DNA from: Hufsiella arboris
GTDB lineage: Bacteria > Bacteroidota > Bacteroidia > Sphingobacteriales > Sphingobacteriaceae
DNA: 64,000 nt
NCBI RefSeq assembly: GCF_009834875.1
Contig: NZ_WVHT01000012.1
Span: 1-64,000 of the forward strand
Reading direction: 5' to 3'
The notes beneath the pieces were generated by a model. The model was given only the letters and a program-made list of their open reading frames with translations, did not search any database and was not told the DNA's origin. Of the stretch, positions 1-64,000 are shown one piece after another. Both the position numbers and the translations under genes were made by a program. Within the stretch, counting starts at the first letter, position 1. Each line of letters opens with the position of its first letter.

Positions 1-3
1 AAT

Positions 4-163
4 AATATCACCCTCCTGCCTCCCTCGAGGGAGGTGTGGCAGTGCGAAAACACATATTGTTCGAGTGATCAACGAATATTGTAGCAACGACCATTAACCT
101 GGCACTTTATGGCCATTCAGCAGAAACTGTTCCTCCCTAGAGGGAGGCTAGGTGGGTGATTTA
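4..163. repeat. MITE-like inverted-repeat element
   Basis: Two arms of about 37 bases (4-42 and 127-163) are imperfect reverse complements. Each contains a near-palindrome of the form CCTCCCT-(C/A)GAGGGAGG, at 19-34 and 132-147. The 85 bases between them carry no ORF. The shape (short terminal inverted repeats around a small non-coding core) fits a non-autonomous miniature element or a structured intergenic repeat. No second copy was seen in the window and no target-site duplication could be recognised. Confidence 0.55.
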
Positions 164-177
164 AATGGCATGAATAA

Positions 178-209
178 ATAAAAAAATGGCCTGTGACGAC
201 ACAGGCCAT
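178..209 (-). terminator. Intrinsic terminator of the sulfatase cluster
   Basis: A perfect 10-bp stem (ATGGCCTGTG / CACAGGCCAT, loop acga) lies 60 bases beyond the sulfatase stop codon. On the minus strand it is followed by a run of six or more T. Confidence 0.8.
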
Positions 210-270
210 GATATTAATTAACTAAACAACTATACGAAATCAAGGTACCGGGGGGCGGTAGCTGATGGTG

Positions 271-1859
271 TTATTTATCTGCCCCGGACACAGGTGCATG
301 GGCTTTTAATATCTGGTTGTTTATTTGATTTATTTCATCTTCCACCCCATCTACCGAGAAACTGGCAGGTAGCTGAGACGGCGGGTATTTCTTAAAGGTT
401 TCCAGGAACCCTACAGCATGGAAACCAAGCCAGCCGACGAGGTAGGCATTTTTAAAAATCCAATCATAATATTGGTCAGAAACCAGATCAGCTCTTTCAT
501 ACGGATCCATCCGCAGATTAAATAATTTTGGCACCCTGTAGAGTATAAATGGATCTGACCATACTTTGAACCCACCTGGAGCTGACTGTTCGCGGAATAC
601 CGCTTTCCAGTTTTTATACCGGAAGCCAACCAGTTGCGCATCGTCATTGAAATAAGCAAATTCTTCCCGAAAGCTCTTATTTGTTTTTCCCGTCAGGAAG
701 TCGAGCTGGTTATAACCGTCTAAGTGTACTTTGAATGTCTTGCCTCCGACACTGGTGCCGTTTAATAAACGCGTTTTTATATTTGTATCACCGGCGGCAG
801 CCAATAGCGTAGGGAACCAATCAAGCCCTGCAAACATTTCGGTAGTGACAGTACCAGGCTGAATGTGACCCGGCCAACGCACAAATGCTGGTACACGATA
901 AGCACCCTCCCAGTTTGAATTTTTCTCACTGCGGAATGGAGTTGTTGCAGCATCAGGCCAGCTAAATTGGTTGGGACCATTGTCTGTTGTAAATATTACG
1001 ATGGTATTATCTGCGATTTTCAGCTCGTCCAGTGCTTTCAAAAGCTTACCTACGTCCATATCCATCTCTAACATTCCATCCGCATAATCATTGCCAGGCA
1101 TGCCGCTTTGACCCTGCATAGAAGGGCGAATATGAGTAAAAGCATGCATACGGGTAAAATTCATCCAGCTAAAAAATGGCTTACCGCTTTGCACTTGTCT
1201 TTTCATAAAATCGATACAGGCGGCAGTAGTTTCGTCGTCAATGGTCTCCATCCTTTTGGTGGTTAAGGGACCAGTATCCTCAATTTTTCCATCTGCAGTG
1301 CAATGCAATACGCCGCGGGGTGTATTTGCTTTAGTAAAAGCTATATCGTCCTTTGGCCAATATGGTCGCTGAGGTTCTTCTTCCGAATCCAGGTGATACA
1401 GATTACCGAAAAACTCGTCGAAACCGTGTTTTGTTGGGAGATATTCATCTCGATCGCCCAGGTGGTTTTTACCAAACTGACCGGTGTTATATCCAAGAGG
1501 CTTTAAAGCCTGTGCAATTGTAATATCCCTTGCCTGCAAACCAACAGGTGCGCCAGGAATACCCACTTTAGATAAACCTGTGCGTTTAGCACACCTGTAA
1601 TAAACGTCGATCTTCCAGCAGTACAACTGTTCTCGGCATAATAGTCAGTAAACATCATACCAGAGTGTGCTAAACCATCCAGGTTGGGTGTTTTATAACC
1701 CAGTACCCCAAATGAATAGGCACTGATATTGGTCTGGCCAACATCATCGCCAAAGATGACGAGGATATTGGGTTTACTTTGCGCCTGTGCTAACGAAATA
1801 AATCCGTTAAGCAGCAAGGCTGTTAAAGCACATTTAGTCAGCGGGAATATATTTTTCAT
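271..1859 (-). pseudogene. S1-family arylsulfatase, frameshifted
   Basis: The two overlapping minus-strand frames together make one sulfatase. The first (1859 to about 1593) has a signal peptide ending near AQAQ, the metal-binding FGDD stretch and the CTAGR motif whose Cys79 would be converted to formylglycine. The second (about 1585 to 271) has GKNHLGD, the TTDNG metal/active-site motif and the C-terminal domain. Compared with the intact paralogue at 1983-3524, the stretch between the conserved TG and RTGL is 8 bases (1585-1592) instead of 12, so the frame is lost just after the catalytic motif. Everything else aligns along the length with no further break. It is either a recent pseudogene or a sequencing indel. 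As written, the product would be a truncated, inactive 118-residue peptide. It would be transcribed after the intact sulfatase. Confidence 0.85.
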
Positions 1860-1982
1860 ATGGCAATGATTTTTGGTCTTTTATGTTGGCATTCAATTTT
1901 CCAAGGTATGGTAAGGAGTTTTAATTTCAAGTGCTTTCCTTCAGCGAGAAATCCTTTGCTATAAAATCAAGCAATGTCAGAT

Positions 1983-3524
1983 CTAATTCGCGCTCGGCTT
2001 TTCACTCATTTTATGTATTACTTCGTCAAGGTTAAAGCTGGCGGGTTTTTGCCTAGGCGGGAATTCTCTGAAAGTAGATAACCATTTGCCTACGAACGCC
2101 TGGGCCCCATACAGAAAGAAGATATTCTTCGCCTTCCAGTCAGGGTACCAAGAAGACTGAGGCCCACGCTCAAAAGGATCTGCATACAGGTCGTATATCA
2201 TAGGAGCTCTAAGTCTTTCATAGTTTCTGTCCCAAATTGCGAGCCCGGTATTGTATTGTTCTATAAATGCCAGTTTCCATCGTCCGTAACGCACGGCAAA
2301 AAGATCGCCGTCATCGCTCCAGTAAAGAAATTCCTTTCGGGGATCTTCTTTTACATCTCCTTTCAAAAAAGGCAGCATGTTATACCCGTCCAGGTGAACT
2401 TTGAAAGTTTTGTTTCCGGCCGCATAACCTTTAAGGCATTTTTGAACGATATCTGGTTCACCCGCAGCGGCGCAAAAAGTGGGTATAAAATCTTCGTGTG
2501 CAAATATATCGTTTGAAATAGTGCCGGGTTTAATAACACCAGGCCATTTGATGAGTGTTGGTACACGATAACCACCTTCCCAATTGGTCGCTTTTTCTCC
2601 GCGAAAAGGTGTGCTGCCACCGTCGGGCCAGCTCATCATCTCGGCCCCATTATCAGTAGTGAACACAACAATCGTATTATTCGCCACGCCCAGTTTTTCA
2701 AGCTCTGCCAGCAATTTACCTACATTATCATCCAGTTCCGTCATTGCATCTGCTTCTAAACCCAGACCTGTTTTACCTTCATATTGCGGACTCAAATGGG
2801 TGAAAATATGGCATCGTGTAGAGTTGTAATAACAAAAGAAAGGCTTTTTTTCTTTGACTTTCCTGTCCATAAAGTTGATTGCGGCGCTTGTAAACTCTTC
2901 GTCAACTGTTTCCATCCGTTTTTTTGTAAGCGGTCCGGTATCCTCTATCTTTCCATCGGCAGTTGATTTGATAACTCCGCGTGGACCAAACATTTTTTTG
3001 TAATTGGGATCTTTAGGATAATTGGGTGCTTCCGGTTCTTCTTCCGCGTTCAGATGGTAGAGATTGCCAAAAAACTCATCGAACCCATGATTACTAGGCA
3101 GAAATTCATCTTTATCACCCAAATGGTTTTTACCGAACTGGCCCGTGGCATAACCAAGCGGCTTCAGCAATTCTGCCACACTCGGATCCTTGGCACTCAA
3201 CCCTATATTTGCACCTGGCATACCAACCTTTGTCAATCCGGTACGAATTGGCGATTGCCCGGTAACAAAGGCCGCCCGGCCTGCTGTGCAACTTTGCTGG
3301 CCGTACCAGCAAGTAAAAAGGGCGCCTTCATTTGCAATACGATCTATATTAGGCGTTTTATACCCCATCATACCACGATTGTAACACCCTGCGTTATACC
3401 ACCCGATATCATCTCCCATAATAACCAGGATATTCGGCTTGTTTTGCGCATCAACTTGTAATGCAATTGCGGTCAGCGTTATGGCAACGGCGACATTAGT
3501 AAGTAAATTAAATTTAATTTTCAT
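1983..3524 (-). CDS. Arylsulfatase (S1 family), secreted
   Basis: A 513-residue sulfatase that hydrolyses a sulfate ester; the substrate cannot be read from sequence. The signal peptide runs to about residue 26 (VDAQ). Metal ligands sit in MGDDIGW (about 37-42). The C-T-A-G-R motif at 79-83 matches the C-x-(P/A)-x-R signature that a formylglycine-generating enzyme modifies. GKNHLGD and FTTDNG are also present. The closest relative is its neighbour at 271-1859. Its modification enzyme is not in this window. No SusC/SusD pair flanks it, so there is no sign here of a full polysaccharide utilisation locus. It probably shares a transcript with the PepSY-like gene 51 bases upstream. Confidence 0.93.
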   Translation of the reverse strand: MKIKFNLLTNVAVAITLTAIALQVDAQNKPNILVIMGDDIGWYNAGCYNRGMMGYKTPNIDRIANEGALFTCWYGQQSCTAGRAAFVTGQSPIRTGLTKVGMPGANIGLSAKDPSVAELLKPLGYATGQFGKNHLGDKDEFLPSNHGFDEFFGNLYHLNAEEEPEAPNYPKDPNYKKMFGPRGVIKSTADGKIEDTGPLTKKRMETVDEEFTSAAINFMDRKVKEKKPFFCYYNSTRCHIFTHLSPQYEGKTGLGLEADAMTELDDNVGKLLAELEKLGVANNTIVVFTTDNGAEMMSWPDGGSTPFRGEKATNWEGGYRVPTLIKWPGVIKPGTISNDIFAHEDFIPTFCAAAGEPDIVQKCLKGYAAGNKTFKVHLDGYNMLPFLKGDVKEDPRKEFLYWSDDGDLFAVRYGRWKLAFIEQYNTGLAIWDRNYERLRAPMIYDLYADPFERGPQSSWYPDWKAKNIFFLYGAQAFVGKWLSTFREFPPRQKPASFNLDEVIHKMSEKPSAN

Positions 3525-3575
3525 AGTCCTTTGTTTTGAAATCCTTCACCGGTCACCTGATCTTTCCTGTATTAA

Positions 3576-4130
3576 TTATTTGATTTTTATCACTTTACCG
3601 TCCGGGGCGATATAAACTTTCTTTTTTGTACTGCCTTTACTGGCGGTCACTTCGTAGTACTCCTTGCCGCTTCCGCCTTCCTGTTCGGTTTTGTAATAGG
3701 TAGACTTATCTATTTTCCAGCTTTTATAGTCGCCCTTTGCAAGGTCTCTTAATGATTGTTTAACAGCATCCGGCAGCGTGGCTTCGCTCCTTTTGTACTT
3801 GTACATCTCTACTTTGCCGTCCTTATCAAAGAGCCCGTAATATTTTGCGTTGTTCTGGTAAAAGCTCACTGCGTAATGTCCTACATCTTCTCCAGATGTC
3901 AGGTTATAATCTTTGCTTACCGCCCAGCCGTTTTCAACGCCTGAAGCAGGAACCTCGTAGTATTTGACAGACTTGGCGTTCGGAAACTTTTCCTGGATCG
4001 CTTTAGTGATTTCTTCCGACGATACGGTTGAGCCCGCTTTTTTTGATCCGGTGATCACGACATCATCCTGTGCGAATAATCTGGCGCTTGTCAGTAAAAC
4101 TGCAACCGCCAGTACAGCTAACTTTTTCAT
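3576..4130 (-). CDS. PepSY-like secreted protein
   Basis: A 184-residue exported protein. I place the start at the ATG at 4130 because it gives a clean signal peptide (MKKLAVLAVAVLLTSARLFA); the frame stays open 41 codons further upstream but that extension looks non-coding. The mature part holds two repeats of the beta-lactamase-inhibitor-like PepSY fold (helix with KFPNAKSVKYYEV, then strands such as HYAVSFYQNNAKYYGLFDKDGK; later KGDYKSWKIDKSTYY and KEYYEVTASKG). Such proteins sit in the periplasm or outer membrane of Bacteroidota and their function is unclear. It is the first gene of the minus-strand sulfatase set. Confidence 0.8.
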   Translation of the reverse strand: MKKLAVLAVAVLLTSARLFAQDDVVITGSKKAGSTVSSEEITKAIQEKFPNAKSVKYYEVPASGVENGWAVSKDYNLTSGEDVGHYAVSFYQNNAKYYGLFDKDGKVEMYKYKRSEATLPDAVKQSLRDLAKGDYKSWKIDKSTYYKTEQEGGSGKEYYEVTASKGSTKKKVYIAPDGKVIKIK

Positions 4131-4299
4131 AACAGTGGTTTTTAGTTTATGAGATTTAAAATTTAAAGTAGTTCTCTGCATATTTAATTTACAGGGCGGC
4201 CAGACGGGCAATGGCGACGAAGCGAGAGTAAAATTATTATGGTGGCAAAGCACAAACGAATTATTTGCCGGAAAGTCGGTTTCACTTTCTAAAATGGAA

Positions 4300-4391
4300 C
4301 CGGCAGAAGCGGTTAATCGGTCAATTTCCTACAGCAGAAGCTTCGGACTAGTCAATTGATTTTGGAGAAACTTGCTTTTCAGAAAATTTAT
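4300..4391 (+). repeat. Dispersed palindromic repeat, copy A (right end only)
   Basis: The segment with GGACTAGTCAATTG, then TTGGAGAAACTTGCTTTTCA matches the right end of copy E (GGGACTGCCATTAATTGGAACACTGAAATTGCTTTTCA) with scattered changes. The left half is not recognisable. Confidence 0.45.
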
Positions 4392-4529
4392 TGATAAAAC
4401 CTTCGCTTACATTTGGATTAATAGGCTATACCATTTACAGTTTCGCGCGCGTCTTAAAACATCTCAAATAGTGATGAAATTATCCCATTAGGTTTTGAAA
4501 AAACAAATACAGTATTTCAAACCTCGGTA

Positions 4530-4720
4530 GCCCGGCTTTACGTTTTACTCCTCGCCCACTTCACTTGTCAGCGCACTGCTGCGGGGTATCACTGCAATCC
4601 GGTTTAAACCGAACAGATATTGCACAAAAAGCGTTTTGGCTGCGGTTATTTCGCCATGAAAATTTGTCCTGTGTATGATAAGGGACTACTGGAACCGATA
4701 ACGAAGCAACTTGCTTTTCA
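4530..4720 (+). repeat. Dispersed palindromic repeat, copy B
   Basis: It shares with copy G (58185-58455) the order TTGCACAAAAA, TTGG, TTCG(C/T)(T/C)GCCATGAAA-type core, TTTGTC, then GGGACTA-CGGAACC-like and TTGCTTTTCA at the right end. The left arm is diverged. Confidence 0.6.
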
Positions 4721-5226
4721 CTATTGTTAATCGCTTCAATCCTTTAGATTAGAATGCCTCATTAGGCGAAAAGAAAAACCACTGGAGTCATATTTGCCAC
4801 GTGCATAATCCAGGCAAAGTTTTGACCGAGACCCTTTGGTAAACAAAATAAGCAGTCCGGCGCTAACAGACGGTTCGATGTATTTGAACAAGTTACTATT
4901 ATTCGCATTGGAGTAGGGGCTTCATGGCATCTTTTCAAGCGCGCAAGACCGAGATCCGGGGCATTGCTGCTCCTGCCCGGGATAATTTCGAACATTTCAA
5001 CCTGTAACTGATTTTACGTCGTCTCCCGGCTACATTCGGTTACCCTATTCAGGTATTTTTAAACAGATCACATGATTATACATTAAATGTGAAAAGTAAT
5101 CGCTATCTTGTAAGCTTTAACAAAACACAACTATACAATATCTCTCTCGAATAAGCTCTCATATTAATCCCACCAGCTTTAAATTCTCCACAAGAGCATC
5201 TATTTCCCGGTGACAATCATTTTCTC

Positions 5227-5958
5227 ATGTCTATACTTATTTTTTTTATTGGCCACTGGTTTCTTTCCCTGTTTTTTCAAACTTTTTTCCAGCACCGTTA
5301 TGCATCTCACAGGATGTTTACAACAAATAAATTTTGGGAGCGTGTATTTTATCTTATGGCCTACATCTTTGAAGGCGCCTCATTTTTAAATCCGCGGGCA
5401 TACGCTTTGATGCATCGCGAACACCATGCTTACAGCGATACTGAAAAGGATCCGCACTCACCGCACTTTTTCACAGATGTATATCAAATGATGATTGCTA
5501 CGGCCAAAACCTTTCGCGATCACGTTAAGAGAACTACCGACTCGGAAGCTAAATTTCCTGGACACTATCCTGAGTGGCCGCTGATCGACCGCATAGGGTC
5601 ATCAATCTTGTCCCGGCTCCTTTTTGGGGCGGGTTATACCTGGTTTTACATCGTTTTCGCTACCGAATGGTGGATGTTCCTGCTTTTGCCGATTCATTAT
5701 GTAATGGGGCCGGTTCATGGCGCGATCGTTAACTGGTGCGGACATAAGTATGGATATTCAAATTTTGACAACAACGATAAATCGAAAAACACAACACCTT
5801 TCGATTTTCTGATGCTTGGCGAGCTATTTCAAAATAATCATCACCGCCACCCTAACAGCGCTAATTTCGGCAAGAGGTGGTTCGAGATCGATCCTGTTTT
5901 TCCGGTAATGAAACTCCTGCATATCTTGAGAATCATAAAATTGCGAAAAGCAGCCTGA
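5227..5958 (+). CDS. Membrane fatty acid (acyl-CoA) desaturase
   Basis: A 243-residue integral membrane di-iron desaturase that introduces a double bond into acyl chains. The three histidine boxes are visible: HRYASHR (about residues 23-29), HREHHAYSDTEKDPHSPH (about 63-80) and NNHHRHPN near residue 205. Hydrophobic segments flank them, beginning at the N-terminus. The length and box spacing fit the short bacterial delta-9-type family, shorter than eukaryotic stearoyl-CoA desaturases. It stands alone, with a long gene-free region upstream and a DinB-like gene 107 bases downstream on the same strand. Positional specificity of desaturation cannot be inferred. Confidence 0.9.
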   Translation: MSILIFFIGHWFLSLFFQTFFQHRYASHRMFTTNKFWERVFYLMAYIFEGASFLNPRAYALMHREHHAYSDTEKDPHSPHFFTDVYQMMIATAKTFRDHVKRTTDSEAKFPGHYPEWPLIDRIGSSILSRLLFGAGYTWFYIVFATEWWMFLLLPIHYVMGPVHGAIVNWCGHKYGYSNFDNNDKSKNTTPFDFLMLGELFQNNHHRHPNSANFGKRWFEIDPVFPVMKLLHILRIIKLRKAA

Positions 5959-6065
5959 TAGAATTGCTGGTTGATAGCTCGAAATAATTTTAGCTCTTAA
6001 ATTCTACACTGACATAGGGTTGTCAGTACGAAGCTATAATTTGCCTGAAACCAAAATTCATCATC

Positions 6066-6575
6066 ATGAACGAAACAGCAATCAGCAAGCTTGAAATTAT
6101 CAGTTCCGCGGAATTACTTAAACATTGGCAAGGACATCGTAAGCTCACAAGGCAACTAATTGAGCGATTTCCAGAAAACGAACTTTTCAGCTATTCCATC
6201 GGCGGCATGCGAACATTTGCACTGCTGGCACATGAACTTATCGGCCTCAGCGGTCCGGGCATTAAAGGAATCGTTACAGGCGACTGGACCGCTTCCCCGG
6301 AAATGGATCATTTCGGAGGAAATCTGACAAATGAAACGAAAGCGGATCTTTTACGAATCTGGGACGAAGTAACTGCTTTATTGGATGCATACTGGCCGCA
6401 GATCAGCGCTGAACGTTTTCATGATCAGGTTGTGGCGTTCGGGCAATATGAAAATTCGGTCATTTCAACAATCCTTTATTTTATCGATAACGAAATTCAT
6501 CATCGCGGACAGGGATATGTATATCTGCGATCCCTAGGCATTGAACCGCCCGCGTTCTGGGACCGGCCTTTTTAA
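6066..6575 (+). CDS. DinB-family protein
   Basis: A 169-residue protein of the DinB/YfiT four-helix metal-binding superfamily. Histidines placed as in the family are seen in LLAHELIGL (about residue 59) and in DNEIHHRGQGYVYLRSLGIEPP near the C-terminus, the usual H-xxx-H-RGQ end motif. Members bind a divalent metal, and some are thiol-dependent transferases; the role of this one is unknown. A strong hairpin terminator follows directly. Confidence 0.85.
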   Translation: MNETAISKLEIISSAELLKHWQGHRKLTRQLIERFPENELFSYSIGGMRTFALLAHELIGLSGPGIKGIVTGDWTASPEMDHFGGNLTNETKADLLRIWDEVTALLDAYWPQISAERFHDQVVAFGQYENSVISTILYFIDNEIHHRGQGYVYLRSLGIEPPAFWDRPF

Positions 6576-6580
6576 AACGG

Positions 6581-6611
6581 AAAGGCCGCTTAATTATTAA
6601 GCGGCCTTTTT
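6581..6611 (+). terminator. Intrinsic terminator after the DinB-like gene
   Basis: The stem GGCCGCTTAAT/ATTAAGCGGCC (6584-6606) is flanked by AAA on the left and five T on the right. It lies between convergent genes and probably works in both directions. Confidence 0.88.
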
Positions 6612-6655
6612 CGAAGCAGGATAAGTCTTTTATCCTTCATCTTTAAATCCCCACG

Positions 6656-7249
6656 TTATTTCATGCTGTCATGAATTTTCTCGATCGCACTTAAATGCGT
6701 TTGCACAACCGGAGCTGTCTTTGACGCGAAGGCTTTCAATTCGGCATCGCTGCCATTGTCGGCCTCGCCCTTCATCATATCCAGCACTTTTTTATGTCCG
6801 TCAACCATTGCGTCAGCGTAAGCCTTGTCAAATTCGGCGCCGCTTTTCTTGCTAAGGTCATCCATTTTCTTCTGATGTTCCTCATCTACCGTTGTCGGCA
6901 AGGTGATGTTCTTCTGCTTGGCAATGGCCATTAGCTCGTCGTTAGCTTTGCTATGGTCGGCAACCATCATATTGGCGAAGTCTTTAATCTGCGCATTAGC
7001 GGTTTTTTCAAGTGCCAGTTTTCCTAAAGCAACTTCGGCCATACCGGCAACAGCGGCATCGGTTGCAAATTTCGCATCGTCGTTAGTAACGGCGATACCT
7101 CCGGTGTTCATCGCGTTGGAAGTTGTGTCCTTCGTTTTGTTTAAACTGTCGGCCGTTTCCTTGGCATCTTTCGGCCCGTTATTACATGCCTGAAAAGCAA
7201 GTGCGGCAACTGCGACCATTAATAGATAATTTAACTTTTTCATTTTCAT
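6656..7249 (-). CDS. DUF4142 lipoprotein
   Basis: A 197-residue lipoprotein: the N-terminal hydrophobic stretch ends in the lipobox AFQAC (Cys22), followed by a short polar linker and a helical DUF4142 domain (about residues 50-195). Recognisable family text includes FATDAAVAGMAEVALGKLA, DFANMMVADHSKAN and VDGHKKVLDMM. The fold is a ferritin-like helical bundle and the cellular role is unknown. An alternative start two codons in gives the same mature protein. The gene is convergent with the DinB-like gene and shares its terminator. Confidence 0.88.
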   Translation of the reverse strand: MKMKKLNYLLMVAVAALAFQACNNGPKDAKETADSLNKTKDTTSNAMNTGGIAVTNDDAKFATDAAVAGMAEVALGKLALEKTANAQIKDFANMMVADHSKANDELMAIAKQKNITLPTTVDEEHQKKMDDLSKKSGAEFDKAYADAMVDGHKKVLDMMKGEADNGSDAELKAFASKTAPVVQTHLSAIEKIHDSMK

Positions 7250-7564
7250 AGGTGTATGGTAATAAAGCTCTAACAGTTGCGGGCATTCTTAGTTTTTTAA
7301 AAAAATTCACTCCTTAACGTCACTCTTGTTTTTGTAACATTTTTATTGCAGTTTTAAACACCAATTGTAATAAACTAACCCAACGCTAAACAAACAAGAC
7401 GTTCGCCACTGAGTAAGACCAAGTAACCGCTTTACTTAATTCATGTAACCGCTTTACCGCGCTCTCAACTTCGTTTTGCTGTTTTTCAACTGCGGGTTCA
7501 ATTTCTATTGTCATGCCTCAGCGCTGACCAGTCAATCCTTATTTCTTAATAAACTAACTAAATT
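7250..7564. other. Divergent intergenic regulatory region
   Basis: 315 bases without an ORF separate the DUF4142 gene (minus) from the AhpD/TonB/MFS operon (plus). The region contains the 13-bp direct repeat described separately (7423-7457). No perfect TAnnTTTG box was found for the plus-strand operon; TTATTTCTTAA near 7540 is the nearest A/T-rich match and is weak. Confidence 0.5.
7423..7457. promoter_or_regulatory. Candidate operator: 13-bp direct repeat
   Basis: GTAACCGCTTTAC occurs exactly twice, at 7423-7435 and 7445-7457. The 22-bp period is close to two helical turns, so both sites would face the same side of the DNA. They lie 108-142 bases upstream of the first gene of the plus-strand operon. 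This arrangement is typical of a regulator binding direct half-sites, but no regulator gene is adjacent. Confidence 0.5.
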
Positions 7565-8125
7565 ATGCCTCACATAGCACTTGAGCCTCATCTTCCGGGG
7601 ATTACAGGCTTGCTGGAATACCGCAAAGAAACGGGCCAGCCAATACGTGATCTGACACAAATCTTACTGCGTGGACCTTCGACACTTTCCGAGGCCGAAA
7701 GGGAGTTGATAGCAACTGTCGTGTCCAACGAAAATCAGTGCAAATTTTGCACCACCGCACACACAGCAGCTGCGGACCGCCTGCTCGGCGAACACGAAAC
7801 GACACAAAGCATTAAAAATGATATTTCGTCCGCTGCGCTCAGCGATAAAATAAAAGCTCTGCTGCAGATCGCTGCTCTTACTGCACGGAGCGGCAAACTA
7901 GTGACCGAAGAAGTGATCGGCAAAGCGAAAGCTGCCGGAGCAACAGATCTTGAAATCCACGATACGGTGCTTATTGCCGCTTTATTTTGTCTCTATAACC
8001 GGTACGTTGACGGAATGGCGACCGCTCTCCCGGAAAATGAAAGCTATTATGACACACTCGCCGAACGACTTGTAAACCACGGTTACACACGCCTGCCACA
8101 GGGATATGACCATTTAAAAAAATAA
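7565..8125 (+). CDS. AhpD-like peroxidase-related protein (1)
   Basis: A 186-residue protein of the carboxymuconolactone decarboxylase/AhpD fold. The redox motif C59-x-x-C62-xxx-H66 (NQCKFCTTAH), preceded by a glutamate-containing helix (EAERELIATVVS), is that of AhpD-type and 'peroxidase-related' proteins, which use the cysteine pair for thiol chemistry. The C-terminal half has EIHDTVLIAALFCLYNRYVDG, shared nearly word for word with the fourth gene of this operon. It is soluble with no signal peptide. It is followed after 18 bases by a TonB receptor. Substrate unknown; it might protect against or process the imported compound. Confidence 0.85.
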   Translation: MPHIALEPHLPGITGLLEYRKETGQPIRDLTQILLRGPSTLSEAERELIATVVSNENQCKFCTTAHTAAADRLLGEHETTQSIKNDISSAALSDKIKALLQIAALTARSGKLVTEEVIGKAKAAGATDLEIHDTVLIAALFCLYNRYVDGMATALPENESYYDTLAERLVNHGYTRLPQGYDHLKK

Positions 8126-8143
8126 ACTAAACCTAAACAAACT

Positions 8144-10915
8144 ATGAAACGAATACTACTTATCATTATACTTTTCTCGTCGCTTGGCCTGTATGCGCAG
8201 CAAGCAAAGATTAGCGGGACAGCGTCCGACAGTTTAACGGCCAAACCGTTAAGCGGTGCCAGCATTAAGGTAAAAGGGAAAACCAACGGCACTACCACAG
8301 ACGCGCAGGGAAATTTCTCGTTGAATATTGCCAATCTAAAGTTTCCTTTATTACTATCGGTATCATCAGTAGGATACGAAAACAAGGAGATCCTGGTAAA
8401 TAACGCCGGCGAGGCTGTGCGTATCACTTTAAACCAGCAGGTTGTGCTGCTTAACGAGGTTGTAACAGCAGCCAGCCGCGTAAGTGAAAACATCCTCCGG
8501 TCACCGGTAAGTATTGAAAAACTAAACCTGAAAGGTATCAAAGAAAACCCTTCGTTAACGTTTTACGATGGCTTGCAAAGTTTAAAAGGAATGGAAGCCG
8601 TTACCAGCAGTTTAACTTACAAACAGGTTAATTCGCGGGGTTTTAACAGTACCGGCAATCCACGATTTCTACAGCTGGTAGACGGAGTTGATAACCAAAC
8701 CCCGGGTTTGAATTTTGCAGTAGGTAATATGTTCGGCGCTTCGGATATTGACGTAGAAAGCGTCGAAGTTATTCCCGGTGCGGCTTCTGCACTTTATGGC
8801 CCTGTGGCATTCAACGGCGCATTGCTTATGCACACAAAGGATGCTTTTCAATACCAGGGTCTTACGCTACAAGCTAAAACCGGCATTAACCACCTTAATG
8901 AAAGCGCCACCGGATCTAAAGGCTTATATGACCTCGCTCTGCGTTATGCAAAAGCCTTCAATAACAAGTTCGCATTTAAGATCAACGCGTCCTACCTGAG
9001 CGGAACAGACTGGTACGCGACAAATTACACGGATGTAAGCGCCCTCACACCTGCCAATATGCGCGGTCCGGCTAATCCTGGAAAGGACGCGCTTAATATC
9101 TACGGAGACGAAGTGTCAAAACCAATAGATGGCGTTGGCCTGGTATCACGCACCGGCTACGAAGAAAAGGACCTGATGAATTACGATGTTTACAGCCTGA
9201 AGCTGAATGGTGCATTGCAATACAAAATAACCGATAAGTTGCAGGCCATTTACCAGTACAATTATGGACGGGGCACAGCGAGCTATTCCGGCAGCAGCCG
9301 TTTTGATCTGAATAATTTTGTACTGCAAACACACCGCCTGGAATTAAAGTCGAACAATTTCTTTGTTCGCGGATACACCGTGATAGAAAATTCGCACGAT
9401 TCATATAATACACGTTCACTGGCGCAATTTATAAACCGCGACTGGGTTCAGGATCTTACCGGCAAGGTTGTAAGCCCAGACAAAGCCGATAACACTTGGT
9501 TCGACCGTTACACAGCAGCATTTAAGGGGGAGGTTAACGGAGTGAACGCCCAAAACCATGGCGCGGCCAGAGTCTTTGCCGACCAGGGAAGATTCTTGCC
9601 AGGAACAGCAGCTTTTAATGATGCAAAAGACGCTTCAATTCACAATTATGGTTTAAGCGGCGCCGGCGTTTTCAGCAATAGCAAATTTTACAATGCAGAA
9701 GGGCAGTATGATTTCCGGTCTGCCGTAAAAGTGATCGACCTCCTTGCCGGGGCAAGCTTTCGCTACTATGACATGTTCACTAATGGCAGTCTCTTCGACG
9801 ATAAAGACAACAAAGTTACCATTAAAGAGTTCGGAGCCTTTGTGCAAGCAGGAAAAAGCCTGATCGATGATAAGTTACGCCTGTTGGCATCGATACGTTA
9901 CGATAAAAACGAAAATTTCGATGGCTATTTTACGCCAAGGGTATCGGCGGTGTACACTGTTGCACGCAATCATAACTTCCGCGCATCGTACCAAACCGGC
10001 TTCAGGAATCCGACACCGGTCGATCAATTCATCCACCTGAACGTAGGCCCTATCACCATCCTCGGCGGCGCTCCAAAGAACAGTGAAAATCTTACCGTTT
10101 ATCAGAATTCATTTACCGCAAGCTCATTTGGCGCATTTGCAGGAGCATTCGGAAAAGACTTAGCCGGAGGAAAACCTTTTCCGCAGGCCGTAGCAGATAA
10201 TAAAAATTTACTGCAGAAATCAAACGTACCCTACATCAAACCCGAACAACAAAAAGCCTTTGAAGTAGGCTACAAAGGACTACTTGCCAATAAGCTCATG
10301 ATAGACCTGAACTATTATTACAGCGCCTACACCAATTTCATCCTGAATACCACAGTAAATGCACCACAATCCAGCGTATATACCGCCGACGGTTCAATAA
10401 ATCCCATCGCTGCTGCCGAAGCCTTGAGCAGTACGACCAGTCATTTTTACCAGCTTTACACCAACGCGCCCGACAAAGTTTCGGCACAGGGCGGAGGTGC
10501 CGGGCTTACGTGGGTGCTTCCACGGAACTATACACTCGGTGGCAACATAACTATCGCCTCCTTTAACCTGCGAAATGCAAACCCCAACAATGTGGCGGCT
10601 TTCAATACGCCCAAATACAGCACCAATCTGACATTTGCCAACGGCAATGTCCTGCACGGATTTGGCTTTAACCTCAACTGGCATTGGCAAAGCGGATTTG
10701 ACTGGTACGGTACCTTTAACGGCAACCGCCCCGGAAGGATCGACGCTTACTCATTGGTGGATATGCAGGTTAATAAAAAACTCCCGAAGGCAAACGCGAC
10801 GATCAAGCTTGGCGGAAGCAATATTTTCAATAACCAGGTCTACCAGGCATATGGCTCTCCGTCTGTTGGTGCAATTTATTATGTATCGTTAACCTTTGAA
10901 AACCTCCTTAAATAA
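8144..10915 (+). CDS. TonB-dependent outer-membrane receptor
   Basis: A 923-residue receptor for energised uptake across the outer membrane. The signal peptide ends at about residue 19 (LYAQ). A carboxypeptidase-like regulatory domain covers about 22-105 (GTASDSLTAKPLSGASIKVKG). The plug runs from about 110 to 235, with NSRGFNSTGNPRFLQLVDGVDNQ and VESVEVIPGAASALYGPVAFNG. The rest is barrel, ending in aromatic-containing LTFENLLK. There is no SusD partner, so it is not a standard SusCD pair. Its stop codon overlaps the MFS start by one base (TAATG), indicating translational coupling. The ligand is not evident. Confidence 0.92.
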   Translation: MKRILLIIILFSSLGLYAQQAKISGTASDSLTAKPLSGASIKVKGKTNGTTTDAQGNFSLNIANLKFPLLLSVSSVGYENKEILVNNAGEAVRITLNQQVVLLNEVVTAASRVSENILRSPVSIEKLNLKGIKENPSLTFYDGLQSLKGMEAVTSSLTYKQVNSRGFNSTGNPRFLQLVDGVDNQTPGLNFAVGNMFGASDIDVESVEVIPGAASALYGPVAFNGALLMHTKDAFQYQGLTLQAKTGINHLNESATGSKGLYDLALRYAKAFNNKFAFKINASYLSGTDWYATNYTDVSALTPANMRGPANPGKDALNIYGDEVSKPIDGVGLVSRTGYEEKDLMNYDVYSLKLNGALQYKITDKLQAIYQYNYGRGTASYSGSSRFDLNNFVLQTHRLELKSNNFFVRGYTVIENSHDSYNTRSLAQFINRDWVQDLTGKVVSPDKADNTWFDRYTAAFKGEVNGVNAQNHGAARVFADQGRFLPGTAAFNDAKDASIHNYGLSGAGVFSNSKFYNAEGQYDFRSAVKVIDLLAGASFRYYDMFTNGSLFDDKDNKVTIKEFGAFVQAGKSLIDDKLRLLASIRYDKNENFDGYFTPRVSAVYTVARNHNFRASYQTGFRNPTPVDQFIHLNVGPITILGGAPKNSENLTVYQNSFTASSFGAFAGAFGKDLAGGKPFPQAVADNKNLLQKSNVPYIKPEQQKAFEVGYKGLLANKLMIDLNYYYSAYTNFILNTTVNAPQSSVYTADGSINPIAAAEALSSTTSHFYQLYTNAPDKVSAQGGGAGLTWVLPRNYTLGGNITIASFNLRNANPNNVAAFNTPKYSTNLTFANGNVLHGFGFNLNWHWQSGFDWYGTFNGNRPGRIDAYSLVDMQVNKKLPKANATIKLGGSNIFNNQVYQAYGSPSVGAIYYVSLTFENLLK

Positions 10916-12213
10916 TGGAAACGCTTTTAATTAACCCTCCGGAGGTCGTACGCCGAAAAACGTTGTACCTGTTTCCGCTATTTATATTATGCTTTCTGAG
11001 CAGTGCTTTCGGCGGATCGGTTTCTACACTGATGTCTGTTTACCTGCCGGTCGTTGTACAAGACCTGCGGGGCGGGCAGAACGCCGAACAGCTAAGCTAC
11101 ATTAGCGGCTACATCAATTCACTGTTCATTTTTGGCTGGGCTATCGGCGGATTTTCATGGGGGCTGATAAGTGACAGAACCGGCCGGAAGAGCGCTTTAC
11201 TGATGGCGATTTCCTGCTATGGTATTTTCACAGTATTGACAGGGTTTATGCCGAGTTGGCTGGGCCTTGTGATTTGCCGTTGCCTGAGCGGATTTGGCGT
11301 GGGCGGCGTGTTGGTCGTGTCGTTTACTTTGATAAGCGAAGTTTGGCCTGCTAAAAGTAAGGCGGTTTATACGGGCATTTTATCGATCGCCTTCCCGATT
11401 GGAATCTTCTCTGCCGGACTGATCAATTATTTTGTATCATCCTGGCGGGAAGGTTTCCTTATCGGATCGCTGCCTCTTGCGCTTGCGTTAATCGGATATT
11501 TCATTATCGATGAATCGGATGTCTGGACGACACACCGCACGGAAAAGCTACACAGCAAACTGATCGACAACAGCCTGTTTTCGGCGACCAACAGACAAGA
11601 CCTTCTAACTGGCTCTGTCATATTCGGCACCATGCTTATCGGTTTATGGGCCATATTTTCCTGGCTTCCTACATGGGTTCAAACCCTGGTAAACGATGAT
11701 GGCCAGAAGGAAAGAAGTTTAAGTATGATGTTCCTTGGTATGGGCGGGTTGGTAGGCGGCTTTTTTTCCGGCTGGCTGTTAAAAAGCGCAGGCATGAAAC
11801 GATCTCTGATTATTTGCTTCACTGTTTGCGCAGTCGTTTCCTTTATTCTTTTCAAAACGAACGATAGATTTTCGCAGGTTGTTTACGCGGAGATAGCGGT
11901 GCTTGCATTATTTTTCGGCGCCAGCCAGGGCATTTTATCAGTTTATATTCCCGGCTTGTTTAAAACAGGTATTCGTGCTGCGGCAACCGGCTTTTGCTTC
12001 AATGCCGGCCGACTGTTCACCGCGGCCGCCGTACTTTTTGTCGGCCTGCTTGTAAATGAGCTTGGCGGTTATGGGAACGCTTTGTTCATATTTTCACTTG
12101 TTTTTCTGGTTGGACTGATTTGCGTTCTGGCGCTGAAAATAAGTGATGAAGTTACTGCCCATACCAACAGTAAAATACCAGAAGCTAATATTATTACCGA
12201 TAACGAACTTTGA
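10915..12213 (+). CDS. MFS transporter
   Basis: A 432-residue inner-membrane carrier of the major facilitator superfamily with about 12 hydrophobic segments. The loop after the second helix carries the motif GLISDRTGRKSALL, and CRCLSGFGVGGVLVVSFTLISEVWP resembles the organic-acid/sugar symporter branches. A long polar loop (about residues 200-225) splits the two halves. It sits inside the operon, one base overlapping the receptor, so it probably carries the receptor's ligand from periplasm to cytoplasm, though export cannot be excluded. Confidence 0.9.
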   Translation: METLLINPPEVVRRKTLYLFPLFILCFLSSAFGGSVSTLMSVYLPVVVQDLRGGQNAEQLSYISGYINSLFIFGWAIGGFSWGLISDRTGRKSALLMAISCYGIFTVLTGFMPSWLGLVICRCLSGFGVGGVLVVSFTLISEVWPAKSKAVYTGILSIAFPIGIFSAGLINYFVSSWREGFLIGSLPLALALIGYFIIDESDVWTTHRTEKLHSKLIDNSLFSATNRQDLLTGSVIFGTMLIGLWAIFSWLPTWVQTLVNDDGQKERSLSMMFLGMGGLVGGFFSGWLLKSAGMKRSLIICFTVCAVVSFILFKTNDRFSQVVYAEIAVLALFFGASQGILSVYIPGLFKTGIRAAATGFCFNAGRLFTAAAVLFVGLLVNELGGYGNALFIFSLVFLVGLICVLALKISDEVTAHTNSKIPEANIITDNEL

Positions 12214-12215
12214 TT

Positions 12216-12764
12216 ATGGCACATATCGAATTAAACAATGATCTCCCCGGAATAAGGGGACTGATGGCTTTCCGGCCTGAAACGGAAAGGCCCTTAAATT
12301 TACTTGCGGAAACGCTCCTGCGTGACGATAATAACTCTTTGAGCCGCGGCGAACGCGAACTCATTGCGACTTATGTTTCATATCTGAATGATTGCTTTTT
12401 TTGCCAAAATGTCCATGGCGCTCTTGCCGGACATTACCTGAAGTGCAATACCGATGAAATCGATGAAATAAAAAATAATTTTAATTCCGTCAACATCAGC
12501 ACTAAGCTGAAAGCCTTATTGGACATTGCAGCAAGCGTACAAAAAGGCGGCAAACACGTAAGCGGTGAGCAGATAGCCGTGGCAAAAAACGCACGTGCAA
12601 GTGATGTGGAAATCCATGATACGGTTTTAATCGCCGCGGCATTTTGCATGTTCAACCGCTATGTCGACGGGCTAGCCACCTGGGCGCCTCAGGACAGGCA
12701 GTTTTATGTTAACAGGGCTCCGCAACGAGCCGAAGAAGGATATTTGGCGAGCGTTTTCAAATAG
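12216..12764 (+). CDS. AhpD-like peroxidase-related protein (2)
   Basis: A 182-residue paralogue of the first gene of the operon. The ATG at 12216, two bases after the MFS stop, is preferred over an upstream in-frame TTG because MAHIELNNDLPGIRG then aligns with MPHIALEPHLPGITG of the paralogue. The redox motif is C60-x-x-C63-xxx-H67 (NDCFFCQNVH). The second half repeats EIHDTVLIAAAFCMFNRYVDG. Two related thiol enzymes at the two ends of one transport operon may form a heteromer or act on successive intermediates (inference). A large hairpin closes the operon. Confidence 0.85.
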   Translation: MAHIELNNDLPGIRGLMAFRPETERPLNLLAETLLRDDNNSLSRGERELIATYVSYLNDCFFCQNVHGALAGHYLKCNTDEIDEIKNNFNSVNISTKLKALLDIAASVQKGGKHVSGEQIAVAKNARASDVEIHDTVLIAAAFCMFNRYVDGLATWAPQDRQFYVNRAPQRAEEGYLASVFK

Positions 12765-12770
12765 TTCTGT

Positions 12771-12805
12771 ATCAGCCGGACAATTCATATGAATGTCCGG
12801 CTGAT
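12771..12805 (+). terminator. Hairpin closing the AhpD/TonB/MFS operon
   Basis: An almost loop-free palindrome: ATCAGCCGGACAATTCAT (12771-12788) faces ATGAATGTCCGGCTGAT (12789-12805), with one bulged A. It starts 6 bases after the stop codon. No long T-run follows, so it may act as a 3'-end stabiliser or a weak terminator. Confidence 0.6.
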
Positions 12806-12843
12806 CAGTTTGTACATTCCTTAAACATCCTGATATTAGCGGA

Positions 12844-13143
12844 GTGAAAATCCTTTGCTGCCTATTGACGTTTTATGTATTGCTCCTTGCTGTAAAGCCA
12901 TGCTGCATAAATGATTCATGCGGCGATAACTCTGCTAAAAAAGAACTTCAAAAAGGTAATGACTGTAACGTTTGTTCTCCGTTCTTTTCATGCGGTACAT
13001 GCAACGGTTTCGTAATAAATCCGTCACAGGAAAAGGGCGCGTCTCTTTCGGCCTCTGTTCCCAGAAAATCATATCCGGTATACCTGACCCCCTTTTTTCA
13101 AAAAGTCACTTTAAAAATTTGGCAACCGCCCAAGTTAGTCTGA
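12844..13143 (+). CDS. Small secreted Cys-rich protein (DUF6660-like)
   Basis: A 99-residue protein with a GTG start, preceded by GGA. A hydrophobic signal segment (about 1-18) is followed by a cysteine-rich part: KPCCINDSC and then CNVCSPFFSCGTC (about 41-53), a CxxC-x5-CxxC arrangement suited to metal binding. The C-terminal third is basic. Its placement 42 bases before a TonB receptor resembles DUF6660-type proteins of Bacteroidota, which often accompany metal uptake or efflux genes. The family assignment rests on length, cysteine pattern and context. A role in periplasmic metal handling is inference. Confidence 0.65.
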   Translation: MKILCCLLTFYVLLLAVKPCCINDSCGDNSAKKELQKGNDCNVCSPFFSCGTCNGFVINPSQEKGASLSASVPRKSYPVYLTPFFQKVTLKIWQPPKLV

Positions 13144-13185
13144 CAGGTCAAATTCTCAATTTTCCTAACGACTAATTTACATTAA

Positions 13186-15375
13186 ATGAAAACTACATCG
13201 CTGCTCATTGCAGTATTATTATGCCATATAAGTTCGTTTGGTCAATACGCATTTCGGGGAAAAATCCTTGACAAAACCAGCGGACAGCCATTGCCAGGCG
13301 CGACATTCAGCTTTACAGACCTAAAACGTTCAATGGCGGCTAACGACACGGGGGTAGTTGAGTTTTCGGGCATACCAAGCGGTTTGCACAACATTCGGAT
13401 CAGCTATACAGGATATGAAATCCTTTTTATCCGCGCCAACGTAACAGGCGAACAGGATTCTTTACAACTGTTTTTGCTAAGCGCCAGGAACGAATCGGAA
13501 GATAATGAGTTGAATCAGGTGATTATAACTGCTACGCGCAGCGGCCTGGATCTCGCAAGCACACCGACCCGTGCAGAAGTGGTGAATGGCGAAGAGCTTC
13601 AAGAAAAGGCAAACATGAAACCTGGCGACATTCGTATGCTACTGGCAGAAACGACGGGGATTCAAACGCAGCAAACTTCTGCGACAAGTGCCAACGCCAG
13701 CATCCGCATTCAAGGCCTGGACGGAAAATACACCCAAATAATCCGGGATGGTTTTCCGCTTTATTCAGGGTTTTCGGGCGGCTTAGGCCTGTTGCAGATA
13801 GCTCCTCTTGATTTAAAACAGGTGGAAGTAATCAAAGGTTCATCATCTACCTTATATGGAGGAGGCGCAATTGCTGGCTTGGTGAACCTTGTTTCAAAAA
13901 CACCCTCCGAAAAACCGCAGCTGAACGTTTTATTGAACGCAACATCTGCGCTTGGTTTCGACGGCAGTGCATTTTACTCGTGGCGATCCGAAAATATCGG
14001 AACTACGATTTTTGCCGCCTATAACCATGGCAATGCCTACGATCCCGCAAATATCGACCTTACAGCTATTCCTAAGTACGACCGGGTTACATTAAATCCA
14101 AAGGTTTGGTTGTACCTCGGTAAAAATACGACTATTAATGTCGGAGTGAACGCGATGAGTGAAAATCGAATTGGGGGCGATCTCCATTATATCAAAGGCG
14201 ATGCCTCCTCCGATCATTCATATTTCGAGCAAAACAAAACGGGACGTATCAGTACGCAGGCAGGCTTTGATACCTGGCTTAATTATCAGAGCAAACTCAG
14301 TGTAAAAAACAGCCTCAGTTATTATGACCGAAAAATGCAATTACCGGATTATATCTTTTCAGGAAAGCAGTTTTCAACTTTTAGTGAAGCTAATTACGCA
14401 TACAACGGTGTGAAAGCCGAATGGATAGCCGGCTTGAATTTTTATTCAGATCATTTTGCCGAAGACAAGCAGATTTCTTTTCCCTTGCGCAGTTACTCCC
14501 AAAATACATTTGGAATATTTTTGCAGAATACATGGCGGGTTACTGAAAAACTCAGCCTGGAATCTGGTTTGCGTGGTGATTACCATACCGATTACGGTTT
14601 TTTTGTCCTGCCACGGTTAGCCGGACTTTGGAAGATCAATCCGTATTTATCAACCCGGATTAGCGGTGGTCTTGGTTATAAACCACCAACTATCTTTACC
14701 GAAGACGCGGAACGTATACAGTTCCGAAATGTATTACCGATTGATGTAAACAACACAAAAGCTGAAAGATCGTACGGCGCAAATATCGACCTTAATTATA
14801 CAGTCAGGCTTGTTAACGACAAGGTCGGATTTTCAGTTAATCAATTGTTTTTTTACACCAGAATAAAAGACCCGATTATTTTAACATCGCTGGATAACGG
14901 ATATTTACAATACCTGCAGCCACAGGGCGATCTGCATACCAAAGGACTGGAAACCAATGCCAGGATAATCACCGGGAATTTCAAGTTGTTTATCGGCTAT
15001 ACGTTCGCTGACGTAAACCAGCATACAAACGATCTTTTCCGACAGTATCCGCTTGTATCAAAACACCGGCTTAATAATGTATTGATGTACGAACTAGAAG
15101 ACAAATGGAAAATCGGTCTTGAGGCTTATTACTTTAGCAGGCAGCAGCTGAACGATGGTACAACTGGAAGAAGTTACTGGACAACCGGTTTTATGGCAGA
15201 AAAGATCTGGGAGAAATTTTCGCTGTTCATCAATTTTGAAAATTTTACCGATACACGCCAAACGCGCTTTGGAAGTATTTATACCGGCAGTATAACCAAT
15301 CCGGAATTCAAAGATATTTATGCTCCGCTTGACGGCTTTGTAATAAATGGAGGAATTAAATTGAATTTTGACTAA
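13186..15375 (+). CDS. TonB-dependent receptor, CirA/BtuB-like
   Basis: A 729-residue outer-membrane receptor, a typical length for siderophore or metal-complex receptors and shorter than SusC. It has a signal peptide to about residue 19, a carboxypeptidase-like regulatory domain (about 22-105), and a plug from about 110 to 235 (IRIQGLDGKYTQIIRDGFPLYSG; LKQVEVIKGSSSTLYGGGAIAGLVNLVSK). A 22-strand-type barrel follows, ending GGIKLNFD. The Cys-rich mini-protein upstream points to a metal or metal-chelate ligand (inference). It is not related to the 923-residue receptor beyond the superfamily. Confidence 0.92.
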   Translation: MKTTSLLIAVLLCHISSFGQYAFRGKILDKTSGQPLPGATFSFTDLKRSMAANDTGVVEFSGIPSGLHNIRISYTGYEILFIRANVTGEQDSLQLFLLSARNESEDNELNQVIITATRSGLDLASTPTRAEVVNGEELQEKANMKPGDIRMLLAETTGIQTQQTSATSANASIRIQGLDGKYTQIIRDGFPLYSGFSGGLGLLQIAPLDLKQVEVIKGSSSTLYGGGAIAGLVNLVSKTPSEKPQLNVLLNATSALGFDGSAFYSWRSENIGTTIFAAYNHGNAYDPANIDLTAIPKYDRVTLNPKVWLYLGKNTTINVGVNAMSENRIGGDLHYIKGDASSDHSYFEQNKTGRISTQAGFDTWLNYQSKLSVKNSLSYYDRKMQLPDYIFSGKQFSTFSEANYAYNGVKAEWIAGLNFYSDHFAEDKQISFPLRSYSQNTFGIFLQNTWRVTEKLSLESGLRGDYHTDYGFFVLPRLAGLWKINPYLSTRISGGLGYKPPTIFTEDAERIQFRNVLPIDVNNTKAERSYGANIDLNYTVRLVNDKVGFSVNQLFFYTRIKDPIILTSLDNGYLQYLQPQGDLHTKGLETNARIITGNFKLFIGYTFADVNQHTNDLFRQYPLVSKHRLNNVLMYELEDKWKIGLEAYYFSRQQLNDGTTGRSYWTTGFMAEKIWEKFSLFINFENFTDTRQTRFGSIYTGSITNPEFKDIYAPLDGFVINGGIKLNFD

Positions 15376-15382
15376 ACGAAAG

Positions 15383-15432
15383 AATGAGCCGGCTGACAGC
15401 TTCCGTTCAGGCCAGCTCATTAAGCATTATTT
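15383..15432. terminator. Convergent terminator
   Basis: An imperfect 13-14 bp stem (AATGAGCCGGCTG / CAGGCCAGCTCATT, about 15383-15422) is followed by TAAGCATTATTTTTTT. It lies between the convergent receptor and amidase genes and overlaps the amidase 3' end. Confidence 0.65.
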
Positions 15433-16233
15433 TTTTAAAGCTTTCAGCAGTTTATATTCGGCTATCGCTGTCAGCAAATTCTCCACAATTTCGGCCCGGC
15501 CCTCATTGGAGTTCATGTATTTTTCTTCTTTCGTGCTGCTGATATACCCAATTTCCGTGAGTACGGCCGGCATTCCGGCGCGCGCCAATACTGCCAGGCT
15601 CTGCTCCCGAACGCCCAGGTTATTCCTGTCCGATTTTCCGAATTGCTCCTGGATTTTTGAAGCGAGGGCCAGGCTTTGTTTGCGGAATTGATTTTTCATC
15701 AGCGAAAAAATGATCAGACTGGCAGGATCCTTAGGATCATAACCGTCGTAGTTTTTCTTATAATCCTTTTCGAAAAGGATAGATGCATTTTCCCGGATAG
15801 CGACATCCTGCTCGTCCAAGCGCCCGGAGCCGGACACATAGGTTTCCGTTCCGCTAAACGTGCTGCGCCCGGCTTTTTTAAGCGGCAGCGAGTTGCAATG
15901 AATAGATATAAAGACATCGGCTTTTGCTCGGTTCGCTATGCCGATACGGTCATAAAGCTTTACGTAAACATCAGTTGTCCGGGTGTAAATAACGCGCACG
16001 TCACTAAAGCGTGCTTCTATTGCTTTACCCAGCGCAAGTGCAACTTTTAAAGTAATTGATTTTTCAGCAGAGTATTCCCCGCTCGCTCCCCTGTCCTGGC
16101 CACCATGCCCGGCATCAATTACAATTGTTTTCACTTTCCCCGATGCGACCTGGCTAAAAGCAGGCTTCTGCGCACAGAGAGTCGTGAGAAAAATCAGTAC
16201 CAAACAGGGAAATTTTGAGAGTTTTTTTGTCAT
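15427..16233 (-). CDS. N-acetylmuramoyl-L-alanine amidase (Amidase_3)
   Basis: A 268-residue zinc amidase that cleaves the lactyl-peptide bond of peptidoglycan in the periplasm. The ATG at 16233 gives a proper signal peptide (ending near AFSQ); the frame stays open 30 codons upstream but without protein character. Zinc-binding motifs are seen in DAGHGGQD, the glutamate of AEKSITLKVALALG, and SIHCNS. The catalytic glutamate is in VLTEIGYISS near the C-terminus. It lacks LysM or other wall-binding domains. A short insertion (GTETYVSGS...NYDGYDPKDP) between the histidines is usual in Bacteroidota members. Confidence 0.92.
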   Translation of the reverse strand: MTKKLSKFPCLVLIFLTTLCAQKPAFSQVASGKVKTIVIDAGHGGQDRGASGEYSAEKSITLKVALALGKAIEARFSDVRVIYTRTTDVYVKLYDRIGIANRAKADVFISIHCNSLPLKKAGRSTFSGTETYVSGSGRLDEQDVAIRENASILFEKDYKKNYDGYDPKDPASLIIFSLMKNQFRKQSLALASKIQEQFGKSDRNNLGVREQSLAVLARAGMPAVLTEIGYISSTKEEKYMNSNEGRAEIVENLLTAIAEYKLLKALKK

Positions 16234-16413
16234 TAATATCGTACAGTTTGCTGCCTTTCCAGTCGTTAAAAAAATTACACGTTGCACCGCATTTTGTTTC
16301 AACCACCACCGTAAAGGGCTCAAAATGCATAAAAAACAATTAAATCGCCTAAAAATGTTGCTTTATGTGCTGAAAAATTTGAATTTTACACGAAACATTA
16401 TATACCTTTCGAC

Positions 16414-16590
16414 ATGGAAAAATTTTCAAAATTAAAAGAGCTTATCGCATCGGTAGAAGCGGACGCAGAAAAATTTTATAACAATTCTAACAACGCTGCA
16501 GGAACACGCGTTCGTAAAGCTATGCAAGATTTAAAAAACCTGGCTCAGGAAATCAGAACTGAGGTTACAGAAATTAAAAACAAAGCATAG
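16414..16590 (+). CDS. Histone H1-like (Hc1 family) mini-protein
   Basis: A 58-residue protein beginning MEKFSKLKELIASVEADAEK and containing AAGTRVRKAMQDLKNLAQEI. This matches the short Bacteroidota Hc1/histone H1-like family: an amphipathic helical pair with regularly spaced Lys/Arg, thought to bind DNA. A TACCTTTC box ends two bases before ATG, so the mRNA may be nearly leaderless. It is followed at 14 bases by a strong terminator, making it a monocistronic unit. Confidence 0.85.
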   Translation: MEKFSKLKELIASVEADAEKFYNNSNNAAGTRVRKAMQDLKNLAQEIRTEVTEIKNKA

Positions 16591-16603
16591 TCTAAAGAAA
16601 CAA

Positions 16604-16632
16604 GAAGAGCCCTTAATGGGCTCTTCACTTTT
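16604..16632 (+). terminator. Terminator of the histone-like gene
   Basis: A perfect 9-bp stem GAAGAGCCC/GGGCTCTTC (16604-16626, loop ttaat) is followed by ACTTTTATA. Confidence 0.8.
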
Positions 16633-16667
16633 ATATCACCTCTCAGAATCGTGTCGATTCTCACACT

Positions 16668-17399
16668 CTAAAAATATTTTTCGATCGTCAGCCCATAAGT
16701 AAACAACAGGTTTTCTTTATTTGTGCGAGCAAAATGATTATAAGTTAGCGAGCTTGTCAGGCCCAGCCACTTTCTAAGCTTAATTTTTAAGGCAGTATTG
16801 CCCTTTATAATGTAGTCACTTTTGTACTGCAGGGAATTTTGCAAAAAGCCAGTGCCCGAAAGCACGATGATTTCTTTAACCGTCCATTTAAAAGATAACC
16901 TGAGTGAATTACGAAAAGTTGTATATCGTTCCCGGGTGCTGTCATCCAGGAACAGATCACTTGTTTCAAACAGAATTCCGTCACTGATATTTAAATAATT
17001 ATTGTCATTATTAACCAGATTGTATGCGGCACCTATGCCGGTTTGCAACTGATTGTTAATTTTAAGCGAATAGCTCGTGGTATAATTTCCCAAACCCCAG
17101 TAATAAAGTTTCGTGTTTTTAGCGTAAAGATTAAAATCAAGCGTCGCGGTATAATCATTATTGGTAAGCCGCGAATCCTGGTTGCCATATAACCAGCTAT
17201 TGGAAGCGTTTAGCGTAACTCGTTTCTTCTTGACACTAAACCTTAAGGCATTGTTAAGCAGGTATGAATCGGCATCATCCGTTTTATTGATATTTCCCCC
17301 TAACGTAAAATTGACATAGTAATGAGTGCTGTCGGTAAATTGTGCGAATGAAAGCAGGTGACAAAGTATAAAAAAGAAAAGCATACATCCTTTTTTCAT
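16668..17399 (-). CDS. DUF481 outer-membrane beta-barrel protein
   Basis: A 243-residue exported protein with a signal peptide to about residue 19 (LLSFAQ). Alternating hydrophobic/polar strands follow, with sequence typical of DUF481 (ALRFSVKKKRVTLNASNSWLYG, LRLSFKWTVKEIIVLSGTGF), ending in an aromatic residue (IEKYF). That pattern suggests a small outer-membrane barrel. Function unknown. It is convergent with the histone-like gene and has about 230 bases of upstream space. Confidence 0.8.
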   Translation of the reverse strand: MKKGCMLFFFILCHLLSFAQFTDSTHYYVNFTLGGNINKTDDADSYLLNNALRFSVKKKRVTLNASNSWLYGNQDSRLTNNDYTATLDFNLYAKNTKLYYWGLGNYTTSYSLKINNQLQTGIGAAYNLVNNDNNYLNISDGILFETSDLFLDDSTRERYTTFRNSLRLSFKWTVKEIIVLSGTGFLQNSLQYKSDYIIKGNTALKIKLRKWLGLTSSLTYNHFARTNKENLLFTYGLTIEKYF

Positions 17400-17584
17400 A
17401 ATAAATACGAGATAGTTCTTTCTGGCTCCATTTACTACTGAATAGCCTGATTAAAGTTTTCAAAAAAGCAATTGACGGCTTCTGAAGACGAAATGACTAA
17501 TTAAAAAAACAGGAAATGAATGCTTTTTCATACACCTTATTTAATTATCCGGGAATTTCAAGCAACATGGAGGGTTTCCGGCAC

Positions 17585-17601
17585 TTGGCACAACTTTCGC
17601 A
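17585..17601 (+). promoter_or_regulatory. Candidate sigma-54 (-24/-12) promoter
   Basis: TTGGCACAACTTTCGCA places GG (17587-17588) and GC (17599-17600) exactly ten bases apart, as in RpoN promoters (TGGCAC-N5-TTGC). One mismatch lies in the -12 TTGC. A start about 12 bases downstream would leave an 18-base leader before the small ORF at 17630. Confidence 0.45.
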
Positions 17602-17629
17602 TTAAGCTTAACAACTAAAACTTAAAAAC

Positions 17630-17773
17630 ATGGATACTACATTAAACCTAGATACGCTAACAGCAGCATTTGATAAAGAGTTGAAAGAATTATTAATGGC
17701 CGATTTAAAAGCTTTCAAAGCGAGGAAGAATAAAGGCATCAACCAGGGCAAAACTGTAAAACAGGCAGCCTGA
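17630..17773 (+). CDS. Small hypothetical protein, 47 aa
   Basis: This is a short ORF with ATG, TGA and its own promoter-like and terminator-like flanks. The product starts MDTTLNLDTLTAAFDKEL and has an acidic/leucine-rich N-terminal helix (KELKELLMADLKAFKARKN) and a basic tail (NKGINQGKTVKQAA). No family is recognised. The isolated cassette (sigma-54-like box 30 bases upstream, hairpin 30 bases downstream) argues that it is transcribed. An alternative is a small RNA in which the ORF is accidental. Confidence 0.55.
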   Translation: MDTTLNLDTLTAAFDKELKELLMADLKAFKARKNKGINQGKTVKQAA

Positions 17774-17803
17774 CCATATATACAATTATCTACGAAAACA
17801 ACG

Positions 17804-17830
17804 CAAAAGCCCTTTCGGGCTTTTTGTTTT
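17804..17830 (+). terminator. Terminator of the 47-aa ORF
   Basis: AAAAGCCC-tttc-GGGCTTTTT, continuing into TGTTTTTT, is a classical intrinsic terminator. Confidence 0.88.
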
Positions 17831-17859
17831 TTATGGTAATTTAAATGCAGATGAATGGC

Positions 17860-19362
17860 TTATTGGTCGAGCGACTTTAACCAGTTATCGGCTTCTTCTT
17901 TTTCAGTAAAGAACCTGGTTATTAAATTTCCGACGGCGATATCGATACTTTTCTCAGCAGACATCCGGCTGAAAGTGCTTGGCGAATAGATCCAGGCAAA
18001 ATATTTCAATCCTGCATTTTCCATAGCGGGAAACCACACTTCGCCTCCCCAATCTACGGCTTCCGACCAGTTGCCAATGACATAAGTATTATCATTTAAC
18101 ACCCGGTCGCAATGATTATCGCGCAAAATATCCAGCATATGCAAACATCCTTTTTTTACAGAGTCATAATTTTGGTAACCAAGCCAATTTGCTTCAATGC
18201 GGTGTTCTGACTGGTTATAAACGATCTCGATAAAATTAGCTTTATAGGACGTTTTCGTATTTTCATATTCTTTAAGTTCGATCTTCCCATTTACCGGAAG
18301 CAAAAAGTAAAATGTTGAGCCAACGCCCGGTTCGCTTTCGATCCAGAAGCTGCCGTTGTGACGCTTAACAATCTCCGATGCGATATACAACCCTAAGCCT
18401 AATCCTTCAAACCTGGTGACTGTATTATCCAGACGATAAAACCGGTTAAAAAGATTACCTAAATGTTCGGGGGCGATACCTATTCCTAAGTCCTGTACCG
18501 AAACGACGATATTCTCCTGGTGTACTTCGCACCTGACGATAACCCTGTCTTTGCCCGGCGAGTACTTTATGGCATTGTTCAGCAGGTTGTTAACCACCTG
18601 TTCGATGCGCAGTTTGTCACCTTTATACTCGATGTGCGCAGTTTGTTCGATAATTATTCTGTGCTGAGGCGCAGTATTCTGAACGCTCTCTATCACGTCG
18701 TCCAACATTTCGTCAAACCAAAATGCTTCAACATTGTACATCAGCTTGCCTGCGTTGATTTTAGAAACATCCAGCAGGTCATTTACCAGTTTCTCCAGCT
18801 TCAAAATACTCTGACCTGCCTTCTGTATAAACGATGCCGGCTTGTCTGCTATTCCGGTTTGCATACGCTCATAAAGCTGAATATATGCTTTGGCAGTAGT
18901 AAGCGGCGTTTTTAACTCATGGCTGGCTATACTGATAAATTCGTCCTTGGATTGCTCATTTCGTTTGCGTTCGTCGATATCTGTATTGGTACCAATCCAT
19001 TTAACAATTTCACCCTTTTCTTTTACAGGCAATGCCCTTCCAAGATGCCATTTATATACTCCCTGGTTATTAGCCAGCCGGAATTCAACTTCATAAAGTG
19101 TTCCGGTTTCGAGTGCATACGTCCACGTTTCAACGCATTGCTGCTTATCATCGGGATGAATTACATCAAGCCACGCAATGCCAAGTAATTCCTGCGATGT
19201 TTTACCGAAAAATGCACGGGCCTGGCTATTAATATAAGTAAGTTTTCCGTCTGGTGAAGCGGTCCATACCTGCTGAGGCATAGAATCTGTCAGAAGGTTA
19301 AACTGTAGGTCACTTGCCGGAGAATGCTCTGCCGTTTGATTATGGGACGTATTATCCTCCAT
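17860..19362 (-). CDS. PAS-containing sensor histidine kinase
   Basis: A 500-residue cytoplasmic kinase without membrane segments. The PAS domain covers about 20-133 (WTASPDGKLTYINSQARAFFG). The HisKA domain has phospho-acceptor His148 in SIASHELKTPL. HATPase_c (about 250-365) has the N box NLLNNAIKYSP and the G boxes DLGIGI and GLGLGLYIASEIVK. The last 130 residues form an extra domain resembling the SpoIIAA/STAS-like tail of Bacteroidota kinases (HRIEANWLGYQNYDSVKKGC, YVIGNWSEAVDWGGEVWFP, AWIYSP). No response regulator is adjacent, so this is an orphan kinase. The lack of membrane anchors suggests a cytoplasmic signal. Confidence 0.92.
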   Translation of the reverse strand: MEDNTSHNQTAEHSPASDLQFNLLTDSMPQQVWTASPDGKLTYINSQARAFFGKTSQELLGIAWLDVIHPDDKQQCVETWTYALETGTLYEVEFRLANNQGVYKWHLGRALPVKEKGEIVKWIGTNTDIDERKRNEQSKDEFISIASHELKTPLTTAKAYIQLYERMQTGIADKPASFIQKAGQSILKLEKLVNDLLDVSKINAGKLMYNVEAFWFDEMLDDVIESVQNTAPQHRIIIEQTAHIEYKGDKLRIEQVVNNLLNNAIKYSPGKDRVIVRCEVHQENIVVSVQDLGIGIAPEHLGNLFNRFYRLDNTVTRFEGLGLGLYIASEIVKRHNGSFWIESEPGVGSTFYFLLPVNGKIELKEYENTKTSYKANFIEIVYNQSEHRIEANWLGYQNYDSVKKGCLHMLDILRDNHCDRVLNDNTYVIGNWSEAVDWGGEVWFPAMENAGLKYFAWIYSPSTFSRMSAEKSIDIAVGNLITRFFTEKEEADNWLKSLDQ

Positions 19363-19450
19363 GGGTGTTGGTTAACTCACCTCTTGCAAGGTGAAAACAT
19401 TTTAGCCGATAAAACTAAGAAATTGAAACCGACAAATTTGGTTGAACTGG

Positions 19451-19477
19451 AAAAAGCCGGGAACTCATTCCCGGGCT
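19451..19477 (-). terminator. Terminator of the split-barrel gene
   Basis: On the minus strand AGCCCGGGAA-tgag-TTCCCGGCT is followed by TTTTT. One base is bulged in the stem. Confidence 0.8.
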
Positions 19478-19484
19478 CCTGATA

Positions 19485-20021
19485 CTAAAGGCTTAAATTT
19501 CCTTCAATTGAATCATCCAGCGTTTTTCCGGATACCGCACCGGCTGCCATTTTTATAAATGCAACAATTCCGCCATGCTTATTGTCCCAATAATATCCCT
19601 GTGTAGGATTTACTTTAATGACGCTGATACGCGGATCGTCTTTACCCTCAGTAAACCAAGTTTTCAACAAAGGATGCCATAATTCCTCGATTTTTGCGCG
19701 GTCCTCAACAATTTCGGCAATTCCGTAAACCGACAAAAAACCTGCATGCGCGGAATTCTGAAATAAAAGTTGCACGAAAGGGTCGCTGTTAATTTCTTCA
19801 TTTTTATGGCTGTCGTTGGCACTTAAAAACCAAATATTCCCTTCTTCGTCAACTTGCTGTGCTGACATTGGCCTGGTTGAAAATGGAAGTCCGGTTTTAA
19901 TATTGCTATTAAAAAAACATGTCTCGGCTTTCTCTGCTATTTCCTTAATTTTCTTTGCAGCTTCGCTGCCCTCCAGCTGCTGATAATTCTCTTCCGGCTG
20001 GTTTTTATTAATGCTATCCAT
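19485..20021 (-). CDS. FMN-binding split-barrel stress protein (PNPOx-like)
   Basis: A 178-residue soluble protein of the pyridoxamine-phosphate-oxidase-like split-barrel fold, the 'general stress protein 26' subgroup. Diagnostic parts are FSTRPMSAQQVDEEGNIWFLSAND, NEEINSDPFVQLLFQN, GFLSVYGIAEIVED and the late YYWDNKHGG. Members bind a flavin and are usually annotated as stress-induced; no catalytic activity can be assigned. It is followed by its own terminator, while the next minus-strand gene upstream (20070) is 48 bases away, so they may be co-transcribed. Confidence 0.85.
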   Translation of the reverse strand: MDSINKNQPEENYQQLEGSEAAKKIKEIAEKAETCFFNSNIKTGLPFSTRPMSAQQVDEEGNIWFLSANDSHKNEEINSDPFVQLLFQNSAHAGFLSVYGIAEIVEDRAKIEELWHPLLKTWFTEGKDDPRISVIKVNPTQGYYWDNKHGGIVAFIKMAAGAVSGKTLDDSIEGNLSL

Positions 20022-20069
20022 AGGTATTTCTTTTCACCTATAACAGCAGGCAAACTAAATAGTTGAGTT

Positions 20070-22883
20070 TTATTGAACAATGACCCGCATGATATCGGTT
20101 CTCCCATCTGTTGAAACCACATGTATAGCATAGATGCCCGGCTTTAACGACAGAGAACCGATATCTATACTGAGGGTAGAGCCAGTGTTTTTAAAAAAGG
20201 CACTCGCTACTTCGCGCTTATTTCCGTCCAGATCAACAAGATGAATTCTTGAAATACCTTTATAAGAGTCCTTGAACACAATTTTCAAATTGCTTTTAAC
20301 AGGGTTAGGATACAAAACGGGAACATTTGAGACTTTTTCCGATAACGGCTTAACTTCTTGTTGATTTTGAAAAAAAGCTTTGCCGGCTGCATATTTCGCT
20401 GAAGTTATTACTGTTGCAGACTGAGGTTTTGCTATAACGAAATATGCACACATCGCGCCGGACGCAGGGCTTTGAAGGTTTCCACCCAGGCTCACCTGGC
20501 CCATGGGCATTGGCTTATAATACAGATTTAACCGCAACATCTTCGGGTCGTCTGTTCCAATCTGATCGGCAAGTTTTTGCCAGCCGGACAACCATGCAGG
20601 CAGAACAGTAGCACGCGGATCGTATGCAACGTAAACATCTGCATCTTGAGACAAATCAAAGGTTAGCAGCTTTGCCGAATTATTGTATTTATCGTCGGCC
20701 GGTGTTTTAATGAACGATGCACCAACCAGCGACACAGGAACCAACCCAATTTTATAGTTACGGTCGGTGTAATATGTGGTTCCGGTAGCAAGCTGCGCTA
20801 ATTCATACTTGTTGCCTGTAAACGGTTCGATATTACTAATTAAGCTATCTGCTGAGCTCTCGCTGTTGGCTCTGACAATGACAACAAACTGGCATTGGGC
20901 ACCCGCGGCCGGACTTTGCAAATTGCCCCCGATCAATACATTACCTGCACTGAACTTTTTACCGTACAGGTTAAAGGAAACAAGCTTAGGATCGTCGACA
21001 CTAATCTTATCGGGCAGCTTTTCCCAGCTGTTCAGCCAGTTGGGCAATACAGTGGCACGACTGTCATATGCTACAAAAACTGTAGCTTCTTTGGTAAGGT
21101 TAAAAGAGAGCAGAGAAGATGAGTTATTCGATTTATCATCATTTGCAGTAAGCAAGAAGGGCACTCCGGTAAGTGAGGAAGGAACTGAAGTTATCTTATA
21201 GGTGCGATCGGTATAATATGTAATGCCGGCGGCTAGTGTCCCTATGCGGTACGGTTTGCCGGTTGTAGCAACAAGGTTTGTTACCAGACTGTCGGTTGTG
21301 CTATCAGCCTTAAAATTTGCTATAAGCGTTTTACTACGGTCCATTAATATCGTTAAGGGATTTGTCGTTGCGCTCGTATCGCCAGTCCATTTATCAAACT
21401 TCCATCCGGCGGCTGCGTCAGCTGTTAGCAGCACCGTCGATCCATCATAGGTAACGCTATCAGGACTTTTTGTTACTATCCCACTTCCATTTTTATTTAC
21501 TGTAAGCGAGTAACCGGAAAGCGGTTTAACAACCGTTAAGTTCACGCAAAAACTGGCTTTTGACCCCGAAGGAATCGCTGTCGCGGTAATCGTACCGGAA
21601 TAATTCCCCTGCGGCAGGCTATCTGCATTAATGGTAATTTCAACATCCTTGCCATTTAACGTGGCCATACCACCAGCATTCTTTGACACGGTAAGCCAGC
21701 TGGCATTTGAAGTGGTAGTAAACTGAGTAGAATCCTGGATAACATATAACAGATTCTTACCAGTTAACGTTCCCGCCGAATCAGCTTTCACGGACAGGCA
21801 AGGCACTGAGAACCCGAGTGTCCGGACATTGCTCCTTGGAATCGTTGCCGAATATGTTTCAGTGCGCTCATCGCTGTAAACAGTCCGTGCGCCGTTGGTT
21901 ATTAAAAACTGGTTACCGGCAAGTTTTGCCGATAAGCCCAGATAACTGGCGGGTAACTTCAAAGCGGCCAGATTTGTCCAGCTTCCCTTTCCGTTATTGG
22001 CTTCCGGAGTAAACTGGTAAACCGTATTTTGAGTTACGTTATTTACACCCTGGCCGGCCACCATGTATATCTTACCATCAACTGCAAAAGTTGCAGCTTC
22101 GGCATGTGAGCGCACCACCGGCAGATCGGTAAGCCTCGTCCAGGTATTGGTTAGCGGATCATAAACATGGCAATACTTTTGATCCAGGGCGCTGCAATCA
22201 TGCTGAAACTGCCCGCCAAAAGCATATATTTTTCCACCAAGAGTGACATAACTTATATGATTTCGTGGAACCGGCATTGGGGCGAGCTTATTTTCCCAGG
22301 TAACATGCGCGGGATCTGCAAGATATTTATCTACGTCGAGCGTTAAGTGCAATATGGCCTGGTCATCACACAATGTTGGACCGAACCCTCCAAAAACGTG
22401 AATTGTCCGGCCAAGCAGGGCGTACCCGCCAGCACCCATTGGGAAGGCTTGTCCCGTTTCGGGATTTATCAGTTCAGGCCCATCAGACCATGTGTTTGTA
22501 GTGATGTTATAAATAATTACCTGGCTACTGGCCGGACCATGCGCATCAACTGCTCTCCCGCCAATGATCCAGACATTATCATCAACTAATGCAATACCGT
22601 TGTGCGTAATTTCTTTCCCTGCAGGAAAGGGTGCTATCTGCGTCCATTTATTCCTTGCGATATCATATACTTCATTGGTTTTTTCAATAATCGGATTATC
22701 GCCAAAGCCTCCAAAAACATACAACTTGTTCCGGTAGATAACATTATTGCATTCGGCTCTTTTACGGATTTCGTTGGCCTTACGTATCCACTGGGCGTTC
22801 GCTTTGCCACCGGCGAGCAGAATAAGCATAAATAATCCGGCAGCAAACCTGAGGCTGCGGACAGTTAGTGAGAGAGGTTTCAC
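20070..22883 (-). CDS. Kelch/BACON/InlB-repeat secreted protein with T9SS tail
   Basis: A 937-residue exported multidomain protein. In order: signal peptide to about 30; a Kelch beta-propeller (about 35-345, repeated (V/I)YxFGG and MVAGQG motifs); a BACON-like Ig domain (about 365-455, SNASWLTVSKNAGG); a divergent InlB B-repeat (about 460-530, GWKFDKWTGDT); two tandem copies of an unrecognised domain (about 535-685 and 690-830) sharing YYTDR(T/N)YKI, VAYD(S/P)RATVLP and GGNLQSPA; and a C-terminal sorting domain (VLYPNPVKSNLKI to the end). The tail is that of type IX secretion cargo, so the protein is probably cell-surface or released. Carbohydrate binding is plausible but not shown. Confidence 0.88.
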   Translation of the reverse strand: MKPLSLTVRSLRFAAGLFMLILLAGGKANAQWIRKANEIRKRAECNNVIYRNKLYVFGGFGDNPIIEKTNEVYDIARNKWTQIAPFPAGKEITHNGIALVDDNVWIIGGRAVDAHGPASSQVIIYNITTNTWSDGPELINPETGQAFPMGAGGYALLGRTIHVFGGFGPTLCDDQAILHLTLDVDKYLADPAHVTWENKLAPMPVPRNHISYVTLGGKIYAFGGQFQHDCSALDQKYCHVYDPLTNTWTRLTDLPVVRSHAEAATFAVDGKIYMVAGQGVNNVTQNTVYQFTPEANNGKGSWTNLAALKLPASYLGLSAKLAGNQFLITNGARTVYSDERTETYSATIPRSNVRTLGFSVPCLSVKADSAGTLTGKNLLYVIQDSTQFTTTSNASWLTVSKNAGGMATLNGKDVEITINADSLPQGNYSGTITATAIPSGSKASFCVNLTVVKPLSGYSLTVNKNGSGIVTKSPDSVTYDGSTVLLTADAAAGWKFDKWTGDTSATTNPLTILMDRSKTLIANFKADSTTDSLVTNLVATTGKPYRIGTLAAGITYYTDRTYKITSVPSSLTGVPFLLTANDDKSNNSSSLLSFNLTKEATVFVAYDSRATVLPNWLNSWEKLPDKISVDDPKLVSFNLYGKKFSAGNVLIGGNLQSPAAGAQCQFVVIVRANSESSADSLISNIEPFTGNKYELAQLATGTTYYTDRNYKIGLVPVSLVGASFIKTPADDKYNNSAKLLTFDLSQDADVYVAYDPRATVLPAWLSGWQKLADQIGTDDPKMLRLNLYYKPMPMGQVSLGGNLQSPASGAMCAYFVIAKPQSATVITSAKYAAGKAFFQNQQEVKPLSEKVSNVPVLYPNPVKSNLKIVFKDSYKGISRIHLVDLDGNKREVASAFFKNTGSTLSIDIGSLSLKPGIYAIHVVSTDGRTDIMRVIVQ

Positions 22884-23050
22884 GTTATTAGGTCAAAGGT
22901 TCTAAGTTTTCAAGCGTGTTTCTACTTTAAATCTAAGCAGAAAGAGAAGCGAACACAACGCTGTAAATCAGATTGTTCGGTTCTGTGAACTTGTTATACA
23001 GATTTTCCCAGCGCTGTTATTACCAGAGACGTTGCAAGAAATGACAAGTA

Positions 23051-23619
23051 TTATTTAAGCTCGATATTGTAAAAGCGAGCGATATAAGTCAGCTGGTAGA
23101 GGATGAAAAAAAGTACAAGTCCAAGGTGAAACTTCCGGTTGTCGGTCCGACTCGCAAAAACACACAGAACAAGTAGTCCAACCGCCCGAATTATCATTTC
23201 GATACCGAATCGATTTACATAGGCGTCGCCTTTATTAAGGTATCGAAGATGTTGGCCAAAAATGACAGTCCCATGAACCCGAAGAACCATTTCTTCCTCG
23301 AAAAAAATAATCTTCATAATCCTGGTAATCGTTTAAATCATCCGGATATAACAGTGAACAGATGACATAATATTTAGTGATATAAAGAACGATGAAAAAG
23401 TAGGTAAAGAAATGCCATTGTATAATTCCGGAAAGCAGGAATTCCCACCACCAGAAAGAACCAGGGTAATAAATAAGTAAATGACCCATAACAAATGAAT
23501 GCCATAGGGCTTAACGCGGGAAGGATGCTGGACAAACTTTACCGTTCCGCGGAGAAGATGAGCAAGGCTGAAGCTAGGCGTAATGCCAATAACGTATTTA
23601 TATACGTGAATACTTCCAT
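23051..23619 (-). pseudogene. Decayed multi-pass membrane protein, four frame breaks
   Basis: Reading the minus strand from the ATG at 23619, the coding sense moves between frames four times. It goes MEVFTYINTLLALRLA, then the frame with HLLRGTVKFVQHPSRVKPY and HLLW (about 23486-23575), then FWWWEFLLSGIIQW to DYEDYFF (about 23310-23462), then SRKKWFFGFMGLSFLANIF (about 23240-23305), then NRFGIEMIIRAVG to the stop at 23051. Restoring one base at each junction gives one protein of about 190 residues with several membrane helices. I recognise a recurring pattern of Bacteroidota membrane proteins (HP.(R/K)VKPY..HLLW, WWWEF, DYF) but cannot name its function. The third break is a T7 run where T8 is needed. 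Confidence 0.7.
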
Positions 23620-23659
23620 ACAGTATATGACCGCAAAACTCCCGGGCGTGAAGGGTTAA

Positions 23660-24016
23660 TTAATTCACCGTTATGCTCTTTTTAGGCTCAACCGAACAGG
23701 TTGACTTACCGTTTTTAAGGTTAACCTTCGCTTGTGAAGTGTAGGTTCCTGCCTGTTGATAAGTGTGCGACGCGGTGGTGCCGTTGATGGTTTCCTTTGT
23801 GCCATCACCATAGTTCCACTCGACAGAATTAACAGTAAGTGAACCATTGTAGTCAATAATGAAATAAATCGTTTTCGGATTGTCGCTCGCTGTTGTATAT
23901 TTCATACTCACGAGCAGGGATTCACCAACGCAATCTATCGCAGCAGTTGTTGTTTTTTTGCAGGAAACGTCCAAATAAAAGATGAATACAATGAGGGTGA
24001 ATAAGCCAAATTTCAG
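23660..24016 (-). CDS. PKD-domain lipoprotein with non-ATG (CTG) start
   Basis: A 118-residue product if translation starts at CTG 24016. That start yields an ideal lipoprotein signal: (M)KFGLFTLIVFIFYLDVSC with the lipobox Cys at residue 19. No ATG, GTG or other plausible start exists in frame further up before a stop. A TTG lies 14 codons in (23974) but would delete the signal. The mature part is one PKD-type Ig domain (VEWNYGDGTKETINGTTASHTYQQAGTY). Either an ATG mutated to CTG, making this a weakly expressed or dying gene, or CTG is used. It lies beside a clear pseudogene. Confidence 0.6.
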   Translation of the reverse strand: MKFGLFTLIVFIFYLDVSCKKTTTAAIDCVGESLLVSMKYTTASDNPKTIYFIIDYNGSLTVNSVEWNYGDGTKETINGTTASHTYQQAGTYTSQAKVNLKNGKSTCSVEPKKSITVN

Positions 24017-24175
24017 TTTACCTGGGGTAATAACTATTATTAAATTACAGTGATTAAGAGATCGGTAAAGTCATTCAATAAATAAACTACTCAGCTTTTT
24101 TCCAGAGCATAACGCCGCACAACCGCACTTAAGGTAGCACCGATGACGGGCGCCACATAACCATCCAATTGCCGG

Positions 24176-25225
24176 TCATTCTCCTTCCTCCACCTGCACT
24201 ACCTCGTATTTGTTAGCGCCATCAACCTTTACGGGCTGGTAATAGGTTTCGCCAACTTTCACATAAGTTTCATCTCCCACTTTAACTTCTTCTCCACCTT
24301 CAGGAAGATTAGTCACTACTGCTCCGGCCGGCGGCGCTACTACTTTATAACTGCTTCCGCTCTTTTCATAATATGCTCCGCCATAGTAATAATTGGTCGT
24401 GTTATTTACCACCACCGTTTCAGTACCCGACGGAACAGTCGTTATGGTTCCTCCCACGGGAGCCTGAACTACTGTATAACCGTTGTTCGCCTGCTGGTAC
24501 CAAACGCCCTGATCATAATGATACTGCGCATTTTCAACAGCTACAACAATAGCCGTGGTGGCCAGGGCGGCCACAAAAAAGCCCCATGGGTGCCATACCG
24601 GACCCCAGTAAAATGGGCGAAATGGGTGATAAACGTATGGATGGTAACCGTAATATCTTCTGCCGCCATAAACATACGGAGGGCGCACATAGGTATTTAA
24701 ATTATTACGGCGTACGACAGTATTGCGGTTGTTAATATTGACATCCCTGCTCCGGTCAACATTGATGTTGACATTCTTACGGCTGTTATCAACGTTCACC
24801 TTATTGCCGATGTTCGTTTTGTTGCCAATGTTAGTGTTGTTGCCCGGTCGGTTGTTATTGTTATTACCGGGGCGACTGTTATTAATAGATGCTGGCCGGT
24901 TATTACCGGTGTTGTTAGCTAAGCCCGGGCTATTATTATGTTGGTTTGAACCGCCCCTGTTTTGAAGAGCTGAACCTGCATTAGAACGTCTGTCAGGGCT
25001 AACACCTCGACCAGAAGATGAGGTCATAGCCGGTCTGTTGGCCGATATATTACCGCCGCCGTTTATTGATCGGTTGGCTCCGCCGGATAGCCGGGAAATT
25101 CCGCCACCACCACCACCGCGATGTCCCAGGCGCTGGGCAGCCAGGTCTTCAGAAATTAAAAGAATAAAACAGCTGGTGAGCAATCCGAGCGCCATGTGGC
25201 GATACCTCCTGCTTAGCTTTTTCAT
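24176..25225 (-). CDS. DUF6515-type low-complexity secreted protein
   Basis: A 349-residue exported protein. The signal peptide ends near LAAQ (about residue 30). A Gly/Asn/Arg-rich region follows (about 33-175, runs such as NRPGNNNNNRPGNN and repeated NIGNK), then a Tyr/Pro/His-rich segment (YYGYHPYVYHPFRPFYWGPVWHPWG), one hydrophobic helix (about 213-228), and a C-terminal part made of three similar SH3-like units (GVWYQQANNGYTVV.., YYEKSGSSYKVVAPPAG.., YVKVGETYYQPV). The last part is the DUF6515 signature. Function unknown; probably envelope-associated. It is 20 bases downstream of the DUF2092 gene and surely co-transcribed. Confidence 0.85.
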   Translation of the reverse strand: MKKLSRRYRHMALGLLTSCFILLISEDLAAQRLGHRGGGGGGISRLSGGANRSINGGGNISANRPAMTSSSGRGVSPDRRSNAGSALQNRGGSNQHNNSPGLANNTGNNRPASINNSRPGNNNNNRPGNNTNIGNKTNIGNKVNVDNSRKNVNINVDRSRDVNINNRNTVVRRNNLNTYVRPPYVYGGRRYYGYHPYVYHPFRPFYWGPVWHPWGFFVAALATTAIVVAVENAQYHYDQGVWYQQANNGYTVVQAPVGGTITTVPSGTETVVVNNTTNYYYGGAYYEKSGSSYKVVAPPAGAVVTNLPEGGEEVKVGDETYVKVGETYYQPVKVDGANKYEVVQVEEGE

Positions 25226-25245
25226 AGTTATGATATTAAAATTAA

Positions 25246-25998
25246 CTAATTCTTTTTGGATAAAATGATGAGCTTATTCGCGTTGGCGGGCTTCTCGAAA
25301 CTGAATAATGAGTCGGGCAGATCGGGATTTAATTTCCAGTCGGTGATATTTGCTTCATAATGCTTTGTATTTTCATCCAGCCCGATGATGATCAATTTAG
25401 CCGGCAGGCAATTCTCATCCGCATTAAGCCATAATTGTATGGAAACCTGTTTGCTCTTCGCCGCGATCTTATGATAAGCCTTGTCGTTTATCGTCATCTT
25501 TCCCAGGTACTCGATACGGTCGGATATATCGATTAGATCGTCGGTGAACGTCGGGTAAAAAAAATCGGACGCTGGAAAATCCACTCCGTAATTCCGGTGT
25601 ACTTTATCAATCGCTTCGACGGTTGTAGAAGGAGCCGAGTCCATCGTTCCATAATTATTCTGTGTATAAGAATAGTAAACCAGGTTCTTGCCATTGAACC
25701 AGAAGCCCGCTTTTCCTTTCTCGCCTTCTGACATTACCTGCATTTTATTGTTGCCCGAAAAACTGACCTTGCTTTCATTAAATTCTGAAAGCGTCCCAAA
25801 CTGCGAATCGTTTTCGTCTGATAAGGAACGAACCGTAAAACTGCAGGAGTTCAGCTTCCCGATGGTATTGGTCATCTTATCGAGCAAATTAATGGCTGCA
25901 GAGTCCAGGAATTTTTGTTGGGCAAAGGAATCGCCGGAAAAGATAGCTCCTGCAAACAACAATCCTGTGAACGACCTGATTATAGTTGCTTTTTTCAT
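25246..25998 (-). CDS. DUF2092 periplasmic protein
   Basis: A 250-residue exported protein. The ATG at 25998 is chosen because MKKATIIRSFTGLLFAGA begins a normal signal peptide (ending near SFAQ); the 19 codons upstream are derived from the direct repeat in the leader. The mature protein has the LolA-like half-barrel pattern of DUF2092: AINLLDKMTNTIGKL, KMQVMSEGEKGKAGFWFNGKNLVYYS, a central MTINDKAYHKIAAK and the closing DSLFSFEKP. Related proteins bind lipids or act as anti-sigma-like modules; no function is claimed. First gene of a two-gene unit with the DUF6515 protein. Confidence 0.85.
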   Translation of the reverse strand: MKKATIIRSFTGLLFAGAIFSGDSFAQQKFLDSAAINLLDKMTNTIGKLNSCSFTVRSLSDENDSQFGTLSEFNESKVSFSGNNKMQVMSEGEKGKAGFWFNGKNLVYYSYTQNNYGTMDSAPSTTVEAIDKVHRNYGVDFPASDFFYPTFTDDLIDISDRIEYLGKMTINDKAYHKIAAKSKQVSIQLWLNADENCLPAKLIIIGLDENTKHYEANITDWKLNPDLPDSLFSFEKPANANKLIILSKKN

Positions 25999-26004
25999 AA
26001 GCTT

Positions 26005-26040
26005 ATTTATTTGTAGTCTCCCGGCATTTATTTGTAATCT
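26005..26040 (-). promoter_or_regulatory. Direct repeat in the DUF2092 leader
   Basis: ATTTATTTGTAGTCT (26005-26019) and ATTTATTTGTAATCT (26026-26040) differ in one base and have a 21-bp period, two helical turns. They lie 7-42 bases upstream of the DUF2092 start codon and could be protein-binding sites or a slippage duplication. Confidence 0.45.
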
Positions 26041-26350
26041 GTGCCAGGCTAGCATAATTAAAATAAAGTTAAGCTTAGTTAAAAGTAAACCGCGACTATG
26101 CGGAATGTGAGAAGTTTCAAATTACAAAGTGAAACCATTATTATATCGGCAAGGCTGATGCAAGGAGGCCGAATCAAACTCCCCGGCGTTTTTAATACCT
26201 CGCGCGTTGCTTTATCCCTTGGAACCTTCTTCCAATTTTTTTATGTCCGCGATCGACATTTACTACTACAAGTTGTCAAAAACAACCATAATTAGCAGAT
26301 TTACAACTAACAGGTTCCGCGTTTTTTACCGATTCTGATGTGAATCAAAA

Positions 26351-26358
26351 TACTTTTG
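26351..26358 (+). promoter_or_regulatory. Bacteroidota -7 box of the XRE gene
   Basis: TACTTTTG is a perfect TAnnTTTG match, 25 bases before the start codon. The upstream -33 region is only T-rich (GTTTTTTA). Confidence 0.55.
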
Positions 26359-26383
26359 CATTGTCGAAAAATTAAAAACACTT

Positions 26384-27280
26384 ATGGACACTAAGAAGAT
26401 TGGCAGCAAAATTGCCAAAGCACGAAAAGAAATCAACATATCCCAAGCGCGACTTGGTCAACTTATATTTGTCAGCCCGCAAGCAGTTGGAAAATGGGAA
26501 CGCGGTGAGTCTATCCCGGACATCATTACATTTAACCGGCTCGCCCAAATTCTGGGTGTTGATCTCAACTATTTTTCGGACACTTTCAAATCCGCAGTCA
26601 ACGAAGCGGCAACCGAATCTCTTGTAACCCAACCGGCCGAATTGCTACCAGAACAACTGGAAAACAAAGTTGGCTGGGATATGTCACGCGGAAACTGGGT
26701 GGACGCGGACTTTTCCGAATTAAAAAATTTGCATGAAAAATTCAGTTCTTCTAGCATGCAGAACTGCAAGTTTATCGCTTCGGATTTATCAAAACTTCTT
26801 CTAAAAAACAATAATATCGATAGCTGCAACTTCTCCGGTTCCGACCTGAGCAGCAGCCGTATTCGAAACTCAAATTTAGTCAACAATCTCTTTAACGACT
26901 GTTCGCTAAAAGAAGCTGAACTATCAGACAGTCATATAAAAGGTTGCGATTTTTCTGGCGCAGATTTTTCCGGAGTGACATTCAAATCGTCAGACTTCGT
27001 AAAAAATATAATGATAAATACAGTTTGGAACCGCGCCTCGTTTAACTCCACTCATTTTGCCGATCTTGTTTTTGACGGCACAATAGAAAACTGCCATTTT
27101 GAAAATTGCGGATTTTCCAGGGTGACATTTCAAAATGCAACGCTCATTAATATCTTCTTTAAAAATAATCATCGATTGAAACAGGTTCAGTTCATTGATT
27201 GCAAGGCGGACAATCTAACTTATGCTTTTTTGAAAAACGGAAAGGCGGACCTTACAGGTATTACATTGTTGGCAACATAG
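26384..27280 (+). CDS. XRE HTH-pentapeptide repeat fusion protein
   Basis: A 298-residue protein fusing an XRE/Cro-type DNA-binding domain (about 5-62: SKIAKARKEINISQARLGQLIFVSPQAVGKWERGESIP) to a right-handed beta-helix of pentapeptide repeats (about 95-290), with layers such as LSSSRIRNSNLVNNLFNDCS and CDFSGADFSGVTFKSSDF. Pentapeptide helices in other families mimic DNA and bind gyrase or serve as scaffolds. Here the fusion suggests a regulator whose C-terminal half mediates oligomerisation or sensing (inference). It stands alone with no antitoxin-like partner. Cysteines recur at layer corners (SCNFSG, GCDFSG, NCHFEN), a regular spacing worth noting. Confidence 0.88.
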   Translation: MDTKKIGSKIAKARKEINISQARLGQLIFVSPQAVGKWERGESIPDIITFNRLAQILGVDLNYFSDTFKSAVNEAATESLVTQPAELLPEQLENKVGWDMSRGNWVDADFSELKNLHEKFSSSSMQNCKFIASDLSKLLLKNNNIDSCNFSGSDLSSSRIRNSNLVNNLFNDCSLKEAELSDSHIKGCDFSGADFSGVTFKSSDFVKNIMINTVWNRASFNSTHFADLVFDGTIENCHFENCGFSRVTFQNATLINIFFKNNHRLKQVQFIDCKADNLTYAFLKNGKADLTGITLLAT

Positions 27281-27643
27281 CAACATGTTCTTACTGCACG
27301 ACAGAATACTTCTTTGCTAGAAATTTTTGAGCGACAAATCTTAAAAAGTGGTGGCCTTATTCATTAAGCTATGTAATATGATTTCATAGAAGGTTTAAGT
27401 GGCCCTGCGCGACACTTAAGCCAGATTTGGGTTATCATTAAAAACCAACAGCAACGTCAGTGATTAACCGTATAAGCTTGAAAAAATTAATGGATCGTTA
27501 TGCCGGTTTTATTTTATGAGCAAATCAGCGCATGGTTGACCGGATTTCAACAAAACCGAAGGAGTTGTTATTCAGGAAAACCCCTTCGAGTTTTTCCGAT
27601 GCAATGGTTACCAGCGGAATCAATCACATTACAAAAATGTATA
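27281..27643. other. Intergenic region without a gene
   Basis: 363 bases between convergent genes. The plus-strand frames at 27500-27867 run into the antisense of the reductase gene and have no protein character. An imperfect hairpin (TTAAGTG..CACTTAA, about 27399-27420) lies downstream of the XRE-pentapeptide gene. Nothing else is recognised. Confidence 0.5.
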
Positions 27644-28207
27644 TCAAACCTTATAGTGCAGGAAAACCACGCCGGTGTCATACTGCCTTACATCAACGAG
27701 CTTTAAATTTTTGTAATGATCAGCGCCTGGAAAAAGAGCTTTACCACCGCCGGCCGCAACGGGGCATATTTGAATGTGATATTCATCGATCAGGTTTGCC
27801 TGCATCAGCGATTGTGCAAGCGAAATACTGCCCCATAAAACCATATCCTTGCCGTCTTTTTCTTTAAGCTTTTTTACCTCTTCCATTGCATCACCTGAAA
27901 GAACCTGTGCATCCGGCCATTTGCCCCATGGCGCTTTCTTCAAGGTATTTGAAAAAACAATTTTAGGAATGCTGTTTAACCTATCGGCTATTATTTCAAC
28001 ATCATTTGTAGCCGTGGGCCAGAAATCCACGAACAATTCGTATGTCTTCCGTCCCAGCAGGATGGTATCAATGCTCTCAAGGAAATTCAGCTGATCCAGG
28101 TCCGAATATCGGTTTGCTTTCGTCTCCGGAAAAAAATCCAACTTGCCGTTCTTATCCTCCGCATAACCATCCAGGGACAACCATTCTTCCAATATCAATT
28201 TTTTCAT
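27644..28207 (-). CDS. Dihydrofolate reductase-family (RibD C-domain) protein
   Basis: A 187-residue cytoplasmic protein with the DHFR-like fold shared by the RibD C-terminal domain: EEWLSLDGYAEDKNGKLDFF at the N-terminus, IDTILLGRKTYELFVDFWP, KIVFSNTLKKAPW, VLWGSISLAQSLMQANLIDEYHIQICPVAAGGGKALFP. These are NADPH-dependent reductases of unknown substrate and are not the true folate enzyme. It starts MKKLILEEW after a short leader. Neighbours are unrelated. Confidence 0.88.
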   Translation of the reverse strand: MKKLILEEWLSLDGYAEDKNGKLDFFPETKANRYSDLDQLNFLESIDTILLGRKTYELFVDFWPTATNDVEIIADRLNSIPKIVFSNTLKKAPWGKWPDAQVLSGDAMEEVKKLKEKDGKDMVLWGSISLAQSLMQANLIDEYHIQICPVAAGGGKALFPGADHYKNLKLVDVRQYDTGVVFLHYKV

Positions 28208-28373
28208 GCTATAGGTATTATTGGTGTTAAGTTAGGTTACAACTGAAATCTTATTCGGTTTTTGCACGCTCCCGATTACAGTTGCTATAATCGCTTTCTT
28301 GGCAATTTTGGCAGAAATGTTATCTTTATAGCTTGTTACATAGTCATATGTAATTGTGATAAGGTTTAGGTTA

Positions 28374-28402
28374 CTCCAGGCAGAAATGTCTGGAGTTTTT
28401 TT
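28374..28402 (+). terminator. Orphan hairpin with U-tract
   Basis: CTCCAG-gcagaaatgt-CTGGAG followed by TTTTTTTA resembles an intrinsic terminator, but no plus-strand gene ends nearby. It could end a short non-coding RNA in the divergent gap 28208-28510 or be a relic. Confidence 0.4.
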
Positions 28403-28510
28403 ATTTAACAGGCCACGATTTACCAGGCGCGTGATCTGATTCACTCCATTTGGCTTCTTAAATTTTTAACCTTTAATATATTTGGAAGTCAACTACCCGT
28501 ACTAATCAAC

Positions 28511-29317
28511 ATGCAGAAAAAAATAATAAGTTTTCTTCTAACTGTTCTGCCGACCTGTGCTTTTTCACAGGCAGTAAACATCGATCATTTCAAAGCTTTG
28601 AAATTGCAGGGCAGCACAACCGTTTATGATTTAAAAGCGGATAAATGGCATTACACGGATAAGCGGGATGCCGCCCGTAAAACCTTGCCTGCCTCAACTT
28701 TTAAAATAGCTAACTCCCTGATTGCTTTGGATACGAAGGCAATTGCTGACACTGACGTAATTATACAGTACGACGGTCAGCCTAAAACTTTTAAAGGAAC
28801 AATTGTGCCAGAATGGAACGTAAGCACAGACATGAAGAACGCATTCAAAAATTCTACGATCTGGTTTTATGTAAAAATGGCCGAGAAAATAGGGATAACA
28901 ACATATCAGCATTATCTAAGGAAAATACATTACGGCAATCTTAAAATCAAACACGGGAAAAATGGCGACTTCTGGAATTATGGATGTTTCGGAATATCGC
29001 CTATTAACCAGATTAATTTTCTAAAGGCCTTATATCTAAATCAGTTACCGTTTACAAAAACTACCATAGATAAGGTGAAAGATATGATGTTGATTAAACA
29101 AACGTCAAAATATTCCTTATATGCGAAAACGGGATGGTCATACGACGGTTTTGATAATGGCTGGTGGGTTGGGTACGTTGAAACAGGCAACAATATTTAC
29201 TTCTTTGCTACCAGGGTTACAAAATCATTGAATGAAAAAAACGATCAGTTTTCTCAAAGCAGAATGAGTATAACGAGGCAAGTATTCAAGGAATTAAATT
29301 TGATCAGTTTAGATTAG
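28511..29317 (+). CDS. Class D (OXA-type) beta-lactamase
   Basis: A 268-residue periplasmic serine hydrolase predicted to open beta-lactam rings. The signal peptide ends near residue 19 (CAFSQ). Family motifs: S62-T-F-K65 (nucleophile and carboxylatable lysine), S115-T-I117 in place of the usual S-x-V, Y141-G-N143, W155 in the position expected to contact the carboxylated lysine, and K206-T-G208. ASTFKIANSLIALD and GWWVGYVE are typical of class D. It is probably an intrinsic chromosomal gene, since no mobile element or integron flanks it. The S-x-V substitution makes its spectrum unpredictable. It stands alone, upstream of tRNA-Phe. Confidence 0.92.
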   Translation: MQKKIISFLLTVLPTCAFSQAVNIDHFKALKLQGSTTVYDLKADKWHYTDKRDAARKTLPASTFKIANSLIALDTKAIADTDVIIQYDGQPKTFKGTIVPEWNVSTDMKNAFKNSTIWFYVKMAEKIGITTYQHYLRKIHYGNLKIKHGKNGDFWNYGCFGISPINQINFLKALYLNQLPFTKTTIDKVKDMMLIKQTSKYSLYAKTGWSYDGFDNGWWVGYVETGNNIYFFATRVTKSLNEKNDQFSQSRMSITRQVFKELNLISLD

Positions 29318-29333
29318 AGAGCAACTTACCTAA

Positions 29334-29371
29334 AAACAAAAAACCCCGTCTACTTATCGTAAACAGGGTTT
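29334..29371 (-). terminator. Terminator downstream of tRNA-Phe
   Basis: On the minus strand AAACCCTGTTTAC...AGACGGGGTTTTTTGTTTTT forms a hairpin with a T-rich tail, directly after the tRNA 3' end. It also faces the end of the beta-lactamase gene. Confidence 0.75.
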
Positions 29372-29372
29372 G

Positions 29373-29448
29373 TGGTGGTACCTCCAGGAATCGAACCAGG
29401 GACACAAGGATTTTCAGTCCTTTGCTCTACCAACTGAGCTAAGGTACC
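29373..29448 (-). tRNA. tRNA-Phe (GAA)
   Basis: A 76-base tRNA with acceptor arms GGTACC(T) / (A)GGTACC, D-arm GCTCAGTTGGTAGAGC, anticodon loop CTGAAAA (anticodon GAA), T-loop GGTTCGATTCC, and an encoded CCA 3' end. A perfect TACATTTG -7 box lies 16 bases upstream. Confidence 0.97.
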
Positions 29449-29464
29449 AACCCGTTTGGGACTG

Positions 29465-29495
29465 CAAATGTAGTGTCTTTTTAGACTTAAAAAAA
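29465..29495 (-). promoter_or_regulatory. Promoter of tRNA-Phe
   Basis: The -7 element TACATTTG (minus strand, 29472-29465) matches TAnnTTTG exactly. The -33 position about 20 bases upstream is T-rich without a clear TTG. Confidence 0.65.
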
Positions 29496-29626
29496 TATTT
29501 TTTCATTTTTTTTCGAACCCTCAAACAATCACCGATTTAAACTTATTCTAAATTTTATTTTTTATGCATGCATAATAAATTTTATTTTGCGGCATTCACT
29601 AACTTCGTACTAAACCTGCAAAAGCA

Positions 29627-30922
29627 ATGATTGGTCAGATTATATTTTTACTCGTCACCATAGCCGCTATCGGGCTTTTTACTTATAACGCTCGTAAAAT
29701 TGTCCGGAACATTAAACTTGGCAAACCGCTTGACAGATCTGACAGGCGAGCAGATCGATGGGCAACAATGGCTCGTGTTGCACTTGGGCAAAGCAAAATG
29801 GTGGTAAGGCCAGTGCCTGGTATCCTGCACATTCTGGTGTACGCCGGATTTGTAATTATTAATATTGAAGTGTTAGAGATCGCGATTGATGGCTTATTCG
29901 GCACACACCGCATTTTTTCATTCTTAGGCGGCTTTTATGGCTTCCTGATCGGAGCATTTGAATGGCTCGCTCTGGCAGTTTGGATTTCTTGTGCTGTTTT
30001 CCTGATCAGAAGGAATATTGTTAAAGTAAAACGCTTTTGGGCGCGCGAAATGACATCCTGGCCGCGATCGGATGCCAACTACATCTTATTCGCCGAAATA
30101 CTTTTGATGTCGGCATTTTTACTAATGAATTCGGCTGACCATAAACTACAACTGGAAGGCGCTACTCATTATCTCAAAGCCGGTGCTTTCCCTGTAAGTT
30201 CCTGGCTGAGCCCTTTGCTACCGTCATCAGAATCAAGCCTGGTTCTGCTCGAACGTATTTGCTGGTGGTTTCATATCGTCGGAATTTTTGCGTTCCTGAA
30301 TTATCTTCCCTACTCTAAGCACTTCCATATCATACTGGCTTTTCCAAATACATACTTTTCCAAGCTGAATCCAAAAGGAGAATTTGATGATATGCAGTCC
30401 GTAACAAATGAAGTAAAGGCGATGCTCGATCCATCATTCACACCGGTCACATCAGCTGAGCCTGTCAGATTTGGCGCAAAAGATGCAACCGATCTGACTT
30501 GGAAAAATTTGATGGATGCATATACCTGCACTGAGTGCGGCCGCTGCACCTCTGTTTGCCCCGCCAACATCACAGGCAAGCTTCTTTCACCGAGAAAAAT
30601 TATGATGGATACCCGCGACCGGATTACCGAGATCGGAAAAAATATAGACAAACACGGCAAAGATCACCGGGATGGGAAAGCATTACTCGACGATTATATT
30701 TTACGGGAAGAAATCTGGGCATGCACAACATGCAATGCCTGTACCGACGCCTGCCCGGTAAACATCGATCCGCTTAACATTATTGTTGAATTGCGGCGAT
30801 ACGCGGTAATGGAAGAATCGCAGGCAGCGGCAAGCTTGAACAGCATGTTCGGCAATATTGAGAATAATGGTGCTCCGTGGAAATATTCTCCGGCAGACCG
30901 GCTTAACTGGGCTAACCAATAA
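29627..30922 (+). CDS. Membrane-bound (Fe-S) oxidoreductase subunit, HdrD/GlpC-like
   Basis: A 431-residue electron-transfer protein. About five membrane helices in the N-terminal two thirds (for example MIGQIIFLLVTIAAIGLF; ILHILVYAGFVIINIEVLEIAI) are followed by a ferredoxin domain with two [4Fe-4S] motifs: CTECGRCTSVCP and CTTCNACTDACP. The helices carry histidines (PGILHILVY, WWFHIVGIF) that could ligate haem. With the next gene it forms the two-part module commonly found beside electron-transfer flavoprotein genes in this phylum, passing electrons to the quinone pool. Here no etf genes are adjacent. The next gene starts 16 bases downstream. Confidence 0.88.
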   Translation: MIGQIIFLLVTIAAIGLFTYNARKIVRNIKLGKPLDRSDRRADRWATMARVALGQSKMVVRPVPGILHILVYAGFVIINIEVLEIAIDGLFGTHRIFSFLGGFYGFLIGAFEWLALAVWISCAVFLIRRNIVKVKRFWAREMTSWPRSDANYILFAEILLMSAFLLMNSADHKLQLEGATHYLKAGAFPVSSWLSPLLPSSESSLVLLERICWWFHIVGIFAFLNYLPYSKHFHIILAFPNTYFSKLNPKGEFDDMQSVTNEVKAMLDPSFTPVTSAEPVRFGAKDATDLTWKNLMDAYTCTECGRCTSVCPANITGKLLSPRKIMMDTRDRITEIGKNIDKHGKDHRDGKALLDDYILREEIWACTTCNACTDACPVNIDPLNIIVELRRYAVMEESQAAASLNSMFGNIENNGAPWKYSPADRLNWANQ

Positions 30923-30938
30923 CATTTACAGCAAGAAA

Positions 30939-31721
30939 ATGACTATACCTACAATGGCAGAAATGCTTTCAGAAGGCAAGCAGCCAGATATATTATTCTG
31001 GGTTGGATGCGCAGGCAGTTTCGATGAACGCGCACAAAAAATCACACGGGATATTTGTAAAATTTTAGACCATGTCGGTATCAGTTTCGCCGTTTTAGGA
31101 ACTGAAGAAAGTTGCACCGGCGATCCGGCAAAAAGAGCAGGAAACGAATTTCTATTCCAAATGCAAGCGATGGCTAATATCCAGGTGTTGGATGGCTATC
31201 AAATAAAAAAAATTGTTACCGGGTGCCCGCATTGTTTTAATACATTAAAAAATGAGTATCCGGCGTTGGGCGGCAACTACGATGTTATTCATCACTCTCA
31301 ACTCATTCAGCAACTCATCGATGAAGGAAAATTGAAGGCTGAAGGAGGCGAAAGCTTTAAAGGGAAAAAAATAACTTTTCACGATCCTTGTTACCTAGGC
31401 CGTGGCAATGGCGTTTATGAAGCCCCCCGCCGCGCCCTCGAAGTACTGGATGCCGAACTGGTAGAAATGAAGCGTTGCCGTAGTAACGGTTTATGCTGCG
31501 GAGCCGGCGGTGCACAGATGTTTAAGGAACCGGAAAAAGGTGCTAAAGACATAAATATAGAGCGTATTGAGGAAGCGCTGCAAACTAATCCGCAAGTTGT
31601 TGCCGCCGCCTGTCCTTTCTGCATGACAATGCTTCGCGACGGTGTTAAAAACTTCAACAAAGAAACGGAAGTAAGCGTACTTGACATTGCAGAAATTACC
31701 GCAAGAGCTAACGGTTTATAA
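30939..31721 (+). CDS. CCG-domain (Fe-S) protein, HdrB/LldE-like
   Basis: A 260-residue soluble partner of the preceding gene. The ATG at 30939 is preferred; the frame extends 27 codons into the upstream gene. Two cysteine-rich CCG domains are visible: first GCAGSFDERAQK and CPHCFNTLKNEYP; second HDPCYLGRGNG, CCGAGGAQM and CPFCMTMLRDG. Such CX(n)CCGX(m)CXXC modules bind non-cubane or [4Fe-4S] clusters in heterodisulfide reductase B, glycolate and lactate oxidases. It probably docks on the membrane subunit; electron donor unknown. Confidence 0.88.
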   Translation: MTIPTMAEMLSEGKQPDILFWVGCAGSFDERAQKITRDICKILDHVGISFAVLGTEESCTGDPAKRAGNEFLFQMQAMANIQVLDGYQIKKIVTGCPHCFNTLKNEYPALGGNYDVIHHSQLIQQLIDEGKLKAEGGESFKGKKITFHDPCYLGRGNGVYEAPRRALEVLDAELVEMKRCRSNGLCCGAGGAQMFKEPEKGAKDINIERIEEALQTNPQVVAAACPFCMTMLRDGVKNFNKETEVSVLDIAEITARANGL

Positions 31722-31726
31722 AAAAG

Positions 31727-31757
31727 AAAGCGGTTAATCCCTGGCGGGAACCGCTTT
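31727..31757 (+). terminator. Hairpin after the Fe-S operon
   Basis: AAAGCGGTT (31727-31735) pairs with AACCGCTTT (31749-31757) around a 13-base GC-rich loop. No T-run follows. Confidence 0.5.
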
Positions 31758-31903
31758 GCTAAACACACTTTATTATTAATTTTAGGAAGGACAATACGAA
31801 AACTGAATCAAAACCGGGAACTAATTCCTAATTGTTCCATACGTCAAAAATGCGGCAAAGCTTTTGAATTACGATGAGTAATATCACGGTATTTGGGAGG
31901 GGG

Positions 31904-31932
31904 AAAACACCCTTTTTTATCCGGGTGTTTTT
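31904..31932. terminator. Bidirectional terminator
   Basis: AAAACACCC (31904-31912) pairs with GGGTGTTTTT (31923-31932). T-rich sequence on both strands allows termination of the minus-strand gene that ends at 31948. Confidence 0.7.
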
Positions 31933-31947
31933 CATCAAAAAATGAGG

Positions 31948-32421
31948 TTAATAAGCGGCGCTCTTTTTTATCTGCTCAAGATTTTCCGGAAGTTTATTGA
32001 GATTGTCAAGATTAATGTTCCGTAACGGCACTTCAAGCTGATGACTCATTGAATCAATATTGCCGGCCGGGTCGTTGAATGTTTGAACAATAATGTTGTC
32101 GCTCTGAGTTTTTAATGAAAGCACCCCTGAACTTTCTGTGCCCAGGTAGTCCAGGCTTTCAAATTTCGACAAGTTGAACGAATAATATTCCTGCTTGCCA
32201 TTCGCCAAAGTTTTGCGTAAGCGGAAAAATCCGTTTTCTGTAATCGCCAGCTCCCACTTTTTCAGCTTTGTTTTGCCATAATCAGGATCGAAGCTTGTGG
32301 AAAAAAATTGATTGCTCGCCTCTATACTACTGTTTGCTCCTCTAAAAGCAAAGCTTCCAACTAAAGCAATCAAGCCGACCAAAAGATAAAATGCCTTTTT
32401 TTTCTTACAAAAAGCTAACAT
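31948..32421 (-). CDS. Hypothetical exported protein
   Basis: A 157-residue protein of no recognised family. The N-terminus (MLAFCKKKKAFYLLVGLIALVGSFAF) is a signal anchor or uncleaved signal. The rest is soluble, with strand-like text (KKWELAITENGFFRLRKTLANGKQEYYSFNL; GVLSLKTQSDNIIVQTFND), consistent with a small beta-rich periplasmic domain. An upstream in-frame ATG at 32448 would add nine residues. It is divergent from the gene at 32474 with only about 50 bases between. Confidence 0.6.
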   Translation of the reverse strand: MLAFCKKKKAFYLLVGLIALVGSFAFRGANSSIEASNQFFSTSFDPDYGKTKLKKWELAITENGFFRLRKTLANGKQEYYSFNLSKFESLDYLGTESSGVLSLKTQSDNIIVQTFNDPAGNIDSMSHQLEVPLRNINLDNLNKLPENLEQIKKSAAY

Positions 32422-32473
32422 AATAAGGCTTGTAAAAAACCGATACAAATTAATAAATTCAATAATTTTGGAA

Positions 32474-32959
32474 ATGCAATTTTCTCAACATTCCCGCATT
32501 TGGATATATCAGTCGCAACGAGCGTTAACTAGCCAAGAGGTTCACGAAATCTCCACTATCCTGCAGAATTTCGTCGGGCAATGGCAAGCTCACGGGAATG
32601 ATCTTGAAGCAGGATTTGAAATTCGCTATGACAGATTTATCATTTTAATCATTGACGAATCAGTTGCGGGCGCCACAGGCTGTTCTATTGACAAATCAGT
32701 TAAGGTTTTGCATGCAATTGATCAGCAGTACAATCTCAATTTATTTGACAGGTTCAATCTGGCTTACCGGGATCATGATCTTATTATCGACTGTACACGA
32801 AGCGAATTCGAAGCTAAAATTATTGAGGCCTTGATTAATGAAAATACAATTGTGTTTAACAACATGGTTCAAACACTTGCTGAGCTGAACACATCTTGGG
32901 AAATACCGTATGCAAAAAGCTGGCATGCCAGGGTATTTGGAGAACTCGCAAAAGCCTGA
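32474..32959 (+). CDS. Conserved Bacteroidota protein of unknown function
   Basis: A 161-residue soluble protein. The ATG at 32474 is preferred to the TTG at 32468 because a perfect TAATTTTG -7 box ends at 32470, which would leave an almost leaderless transcript. Text such as HSRIWIYQSQRALTSQEV, FVGQWQAHGNDLEAGFEIRYDRFIILIIDES, ATGCSIDKSV and DRFNLAYRD belongs to a family often labelled 'ABC transporter ATPase' in Bacteroidota. There is no Walker motif, so that label is wrong. Function unknown. Confidence 0.75.
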   Translation: MQFSQHSRIWIYQSQRALTSQEVHEISTILQNFVGQWQAHGNDLEAGFEIRYDRFIILIIDESVAGATGCSIDKSVKVLHAIDQQYNLNLFDRFNLAYRDHDLIIDCTRSEFEAKIIEALINENTIVFNNMVQTLAELNTSWEIPYAKSWHARVFGELAKA

Positions 32960-33029
32960 CAAGCAATAACTGCATTCTGCAAAACAAATTAAGCAGTGTC
33001 GGTTTATATAATAAACCCGTACACCCTGA

Positions 33030-35441
33030 ATGTCTCGCTGGCTGAAAATCTCCCTTATAGTCTTCGGATCGCTTATTGGCTTTCTACTTCTGCTGTCAAT
33101 TGCTGCATCAATTTACGTTTCGGCCAATAAAAAATCCTTACTGGATAAAATCATGGTCCAACTAAATAAGAATATCCACGGGAAGCTTACTGTTGGCGAT
33201 ATTGAACCCTCACTTTTCAAGGGATTTCCCGGAGTAGCTGTTTCTTTAAAAGATGTTTTGCTACGCGATAGTTTGTGGATAACACACCGCCATGATTTGT
33301 TACGTGCAAAAGATATTGATGTATCAGTTAATGTGTGGTCGCTGATTGCGGGAAATACTGAGATAAAAAAAATTGGAATTAATAACGCAACGATTTATAT
33401 CTACACGGATACTTCCGGATATAGCAACACTTCGCTATTTAAGTCACCAACCAAAAAGAAACCCGAACAAAAAACGAAAAAAGGCACACCGGAGTTTGGG
33501 AAGTTTGACTTTAACAATGTCAACCTTGTTATTGACAATCGCCGGAAATACAAATTATTCAATTTCAACATCCACGATATTAAAGCACAGGTAGATTATC
33601 CTGACAGTGGGTGGGCGGTAAAAGCTAAAGTTGACCTCTTTGTCAACAATTTTGAATTCAACAGCCGAAAGGGAAGCTTTATGAAACAGAAGGCGATTAA
33701 AGGAAACCTTGACGTTCATTATATTATTGATAAAAAACTCATTTTGGTTGAGCCAAGTATATTGAATATCGGCGGCGATGATTTTACTGTTGGAGCTAAA
33801 ATTGACACGTATGACAAACCAGGCTATTTTATACTCGATGTGGCCGCTAAAAATATTTTGTTTAAAAACGCAGGCTCCTTACTGCCGCCAAATATTTCCG
33901 GCAAACTGGCGATGTTTCAAATCGAGAAGCCAATGGATGTTCAGGCAAGAATCAATGGGGCTACTGGCAAGGCTGGAGAACCGCTGATTAATGTTTCGTG
34001 CGCTGTGAGGAATAACAATTTAAAATTTCCGGGCGGTACCATTACCGATTGCAGCTTTGATGGAACGTACACAAACAGAAATAATACCGCCCTGGAAGTA
34101 AGCGACCATAATTCTGTGATCCGATTTAAAAAATTGTCTGGCAAATATTACAATGCACCATTCAACGTCGACACACTAACCATTACCGACCTTAAGAATC
34201 CGATCGCGCGGGGTAAAATCGTTTCTACGTTTCCCCTAGATAATTTAAATCAGTCGCTTGGCGGAGAGACTTTCAATTTTAAGAATGGCACAGCCGACCT
34301 GAAGCTAAACTACGTTGCAAATATCGATAGCTTTAAATTTACAAAACCGGTGGTAACGGGGATTATAAATATTAAAGACGCAGATATCCTTTACATTCCC
34401 CGAAAATTACACTTGGTAAAAAGCGCGTTAACCTTAAATTTCAGACAGAACAGATTTTCGCTGGACAATGGACGATTCCAGGTAGGAAATAGCATTTTAT
34501 ATGTAAATGGTGCTGTTCAAAATTTCTGGAACTTTTATTATACGGCGCCTGAAAAGATTGAACTAAACTGGAATCTCCAAAGTCCGCAGCTGTATTTAAA
34601 TGAATTTATTCCATTTCTCGGCCCACGAAATGCGAAGAAAAAAAAGCGGTCAAACAACATCATTGAACAGCTAAGCAATGTGCTTGATCAATCAAAAGTG
34701 CAAATGAAACTGAAAGTAAATAAGGCTATCTACGATAAATTTATTGCGCGAAATCTTGACGCCGGAATCTTGCTGTCGGAAAATGGTATCTACCTGCAAA
34801 AAATGACTGTTAGCCATGCCGGTGGCAATCTTTCGTTAACGGGTAATGTACGAACAGGCTCGAACAGCAATAGATTTACGATCAGTTCTGTAATCAGCCA
34901 CGTAAACGTTAAAGACTTTTTTTACTCGTTTAATAATTTCGGACAAACCACGTTAACCAGTAAAAATTTAACCGGTTTACTGTCTGCCCGTGTAAATGCT
35001 TCAGGAAACATTTCTGATATTGGAAAGGTGCTGCCGCGCTCTATGAACGGGTTAGTTATTTTTAATTTACAGAAAGCATCATTGCTTAATTTCGAACCGA
35101 TCCAAAAAGTTGGCAGTTTCGTTTTTGCCAACCGCGATTTCAATGATATCCAAATAGGAACACTCGATGGAACGCTGAAAATCAAGGGAGATGAGGTTGA
35201 TATCAGTCCTATGCAGATAAACTCTAGTGTGCTGAATTTCAATGTGAAGGGCACCTATGGTTTGTCGCCGGGGAAAACTAACGTCGAAGTTGACGTGCCT
35301 ATTCGCAACCCGAAAAAAGACGCCGATATTACTGACAAGAAACTCCGGAAAGAACGCCGTATGAAAGGCCTGGTATTACATTTAAAAGCTACAGACGAAG
35401 AGGGAAAATTAAAGGTTAAATGGAATAAAGATCATGATTAG
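33030..35441 (+). CDS. AsmA-family protein
   Basis: An 803-residue envelope protein. It has one N-terminal membrane helix (about 7-30, ISLIVFGSLIGFLLLLSIAA), then an AsmA N-terminal domain (LDKIMVQLNKNIHGKLTVGDIEPSLFKGFPGVAVSLKDVLLRD), a long repeat-rich beta region typical of chorein/RBG-like lipid-transfer bridges, and the conserved C-terminal AsmA block (LTGLLSARVNASGNIS to VNSSVLNF-like motifs near 690-750). AsmA-like proteins span the periplasm and are linked to phospholipid transport or outer-membrane assembly. A YciI-like gene follows after five bases. Confidence 0.85.
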   Translation: MSRWLKISLIVFGSLIGFLLLLSIAASIYVSANKKSLLDKIMVQLNKNIHGKLTVGDIEPSLFKGFPGVAVSLKDVLLRDSLWITHRHDLLRAKDIDVSVNVWSLIAGNTEIKKIGINNATIYIYTDTSGYSNTSLFKSPTKKKPEQKTKKGTPEFGKFDFNNVNLVIDNRRKYKLFNFNIHDIKAQVDYPDSGWAVKAKVDLFVNNFEFNSRKGSFMKQKAIKGNLDVHYIIDKKLILVEPSILNIGGDDFTVGAKIDTYDKPGYFILDVAAKNILFKNAGSLLPPNISGKLAMFQIEKPMDVQARINGATGKAGEPLINVSCAVRNNNLKFPGGTITDCSFDGTYTNRNNTALEVSDHNSVIRFKKLSGKYYNAPFNVDTLTITDLKNPIARGKIVSTFPLDNLNQSLGGETFNFKNGTADLKLNYVANIDSFKFTKPVVTGIINIKDADILYIPRKLHLVKSALTLNFRQNRFSLDNGRFQVGNSILYVNGAVQNFWNFYYTAPEKIELNWNLQSPQLYLNEFIPFLGPRNAKKKKRSNNIIEQLSNVLDQSKVQMKLKVNKAIYDKFIARNLDAGILLSENGIYLQKMTVSHAGGNLSLTGNVRTGSNSNRFTISSVISHVNVKDFFYSFNNFGQTTLTSKNLTGLLSARVNASGNISDIGKVLPRSMNGLVIFNLQKASLLNFEPIQKVGSFVFANRDFNDIQIGTLDGTLKIKGDEVDISPMQINSSVLNFNVKGTYGLSPGKTNVEVDVPIRNPKKDADITDKKLRKERRMKGLVLHLKATDEEGKLKVKWNKDHD

Positions 35442-35446
35442 AAAGT

Positions 35447-35737
35447 ATGTTCGTAATTGATTTAACCTATATCTCATCGCTCGATGAAATCGATCAGCAC
35501 ATGTCCTCGCACGTTAAGTTTCTGGACAAATACTATAAGGAGGATATATTCTTAATGTCCGGAAGAAAAAAACCAAGAACCGGCGGTATCATCATTGCGC
35601 AAGCAGACAGCTTGAAAGAAATCGAGCAAATCATGCAGCATGATCCTTTTTATAAACATAAACTGGCAACCTTTACTGTTACCGAGTTCAACGCATCGCA
35701 GACGAATACAAAACTTAAAAGCATTCTCAAAACTTAA
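35447..35737 (+). CDS. YciI-like protein
   Basis: A 96-residue protein of the YCII-related alpha/beta dimeric ferredoxin-like fold: SSHVKFLDKYYKEDIFLMSGRKKPRTGGIIIAQADS, then IMQHDPFYKHKLATFTVTEF. The conserved His and Asp of the family (SSHVKFL, QHDPF) are present. Function unknown; some relatives act in aromatic or chloro-compound degradation. Start five bases after the AsmA stop implies co-transcription. Its 3' end overlaps the convergent mtgA gene by 11 bases. Confidence 0.88.
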   Translation: MFVIDLTYISSLDEIDQHMSSHVKFLDKYYKEDIFLMSGRKKPRTGGIIIAQADSLKEIEQIMQHDPFYKHKLATFTVTEFNASQTNTKLKSILKT

Positions 35738-36449
35738 CTTTTCCCATATTCCGCATATTTCGAAGAATCAAGCGCTGTTTGTAGTAGTTATATCGCGTTG
35801 GATGTTTTGGTGTCCAATGTAACGGAAGCGGCAAAATTGCCACCAGCATAGCCGCCTCACCTTTGGATAAACTGGTTGCCGGCTTCTGATAATAAGTTTG
35901 TGTCGCGGCATCTGCTCCGTAAATTCCATCGCCCATTTCGATGACATTCAGGTAAACTTCCATGATCCTCTTTTTGCTCCAGAAAATCTCAATAAGCGCG
36001 GTAAAATAGGCTTCAAATCCTTTGCGGATCCATGATCGTCCCGGCCAGAGAAATACGTTTTTTGCCGTTTGCTGACTGATCGTACTTCCTCCTCTCACTT
36101 TCTTCCCCTGTTCATTCTTTTTATAGGCTTTCTGAATAGCTTGCAAATCAAAACCCCAATGCTGTAAAAAACGGGCGTCTTCGCCGGCCATTGCCGCTAG
36201 CTTCAGATTATTTGAAAGTTCGTCAAAAGACAGCCAGTGTTTTTCAATCTTCCATTCTTTACCGTCAAACTTTCTTTCAATCCCTCGCTGAAGCATCAGC
36301 CATGTAATCGGAGGATTAATAAAACGATAAAGTAAAACCCAGGCTACTGTAACACAAATATAAATGATTACAGCCTTGCGGATAAAAGTGAGAGTTTTAG
36401 AGAAAAAGCTGGACTTTTTGCTTTTTGCAGGAGATTTTTTCTTCGCCAT
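35727..36449 (-). CDS. mtgA: Monofunctional peptidoglycan transglycosylase
   Basis: A 240-residue GT51 enzyme that polymerises lipid II into glycan strands. It has a lysine-rich N-terminal tail, one membrane helix (about residues 22-42), and a transglycosylase domain with the catalytic glutamate in AGEDARFLQHWGFD, the GGSTISQQTAKNVFLWPGRSW motif, the second acidic motif KKRIMEVYLNVIEMGDGIYGADAA, and KGEAAMLVAILP. No transpeptidase domain follows, so it is monofunctional. Start at ATG 36449 (an upstream ATG adds four residues). Confidence 0.93.
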   Translation of the reverse strand: MAKKKSPAKSKKSSFFSKTLTFIRKAVIIYICVTVAWVLLYRFINPPITWLMLQRGIERKFDGKEWKIEKHWLSFDELSNNLKLAAMAGEDARFLQHWGFDLQAIQKAYKKNEQGKKVRGGSTISQQTAKNVFLWPGRSWIRKGFEAYFTALIEIFWSKKRIMEVYLNVIEMGDGIYGADAATQTYYQKPATSLSKGEAAMLVAILPLPLHWTPKHPTRYNYYKQRLILRNMRNMGKVKF

Positions 36450-36460
36450 CAGAGGCTCCA

Positions 36461-36495
36461 AAAATAAAAAAGGTACTCCAATTGAAGTACCTTTT
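36461..36495 (-). terminator. Terminator of the rpsF-rpsR-rplI operon
   Basis: On the minus strand AAAAGGTACT-tcaattgg-AGTACCTTTTTTATTTTT gives a short perfect stem with a long T-tract, 22 bases after the rplI stop. Confidence 0.82.
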
Positions 36496-36516
36496 CATGG
36501 TGTTTTTCAAAAAAAC

Positions 36517-36960
36517 TTATTCGGCAACTACCTCGAAAGGAACTTTAACCTTAACCTCTTTATGAAGGTTTAAGTTAGCAACATACTCGCCAACAAATTT
36601 TGGTTCAGTTTCGAATGTAATCCGACGACGATCAACGTCAAAGCCTTCTTTCTTCAATGCATCAGCAACCTGGATGGTATTAACCGCACCGAATATTTTT
36701 CCGCTTTCACCTGCTTTTGCACCAATTGTAAGCTTAACGCCTTCCAATTTAGTAGCAATTGCCTGAGCATCGTTTTTAATTTTATCTTGTTTAAACTGAG
36801 CTTGTTTCAAGTTCTCAGCCAAAACTTTCTTAGCGGAAGAAGTTGCCAAAATTGCAAATCCCTGAGGAATCAGGTAATTGCGTCCGTATCCTGGCTTAAC
36901 GTTTACTACGTCGTCCTTCTCGCCCAGATTCTTGATATCTTGTTTTAAAATAATTTCCAT
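36517..36960 (-). CDS. rplI: 50S ribosomal protein L9
   Basis: A 147-residue protein. N-terminal rRNA-binding domain MEIILKQDIKNLGEKDDVV with GYGRNYLIPQGFA, long connecting helix (AENLKQAQFKQDKIKNDAQAIA) and C-terminal domain (GKIFGAVNTIQVADALKKEGF..). Full length for the family. Last gene of the three-gene ribosomal operon; 13 bases separate it from rpsR. Confidence 0.97.
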   Translation of the reverse strand: MEIILKQDIKNLGEKDDVVNVKPGYGRNYLIPQGFAILATSSAKKVLAENLKQAQFKQDKIKNDAQAIATKLEGVKLTIGAKAGESGKIFGAVNTIQVADALKKEGFDVDRRRITFETEPKFVGEYVANLNLHKEVKVKVPFEVVAE

Positions 36961-36973
36961 TTCGCTTATCCCC

Positions 36974-37237
36974 CTATTTTAATGAATCTGCAACATAAGG
37001 TAATAAACCGATGTGACGGGCACGCTTAACAGCCTGAGCCACTTTACGCTGGAACTTCAATGAAGTACCTGTTAAACGGCGTGGTAATAATTTACCCTGG
37101 TCGTTAATAAACTTCAATAAAAAGTTTGCGTCTTTGTAATCGATGTATTTGATACCGTTCTTTTTGAAACGGCAATACTTTTTACGGTTATCCTCCACTT
37201 TTGGAGCGGTAACGTATTGGATTTGTTCTTTTGCCAT
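36974..37237 (-). CDS. rpsR: 30S ribosomal protein S18
   Basis: An 87-residue basic protein: [60 protein letters not shown]. This is the standard S18 core. Its ATG overlaps the rpsF stop codon by one base (TAATG), so the S6 and S18 partners are translationally coupled. Confidence 0.97.
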
Positions 37238-37605
37238 TAGCCTGCTACCTCCTCTGATTTAGCATCTTTCTTTTTGTTGAAAGCGCCGCTGCGTTTTTTC
37301 TCGTTGTAAGCCGTGGCATGTTTATCTAACGCAATTGTTAGGAAACGCATAACTCGCTCATCACGTTTAAATTCAACCTCCAGCTTGTTAATTAATTCAC
37401 CCGGAGCCTTAAATTCAGTTAGGTGATAGTATCCTGTTGTTTTCTTTTGAATAGGATACGCAAGTTTCTTCAGACCCCAATTATCCTCCTGGATAATTTC
37501 GGCTCCGCCATCTGTTAAGATTTTTGTGAATTTGGTAACTACCTCTTTCGCAGCATCTTCAGATAACAACGGGGTCAGAATGATTACTGATTCGTATTGT
37601 TGCAT
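37237..37605 (-). CDS. rpsF: 30S ribosomal protein S6
   Basis: A 122-residue protein starting [23 protein letters not shown], with [27 protein letters not shown] and [16 protein letters not shown], the S6 signature. A 25-residue charged, Lys/Ala-rich tail follows the core. First gene of the operon, with a good promoter 35-65 bases upstream. Confidence 0.97.
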
Positions 37606-37638
37606 TACTGTTTGTTTTTATTCCCCTAAACGGGGACG

Positions 37639-37669
37639 CAAATGTAGGGATATTTGTTATGATATTCAA
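37639..37669 (-). promoter_or_regulatory. Promoter and leader hairpin of rpsF
   Basis: On the minus strand TTG (37669-37667), a 20-base spacer and TACATTTG (37646-37639) match the Bacteroidota vegetative consensus. Between it and the start codon, GTCCCCGTTTAGGGGA (37622-37637) can fold into a small CCCC/GGGG hairpin. That is a possible but unproven site for S6:S18 feedback. Confidence 0.75.
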
Positions 37670-37876
37670 GCGGTTGTGCGGAAATTGTTTAGAAGATATA
37701 ATGTGTTTGTTTTCGATTGTATTTAATAGGTATGAAGTTCGTCGGTAAGTTTTGCCAAAACGTTACGATTCTTGATTCTAATTTCTCCGTTTTAGCTGGT
37801 ATTTATTGGATGTAGTTAGTTGGAGAGAATATGCCACAAACTACGGGGCGAGTTATTACAATAAATTATTGGGAAT

Positions 37877-38000
37877 GTTTTTTGAAAAGCAATGCCATTT
37901 CCTTTATTAAAGTTTGTTCCCGCTTTACACTCATACGCCTGCAGGCCTTCAGCACATTGGCCGGTATCCGTTTCAATCGGGTTTAAATACTTCTGTTGTG
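37877..38000 (-). repeat. Dispersed palindromic repeat, copy C (half element)
   Basis: TTTTTTGAAAAGCAATGCCATTTCC, then TTCCCGCTTTACACTCATAC, GCCTGCAGGCCTTCAGCACATTGGCCGGTATCCG and TCGGGTTTAAA follow in the order of the arm of copy E. The left outer end is the reverse complement of the right end of copy E. It lies in the 505-base gene-free gap upstream of rpsF. Confidence 0.7.
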
Positions 38001-38040
38001 CAGCTATTATCGAATTGCCAGCGTTCTGGTCGAGCTTGTT

Positions 38041-38103
38041 TCTCAGCCCCGTAACGCTCGTCGGGATTTAAAATCCAGACGTAATAACAATGGATTTGTA
38101 ATC
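38041..38103. repeat. Short intergenic palindromic repeat
   Basis: The segment CGTAACGCTCGTCGGGATTTAAAATCC..ACGTAATAACAATGGATTTGTAATCC has two GGATTT..AATCC hairpins in series. It has the look of the 'CGGGATTT-AATCCCG' type repeats that recur in Bacteroidota intergenic DNA. It abuts the 3' end of the Uma2-type gene. Confidence 0.4.
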
Positions 38104-38110
38104 CAAAAAC

Positions 38111-38740
38111 TTATCTATCTGCAAAAACATCTTCGAGCGAAAGCACAAATCCGGGTAAAACTTCAGTTGCTACCTCGTCACCAATGGTAAGAAGCCGCGA
38201 CGGGACAAATTTTCCTTCTTCGTTCAAAATATATTTAAAAAAGGTTTTTTCTTCAGGATGAATAATCCAGTATTCTTTGACGCCAAATTCTTCATACACT
38301 TCATACTTGTTTTTCAACTCCTTCTTGTTATTTCCTTTGGAAAGAATCTCAACTACAATATCCGGTGCGCCGATACAGCCGCGAAGGTCAACCTTTGAAG
38401 GATCACAGATAACACATAAATCGGGCTGCAAAACCGTTTTTATTTGTTCGTCGGCTTTTGATGTACGATACAACCGAACATCAAATGGAGCAGAAAAAAC
38501 TTCGCAAGGCTTTCCTTTTAAATAATTGAATATATTGTTAAACACTATACCCGAAACGCGCTGATGAATTGATCCGGGTGCAGGGCTCATATTAAATATT
38601 TTCCCTTTAATTATTTCCAGGCGTTCATCAAATTCCCATTTAAAGTAATCTGCATAAGTATACGATCCGGAAAAATCAATATCTTCTACGCGACTTATAA
38701 TCGGATCTTCGACGATTTTATAATCCTTCATATTCGACAT
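38111..38740 (-). CDS. Uma2-family (DUF820) nuclease-fold protein
   Basis: A 209-residue protein with the PD-(D/E)xK nuclease fold of the Uma2 family. The core is visible as LQPDLCVICD, GAPDIVVEILSK and KYEVYEEFGVKEYWIIHPEEKTF, with YTYADYFKWEFDERLEIIKGKIFNMSPAPGSIHQ at the front. Uma2 genes are abundant and mobile in cyanobacteria and some Bacteroidota, and their substrate is unknown. A CAAAAATA on the plus strand (38748-38755), read as TATTTTTG on the minus, is a candidate -7 box. Flanked downstream by two repeat families. Confidence 0.88.
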   Translation of the reverse strand: MSNMKDYKIVEDPIISRVEDIDFSGSYTYADYFKWEFDERLEIIKGKIFNMSPAPGSIHQRVSGIVFNNIFNYLKGKPCEVFSAPFDVRLYRTSKADEQIKTVLQPDLCVICDPSKVDLRGCIGAPDIVVEILSKGNNKKELKNKYEVYEEFGVKEYWIIHPEEKTFFKYILNEEGKFVPSRLLTIGDEVATEVLPGFVLSLEDVFADR

Positions 38741-38824
38741 GCTTAATCAAAAATACTAATTTTTTTCGCACAGATTATCCGGGCGCTGCTTTATAATTCG
38801 CTTCTTCTTCTTATTTTCGTGGCG

Positions 38825-40660
38825 ATGGAAAACTTCATTGTTTCAGCAAGGAAATACAGGCCGGTAACGTTTGAAAGCGTTGTCGGACAGCAGCATATTA
38901 CCAATACGCTGAAAAATGCCATTAAAAACAATCAACTGGCTCAGGCATTTTTATTTTGCGGACCACGCGGCGTTGGTAAAACAACCTGCGCGCGTATTCT
39001 TGCGAAAACAATTAACTGCCAAAATTTATCGCCAAATATTGAGCCCTGTGGCGTTTGCGAGTCCTGTCTTTCATTTCAAAATGGAAATTCGTTCAGCATT
39101 CATGAACTTGACGCCGCTTCAAACAACTCCGTTGATGATATTCGCAGCCTGATCGAGCAGGTTCGCATTCCGCCACAAAGCGGAAAATATAAAATCTATA
39201 TTATTGATGAGATTCATATGCTGTCGCAGGCGGCGTTCAATGCCTTTCTTAAAACGCTGGAAGAACCGCCTTCCTATGCAATCTTCATTCTCGCTACTAC
39301 CGAAAAACATAAAATCCTTCCGACGATCTTATCGCGCTGCCAGATTTTCGATTTCAACCGTATTCGCGTCGAAGATATGGCCAGTCATCTTGCCTCGATA
39401 GCTGACAAAGAAGATATAGCATTTGATAACGACGGGCTCCATCTTATTGCCCAAAAAGCCGATGGCGGCTTGCGCGACGCACTGTCCATGTTCGACCAGA
39501 TTGCCAGTTTTTCAAACCGTAATATAACGTACAAAGCGGTAATCGACAATCTGAATATTTTAGATTACGACTATTATTTCAAGCTCACTGATTTCCTTTT
39601 AAAGGAAAATGTAGCTCAAACGCTTGTAATTTTCGACGATATTCTGGCTAATGGCTTCGATGGAAACAATTTCATCATTGGCCTTGCTTCGCATTTCCGT
39701 AACCTGTTAGTGGGAAAAGATCCCACTACACTGAAATTGTTGGAAGTAAGTGAGGGAATCAGGCAAAAATATCTGCAGCAATCACAGGCTACTTCTGCCT
39801 CTTTCTTACTTTCAGCCTTAAACATTGCTAACCAGTGCGATCTTAATTATAAACAAAGCAAAAATCAACGCTTGCAGGTGGAAATGGCGCTGATCAAAAT
39901 GTGCCACATCGCATCGGCTATAAACCTCGTAAATCTTCCAGTTTCAAACAACGATTCCGAAAGGGACTTAAAAAAAAAACCTGATACATTAATATCAGAA
40001 ACTGAAAGTCCAAAGCAAAACGTCGAAAACACCACTCCAAAAACTTCGGTAACATCTAACGAAGGGATTGAAAATCAACCGCTGAAAAAAGAAAACGATG
40101 GCCCTGCTAGTGGAGATTCTGAAGCAGCTGATTTGCCGGTTGAGCCCAAGGCGGTTCCGGTTGAAAAGCCAAAAGTCACGATGCCAAAGCCCGGTCTCGT
40201 CACTTCATCGTTAATACCTAATTTGAATGACCTCACGGTGAAATCAGAAGTCGCTGAGTCAGACGAACCTCAGTATATTTCAGGTGACGCTAAAAACGCC
40301 TTTTCAAATGATGACTTTCTAAAGCTCTGGCATGAATATGCTTCAAAATCAAAGGCTGCAGCGAAGCTAAATTTATTTACTGTGATGACTTCCAATCCGC
40401 CGGTGCTGCTTCCTGACTGGAAAATTGAAGTGATCATCGAAAACAAAATTCAGCAAGATCTTTTGATCCTTGAAAAAATTGATCTGTTGAACTTTCTACG
40501 TGTCGAACTTAAAAACTTCAGTATCGATATCGTACCGAAACAAGCCGAGCAAACGACGAAAAGGAGGTTGTATACCTCAAACGAAAAATATCAGCACATG
40601 GTAGAAAAAAATCCTGCGCTGGAAGAATTCAGAAGGCACTTTAATTTGGGAATAGAATAA
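38825..40660 (+). CDS. dnaX: DNA polymerase III subunit gamma/tau
   Basis: A 611-residue clamp-loader ATPase. The ATG at 38825 is chosen over a GTG two codons upstream. AAA+ motifs: Walker A GPRGVGKTTCARILA, zinc-binding cysteines (CQNL..EPCGVCESC), Walker B region YIIDEIHMLSQAAFNAFLKTLEEPP, sensor LATTEKHKILPTILSRCQIF. Domain III lies around 230-365. A long low-complexity linker rich in Lys/Glu/Pro (about 375-490) leads to a C-terminal tau-like domain (DFLKLWHEYASKSKAAAKLNLFTVM..). No A-rich slippage site was identified that would clearly produce a short gamma form. Confidence 0.95.
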   Translation: MENFIVSARKYRPVTFESVVGQQHITNTLKNAIKNNQLAQAFLFCGPRGVGKTTCARILAKTINCQNLSPNIEPCGVCESCLSFQNGNSFSIHELDAASNNSVDDIRSLIEQVRIPPQSGKYKIYIIDEIHMLSQAAFNAFLKTLEEPPSYAIFILATTEKHKILPTILSRCQIFDFNRIRVEDMASHLASIADKEDIAFDNDGLHLIAQKADGGLRDALSMFDQIASFSNRNITYKAVIDNLNILDYDYYFKLTDFLLKENVAQTLVIFDDILANGFDGNNFIIGLASHFRNLLVGKDPTTLKLLEVSEGIRQKYLQQSQATSASFLLSALNIANQCDLNYKQSKNQRLQVEMALIKMCHIASAINLVNLPVSNNDSERDLKKKPDTLISETESPKQNVENTTPKTSVTSNEGIENQPLKKENDGPASGDSEAADLPVEPKAVPVEKPKVTMPKPGLVTSSLIPNLNDLTVKSEVAESDEPQYISGDAKNAFSNDDFLKLWHEYASKSKAAAKLNLFTVMTSNPPVLLPDWKIEVIIENKIQQDLLILEKIDLLNFLRVELKNFSIDIVPKQAEQTTKRRLYTSNEKYQHMVEKNPALEEFRRHFNLGIE

Positions 40661-40738
40661 GGGAGTAAAGATGACAAGATAAAGGAATAAAGACAGGCCG
40701 AGTGCCATCCTTACTCCTTCATATTTATCCTTTATCTG
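40661..40738. repeat. Purine-strand inverted repeat between convergent genes
   Basis: GGAGTAAAGATG and AGATAAAGGAATAAA on the left face CATCCTTACTCC and ATTTATCCTTTATCT on the right, as near-perfect reverse complements. The structure separates dnaX from the acidic-protein gene. The 12-mer GGAGTAAAGATG recurs at the end of rsmI (minus strand, about 52000). Confidence 0.5.
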
Positions 40739-41161
40739 CTAAACTTGGTCATTTTTTGGATAACCCTCTTCATCCAGGTCGTCACGTTTATCCTCTTCAG
40801 TTTCGGCAAGCTTCTCATCAACAGGATCAACTTCCACAATAGAACCCTTGTCGATATGCATTCCTAACTTGTCAACCTCAGTTTCTAATGACAGATCCTT
40901 ATCATATTCGTCGCCTACATACGGATTTGCCTCGTCCCAATCCGAGTTGTCATCTTCACCGTTTGGGGCTGCAGTATCATAAGGATCGGGGTGATCATAG
41001 TCCGGATCATCACTTTTTACATCAAGTTCATAACTATTTTCCTCTTCATTAAAAGCGAGATCATTTTGATCAATAGTTTCACCGAGATCGTCTTTTAATG
41101 TGCGGTCTCTATCTGAACCGGTATCGTTAAGTTCAGGGAAATTCTCATCTGGTAATGCCAT
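40739..41161 (-). CDS. Highly acidic hypothetical protein
   Basis: A 140-residue protein in which 50 residues are Asp or Glu and no cysteine occurs. It has no signal peptide or membrane segment and is predicted disordered (DDPDYDHPDPYDTAAPNGEDDNSDWD). The C-terminal third (VDKLGMHIDKGSIVEVDPVDEKL) is less acidic and could be a small fold. No known family. The gene has its own start, and is convergent with dnaX and divergent from icd. Confidence 0.7.
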   Translation of the reverse strand: MALPDENFPELNDTGSDRDRTLKDDLGETIDQNDLAFNEEENSYELDVKSDDPDYDHPDPYDTAAPNGEDDNSDWDEANPYVGDEYDKDLSLETEVDKLGMHIDKGSIVEVDPVDEKLAETEEDKRDDLDEEGYPKNDQV

Positions 41162-41297
41162 TCTTAATTATTTTCAGGTTAAACATTCAATTTTCATTAT
41201 AGTTCTCGAAGCACCTCAATTTCGCATTCTTTACTTGTCAACTCGACTGATCTTCTTATTTTTACGGCTCATTTGAATACCCGATAATTTTTAAATC

Positions 41298-42527
41298 ATG
41301 GAAAAAATAAAAGTAGCCAATCCGGTTGTGGAGCTTGATGGTGACGAAATGACCCGCATCATCTGGAAATTTATTAAAGATAAACTGATCACTCCTTACC
41401 TGGACCTGGATATCAAATATTATGATTTGGGCATGGAATACCGCGACCAAACCGACGATCAGGTAACAGTTGACGCGGCCAACGCGATCAAACAATATGG
41501 CGTTGGTATTAAATGTGCCACGATTACTCCTGACGAAGCTCGTGTAAAAGAGTTCAACCTGAAACAAATGTGGAAATCGCCGAACGGAACTATCCGTAAT
41601 ATTCTTGATGGTACTGTTTTCCGTGAGCCTATTGTAATGAGCAACGTGCCACGTTTGGTTCCAAACTGGACTGCTCCTATTTGCATCGGTCGCCATGCCT
41701 TTGGAGATCAATACCGCGCAACCGATTTCCTTACTAAAGGAAAAGGCAAGCTTACCGTTACGTTCACTCCGGAAGATGGCGGTGAAACGCAGTCATACGA
41801 AGTTTACAATTTCAAAGGGGATGGTGTTGCATTAACCATGTATAACACGGATGAATCAATCCGCGGCTTCGCACACTCATGCTTTAACACCGCTTTACAA
41901 AAAGGCTGGCCTTTATATTTATCAACCAAAAACACCATCCTTAAAAAATACGACGGCCGTTTTAAAGATATTTTTGAAGAAATTTTCCAGGCTGACTATA
42001 AAGCGAAATTTGACGAAAAAGGTATCGTTTATGAACATCGCTTAATTGATGACATGGTTGCATCAGCGTTGAAATGGAACGGAAACTTTGTTTGGGCTTG
42101 TAAAAACTATGATGGTGATGTTCAGTCGGACACAGTTGCTCAGGGCTTTGGTTCATTAGGATTAATGACTTCAACTTTGGTTACACCAGATGGAACCGTT
42201 ATGGAAGCGGAAGCTGCCCATGGCACAGTAACACGCCACTACCGCGAACACCAGAAAGGCCGTCCAACTTCTACAAACCCAATTGCTTCTATTTTTGCAT
42301 GGACAAGAGGTTTGGAATTCCGCGGTAAACTGGATGGTAATCAAGAGCTAATCGATTTCTGTCATACCTTAGAAAAAGTTTGTATCGAAACTGTTGAAAG
42401 CGGTAAAATGACCAAGGATTTGGCGATCAGCATTAAACCAAATGTTGAGCACGGAACAGATTATTTGTACACAGAAGAATTTTTGGATGCAATTGATCAG
42501 AATCTGAAAGCGAAACTAGGTAAGTAA
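41298..42527 (+). CDS. icd: NADP-dependent isocitrate dehydrogenase (eukaryotic-type)
   Basis: A 409-residue TCA-cycle enzyme converting isocitrate to 2-oxoglutarate with NADP reduction. Sequence and length match the homodimeric subfamily related to eukaryotic IDH1/2 rather than E. coli Icd: [119 protein letters not shown]. Monocistronic, ending in a strong terminator. Confidence 0.97.
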
Positions 42528-42545
42528 GATTTAAATTTTTTAGGG

Positions 42546-42573
42546 AAAGTCCGGCGATGAGCCGGACTTTTGT
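42546..42573 (+). terminator. Terminator of icd
   Basis: A perfect 10-bp stem AAAGTCCGGC-gatga-GCCGGACTTT (42546-42570) is followed by TGTATTT. Confidence 0.9.
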
Positions 42574-42625
42574 ATTTATAGGCAGTTATTTTTTAAATTC
42601 GTCTTGATATTTCCTCCGGCTTAAT

Positions 42626-42826
42626 ATGGATCCTGTAGATAACCTTTTCAATTACAAATACGGCATCTTCTACTTTAACAAAAACGATTATAGAACCGTA
42701 GTGCCTAAACAATCACGGGCAATGGGCTGGACTTTGAATTTCGCCAGCTGGAAAACATATATATTCCTGTTATTCATGCTCGTTATTGTTGTGGCATTTA
42801 CACTATTTTTAGGCCTCCGGAATTAA
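42626..42826 (+). CDS. Small membrane protein with a DUF5808 motif
   Basis: A 66-residue protein. The N-terminal part (KYGIFYFNKNDYRTVVPKQSRAMGWTLNFA) is the DUF5808 signature; the C-terminal part is one membrane helix (about 43-63, TYIFLLFMLVIVVAFTLFLGL). In larger proteins this motif follows a transporter-like membrane region, whereas here it stands alone. Function unknown. The acid phosphatase gene starts about 50 bases downstream. Confidence 0.75.
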   Translation: MDPVDNLFNYKYGIFYFNKNDYRTVVPKQSRAMGWTLNFASWKTYIFLLFMLVIVVAFTLFLGLRN

Positions 42827-42877
42827 ATCCAACAATTTTCCAGCTCACAAATTACTTCGGCATCCTTATCTTTGTTG

Positions 42878-43663
42878 ATGCTTAAAAGACTTTTATGCGT
42901 TGCACTGGTTTTTACAATTTCTAAATCGTACGCGCAGACTGAAAACTACCCATCCTACTCCCACGACAACGTTAATGCTGTTCTCTGGCAGCAATATTCT
43001 GGCGAGTACCGCGCTCTCTGTTTTCAAGGCTATAATTTTGCAAAGCTTAGTCTTGACCAGGCGCTGAAAACGAAATCGGCAAAGAAAAGATGTATCGTGG
43101 TTGATATTGATGAAACTGTTCTCGACAATTCGCCCGCTGAAGGTAAACAACTGCAAAAAGGCGGCGTGTTTAATTATAACGACTGGAAAGCATGGACGGA
43201 CCTTGCCAAGGCCGACACCGTTCCGGGCGCATTGAGTTTTTTGAAATATGCAGCGAAAAAAGGCGTGGAAACGTTTTATATCAGCAACCGGGGTTTGGAT
43301 GAGAGCGCTACAACATTAAAAAACCTTGTCGACTGGGGATTCCCGTTTGCGGATCAGAAACATTTGATGCTAAAAGACAAAACATCTAATAAAGAAGCTA
43401 GGCGCCAGGAAGTTCTTAAAAATTATAATATCGTAATGCTTTGCGGCGATAATCTTGGCGATTTCGCGGAAGTGTTTTACCAGCGCAATCAAACCGACCG
43501 AAACACCGCTGTGGACAGCTTGCGCAATGAATTTGGCAGAAAGTTCATTATGCTGCCCAATCCAATGTACGGCGACTGGGAATCCGCGATTTTCGATAAT
43601 AAAAAAGGATTAACAGAACAGGAAAAATCGGAGATTAAAAGCACGAAGCTGAAATCTTTTTAA
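42878..43663 (+). CDS. HAD acid phosphatase, lipoprotein e(P4)-like/class B family
   Basis: A 261-residue exported phosphomonoesterase. The start is ATG 42878, not an upstream TTG-TTG. The signal peptide ends near SYAQ (residue 20). The DDDD-type HAD motif is D76-I-D78-E-T-V-L-D; motif II is in YISNRGLDE; the acidic motif III region is VMLCGDNLGDFAE. SYSHDNVNAVLWQQYSGEYRALCFQGYNFA is the typical N-terminal segment of the 5'-nucleotidase e(P4) family. There is no lipobox Cys, so it is probably soluble and periplasmic rather than a lipoprotein. It would release phosphate from nucleotides. Confidence 0.9.
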   Translation: MLKRLLCVALVFTISKSYAQTENYPSYSHDNVNAVLWQQYSGEYRALCFQGYNFAKLSLDQALKTKSAKKRCIVVDIDETVLDNSPAEGKQLQKGGVFNYNDWKAWTDLAKADTVPGALSFLKYAAKKGVETFYISNRGLDESATTLKNLVDWGFPFADQKHLMLKDKTSNKEARRQEVLKNYNIVMLCGDNLGDFAEVFYQRNQTDRNTAVDSLRNEFGRKFIMLPNPMYGDWESAIFDNKKGLTEQEKSEIKSTKLKSF

Positions 43664-43703
43664 ACAATTAAGGCTTAGTTATGTAACTAAGCCTTAATTG
43701 TTT
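43662..43703. terminator. Bidirectional terminator
   Basis: A perfect 19-bp stem (AAACAATTAAGGCTTAGTT / AACTAAGCCTTAATTGTTT, loop atgt) includes or abuts the stop codons of both convergent genes, with A/T-rich ends suited to both directions. Confidence 0.9.
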
Positions 43704-43875
43704 ATTTCTTTTTGGGAACCTTTGCCCCTTCTTTCCGGGCTTCCGATAATCCGATTGCAACAGCCTGTTTCTTTGAAGTTACTTTTTTACCAGATCCGGA
43801 TTTCAGTTTTCCTTCTTTCATTTCGTGCATCGTATCATGCACCTTTTCCTGTGCTTTTTCTGAATATTTTGCCAT
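43702..43875 (-). CDS. DUF6496 small basic protein
   Basis: A 57-residue protein: MAKYSEKAQEKVHDTMHEMK, then GKLKSGSGKKVTSKKQAVAIGLSEARKEG. It is nearly the full DUF6496 family consensus. It is lysine-rich and probably nucleic-acid-binding or disordered; function unknown. ATG 43875 is preferred over one four codons upstream, which is not part of the family. Common in soil Bacteroidota and Proteobacteria, often in stress-associated neighbourhoods. Confidence 0.85.
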   Translation of the reverse strand: MAKYSEKAQEKVHDTMHEMKEGKLKSGSGKKVTSKKQAVAIGLSEARKEGAKVPKKK

Positions 43876-44050
43876 GATGTTTTCCAATTAGATATCAGGA
43901 TAACAAGAGAAAATGGAATTGGTTCATGATTGAAACTCGGGCCGTTTGTCTCCTTTAATAGCAGCATTAAAGAACCGATCGACACACCTTTCTTCACTTA
44001 AGTTCTTGCTATTTAAATCTGATTTGTATTTTAGCGCCAAATTTTAAAAC

Positions 44051-44269
44051 ATGGCAGACGAAACAAAAATATACACCAAGCAAGAAAGTTTAGAGCATTC
44101 AAACGCCAGCAGTCATTACATCATTATAGTTGCTGCCGTTGCAATTGGATTTTTAGGTGTTATTTTGCGCTTCTTTGGCGATAACAGCATGCTTGATCTT
44201 GCTTCCAATATTTTGTTAATTATCGGAATTATTATAGGCTTTAAAGCAGTTTTTACTATCCTGAAATAG
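44051..44269 (+). CDS. Small hypothetical membrane protein
   Basis: A 72-residue protein with a polar N-terminus (MADETKIYTKQESLEHSNAS) and two predicted membrane helices (about 23-41 and 48-70, HYIIIVAAVAIGFLGVILRF and LASNILLIIGIIIGFKAVF). Family not recognised. It is convergent with the patatin gene, two bases apart. Confidence 0.7.
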   Translation: MADETKIYTKQESLEHSNASSHYIIIVAAVAIGFLGVILRFFGDNSMLDLASNILLIIGIIIGFKAVFTILK

Positions 44270-44271
44270 CA

Positions 44272-45069
44272 TCAAGCTATTTTTAACGGCTTTTTTGTAA
44301 GATTTTTAAGCACTGGATTTGTTTGAATCATTTTCAGTGCACAATCATACCCCAACCAGTAAATTTCTTCCGTTTTACCAATGTCGAAAATGCTGGTTGC
44401 TCCCATTCCCTGAGGCTCGATAACTACGTCGCAAAGCGTGTACTTGTTTTCCATGTCGGCATTGGTTGACATGATAGCTGCACGTTCAATCAATTTTTTG
44501 AAATTAATAATCTTATCTACCACCGGTAAATGATTACAGGTCGAGCCGATTACAATGTCGCAATCCTTCCTGAGCGGTTCTACCGGAAAATTATTCAGGA
44601 CTCCGCCATCTACGTACATCTGGTTATTGATAATTACTGGCTTGAAAACGCCTGGAATAGCACAGGACGCCTGAATAGCTTTAATTAGTTCGCCGGACGA
44701 AAAATAGGTCAGCGTTCCTTCGCTGAAGTTTGTAGTAGCGATTGTCAATGGAACAGCTAGTCCTTCAAACGAGTTATGCGGAATCAGCTCTAAAAGAAGC
44801 TTTTGCGTGTTTTCAATACTTAGCAGCCCATTCGCGCCGAAGGAAGCACGGATAAATTTGAGAAGCTTTACTTTCAGAAATTCATACAAAATCTTTTCAG
44901 GATCGTGCCCTTGTGCAAACAACGCACCCACTATTGAGCCTGCGCTTGTTCCGCTGACGTGATCAATCTTAATGCCTGCATCGGTAAGCGCTTTCAGTAC
45001 GCCTAAATGTGCAATACCGCGAATTCCTCCGCCGGAAAGAACAATTCCAACTTTTAAATGATCGGCCAT
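44272..45069 (-). CDS. Patatin-like phospholipase
   Basis: A 265-residue serine hydrolase of the RssA/patatin family, probably a lipid acyl hydrolase at the inner membrane. It has the oxyanion-hole glycine stretch LSGGGIRGIAHLGVLKAL, the nucleophile elbow GTSAGS, and the catalytic Asp in DGGVLNNFPVEPLR. No signal peptide. It is three bases downstream of gldB, so the two are co-transcribed, although no functional link is established. Confidence 0.93.
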   Translation of the reverse strand: MADHLKVGIVLSGGGIRGIAHLGVLKALTDAGIKIDHVSGTSAGSIVGALFAQGHDPEKILYEFLKVKLLKFIRASFGANGLLSIENTQKLLLELIPHNSFEGLAVPLTIATTNFSEGTLTYFSSGELIKAIQASCAIPGVFKPVIINNQMYVDGGVLNNFPVEPLRKDCDIVIGSTCNHLPVVDKIINFKKLIERAAIMSTNADMENKYTLCDVVIEPQGMGATSIFDIGKTEEIYWLGYDCALKMIQTNPVLKNLTKKPLKIA

Positions 45070-45072
45070 AAA

Positions 45073-46110
45073 TTATACTGCGTTCTTTGGTTTGTATCTT
45101 GATTTATTCAATATCTGCTGACTGTCGCTATCTTGCATCAATTGCTGAACGGTAATATCAGGATTTTCCTGCATATATTTTTTTACTATTTGCCAGCCGA
45201 TGTAAACTCCAAGCTTAGGAGCCGATTCATTCTTTTCACCTAATTCCGGCGTAAACGGAGCTTCGGTTAAATAACCCTGTATCTTCATATAATCGGATTC
45301 ATATAAAAGGTTCTGATCCAGGAAATAGCCGTAGATATCCCCTTCATAATCCTTGCACCACTGAAGCTGTTTGGATGTATAGCCAATCTTTAAACTGTCG
45401 GATAAATCCGGCATGACCTGATCCATAAAATACATGATCTTCCCATTATAGATCATCTTGTCAAGCAATGTGGTTGAATTATCCTTCTCAGGAAAAAGCT
45501 CTTCCCGCGTAAATGCCTCCATAACACGTGGAGTAATATTTTCCGGCGTAAAGCGACGTGAAACATATGCCGGTATGCTTTCAATCAGTGCCGGGTAAAA
45601 CTTTGAATGTGAACCCAAAAACATATCAAGACCGATACCTATGTAATCATTTCCGATTGGTGTTTGCACCGTGAAGCCGGAGAGAAACGAAATAAGTCGT
45701 GGTACTTTTTGCTTCGGATAGTAATACAAAATATGCTTAAAGGCATCGTTCAATTCATTCTGCACGCCGTTCAGATCAGGAAACGTCTCATCAACCGTTT
45801 TCGATAACTCTTTGTAATCCTTTTGCTGCAAAACCACACGCAGATTCTTATAATACGAAGTATCGCTGGGATCGCCCACGTTCAACATTTCGCGCATGTA
45901 ATCGTTATAAAAAAAACCGTATTGTTTTTGCAGTTGCGGCGCTTTTACAGAAAGATTTGTTTGATCGAGTTCCTTCATCGACTGATCGAAGCGTTCTATT
46001 TTAAGATCAAGGTTAATATTGCTTACGTCTACCTTCTTTCTATTGCTGCATGAGGCAATGAATATGCTAATAAAAAAAAACAAATAGATTTGCCGGGATT
46101 TCAAGTACAT
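45073..46110 (-). CDS. gldB: Gliding motility lipoprotein GldB
   Basis: A 345-residue lipoprotein with lipobox FIASC (Cys21). The body matches GldB: LDLKIERFDQSMKELD, NDAFKHILYYYPKQKVPRLISFLSGFTVQTPIGNDYIGIGLDMFLGSHSKFYP, and KLGVYIGWQIVKKYMQENPDITVQQLM. GldB is needed for gliding in Flavobacterium and is conserved in non-gliding Bacteroidota too. Close to nadE, as often seen. The usual neighbour gldC is not found in this stretch. Confidence 0.93.
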   Translation of the reverse strand: MYLKSRQIYLFFFISIFIASCSNRKKVDVSNINLDLKIERFDQSMKELDQTNLSVKAPQLQKQYGFFYNDYMREMLNVGDPSDTSYYKNLRVVLQQKDYKELSKTVDETFPDLNGVQNELNDAFKHILYYYPKQKVPRLISFLSGFTVQTPIGNDYIGIGLDMFLGSHSKFYPALIESIPAYVSRRFTPENITPRVMEAFTREELFPEKDNSTTLLDKMIYNGKIMYFMDQVMPDLSDSLKIGYTSKQLQWCKDYEGDIYGYFLDQNLLYESDYMKIQGYLTEAPFTPELGEKNESAPKLGVYIGWQIVKKYMQENPDITVQQLMQDSDSQQILNKSRYKPKNAV

Positions 46111-46131
46111 TTTATTTTAGAGAAAAGCGAA

Positions 46132-46190
46132 AATATGAAACCATCATGATTTCTTCAAAATTCGGAAACGGGATGACATAAATCATGATA
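46132..46190 (+). promoter_or_regulatory. Leader stem-loop, copy 1
   Basis: It begins AATATGAAACCATCATG (46132-46148), identical to copy 2 at 46905. The 10-bp stem ATCATGATTT (46143-46152) / AAATCATGAT (46180-46189) lies about 75 bases before the barrel gene. It also lies in the divergent promoter region of gldB. Confidence 0.55.
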
Positions 46191-46222
46191 GCTTCGTCAC
46201 CATTAAAACAACAAATTAATAG

Positions 46223-46906
46223 ATGAAAAAACAGCTTCTGCTAATTGCCATCATTGTGTTAAGCGTAATTATTCTGCCATCATTATCCAAAGCGCAGGAA
46301 AAAGAAAAGAATTTCAGGTTGGGCTTTACTGCGACGCCGACTTTTGGATGGATGGATTTTAAATCCGGATATACACCTGGATCAAACGGCGATGGCTTAC
46401 GAACAGGGTTTTCATATGGCGTACTTGGCGATTTCGGCTTCTCGAAAAATTATTACTTTTCTTCAGGATTTTTAGTGACCACGATCAATTCGAAGGTAAA
46501 AACTGTGGCATCAAACAGCGGACCGGGTTCCGACATTTCTAATGCGGTTTACAAACTTCAATACCTTGAACTGCCTTTAACTCTTAAGCTTAAAACAGAT
46601 CCTGGAAAACTAGTTCGATTTTACGGGCAATTCGGCTTGGGTACAGGAATAACGATCGGAGCAAAACGTGATTTCAAGTTAACGAGTAATGGAATAGTGA
46701 CGGCCGACGAAAAAAACGTTTCGATTGATAACGAAAAAACGTTTCGCTTAAGTCTTATTGCAGGTGCCGGCGCTGAATGGAACATTGGGGCTAACACCAG
46801 CATTTTAACCGGTGTGACACTAAACAATGGTTTTACAGACGTGTTTTCTAATGGGCAATCAGCCCGAAATTCGTATGTAGCCTTAAACCTAGCGCTGTAT
46901 TTTTAA
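46223..46906 (+). CDS. Outer-membrane beta-barrel protein (PorT-like family)
   Basis: A 227-residue exported protein. The signal peptide ends near SKAQ (residue 24). The mature part is a small barrel of the OMP_b-brl_2 type: RLGFTATPTFGWMDF, GFSYGVLGDFGFSKNYYFSSGFLVTTI, YLELPLTLKLK, FYGQFGLGTGI, LIAGAGAEWNIG, ending in ALYF. Generic 'PorT family' annotation is likely, but specific identity with the T9SS component PorT is not supported. Preceded and followed by copies of the same leader stem-loop. Confidence 0.85.
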   Translation: MKKQLLLIAIIVLSVIILPSLSKAQEKEKNFRLGFTATPTFGWMDFKSGYTPGSNGDGLRTGFSYGVLGDFGFSKNYYFSSGFLVTTINSKVKTVASNSGPGSDISNAVYKLQYLELPLTLKLKTDPGKLVRFYGQFGLGTGITIGAKRDFKLTSNGIVTADEKNVSIDNEKTFRLSLIAGAGAEWNIGANTSILTGVTLNNGFTDVFSNGQSARNSYVALNLALYF

Positions 46907-46950
46907 TATGAAACCATCATGTGTATGAAAAAACTTCGTCGCACATGATC
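46905..46950 (+). promoter_or_regulatory. Leader stem-loop, copy 2 (before nadE)
   Basis: It starts with the same 17-mer AATATGAAACCATCATG (46905-46921). The stem ATCATGTG (46916-46923) / CACATGAT (46942-46949) differs from copy 1 at paired positions yet keeps pairing. It lies about 70 bases before nadE, and its first bases overlap the stop of the barrel gene. Confidence 0.55.
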
Positions 46951-46984
46951 GCCTCATCATCATTTAAAAACAATCTATTCTCTG

Positions 46985-48625
46985 ATGAAAATCGCACTCG
47001 CACAACTGAACTACCACATTGGAAACTTCGAATCCAATACCGATAAAATTATAGCTGCTATTGAAAAAGGGAAACAGCTGGGCGCCGACCTTGTCGTTTT
47101 TGCAGAGTTATCGGTATGTGGTTATCCGCCGCGTGATTTTTTAGAGTTTACGGAGTTTATTGAGCTTTGCGAGAACTCCGCCAAACAGATTGCTGCTGCA
47201 ACCAGCGGCATCGCCTGCATTATTGGTCTGCCGACCATCAATAATAATCCGCTTGGTAAAGACCTCTACAACTCGGCGATGTTTATTGAAAACGGCGAGA
47301 TAAAAGAAACGATCCATAAAACACTTCTGCCAAACTACGATGTGTTCGACGAGTACCGCTATTTCGAACCTTCTCAAACCACAAAATGCATTGATTTCAA
47401 AGGAAGCAGAATTGCCTTGACAATCTGCGAAGATCTTTGGAATATAAATGATAATCCGCTTTACATAGCCAACCCGATGGATGTGCTAATCGAAGAAAAG
47501 CCTGATTTGATGATCAACATCGCGGCATCACCATTTTCGTATAAACATGACGATGAACGCGACAAAGTATTGAGCGACAATAGCAAAAAATACAAACTTC
47601 CCTTGCTGTACGTGAACCAGGTTGGCTCTCAAACAGAGATCATTTTTGATGGAGGTTCCACAGTTTACGATGCAGATGGAAATCTGCTCGACGAAATGAG
47701 CTATTTCTCTGAGGATTTCAAGATCTATGAATTTGATAAAGGAGAAATTCTCGGCCTTGAGCCAACTATGCATAGTCCGCAAAGCGATGTCGAACAGATT
47801 CATGATGCATTAATTTTAGGCATCAGGGATTACTTCGAAAAATCCGGTTTTAAACAAGCGGTTCTTGGGCTTTCGGGAGGAATTGATTCCGCCGTAGTGT
47901 GCGCCTTAGCAGCAAAGGCCCTCGGTTCGCAAAATGTAATGGCCGTTTTAATGCCCTCAAAATTCTCGACGGCCCATTCAATAAAAGATGCGATCGATCT
48001 CGTAAATAACCTTAACTGTAAACACGAGATCGTGGCCATTAAGGACGCAGCACAAGCATTTGACAACATGCTGAAACCTGCTTTTAAAGGCCTGCCATTT
48101 AATATTGCCGAAGAAAATATCCAGGCACGATGCCGTGCTGTCGTAGTGATGGCAATGTCGAATAAGTTTGGCTACATTCTTCTGAACACATCCAATAAAA
48201 GCGAAGCGGCGGTAGGGTACGGAACGCTTTACGGCGACATGGCTGGTGCAATCTCGGTCATCGGCGATGTTTATAAGACACAGGTCTTTGAACTGGCGAA
48301 ATTTATCAACAAAGACGGCGAAATAATACCGGTTAATACGATTGTAAAACCCCCTTCGGCCGAATTGAGGCCAGATCAAAAGGATTCAGATTCACTTCCT
48401 GAGTATGATATTCTTGACAAAATACTCTACGAATACATCGAGTTAAAGAAAAGTTCAAGAGACATTATCGCCCAGGGCTTTGACGAAACGACCGTTCGCC
48501 GGGTTCTGAAACTGGTCAACATTGCAGAATTTAAACGCTACCAAACTCCGCCGATTTTGCGGGTTTCGCCTAAAGCATTTGGGATGGGAAGGCGGATGCC
48601 GATTGTTGGCAAGTATTTGATGTAG
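46985..48625 (+). CDS. nadE: Glutamine-dependent NAD+ synthetase
   Basis: A 546-residue two-domain enzyme converting nicotinate adenine dinucleotide to NAD+. The N-terminal glutaminase (nitrilase fold, about 1-260) has the Glu in FAELSVCGYPPRD, the Lys in HKTLLPNYDVFDE and the nucleophile Cys in LTICEDLW. The C-terminal synthetase has the P-loop GLSGGIDSAVV, NKSEAAVGYGTLYGDMAG and FGMGRRMPI. Length is normal for the bacterial two-domain type. Confidence 0.96.
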   Translation: MKIALAQLNYHIGNFESNTDKIIAAIEKGKQLGADLVVFAELSVCGYPPRDFLEFTEFIELCENSAKQIAAATSGIACIIGLPTINNNPLGKDLYNSAMFIENGEIKETIHKTLLPNYDVFDEYRYFEPSQTTKCIDFKGSRIALTICEDLWNINDNPLYIANPMDVLIEEKPDLMINIAASPFSYKHDDERDKVLSDNSKKYKLPLLYVNQVGSQTEIIFDGGSTVYDADGNLLDEMSYFSEDFKIYEFDKGEILGLEPTMHSPQSDVEQIHDALILGIRDYFEKSGFKQAVLGLSGGIDSAVVCALAAKALGSQNVMAVLMPSKFSTAHSIKDAIDLVNNLNCKHEIVAIKDAAQAFDNMLKPAFKGLPFNIAEENIQARCRAVVVMAMSNKFGYILLNTSNKSEAAVGYGTLYGDMAGAISVIGDVYKTQVFELAKFINKDGEIIPVNTIVKPPSAELRPDQKDSDSLPEYDILDKILYEYIELKKSSRDIIAQGFDETTVRRVLKLVNIAEFKRYQTPPILRVSPKAFGMGRRMPIVGKYLM

Positions 48626-48860
48626 GCTTGCCAGACGTCAGACACTTTAAAAGTGTCAGACATCTACGATCCACAATCCTTAGACACTGCTTCCAAAGTC
48701 TACCGAAGCCTTGCCCAGAAGCCTTCGAAGCTGCATCGAATGGAACCGGATGCTGCATTGAAACCGACTGAAAGCTGCATCGAATCCGACTGGAAGTACT
48801 TGGCGGGAAGAGTTTCCAAGTACTTGTCGACAGACCAGAAAAGTATCCATGGTCTTCGGA
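48626..48860. repeat. Repeat-rich intergenic segment after nadE
   Basis: Contains a palindrome GTCAGACACTTT/AAAGTGTCAGAC (48637-48661), then a patchwork of short repeats: AGCTGCATCGAAT twice (48729, 48773), CCGACTG twice, and the inverted pair AAGTACTTGG / CCAAGTACTT (about 48795-48828). An 82-codon frame across it has no protein character. The rest of the gap to 49165 holds copy D of the dispersed repeat. Confidence 0.5.
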
Positions 48861-49024
48861 TGAATTGTATGAAAAAGGTGTTGATAACTTCTGCTTTCTA
48901 ACAGATTATCGTGAAGATTTCTGAGTTGATGGTTTCCGTCTGTGGGGACACAGACCGAGGACCGTTACCCATCTATGAAATTAACTATTTAAAAAGCTAA
49001 AGTCGTGCTAATAACCACCGATAG

Positions 49025-49095
49025 TCCTGCCCTTCACTCATACTGCTCAGGCCTTATTCACAAGCCGGTATCCGTTACGGTCAGGTTTATAGTGA
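49025..49095 (+). repeat. Dispersed palindromic repeat, copy D (one arm)
   Basis: CCTGCCCTTCACTCATACTGC, TCAGGCCTTATTCACAAGCCGGTATCCGTTACGGTCAGGTTTA follows the left arm of copies C, E and G. The right half is missing. Confidence 0.65.
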
Positions 49096-49165
49096 GCGGA
49101 TGATCCTTCGAATCGAACCAACCGGCACAGAATGTATTTTGAATTTTTTGTCCCAGAAGGGTCTC

Positions 49166-50809
49166 TCAAAGAGGACCCTTCATCACCGGAATTTTTTGCT
49201 TTGTTCTTTTAAATTGCCCAACAACTAACAAGACTAAAAACACCCCGCTTCCCAAACATCCTGCGAAGGCTATATAATCACCATGCTTCACATAAAACGT
49301 AAGCGACTCGTTCAGGTTAATATCCTGCTTTAAAGCTGCCGGAACCCACCATTTTGTTTTCTGTACAACATCGCCGCGCTGATTAATAAAAGCTGAAATA
49401 CCGGTATTCGCGGAACGAGCAACCCAGCGCCTGGTTTCAATAGCTCTCAATTTTGCATAATCCAGGTGCTGATCTTTGCCCGAGGTATTTCCCCACCAGC
49501 CATCGTTGGTAACGACTGCGATAAACTGTGCCCCTTTTTGTACGTAGTCAGCTACATAACTGCCCCAAATTGATTCGTAGCAAATAACCGGCGCCGAACC
49601 GATTCCGCTTTGAGAATAAAAAACACTGGCTTCTTTTTGTCGCCCGTAGCCACCGGTTGTGCCGCCGAAGGCTGCAAACGCAGGTTTCAAAAAGCCGAGC
49701 GCGCTGGAATACGGGGTCTGCTCCACACCCGGGACCAATTTCGATTTATGGTAAAAATCTACCTTGGCCGAATTTTCTATTTGAATCGCCGCATTAAAGC
49801 TGTCGAAATACAATCGTGAGTTAGGATCAAATCTGGCGGTCTCCGTTTTAGCAGTATCATAGATCGCATAACTTTCGATACCTGAAATAACGTTGCCGTT
49901 TTTGTATTTAGCTAAGAAATTCTGGACGGTTAAAAAATCCCTGTTATCCCTTATCCGCTTTTCATCAACTTCAGCGGGGATTGCCGTTTCAGGCCAGATG
50001 AAGTATTCCGTATTTGGTTGGCCAATAGAATCAGAAAGCCTGATGAGATGATCAACCTGTTGCGATGAAGGGATCGAACCGAATTTTTCGTACGGATCAA
50101 TATTCGGCTGAACAACTACCACGTTTGCCGGATCGGATTTTTCTTCGTATCTCATGTATATCACCAACGATACGATAACCGGCACCAGGATAAGCGACAT
50201 GCTCCCGATAAAATAGTTCTTTCCCTTTTTTAAATCAGCGGCTTTAAACGCATAATACGTTTCTAAAACCAGGATATTGGACAATAAAATCCATAAAGTT
50301 CCCCCGTAAACGCCGGTCCATTCATACCATTGCGCCAGCTGATGAAACTGCGCAAAGCCGTTTCCTAATGTCATCCATGGGAAAGCCAGGTCCCAGCTTT
50401 GATGCAGATATTCGTAAGCGATCCAGAAAGAAATAAGGCCCGCGTAGCTCAACCATTTAGTGGTCACTTTTCGCAATCTGTAATAAAGCCAGAAAGCGAA
50501 CGTCATTAAAATTGCTGCCAGTCCAAATGGAATTAACGAAATAACTATCGCTACATACCAGGGCATAATCGCATGTAGAGAGTTGAAAACCCAGTAAATG
50601 CAGGATGTATTCCAGATAAAAAATGTGGCTAAGCACAGATTAAAAATCGTTTTACCTTTTCTTTTTAAATCAGTTGCTAAGATATTATCCACTGCAAATA
50701 ACAGCGGCACAAAAGCACCCAAAAGTAACGGCGAAGTAAACGGCATCGGCGGCCATGCCAGCCACAATAAAAAAGCGCTGCTAAGCGCCACGGCATAATT
50801 CTTTCTCAC
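49166..50809 (-). CDS. lnt: Apolipoprotein N-acyltransferase
   Basis: A 547-residue inner-membrane enzyme adding the third acyl chain to lipoproteins. The GTG start at 50809 directly follows the stop codon of the upstream gene with no gap. It has an N-terminal region with about six membrane helices, then a nitrilase-like periplasmic domain (about 225-500) with the triad in WPETAIPAE (Glu), FYHKSKLVPGVEQTP (Lys) and APVICYESIWG (Cys), and a final membrane helix. GTTGGYGRQKEASVF and NDGWWGNTSGKDQHLDYAKLRAIETRRWVARSANTGIS are strongly conserved. Confidence 0.95.
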   Translation of the reverse strand: MRKNYAVALSSAFLLWLAWPPMPFTSPLLLGAFVPLLFAVDNILATDLKRKGKTIFNLCLATFFIWNTSCIYWVFNSLHAIMPWYVAIVISLIPFGLAAILMTFAFWLYYRLRKVTTKWLSYAGLISFWIAYEYLHQSWDLAFPWMTLGNGFAQFHQLAQWYEWTGVYGGTLWILLSNILVLETYYAFKAADLKKGKNYFIGSMSLILVPVIVSLVIYMRYEEKSDPANVVVVQPNIDPYEKFGSIPSSQQVDHLIRLSDSIGQPNTEYFIWPETAIPAEVDEKRIRDNRDFLTVQNFLAKYKNGNVISGIESYAIYDTAKTETARFDPNSRLYFDSFNAAIQIENSAKVDFYHKSKLVPGVEQTPYSSALGFLKPAFAAFGGTTGGYGRQKEASVFYSQSGIGSAPVICYESIWGSYVADYVQKGAQFIAVVTNDGWWGNTSGKDQHLDYAKLRAIETRRWVARSANTGISAFINQRGDVVQKTKWWVPAALKQDINLNESLTFYVKHGDYIAFAGCLGSGVFLVLLVVGQFKRTKQKIPVMKGPL

Positions 50810-51421
50810 TTAAAACTGCGATAAAATATCAGCTTTCTTTTGTTCGTATTCCTCCTGGGTGATCAACTGCTTTTCAAACAGCGTTTTCAACTTCACCAGT
50901 TTTTGGGTCATTTCATCTTCAGGGGTTTCAATTGGTTTCGGCGGTTCGGGGGCTGGTTCCGTTTGAATACTCACCGGAATTGAAGCCGCGTTTTGGATAC
51001 GTTTTTCTTCAAGCTCAGCTTGCTTTCGCATCTCCCGTTCTTTATCCAGCTGCTGATTTGAAAACTGGTAAAGCTTCCTCGCCTGAACTTTGGGAATATA
51101 TTCTGTGGTAATATTTTCGCCAGACAAAGGAACGGCGGTGAATTTTGCACCGAAAAATTCTTCCTTAAATGAAACTTCTTTTAAATCTTTCCATGAGAAT
51201 ATTTCGAAGTTGGTTGTTAATCCCAGGTTGCCGGGAATACAAAAGAAAATTCGCTTATCGGTAATTACAATCGAATCAGGAATCAGCGTCACAGCCGGTT
51301 TTTTCTGCACGGCGACGTAGAGAATTGATTCACCCCCTGTAAGCATGTCCTTTAATTTCGTCAGAACCTTTTCAACGGTTTTCGGCTCTTGTTCGTCAGT
51401 TAAATATTGGTCGGTCCACAT
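50810..51421 (-). CDS. PH-domain/SHOCT protein
   Basis: A 203-residue soluble protein. A bacterial PH-like domain (about 15-130: GESILYVAVQKKPAVTLIPDSIVITDKRIFFCIPG, FSWKDLKEVSFKEEFFGAKFTAVP) is followed by a charged linker and a C-terminal SHOCT motif (LVKLKTLFEKQLITQEEYEQKKADILSQF). PH-SHOCT proteins are common and of unknown function, perhaps oligomerisation. Start at ATG 51421 (MWTDQYLTDEQEPKTVEKV); an in-frame ATG at 51463 would add 14 residues. Head-to-tail with lnt with zero spacing, so the two genes are co-translated. Confidence 0.8.
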   Translation of the reverse strand: MWTDQYLTDEQEPKTVEKVLTKLKDMLTGGESILYVAVQKKPAVTLIPDSIVITDKRIFFCIPGNLGLTTNFEIFSWKDLKEVSFKEEFFGAKFTAVPLSGENITTEYIPKVQARKLYQFSNQQLDKEREMRKQAELEEKRIQNAASIPVSIQTEPAPEPPKPIETPEDEMTQKLVKLKTLFEKQLITQEEYEQKKADILSQF

Positions 51422-51590
51422 GGTTATAGTCTGTTTCTTATTTTCTAATTCGAAGTTAATCACAATTGGTTTAAGGTATTTGTGATAGTATCTAAAATCG
51501 TTTATATGAATAACTTGTTTCTAAGAGTGTTGCGTTAAATGAGACGTGTCAATCATCAGAAGCGCAAGGCAGGTACTACTATCTAAGTCC

Positions 51591-51830
51591 TTCCCGCTGT
51601 ACGCTCATACGCCTGCAGGCATTACGCGCTAGCCGGTATCCGCTGCCATCGGGGCTAAAATGCAAATTTTAAGCATCTATTAACGCTGGCCGTCCGATAA
51701 AGTTGCAAAACAGAACCATTTTAAACCCGGGCGAAGCGGATACCGGCATTGTGGCTAATGCCTTGTGCAGTATGAGCAAAGAACGGGACTGCCATTAATT
51801 GGAACACTGAAATTGCTTTTCAAAATAAAG
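51591..51830. repeat. Dispersed palindromic repeat, copy E (most complete)
   Basis: The left arm 51591-51644 and right arm 51735-51788 are reverse complements, with exact blocks CCCG, GCTCATAC, GGCATTA and GCCGGTATCCGCT separated by mismatches. Inner blocks (CGGGGCTAAAATG / CATTTTAAACCCGG) extend the palindrome. The right end continues AATTGGAACACTGAAATTGCTTTTCA. No ORF lies inside. It occupies the middle of the 497-base gap between the PH-SHOCT and rsmI genes. Confidence 0.8.
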
Positions 51831-51960
51831 ACAAAATCTTCGTCTCTTCACGCACCAATTTTACATTCACTCTAGCTTTTATTTCCTCTAGGTGTTTGTT
51901 AAAACGTTTCTTAGCTCATCAAGCTATTCCCTTATACCATTCTCAAATATCACCGTAATT

Positions 51961-52692
51961 CTATTCGCCATTCCCTTCACGCCATTCCCTATTTCCATCT
52001 TTACTCCTCTTACTCTTCACCTTTTCCCTTCCTTCCACGCAAATCACAAACTCACCCTTTAACACATTTGTCTCGAAATGAGTTTTCACTTCTTCCAACG
52101 TTCCGCGAACGGTTTCTTCAAACATTTTTGTCAGCTCGCGCGAGACAGATGCTTGCCGTTCAACGCCAAAATATTCACCGAACTCTTCGAGTGTTTTCAA
52201 AAGCCTGTGTGGCGATTCGTAAAATATCATTGTCCGCTCCTCTTCTACCAGCTCCTTTAAACGAGTTTGTCGGCCTTTTTTTACGGGCAAAAATCCTTCA
52301 AATGTAAAACGGTCTGCCGGCAACCCTGAGTTAACAAGCGCTGGAACAAAGGCTGTGGCTCCAGGCAAACACTCGACATCCAGGCCGTTTTTTAACGCTT
52401 CGCGCACCAGGAAAAACCCGGGATCAGAAATTGCCGGAGTACCGGCGTCGGATATTAACGCAACATTTTTCCCTTCTTTTAAAAACCGGACGATCTCGGT
52501 AGCCGACTGATGTTCGTTGTGCTGATGGTGCGAGAAAACTTTCTTGTCAATACCAAAATGCTTGAGAAGCGGTGCGCTTGTCCGGGTGTCTTCAGCCAGA
52601 ATTACGTCAGCATCTTTCAAAACACGGATCGCTCTGAATGTCATATCCTCCATATTACCAATCGGAGTTGGCACCAGGTAAAGCTTGCTCAT
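51961..52692 (-). CDS. rsmI: 16S rRNA (cytidine-1402 2'-O)-methyltransferase
   Basis: A 243-residue tetrapyrrole-methylase-fold enzyme. The start at ATG 52692 (MSKLYLVPTPIGNMEDMTFRAI) is the family start; a longer frame adds 14 non-conserved residues. Motifs: AEDTRTSAPLLKHFG, ALISDAGTPAISDPGF, CLPGATAFVPALVNSGLP, FYESPHRL, ELTKMFEE. The last 20 residues (EKVKSKRSKDGNREW..) are low-complexity, encoded by a purine-rich tract with a duplicated GGGAATGGCG. They look like a repeat that invaded the 3' end. Confidence 0.95.
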   Translation of the reverse strand: MSKLYLVPTPIGNMEDMTFRAIRVLKDADVILAEDTRTSAPLLKHFGIDKKVFSHHQHNEHQSATEIVRFLKEGKNVALISDAGTPAISDPGFFLVREALKNGLDVECLPGATAFVPALVNSGLPADRFTFEGFLPVKKGRQTRLKELVEEERTMIFYESPHRLLKTLEEFGEYFGVERQASVSRELTKMFEETVRGTLEEVKTHFETNVLKGEFVICVEGREKVKSKRSKDGNREWREGNGE

Positions 52693-52722
52693 ATTTAATT
52701 TCGGTCGATTGGCAAGTGATAG

Positions 52723-52730
52723 TATATTTG
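52723..52730 (+). promoter_or_regulatory. -7 box of serS
   Basis: TATATTTG is a perfect TAnnTTTG match, 15 bases before the serS start codon. The -33 element is weak. Confidence 0.6.
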
Positions 52731-52745
52731 CCAAAAAACAATTTA

Positions 52746-54017
52746 ATGCTGCAAGTTAATTATATCCGCGAAAACAGGGAAAAGGTTTTAGAGCGATTAG
52801 CTGTTAAAAATTTCAAACAGCCGGAACTAGTTGATCAGATTATTTCCGTAGACGAAGACAGAAGAAAAACTCAGGCAGAACTTGATACACTCTCGGCAGA
52901 AGCGAATAGCGCTGCCAAGCAAATCGGCGAGTTAATGCGCCAGGGAGAGAAAGCAAAGGCTGAAGAGATCAAAGCCAAAACATCTTCGTTGAAAGAGCAA
53001 TCCAAAACTTTGTCGGATAAACTGGCTTCATTGGAGAATGAGCTTTTTAGCAAAATTGTGCTTCTCCCTAACCTGCCGCATACCACCGTTCCATTGGGTT
53101 CAACACCAGAAGAAAACACTGTTGTTTTAGAGCATGGCCAAAAGCCGCAGCTCCCTGAAGGAGCGTTGCCGCACTGGGAATTAGCCGCGAAATACGATAT
53201 CATTGATTTTGAACTTGGTGTTAAAATAGCCGGCGCCGGATTCCCGGTTTATAAAGGAAAGGGCGCCAAATTACAACGCGCTTTGATCAATTATTTTCTT
53301 GACAAGGCGGATGCCGCCGGATATTTTGAAATACAGCCGCCGGTTGTTGTAAACGAAGAATCAGGTTTTGGAACAGGGCAGCTTCCCGACAAGGAGGGCC
53401 AGATGTATCATGTTACGGGCGATAATCTGTACCTGATTCCAACCGCAGAAGTTCCGATCACCAATTTATACCGCGATGTAATCGTTAAGGAAGAAGAATT
53501 CCCGATCAAGAACTGCGGGTACACACCATGTTTCCGCCGCGAAGCCGGTTCATACGGCGCACATGTTCGCGGACTCAATCGTTTGCATCAGTTTGACAAA
53601 GTAGAACTTGTGCAGGTTGTACATCCGGACAAGTCATACGAAACTTTGGAGCAAATGAGTACGTATGTGCAATCTCTTTTACAAGAACTTGGTTTACCTT
53701 ACCGCGTTTTAAACCTGTGTGGCGGCGATATGAGTTTCGGATCAGCAAAAACTTATGATATGGAAGTTTGGAGTGCCGCCCAATCACGCTGGCTGGAAGT
53801 TTCTTCTGTAACCAACTTCGAAACATTTCAATCCAACCGGTTGAAACTGCGTTTCAAAGGCAAGGAAGGTAAAACGCAGCTGGCTCATACGCTTAACGGT
53901 AGCGCGTTGGCGTTGCCTCGAATTGTTGCATCGATTTTGGAGATAAACCAAACGGAGAAAGGAATTAAAATTCCGGCGGTGCTGGTACCGTATACGAAGT
54001 TTGAGTATATAGATTAG
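52746..54017 (+). CDS. serS: Seryl-tRNA synthetase
   Basis: A 423-residue class II synthetase charging tRNA-Ser. ATG 52746 (MLQVNYIRENREKVLERLAVKNF) is the family start; the frame is open 36 codons upstream across the rsmI promoter. It has an N-terminal coiled-coil arm (about 30-100), then the catalytic core with motif 2 FRREAGSYGAHVRGLNRLHQFDKVELVQ, YDMEVWSAAQSRWLEVSSVTNFETFQSNRL, and motif 3 LNGSALALPRIVASILEINQTEKGIKIP. Divergent from rsmI with a 53-base gap. Confidence 0.97.
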   Translation: MLQVNYIRENREKVLERLAVKNFKQPELVDQIISVDEDRRKTQAELDTLSAEANSAAKQIGELMRQGEKAKAEEIKAKTSSLKEQSKTLSDKLASLENELFSKIVLLPNLPHTTVPLGSTPEENTVVLEHGQKPQLPEGALPHWELAAKYDIIDFELGVKIAGAGFPVYKGKGAKLQRALINYFLDKADAAGYFEIQPPVVVNEESGFGTGQLPDKEGQMYHVTGDNLYLIPTAEVPITNLYRDVIVKEEEFPIKNCGYTPCFRREAGSYGAHVRGLNRLHQFDKVELVQVVHPDKSYETLEQMSTYVQSLLQELGLPYRVLNLCGGDMSFGSAKTYDMEVWSAAQSRWLEVSSVTNFETFQSNRLKLRFKGKEGKTQLAHTLNGSALALPRIVASILEINQTEKGIKIPAVLVPYTKFEYID

Positions 54018-54070
54018 ATTGGTTAGATATGGTTACTCCTTGAATATTGGTGTAAAAGTAAATTTATAAT

Positions 54071-54335
54071 ATTTTGAAGCGCACTGCAGCTACAACTATT
54101 ATTGGTTGTTCCCGCTGTGCGCTTTTACTCCTTACCCTACCAACATTTCCCTACGCTTCAGTTGCGGGGGTAACCGCTTCCATCGTGGCTAAAATCAATA
54201 AACCGGGTGACAGCGATAGTTTTGCCAGGTTGGCTCCTTCTCCCGTTGGAGAAGGTTGGCATGAGGCGGCAAAACTTTGGCCAAAACACGGGACTATCAC
54301 AACCGACGACCTAAGGAACCTGCTTTTCAAGAAAT
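54071..54335 (+). repeat. Dispersed palindromic repeat, copy F
   Basis: TTCCCGCTGTGCGCTTTTACTCC, CCATCGTGGCTAAAATC, AAACCGGGTGA, CACGGGACTATCACAACCGA and CCTGCTTTTCAAGA keep the order of copy E and G. A small insert with TCCTTCTCCCGTTGGAGAAGG, a short palindrome, sits in the middle. The plus-strand frame 54074-54343 across it is not a gene. Confidence 0.65.
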
Positions 54336-54476
54336 TGTATTAGCATTTTAGATTTTAAAAAAAGGCGCCTTATACATCAAGCTTTCTAACGTCAACTTCT
54401 GCTGTCATCCAAAAAGTTATTCCAACAAATTAATTCCAATTGCTAAACCTAATCTTATAACACTTGTTGCTTCTTC

Positions 54477-55316
54477 ATGGCAACACAAGAACAAAAAACA
54501 TGGTTCATCACCGGCGTTTCCGGCGGGCTAGGAAAAGCAATCGCGGTGGAGGCTGCAAACAACGGTTATGTCGTTTTTGGAACTCTGAGAAAAAGAGAGC
54601 AGGTGGATGAGTTTGATAAACTTGTTCCGGGGAAAACGTTTGGCGTTCTGCTTGATGTAAATAAACACGATGACATACAAACTGCGATTGACACGATAAT
54701 CGACAAAACAAACCGGATTGATATATTGGTAAACAACGCAGGTTACGGTTTATTTGGCGCTATTGAAGAAGTAAGCATGGAGGAAGCAAGGCAGCAAATG
54801 GAAACGAATTTTTTTGGCGCTTTAGCGGTTACTCAAAAGGTTTTGCCGATCATGCGACAGCAGCGGTCGGGAAACATTGTTCAGATATCGTCAATGGCTG
54901 GAATGAACGCCAATCCGGGTGTGGGTTTATATAACGCTAGTAAGTTCGCTTTAGAAGGTTATAGCGAGGCGCTATCAAAAGAAGTATTGCCTTTAAATAT
55001 TTTTGTCACTATTGTTGAGCCGGGCCCTTTTCGTACCGAATGGGCCGGACCGTCGTCGAAAAGAGCGGAAAAACTTATAGAAGACTATAAAGAAACTGCT
55101 CATGTTGTAATCAACCGCATAAACGGATATTCAGGTCAACAGCCCGGCGACCCGGAAAAAGCAGCAAAAGCAATTATCAAAGCTGTTACCAGCGAAAAGC
55201 CGCCCCTGCGTTTACCGCTTGGCGAAGCTGCTGTAAATGGTATTCTGGATAAGCTTAAATCAGTGGAACAGAATATTAATGATTGGAAAGAAGTATCGTT
55301 AAATACTTCATTTTAA
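54477..55316 (+). CDS. SDR-family oxidoreductase
   Basis: A 279-residue classical short-chain dehydrogenase: cofactor loop TGVSGGLGKA (about 13-22), DILVNNAGYG, catalytic Ser in VQISSMAG and Y-x-x-x-K in LYNASKFALEGYSEAL. EPGPFRTEW and the tail with PLGEAAVNGILDKL are typical of a subfamily labelled 'SDR/oxidoreductase' with unknown substrate. The absence of an acidic residue after the second strand and the presence of RKRE (residues 38-41) favour NADP. Convergent with the PBP4-like gene; the 3' ends overlap by nine bases. Confidence 0.92.
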   Translation: MATQEQKTWFITGVSGGLGKAIAVEAANNGYVVFGTLRKREQVDEFDKLVPGKTFGVLLDVNKHDDIQTAIDTIIDKTNRIDILVNNAGYGLFGAIEEVSMEEARQQMETNFFGALAVTQKVLPIMRQQRSGNIVQISSMAGMNANPGVGLYNASKFALEGYSEALSKEVLPLNIFVTIVEPGPFRTEWAGPSSKRAEKLIEDYKETAHVVINRINGYSGQQPGDPEKAAKAIIKAVTSEKPPLRLPLGEAAVNGILDKLKSVEQNINDWKEVSLNTSF

Positions 55317-56720
55317 CTGATCTAAAACCGCAAACATCTTCTGCCTTACTTCCTTCGAGCTGCCATTATAATTGTTTACGATAAAAGAAAATACCAGCGG
55401 AACACCCGATGATGAAGTTTGGTAACCGGCGTAAGCTAAAGCATCATTGATTGTTCCGCTTTTCATTCGCATGCCGTTATAAACCGGCAGGCTTTCAAAG
55501 TAATATTTAAACCAGGGCTCCTTTTTTACAGTTTGAAGAACTTTAGCCATTGTTAACGTAGTAATCCGCGTGCCCGGCGATAAGCCGCTTCCGTCAATTG
55601 TGTTCATTGAATTTTCGTCGATTCCGGCCCTTTGCCTCCAAAAATCTTTTACGATTTCAACGCCGTTCGCTGTAGTAACTTCTTTTCCTGCTTTAAGTGC
55701 CATTGTTTTCACCAAATGTTCACCATACAGGTTAATACTTTTCTGGTTGAACCAATACACAATTTTTGTCAGATCAGGCGAGGTTTGATTGGCGATAATT
55801 TTAGACGGCGGGGAAAAAGGTTGTTTACTCGCTGATAATATTCTGGTGGTTGTCTCTAACCCGGATACTTTCATTCCTGATTTATTCAGTTGGCTTTTAA
55901 ACTCTGCCGCAAACGTTAATGCGGGATCCGGAATCGAAGCGGCAATCGTCTTTTCCAAATCAATTCCGTAGGTTCCTCGTAGATAAATGATATTCGAATA
56001 GGGTGATGAAAACGCATAAACTTCATCGCCGCTGCCGGATTTGCCAGTGGTGAGCTCGTTCACAATCTGAACTGAAGTCAAAGCTGGTTCCGTTCGTACC
56101 AACTGAACCGGATCGCCGACTTTTGTTCCGGGACGTAAAATCAGGTCGAGTTGGTTTTCCCGCCAGGTTAATGAATTTGGACCGGCGCCGTAATAATTCC
56201 CGATATCCTGCCATATCCACCCGGTGGGCAGCGTCTGCGTTCCGAATAGATGATCGTCCGAAATTACTCTTCCATTAATTTGTTTAATGCCTGATTGCCT
56301 TACTGCGTCTGTAAATTTCTTTAAGATCACTTCCGGCTTCGTGTCCTGGTATCTTTCGCTTCCAAACGTCGGATCACCGGCTCCCGTAATAATTAAATCC
56401 CCATTTAAAGTTCCGGATGCATCTATAACGCCCGAGTAACCCAATGTTGTTTGATAAGTAAAATTAGGCCCTAACAAGTAAAACGCTGTCGCGGAAGTAA
56501 CCGTTTTTAACGTTGAGGCAGAAGCTAATCCCATATTCGAATTTTTAGAGAATACGATCTCGCCAGTCTCTGCATTAAGCACGGTTAAGGAAGTGGTTGC
56601 GTATTTGAACTGGCTGTCTGATTCAAATTTCGCATATGCTCTCTCAATTTTTTGCGTTATTGTTTGAGCAAATGTATCCAGCGAAAGGACCAGGAAGAAT
56701 AGCAAAGCCAGTTTTTTCAT
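55308..56720 (-). CDS. dacB: D-Ala-D-Ala carboxypeptidase/endopeptidase (PBP4 type)
   Basis: A 470-residue periplasmic class C PBP. Signal peptide to about residue 19 (DTFAQ). S69-T-L-K72 (ASASTLKTVTSA) is the S-x-x-K nucleophile motif; the S-x-N motif is in NQKSINLYGEHLVK; K-S-G in MRMKSGTINDALAYAG replaces K-T-G. The large insertion between the first two motifs (PNSLTWRENQLDLILRPGTKVGDPV) is that of PBP4. It cleaves or trims cross-links and is not essential in most species. Confidence 0.93.
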   Translation of the reverse strand: MKKLALLFFLVLSLDTFAQTITQKIERAYAKFESDSQFKYATTSLTVLNAETGEIVFSKNSNMGLASASTLKTVTSATAFYLLGPNFTYQTTLGYSGVIDASGTLNGDLIITGAGDPTFGSERYQDTKPEVILKKFTDAVRQSGIKQINGRVISDDHLFGTQTLPTGWIWQDIGNYYGAGPNSLTWRENQLDLILRPGTKVGDPVQLVRTEPALTSVQIVNELTTGKSGSGDEVYAFSSPYSNIIYLRGTYGIDLEKTIAASIPDPALTFAAEFKSQLNKSGMKVSGLETTTRILSASKQPFSPPSKIIANQTSPDLTKIVYWFNQKSINLYGEHLVKTMALKAGKEVTTANGVEIVKDFWRQRAGIDENSMNTIDGSGLSPGTRITTLTMAKVLQTVKKEPWFKYYFESLPVYNGMRMKSGTINDALAYAGYQTSSSGVPLVFSFIVNNYNGSSKEVRQKMFAVLDQLK

Positions 56721-56817
56721 ACGCCTAAAATAATCAAACTGATTCCATGCCGGTGTATTGAATTTGTTTCAAACGATCATTGTGCCTCAAGAAATAATTG
56801 CCTCATAAAAATATCCG

Positions 56818-56849
56818 TTTGCCGTTGTAATAATTTATTCCTTATTTTG
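56818..56849 (+). promoter_or_regulatory. Candidate promoter of the lytic transglycosylase gene
   Basis: TTTG (56818-56821), a 20-base spacer and TTATTTTG (56842-56849) match the Bacteroidota consensus with one mismatch in the -7 box. Confidence 0.5.
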
Positions 56850-56898
56850 GCAAAACGTGTACAAAACAGGTTTTTCAGGCCTGATGAGTAAGAGAAGT

Positions 56899-58014
56899 AT
56901 GATGAAAAAAACGTTGGCAATCGCGATGTTTTGTGTATCGGGAATCGCGTTAACTGCCCTTCCCTCGAAAGCAGAAACTAAAACAGGTAATCCGGACAAC
57001 GGAGTTACGCAAGTCCGCACCGGAACGCCAAAAACCCTAACCCAGGAAATTGAGCTAAGCCAAAACGCGATTGTAAAAAGCTATATCAAGGCTTTTTTAA
57101 ATCAGAAGGAACGCTTTGGCAGGATGCTGGGCCTATCGAAATATTACTTTCCTATTTATGAGAAGGTATTGAAAGAACATAACATGCCTGACCAGCTGAA
57201 ATACATTTCTGTGATTGAATCGGCATTAAATCCACACGCAGTTTCAACCGCGGGCGCTGCCGGTCCATGGCAGTTCTTAAATGAAATCGGCAAACGTTAC
57301 GGACTGGCAGTGAACGATTCGCTGGATGAACGCCGCGACCCCTTGCTTGCCTGCAACGCCGCCGCAAATTATCTGCAGGAATCTTACAACATGTACGGCA
57401 ACGACTGGCTCGTGGCAATCGCATCTTACAATGCTGGCCGTAACAATATTAAATGGGCCATGGAAGATTCCGGTGGTAAAACAAATTACTGGGAACTCAG
57501 GAAGTATCTCCCGGCTGAAACGCAAAGTTATGTTCCGGCGTTTATTGCAACGGTAATTATCATGAACAACCCCGGGAGATACGGCATCGAGCCGATCATG
57601 GGGGATTTCCCGGTTGACACAAAAACCCTTCAGCTTAAGAAATCGTTCTCAATGGAGAACGTTGCGAAAGCGGCAAATATCAGTCTCGACCAACTTTGCG
57701 CATTAAATCCGGCTTATAAAAAATTAACTGTTTATTGTACAGAGAAATCGCCAAAAAGACTTGTCCTGCCAATTTTACCTGGATTTGCATATAATGCTGT
57801 TTACAAAGAATTAGGATTTCCTTTAGATCCGGATTTGCCAATGGCACCGAAAGTGATTAAATATTACATTTCGTACCGGGTTCAGCAAGGTGATACGTTT
57901 GATGTTATCGCCGAGAAATTCAAAATTACGCCGGAAGAAGTTAAGCGCTTGAACAAAATGAATGACACATCGGTGTTAACGCCTGGAATGATGTTGCAGA
58001 TTGGGCAGGGGTAG
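56899..58014 (+). CDS. LysM lytic transglycosylase (MltD-like)
   Basis: A 371-residue periplasmic murein hydrolase. I take ATG 56899/56902, which opens a signal peptide (MMKKTLAIAMFCVSGIALTA..), over a GTG 14 codons upstream that would start inside the promoter. SLT domain: catalytic Glu in ISVIESALNPHAVSTAGAAGPWQF, then ASYNAGRNNIKWA and ETQSYVPAFIATVIIM. One LysM domain ends the protein (YRVQQGDTFDVIAEKFKITPEEVKRLN). A weak second LysM-like unit lies around 245-290 (FSMENVAKAANISLDQLCALNP). Confidence 0.92.
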   Translation: MMKKTLAIAMFCVSGIALTALPSKAETKTGNPDNGVTQVRTGTPKTLTQEIELSQNAIVKSYIKAFLNQKERFGRMLGLSKYYFPIYEKVLKEHNMPDQLKYISVIESALNPHAVSTAGAAGPWQFLNEIGKRYGLAVNDSLDERRDPLLACNAAANYLQESYNMYGNDWLVAIASYNAGRNNIKWAMEDSGGKTNYWELRKYLPAETQSYVPAFIATVIIMNNPGRYGIEPIMGDFPVDTKTLQLKKSFSMENVAKAANISLDQLCALNPAYKKLTVYCTEKSPKRLVLPILPGFAYNAVYKELGFPLDPDLPMAPKVIKYYISYRVQQGDTFDVIAEKFKITPEEVKRLNKMNDTSVLTPGMMLQIGQG

Positions 58015-58184
58015 GTGGTTGATTATGGATTTTTAGCAGATCTTTCATGTTTCGAATACGTTGTTTCCTAAAATTAAACAGTTCGGCGACGTCGATTTTT
58101 GGCAACTAAAAGAAGCTGAGGCCATTGAAATGTAGGCCAATTTTTTATTTTTTGAAAATGAAAGCATCTGCTACTATTGAAATG

Positions 58185-58455
58185 CAGTCCGGCTATTCGT
58201 TCATACTGCACAGGCCTTAGTCACAGGCCGGTATCCACTCCTATCCGGTTTAGCCCTAACGGTTGCTGCACAAAAACTGGCTTGGTCGCAGGGGCTTCGT
58301 TGCCATGAAAGTTTGTCTTGGTGCAATAAACGCGGGTGAAGCGGCAGTTTTTACCGGGCGATAAATTCAAAATTGCAGACATCTTCGTGGTAAAAACTAC
58401 AGCGAAACACAGGACTATCGGAACCAAAAAGAACCGGAATTTGCTTTTCAAGATT
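58185..58455 (+). repeat. Dispersed palindromic repeat, copy G
   Basis: TCATACTGCACAGGCCTTAGTCACAGGCCGGTATCC, ATCCGGTTTA, TTGCTGCACAAAAACTGG, CATGAAAGTTTGTC, AAACACAGGACTATCGGAACC and TTGCTTTTCAAGA follow in order and match B, E and F. It fills most of the 639-base gap between the convergent transglycosylase and asd genes; frames through it are not coding. Confidence 0.75.
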
Positions 58456-58653
58456 AAAAAAAGCTTCATGATACCCTTCAACTCTGCTCGGGTGATATGC
58501 ACTGAATCATTTGCTTTGCGAGATGATTTATTAAAGGCATTCTCGTCTCCACATTGGGCACAGTTGAAGCACTATCACTACTTATTGCTACTAACAAAAA
58601 CAGCCGGCCTAATTGAGCAGCTGTTTAATTGTTATTTACGAGAAAGATTTCTC

Positions 58654-59661
58654 TTACGCCAAAACCTCTTCTTTAAGCAGTCCCTTTTTAAGCAATACTT
58701 CCGCAACCTGAACCGCATTGGTAGCTGCCCCTTTACGTAAGTTATCGGCAACAACCCAAAGGTTCAACGTCTTGTCCTGCGACTCGTCGCGGCGAATACG
58801 GCCAACAAATACTTCGTCTTTTTCGTGAGCATCTTTAGGCATTGGGTACAACGCATTTGCCGGATCATCAACAACGACAACACCTTCTTGCTGTTCTAAA
58901 ATCTGACGAACTTCTGCCAGGTCGAATTCATTTTCAAATTCAATGTTTACAGCTTCCGAATGACCGCCCATCACCGGAATACGAACTGTTGTAGCCGTAA
59001 CACGGATGGACTCATCGCCCATGATCTTTTTAGTTTCGAGGATCATTTTCATTTCCTCCTTCGTGTAGCCATTATCCTGGAAAACGTCGATCTGAGGAAT
59101 TACGTTAAGGTCGATCTGGTGAGCATAAGCTTTCGGACCTTCGATACCATTGCGTTCATTCATCAGCTGATCCACCGCCTTTACACCAGTACCGGTTACA
59201 GACTGGTATGTTGAAACCACAACACGTTTGATTTTGTATTTATCATGCAGCGGTTTTAAAACCACTACCATCTGGATAGTTGAGCAATTCGGATTCGCTA
59301 TAATTTTATCGTCAGCAGTTAAAACATCTGCATTCACTTCAGGAACGACCAATTTTTTGGTCGGATCCATTCTCCATGCCGAAGAATTATCAATCACCGT
59401 AGTGCCGACTTCTGCAAAACGCGGAGCGTCTTTTAAGGATGTCGATCCACCAGCCGAAAAAACAGCAAGCTCTGGTCTTAAAGCAATTGCGTCATCAATC
59501 GTCACAACTTTGTACTTCTTTCCCTTGAATTCAATTTCCTTGCCCTTACTCTTTTCAGAGGCTACTGGAATTAATTCTGTTACCGGGAAATTGCGCTCTG
59601 CTAAAACTTTCAACATCACCGAACCGACAAGGCCCGTAGCGCCTACAACTGCGACTTTCAT
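58654..59661 (-). CDS. asd: Aspartate-semialdehyde dehydrogenase
   Basis: A 335-residue NADPH enzyme of the aspartate-family amino-acid and diaminopimelate pathway. N-terminal VGATGLVGSVMLKVLAERNF; phosphate loop; catalytic Cys in NPNCSTIQMVV; catalytic His region IPVMGGHSEAVNIE; VGRIRRDES. Length and motifs fit the common bacterial type. Monocistronic, with an A/T-rich 100-base gap to the divergent large surface-protein gene. Confidence 0.97.
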   Translation of the reverse strand: MKVAVVGATGLVGSVMLKVLAERNFPVTELIPVASEKSKGKEIEFKGKKYKVVTIDDAIALRPELAVFSAGGSTSLKDAPRFAEVGTTVIDNSSAWRMDPTKKLVVPEVNADVLTADDKIIANPNCSTIQMVVVLKPLHDKYKIKRVVVSTYQSVTGTGVKAVDQLMNERNGIEGPKAYAHQIDLNVIPQIDVFQDNGYTKEEMKMILETKKIMGDESIRVTATTVRIPVMGGHSEAVNIEFENEFDLAEVRQILEQQEGVVVVDDPANALYPMPKDAHEKDEVFVGRIRRDESQDKTLNLWVVADNLRKGAATNAVQVAEVLLKKGLLKEEVLA

Positions 59662-59762
59662 CTTGATTTAATTTTACTTAATTGTTTATTTGAATTTATT
59701 TGCTATTTTAATTTTAAATTAAAAATACTTTAAACCTATTCTTATCACTGATTTTGGCAAAT

Positions 59763-62700
59763 ATGAAGATTTATTTTGTCATTGCGCTGGTTTTGTGCAG
59801 CAAAATTACTTTAGCACAATTGTATGAAACGTTTGATGACGGCAATTTTTCGACTAATCCGGCTTGGACCGGAAGCAATTCCTCTGCTGATTTTACAGTA
59901 ATATCGGACCAATTACACTCCAATTCTACAACGGCAAGCAGTGGTTTCTACCTAAGCACGGAGAATAGCTTGGCCACCAACTGCGTCTGGGAATTCTGGT
60001 GTAACTTAAAGTTTGCCACATCCGGAAGTAACTATGTTGATGTATATCTTATATCGGACAAGCAAGATCTGCAGTCCGCAGCCGTCAACGGCTATTTTGT
60101 ACGCATCGGAAATACAGATGACGAAGTTAGTTTATACAGGCAAAGCGGACCAAAAAGCGGTGCGCAAAAAATTATCGACGGCGCTAACGGAGTCGTATCG
60201 TCATCCACGAACAACCTGATCAAGGTACGGGTTACCAGAACGTCAGATAATATTTTTTTGCTTGAACGCGATGGAACCGGGACTGGAACTTCCTACGTTT
60301 CTGAAGGCAGTGTGACCGATGCATCGTTTCTGTCAAGCTCATACTTTGGAATTTTTATCCAACAATCAACATCATCATTTTTTCAGAAGCACTTTTTCGA
60401 TGATATAAAGATTAATCCAATCATTATTGACAGTGATCCTCCAAAGCTCATTTCTGCGACTGCTTCTGATTCCAGTCATCTAATCATAACGTTTAGCGAG
60501 GCTGTCGACACGCTCTCAGCCAAGCTGGTAATCAATTATAAACTCGACAACTCGACCATGCCTATATCGGTTAAGCTAACGTCCGATCCAGCTCAATTAA
60601 TTCTCGATTTCGGCCGTTCGTTTGAAACAGGGAGTCATCGGATTACTGTTTTAAATGTAACCGATAAAGCAGGCAACAAGATTTCAGACTTAAATAAGGC
60701 AACATTCACTTATCTCAAACCTTACGTCGCAGCGTGGCACGACATTGTGATTAATGAAATTTTCGCCGACCCATCGCCGCAGATCGATTTGCCATCAACG
60801 GAATTTATTGAGATTTATAACAATTCTTCTCATTCTGTAAGTTTAAAAAACTGGAAGTTCAGCGACCCGACAAACATCGCCGTATTACCTGATGATTCAC
60901 TGAAAGCCGGAGAATACCGGATTTTATGCGCAAAAGCTGACACCGCCGAATTTAAACGTTTTGGGAAAGTAATTGGCGTTTCTCCATGGCCATCTTTAAA
61001 CAATAGCTCAGATGTCATAAAACTGAAAAACGGTAACGGAATTACAATTGATTCTGTTAGCTACAGCGATGCCTGGTACAAAGATGCTGTAAAGAAACAA
61101 GGTGGCTGGAGCCTGGAACGGGTTGATCCAAAATCGGTTTGCCAGGGAAATTACAACTGGACGGCTTCTGTAGATTCAGCCGGCGGAACACCGGGGAGAC
61201 AGAACTCTGTTTTCAAAAAAGATTACGATCTGACAGATTTCAAGATCGAAAGCTTCAGACGGCCGAACGATACCACAATCACGGTTAAGCTATCCAAACA
61301 TCTCGATACAAATACATTATTAGCTGAAGCGTTTTCCTCGCAGCCTGCAATTAACTATAAAAATATTTCAGCTGATAGTGAAGGGACTTTAATTAGCCTT
61401 ACGCATAATTTGCTGACACCGGGAACAAATTATTCTTTTAACGTAATCAGATTAAATGATTGCAGCGGCAAAAACTTAATAGCCAGTCCGGCATTTTTGT
61501 TTACAACGCCGAAGTCCATTCCCGAACGCACTGATACCGCGAAGATTCTCATTTCTGAGATCTTTGCTGACCCTTCACCCGAAGTTGGCCTGCCACTGGT
61601 TGAATATGTGGAACTTTACAATCCCGGAAAAGACACTATTGATCTCGACGGTTACTCGCTGAACGATGCTACTTCAAAAGGTGTAATAAAGAAAGTTTCT
61701 ATCTTTCCAAATTCATATCTCATACTTTGCCCGGCAACCGACTCATTGCAGTATAAACCGTTTGGAAAAGTGGGAGGATTATCCCCCTGGCCATCGCTCA
61801 ATAACTCGTCTGATCAGATCGTTTTAAAAAGCTTTAAAGGAAAGCTGGTTGATTCGGTTTCCTATTCCGATACGTGGTATAAAGATGCGGTTAAAAAGCA
61901 GGGCGGCTGGAGTTTGGAAGTGATCAATCCAGATGCCGCATGCAAAAACGCTCAAAATTGGACGGCAAGTAACGATAAATCCGGCGGAACACCCGGAAGA
62001 ATAAATTCAGTATTCAACAAGAATCAGCCTGAGGCCTTGAAATTATTGTCGGCAACACTTACCGACAACACAACAATAAGATTAAATTTTAACCGGTTGG
62101 TCGACAGCATCAGCGCTGTCAAGCTTATAAACTACCAAGTAAACAACGGGCTGGCAGCACCTGGCAACGCGGTATTGATTGGTCCGGATTTTCAAAGTAT
62201 CGACTTAAAATTCCCATCTATTAAAAGGGGACTTAGTTATAAAATCACAGTTGAAAATTTAACTGATTGCGCCGGCTCGGTCATTTCAAGTGGAAACAAT
62301 ACGGCTGAGTTTTATTATCCTTTTGCTATTGAGAAAGGCGAGATCTTAATTAATGAAGTGCTATTCAATCCCCGGCCTAATGGCGTTGATTTCGTTGAAA
62401 TCTACAACAACTCAGACAAAACATTTGACTTAAAAGAGTTAAACATAGCAACGATTAAATCGAAAGACAGCATTGAAAGCGTTAAGCAAATCTCTGGCAA
62501 AAGCCAGCTTTTCAAGCCTAAGGAATATACAGTACTGGCCTCGGATATAGAAAATATTAAGGCGGAATATCACACCGAAAACTCAGAATCTTTTATAAAA
62601 CTATCTTCGATGCCATCGTACAATGATGATGAAGGAATCATCGTTTTAATAAGCAATAACCAGCGTATTGACCAGTTGAACTACTCCGAGAAAATGCATT

Positions 62701-63176
62701 TCCCGCTCATCAAGAATCCGGAAGGGGTGTCATTGGAAAGAAGCTCCTTTAGCAGACCAACCAATGATCCTGGAAATTTCCGGTCGGCAGCCGCAGCAGT
62801 TGGTTTTGCAACGCCGGGTTATAGAAACTCACAATTTGTGGATGATGTAAATCCGGAAGACGAAGTTTCATTGTCGTCAAAAACATTTTCGCCAGATAAT
62901 GACGGCTTTGAAGACGTGCTGAATATCAACTATAAGTTTCCGAATCCAGGAATGGTAGCGAACGTGATAATATATAACAGCCGCGGCGTTACTATCACAC
63001 ACCTCATTAAAAACATGACTCTTCCCGCAACGGGAATTTTTTCGTGGGACGGGCTAAATGAGAATCAACAAAAATCTGCAGTTGGTATATACTTTATGCA
63101 AATGGAGGTGTTCAACCTGAACGGAAAAGTTAAAAAATACACAAAGAGCTTTGCATTGGCCGCCAGATTGAATTAA
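59763..63176 (+). CDS. Lamin-tail multidomain surface protein with T9SS-type end
   Basis: A 1137-residue exported protein; ATG 59763 is used, the upstream TTG is not needed. In order: signal peptide to about 20; a lectin/LamG-like beta-sandwich (about 20-215, FDDGNFSTNPAWTG); an SbsA-type Ig-like domain (about 220-320, SDPPKLISATASDSSHLIITFSEAVD); lamin-tail domain 1 (about 325-480); Ig-like (about 485-590); lamin-tail 2 (about 595-745); Ig-like (about 750-850); lamin-tail 3 (about 860-1030); and a C-terminal gliding-associated/FlgD-like domain (FSPDNDGFEDVLNINYKF to the end). Lamin-tail 1 and 2 share FGKV, SPWPSLNNSSD and YKDAVKKQGGWSLE. Probably a large adhesin exported by T9SS. Confidence 0.9.
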   Translation: MKIYFVIALVLCSKITLAQLYETFDDGNFSTNPAWTGSNSSADFTVISDQLHSNSTTASSGFYLSTENSLATNCVWEFWCNLKFATSGSNYVDVYLISDKQDLQSAAVNGYFVRIGNTDDEVSLYRQSGPKSGAQKIIDGANGVVSSSTNNLIKVRVTRTSDNIFLLERDGTGTGTSYVSEGSVTDASFLSSSYFGIFIQQSTSSFFQKHFFDDIKINPIIIDSDPPKLISATASDSSHLIITFSEAVDTLSAKLVINYKLDNSTMPISVKLTSDPAQLILDFGRSFETGSHRITVLNVTDKAGNKISDLNKATFTYLKPYVAAWHDIVINEIFADPSPQIDLPSTEFIEIYNNSSHSVSLKNWKFSDPTNIAVLPDDSLKAGEYRILCAKADTAEFKRFGKVIGVSPWPSLNNSSDVIKLKNGNGITIDSVSYSDAWYKDAVKKQGGWSLERVDPKSVCQGNYNWTASVDSAGGTPGRQNSVFKKDYDLTDFKIESFRRPNDTTITVKLSKHLDTNTLLAEAFSSQPAINYKNISADSEGTLISLTHNLLTPGTNYSFNVIRLNDCSGKNLIASPAFLFTTPKSIPERTDTAKILISEIFADPSPEVGLPLVEYVELYNPGKDTIDLDGYSLNDATSKGVIKKVSIFPNSYLILCPATDSLQYKPFGKVGGLSPWPSLNNSSDQIVLKSFKGKLVDSVSYSDTWYKDAVKKQGGWSLEVINPDAACKNAQNWTASNDKSGGTPGRINSVFNKNQPEALKLLSATLTDNTTIRLNFNRLVDSISAVKLINYQVNNGLAAPGNAVLIGPDFQSIDLKFPSIKRGLSYKITVENLTDCAGSVISSGNNTAEFYYPFAIEKGEILINEVLFNPRPNGVDFVEIYNNSDKTFDLKELNIATIKSKDSIESVKQISGKSQLFKPKEYTVLASDIENIKAEYHTENSESFIKLSSMPSYNDDEGIIVLISNNQRIDQLNYSEKMHFPLIKNPEGVSLERSSFSRPTNDPGNFRSAAAAVGFATPGYRNSQFVDDVNPEDEVSLSSKTFSPDNDGFEDVLNINYKFPNPGMVANVIIYNSRGVTITHLIKNMTLPATGIFSWDGLNENQQKSAVGIYFMQMEVFNLNGKVKKYTKSFALAARLN

Positions 63177-63205
63177 ATCCTTCTTAGTTTTCAGCGGCAT
63201 TCTCT

Positions 63206-63213
63206 TACATTTG
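63206..63213 (+). promoter_or_regulatory. -7 box of the epimerase-like gene
   Basis: TACATTTG is identical to the boxes before rpsF and tRNA-Phe, 13 bases before the start codon. A TTAG 18 bases upstream is the best -33 candidate. Confidence 0.6.
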
Positions 63214-63226
63214 CTATCCGAAAATT

Positions 63227-64000
63227 ATGGTGGAAACGATTTTAGTAATTGGAGCAAATGGCCAGATCGGTACGGAACTGGTAAATCATTTACGTCAGGT
63301 TTATGGCAGCAGCCAGGTGATAGCGTGCGATATTCGTCGCCCGGATTATGACATTAAGGATGCTGGACCATTTGAGTTTGTCAATGTTCTTGACAAAGAA
63401 AACCTCAAAACAATCTATCAAAAATATAAGCCTTCACAGGTTTATCTGCTGGCGGCCATCTTATCCGCAACTGGCGAACAGAATCCAAAGCTTGCCTGGG
63501 ATCTGAACATGAACGGGCTTTTAAACGTCCTTGATTTTTGCCTGGAATATAAAACTCATAAGGTATACTGGCCGAGTTCGATTGCCGCTTTTGGACCAAA
63601 TTCGCCGAAAGCTGACACGCCGCAATTTTGCACAATGGATCCAAATACAGTTTACGGAATCAGTAAACTGGCCGGCGAACGCTGGTGCGAATATTATCAT
63701 CAAAAGCATGGATTGGATATCCGCAGTTTACGGTATCCCGGACTGATAAGCTGGAAAGCCGCGCCCGGCGGAGGAACGACCGATTACGCCATACATATAT
63801 TTCATGATGCCTTAAAAAAAGGAACCTATACGAGTTTTTTATCGGCATCTACGGAACTACCAATGATGTACATGGATGACGCCATTCGCGGAACTATCGA
63901 ATTGATGGAAGCTCCTGCAGAAAATATAAATGTTCGCTCGAGTTATAATTTTGCCGGAACAAGCTTTAATCCCGAACAATTAGCCGAAGAAATCCGAAAA
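63227..64000 (+). CDS. Threonine 3-dehydrogenase-like extended SDR (3' end outside window)
   Basis: 258 residues are visible and the frame is open at the window end. Rossmann start ILVIGANGQIGTEL with the G-x-x-G-x-x-G pattern; LLAAILSATGEQNP; SSIAAFGPNSPK; catalytic Y-x-x-x-K in TVYGISKLAGERWCEYYH; RSLRYPGLISWKAAPGGGTTDYA; LPMMYMDDAIRGTIELM. This is the short-chain-type L-threonine 3-dehydrogenase subfamily (UDP-galactose epimerase-like), which oxidises threonine to 2-amino-3-oxobutyrate. Substrate assignment rests on recognised motifs; other epimerases are less likely. Confidence 0.88.
   Translation, partial: MVETILVIGANGQIGTELVNHLRQVYGSSQVIACDIRRPDYDIKDAGPFEFVNVLDKENLKTIYQKYKPSQVYLLAAILSATGEQNPKLAWDLNMNGLLNVLDFCLEYKTHKVYWPSSIAAFGPNSPKADTPQFCTMDPNTVYGISKLAGERWCEYYHQKHGLDIRSLRYPGLISWKAAPGGGTTDYAIHIFHDALKKGTYTSFLSASTELPMMYMDDAIRGTIELMEAPAENINVRSSYNFAGTSFNPEQLAEEIRK

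Follow-up and report, generated by a model that had tools for sequence, protein, structure and literature searches.

An AhpD–TonB receptor–MFS–AhpD operon of Hufsiella arboris belongs to a conserved group of Bacteroidota loci with exchangeable outer-membrane ports

The locus described here has two thiol-redox proteins of the AhpD type in the same compact operon as an outer-membrane receptor and an inner-membrane carrier. It lies in a 64,000-nucleotide stretch of Hufsiella arboris DNA (contig NZ_WVHT01000012.1, positions 1 to 64,000), referred to below as the window. The host is a soil bacterium, and the window holds one copy of a widespread gene set.

All four genes are on the forward strand. 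AhpD1 (7565–8125; 186 aa; E-x11-CKFC-xxx-H), an AhpD-like thiol redox protein assigned to class alpha by its ORF, profiles and tree position, is followed by a 923 aa TonB-dependent receptor without a SusD partner (8144–10915; ORF and profiles), a 432 aa MFS carrier (10915–12213) with profile matches to MFS_1/Sugar_tr, and AhpD2 (12216–12764; 182 aa; E-x11-CFFC-xxx-H), placed in class gamma by the same evidence as AhpD1. AhpD2 starts at the ATG at 12216, and there is an in-frame TTG at 12210. The gene coordinates bear out the order and the spacings of 18, −1 and 2 bases given for 7565–12764 in the original prediction, and ORFs and family profiles agree with it that the operon has no SusD, siderophore gene or ahpC. 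The ahpC seen in this genome is on contig C1, adjoining a separate AhpD-like gene. As read from the sequence, the receptor has a signal peptide and both AhpDs lack one.

The window operon is a variant form of a locus conserved in Bacteroidota. The order AhpD–receptor–MFS–AhpD is present in 35 of the fetched loci, where the gaps have medians of 31, 5 and 15 bases (approximate values, as ORF starts were set mechanically), and recurs in Mucilaginibacter, Pedobacter, Chitinophagaceae, Cytophagales and on a Spirosoma plasmid. When only the MFS was searched against 201 genomes of the family, all 11 close MFS genes adjoined AhpDs, and the carrier occurred in 10 of the 201 genomes, showing the operon to be accessory. 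At phylum scale nine of the ten MFS genes with at least about 43% identity are AhpD-linked, and among more distant ones only a single locus (L191) is, containing an MFS, two AhpDs and a receptor. Similarly, a search with the receptor alone placed every receptor of at least 58% identity (9/9) in the same cluster. The proposal that these genes form one coupled unit is thus upheld: the order is not unique to this genome, and the AhpD genes do not lie beside unrelated genes in all relatives, the two outcomes that had been named beforehand as telling against it.

The usual plan of the locus is c3 – AhpDα – receptor – MFS – AhpDβ – AhpDγ (– DUF3179), around a constant core of AhpDα – MFS – AhpDβ/γ. 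Two flanking AhpDs are therefore not the basic plan, because most relatives have three or more; the beta-class AhpD found in most of them is missing from the window operon, which has kept alpha and gamma. Also absent from the window operon is the gene for c3, a small upstream protein of about 182 aa with an N-terminal helix and a PP terminus, for which searches gave no Pfam family and no significant fold match. The DUF3179 companions have YC(T/S)xC in 23 of 23 cases, and this family is listed with selenoprotein members (PMC9312934). A MetE-domain protein also occurs among the companions, which are thus of thiol type as well. Some AhpDs of the subfamily accompany only DUF3179 or FG-GAP genes, with no transporter, so that transport is not needed for every member. 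The original prediction knew of no described pathway with this exact set, and in the literature searched we likewise found no paper describing an AhpD–receptor/SusCD–MFS set; this widespread Bacteroidota gene set is apparently undescribed so far.

The outer-membrane port is exchangeable around the constant AhpD/MFS core. The window receptor matches CarboxypepD_reg_2, Plug and barrel profiles, falls below the cut-off of the SusC/RagA model TIGR04056 (92 bits vs 368), has no adjoining SusD, and matches TonB siderophore/haem models weakly. A lone TonB receptor precedes the MFS in 41 loci, and 22 have SusC/SusD, with no locus having both. Absence of SusD is consequently not a defining trait, since SusC/SusD stands in for the lone receptor in those 22 loci, including a second operon of this genome in which AhpDs of classes zeta, epsilon and delta accompany SusCD, an esterase and an MFS. 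As in SusCD-type uptake loci, the port and its companion enzymes share an operon – and the sister loci use SusCD itself – but here the enzymes beside the port are of the thiol-redox kind instead of glycoside hydrolases, and the window copy has the lone TonB receptor. The swap of ports around a constant core is a natural experiment on ligand choice. A receptor paralogue at contig C12 was considered as a clue to the ligand, and its neighbours are uninformative.

AhpD1 and AhpD2 both match Pfam CMD (PF02627) and pass the NCBIfam model TIGR01926 'peroxidase-related enzyme' (88.3 and 82.9 bits, respectively; cut-off 81.8). The automatic name gamma-carboxymuconolactone decarboxylase arises because the Pfam domain is shared, and we reject that identity: the decarboxylase family is marked by gamma-CMD motifs and is without C-x-x-C (PMC3141380), yet both window AhpDs have C-x-x-C. 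The C-x-x-C-xxx-H motif predicted for both is present, as CKFCTTAH and CFFCQNVH, and E-x11-CxxCxxxH is kept in 247 of 247 full-length AhpD relatives as well as in the window proteins. The common C-terminal block is also real (72% identity, vs 49% overall and 45% in the first half), although the statement that the two differ elsewhere is true in degree and not in kind. The AhpDs form six paralogue clades on the tree, with support of 99 for alpha and 95 for gamma, and the two window AhpDs are old, separate paralogues, which fits a heteromer or a difference in role. Class goes with position: alpha stands before the receptor or the MFS, beta directly after the MFS, gamma after the MFS, and zeta with SusCD.

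The predicted structure of AhpD2 (AF2; pLDDT 92.8) matches AhpD-like structures in the PDB at Z 16–19, and has the same fold as the TIGR01926 structures 2prr, 3c1l, 2pfx, 2oyo and 6k40 (Z 17.6–18.9). These solved proteins have E-x11-C-x2-C-x3-H in common with the Bacteroidota subfamily but differ in lacking the block HD-x8-F[CS]-x2-N[RK]Y, which all AhpD classes add and of which only N-R is kept in the different block of the solved proteins; the subfamily differs further in that its genes lie in transport operons, several paralogues next to one another. We discarded C144 as a third catalytic cysteine, because most beta and some alpha members have Ser there, so that it is not essential. The proton relay of M. 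tuberculosis AhpD consists of Glu118, Cys130, His132, Cys133 and His137 (PMC3141380), and four of the five are kept here (the equivalents of Glu118, Cys130, Cys133 and His137), whereas His132, in C-x-H-C, is Phe in both CKFC and CFFC. PA0269 has Tyr at this position and still shows weak peroxidase activity (PMC3141380). The fold match to M. tuberculosis AhpC/AhpD is weaker (Z about 12), and its partner ahpC has no counterpart in the window operon.

For the window MFS, the best-scoring subfamily is the aromatic acid/H+ symporter model TIGR00895, at 138 bits and below the cut-off of 418.6. Work on PcaK established D-G-x-D in TM1 as a motif of aromatic-acid/H+ symporters. It is absent from TM1 of the window MFS, which reads FGGSVS; among 74 AhpD-linked MFS proteins G34 is fixed and neither Asp is a conserved column, whereas several MFS relatives not linked to AhpD keep DGMD.

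We tentatively favor, at about an even chance, a modular Bacteroidota import-and-reduction system of which the window operon is one form. The TonB receptor – or SusC/SusD in other loci – would bring an organic compound through the outer membrane, the MFS would carry the same compound through the inner one, and the cytoplasmic AhpD-fold proteins would act on it through their Cys-x-x-Cys/His/Glu site, either reducing it or quenching an oxidant that it carries or generates. Since each class keeps to particular positions and partners, the proteins probably assemble into mixed oligomers or have substrates that are successive or related. The MFS could instead export, and the AhpDs could be protective and not catalytic on the cargo. 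A link between thiol-redox enzymes and dedicated import means that the identity of the transported compound would reveal what this AhpD subfamily acts on.

Several other explanations bear on the same genes. An oxidant-defence operon is unlikely; in it, organic peroxides or reactive chlorine/thiocyanate species would be destroyed by the AhpDs, while the receptor and MFS would obtain a protective metabolite or simply share a stress promoter. AhpD-like RclX guards P. aeruginosa from HOCl and HOSCN (PMC7950407), an AhpD-like protein has been associated with chlorite dismutase neighbourhoods (PMC9751292), and the activity of PA0269 noted above points the same way. RclX/RcsA-type proteins share the AhpD family and CxxC with those of the window; however, RclX is a shorter AhpD type, matching the AhpD2 model at Z 5.1 over 69 residues, and such short proteins are described under RclR control or near Cld, in passages that mention no TonB receptor/MFS operon. 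Moreover, neither in the operon nor among recurrent companions in relatives was an oxidant regulator, AhpC, thioredoxin or catalase recognised, the genome has its separate ahpC–AhpD pair, and the fixed coupling to a port and a carrier is left unexplained. Siderophore- or metal-type uptake with the AhpDs releasing the cargo by reduction is improbable: redox enzymes would suit such release and the receptor has its weak siderophore/haem matches, but the operon lacks a siderophore gene, no siderophore-processing gene was recognised as a recurrent companion, and the 22 loci with SusC/SusD instead suit an organic ligand, whether glycan-like, a peptide or of another kind. Conservation contradicts the very improbable reading that the genes are neighbours by accident, or an everyday transporter operon, with no functional coupling; genes for TonB receptors and MFS carriers are common and the operon is patchily distributed, but its order is conserved in dozens of genomes, in several orders, and back-searches with each member lead to AhpD loci.

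Also unlikely, somewhat less probable than oxidant defence and somewhat more probable than metal uptake, is a role in resisting or consuming a reactive natural product, such as an antibiotic that is halogenated or activated by thiols; the product would be taken up or expelled, whole or as a remnant, and reductively neutralised by the AhpDs. Outside Bacteroidota, in a search of plasmid records only, the closest AhpD relatives found come for the most part from biosynthetic clusters of Streptomyces; many of these clusters make enediynes, and the cluster of the C-1027 producer is among them. These form a separate clade (99 on the tree) with the window proteins outside it, and those read have T-x-x-C in place of C-x-x-C; having lost the first Cys, they cannot do the same redox chemistry. 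The debrominase Bmp8 (6ohi, 6ohj) falls within the AhpD fold (Z 16.0–16.1, rmsd 3.5 over 162–163 residues), but it is 13–14% identical and missed by the sequence profile. UnbV/ASPIC and PAP2/haloperoxidase-like genes occur in some Bacteroidota loci; UnbV/ASPIC does not in our view prove a link to enediynes, because the Bacteroidota FG-GAP proteins resemble enediyne CRTAC1 at domain level only (about 22–27%). No paper tying AhpD to enediynes was found in the literature searched, where we also found no role described for the conserved sister-clade gene of the enediyne clusters.

The enediyne-cluster relatives and the Bmp8 fold match lean, tentatively, toward a reactive or thiol-handled organic ligand of the sort guessed at in the original prediction. 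A more specific version is doubtful: that the AhpD subfamily, in up to six classes, constitutes mixed-subunit thiol reductases coupled to exchangeable ports and one MFS, which would reductively process an electrophilic or halogenated natural product after its uptake, with a sister clade recruited, minus one catalytic Cys, into Streptomyces enediyne clusters.

Other searches concerned the surroundings of the operon. No Rfam match was found near it or in nine relatives, which removes a riboswitch as a clue to the ligand, and PADLOC gave no match to a defence system. About 110–140 bp upstream of AhpD1 are two exact forward-strand copies of GTAACCGCTTTAC (7423–7435 and 7445–7457, together spanning 7423–7457), whose starts are 22 bp apart. 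The repeat is not a conserved regulon site, having one further exact copy only in the 4.8-Mb genome and being absent upstream of relatives. With up to two mismatches it has six matches in the window vs 1.5 expected, and we tentatively regard the pair as a possible operator.

The operon comprises four forward-strand genes encoding AhpD1 (7565-8125), a TonB-dependent receptor with signal peptide, CarboxypepD_reg_2, plug and barrel (8144-10915), an MFS protein (10915-12213) and AhpD2 (12216-12764), at the exact positions of the original prediction and with intergenic distances of 18, -1 and 2 bases. Both AhpDs match the Pfam CMD family, lie above the cut-off of NCBIfam TIGR01926 ('peroxidase-related enzyme'), and should be cytoplasmic, because their N-termini (MPHI and MAHI) show no signal sequence. 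The receptor scores far under the NCBIfam SusC model. The MFS protein is closest to aromatic-acid symporters, yet it falls under the model cut-off and its TM1 is missing the D-G-x-D motif, so an aromatic acid as ligand is only a guess. On the same strand, 79 bases past AhpD2, begins a stretch (12844-15375) that encodes a small DUF6660 protein and a further TonB receptor. Because this pairing does not appear in relatives, it probably forms a unit of its own, although it may be co-transcribed with AhpD2.

The gene arrangement goes beyond chance. A scan of GTDB genomes with AhpD2 as query gave 80 loci, mainly in Mucilaginibacter, Pedobacter, Chitinophagaceae and Cytophagales, with a regular plan of c3 (a small-protein cluster) – AhpDα – receptor – MFS – AhpDβ – AhpDγ, often followed by DUF3179. 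The AhpD–receptor–MFS–AhpD order, which had been proposed as one coupled unit, recurs in 35 loci, where the genes are separated by medians of 31, 5 and 15 bases. Because these loci had been found through AhpD, linkage was retested with the MFS and receptor as queries. Among 201 family genomes, the MFS search (E<1e-20) returned 11 genes in 10 genomes, all adjoining AhpDs, and all nine receptor genes at least 58% identical sit in this same cluster; the next receptors down (45% identity) have no adjacent AhpD where their surroundings were read. Across 395 genomes of the phylum, AhpD linkage holds for nine of the ten MFS genes at or above about 43% identity, and among more distant ones only at locus L191, which again carries, besides the MFS, two AhpDs (one of them α-type) and a TonB receptor. 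The locus is accessory, since a genome of the same genus has neither an AhpD2 nor an MFS match and the MFS is present in only 10 of the 201 family genomes; the same operon is found on a Spirosoma plasmid.

Trees of 246 AhpDs and, by a slower method, of 99 resolve six clades (supports: α 99, β 98, γ 95, δ 100, ε 96, ζ 99), each associated with a position or partner. AhpD1 is α and AhpD2 is γ; most relatives also carry β, which this operon lacks. The receptor lies directly 5′ of the MFS in 41 loci, none with SusD, and SusD is present in 22 loci, none with the receptor–MFS arrangement; as the two sets never overlap, the AhpD–MFS core is compatible with either type of outer-membrane port. Class ζ accompanies SusCD in 14 of the 15 loci holding it. 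H. arboris has both forms, the second being a paralogous ζ–SusC–SusD–esterase–MFS–ε–δ operon on contig C8 (about 25207-34109; 8207-17109 of locus L009). An AhpD gene remnant at G000:C53:154572-154893 in the same genome consists of overlapping pieces, one match having an in-frame TAG, and the family has thus also suffered loss here.

AhpD1 and AhpD2 both contain E-x11-C-x2-C-x3-H, which covers four of the five relay residues described for Mycobacterium tuberculosis AhpD (PMC3141380), whose His132 is replaced by Phe in both. This motif is kept in all 247 full-length AhpDs of the Bacteroidota loci, a subfamily distinguished from solved TIGR01926 proteins by the block HD-x8-F[CS]-x2-N[RK]Y. The AF2 model of AhpD2 (pLDDT 92.8) matches 2prr, 3c1l, 6k40, 2pfx and 2oyo (Z 17.6-18.9) and aligns with the debrominase Bmp8 at Z 16. 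Because AhpD-like proteins are most commonly hexameric (PMC3141380), mixed oligomers of the paralogues are plausible.

Gene clustering gave 27 DUF3179 companions, with YC[TS]xC in all 23 full-length members. DUF3179 and AhpD/CMD are both listed among families with selenoprotein members (PMC9312934), which makes both thiol-redox types, and the transporter-free AhpD–DUF3179 pairs at four loci (L131, L132, L134 and L136) suggest that the two proteins act jointly. Other recurrent companions are a MetE-catalytic-domain protein (12), an esterase (5), FG-GAP/UnbV_ASPIC (11), PAP2/haloperoxidase-like proteins (7) and c3 (62). The last (L013 1137-1688 and 61 others) is a secreted or membrane-anchored protein of ~182 aa with a terminal PP that opens most loci; it has no Pfam family, and PDB fold comparison gave no significant match.

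The member families are ordinary and their combination is unusual and conserved; we found no description of it in the open literature searched. The operon is a variant of TonB/SusCD-type uptake loci with dedicated AhpD enzymes. In the best supported reading, a compound would enter through the receptor (or SusCD) and then the MFS, and position-specific AhpD paralogues, perhaps as heteromers, would reduce it, or an accompanying oxidant, by thiol chemistry; gene anatomy, conservation, linkage, motif and predicted fold are observed, and from these we infer the direction of transport, ligand, chemistry and heteromers. Rival readings are metal-type uptake, general oxidant defence, for which RclX, an AhpD-like HOCl/HOSCN-defence protein, is a precedent, and the handling of reactive natural products.

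Outside Bacteroidota, AhpDs were sampled from plasmid records only, a biased set in which the nearest are from Actinomycetota (46-57%). In the Streptomyces regions inspected, AhpD is mostly inside biosynthetic clusters, and several of these bear the marks of enediyne synthesis. L168 has a chromoprotein with a 2,3-aminomutase, L169 and L180 have CRTAC1, DUF1702 and 'enediyne biosynthesis protein', L178 has KedN5, L173 and L174 have GMC oxidoreductase/thioesterase/TIGR03084/SgcJ-type sets, and L176 is from the C-1027 producer itself. The relatives read, including that of the C-1027 producer (S. globisporus C-1027 plasmid, L176 19995-20546), have T-x-x-C and form one clade; we found no discussion of them in the literature searched. 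They are kin of the Bacteroidota AhpDs but not the same machine, since for the related structure TTHA0727, cited in PMC3141380, replacement of the first cysteine was interpreted as peroxidase loss. An 'oxidoreductase' gene often follows these relatives (L165-L180).

Elsewhere in the window, a frameshift splits a reverse-strand sulfatase gene (271-1859) into an N-terminal ORF of 118 aa and a C-terminal one of 451 aa, which share 48% and 52% identity, respectively, with the intact gene beside it (1983-3524); the split gene is a pseudogene or the shift is a sequencing error.
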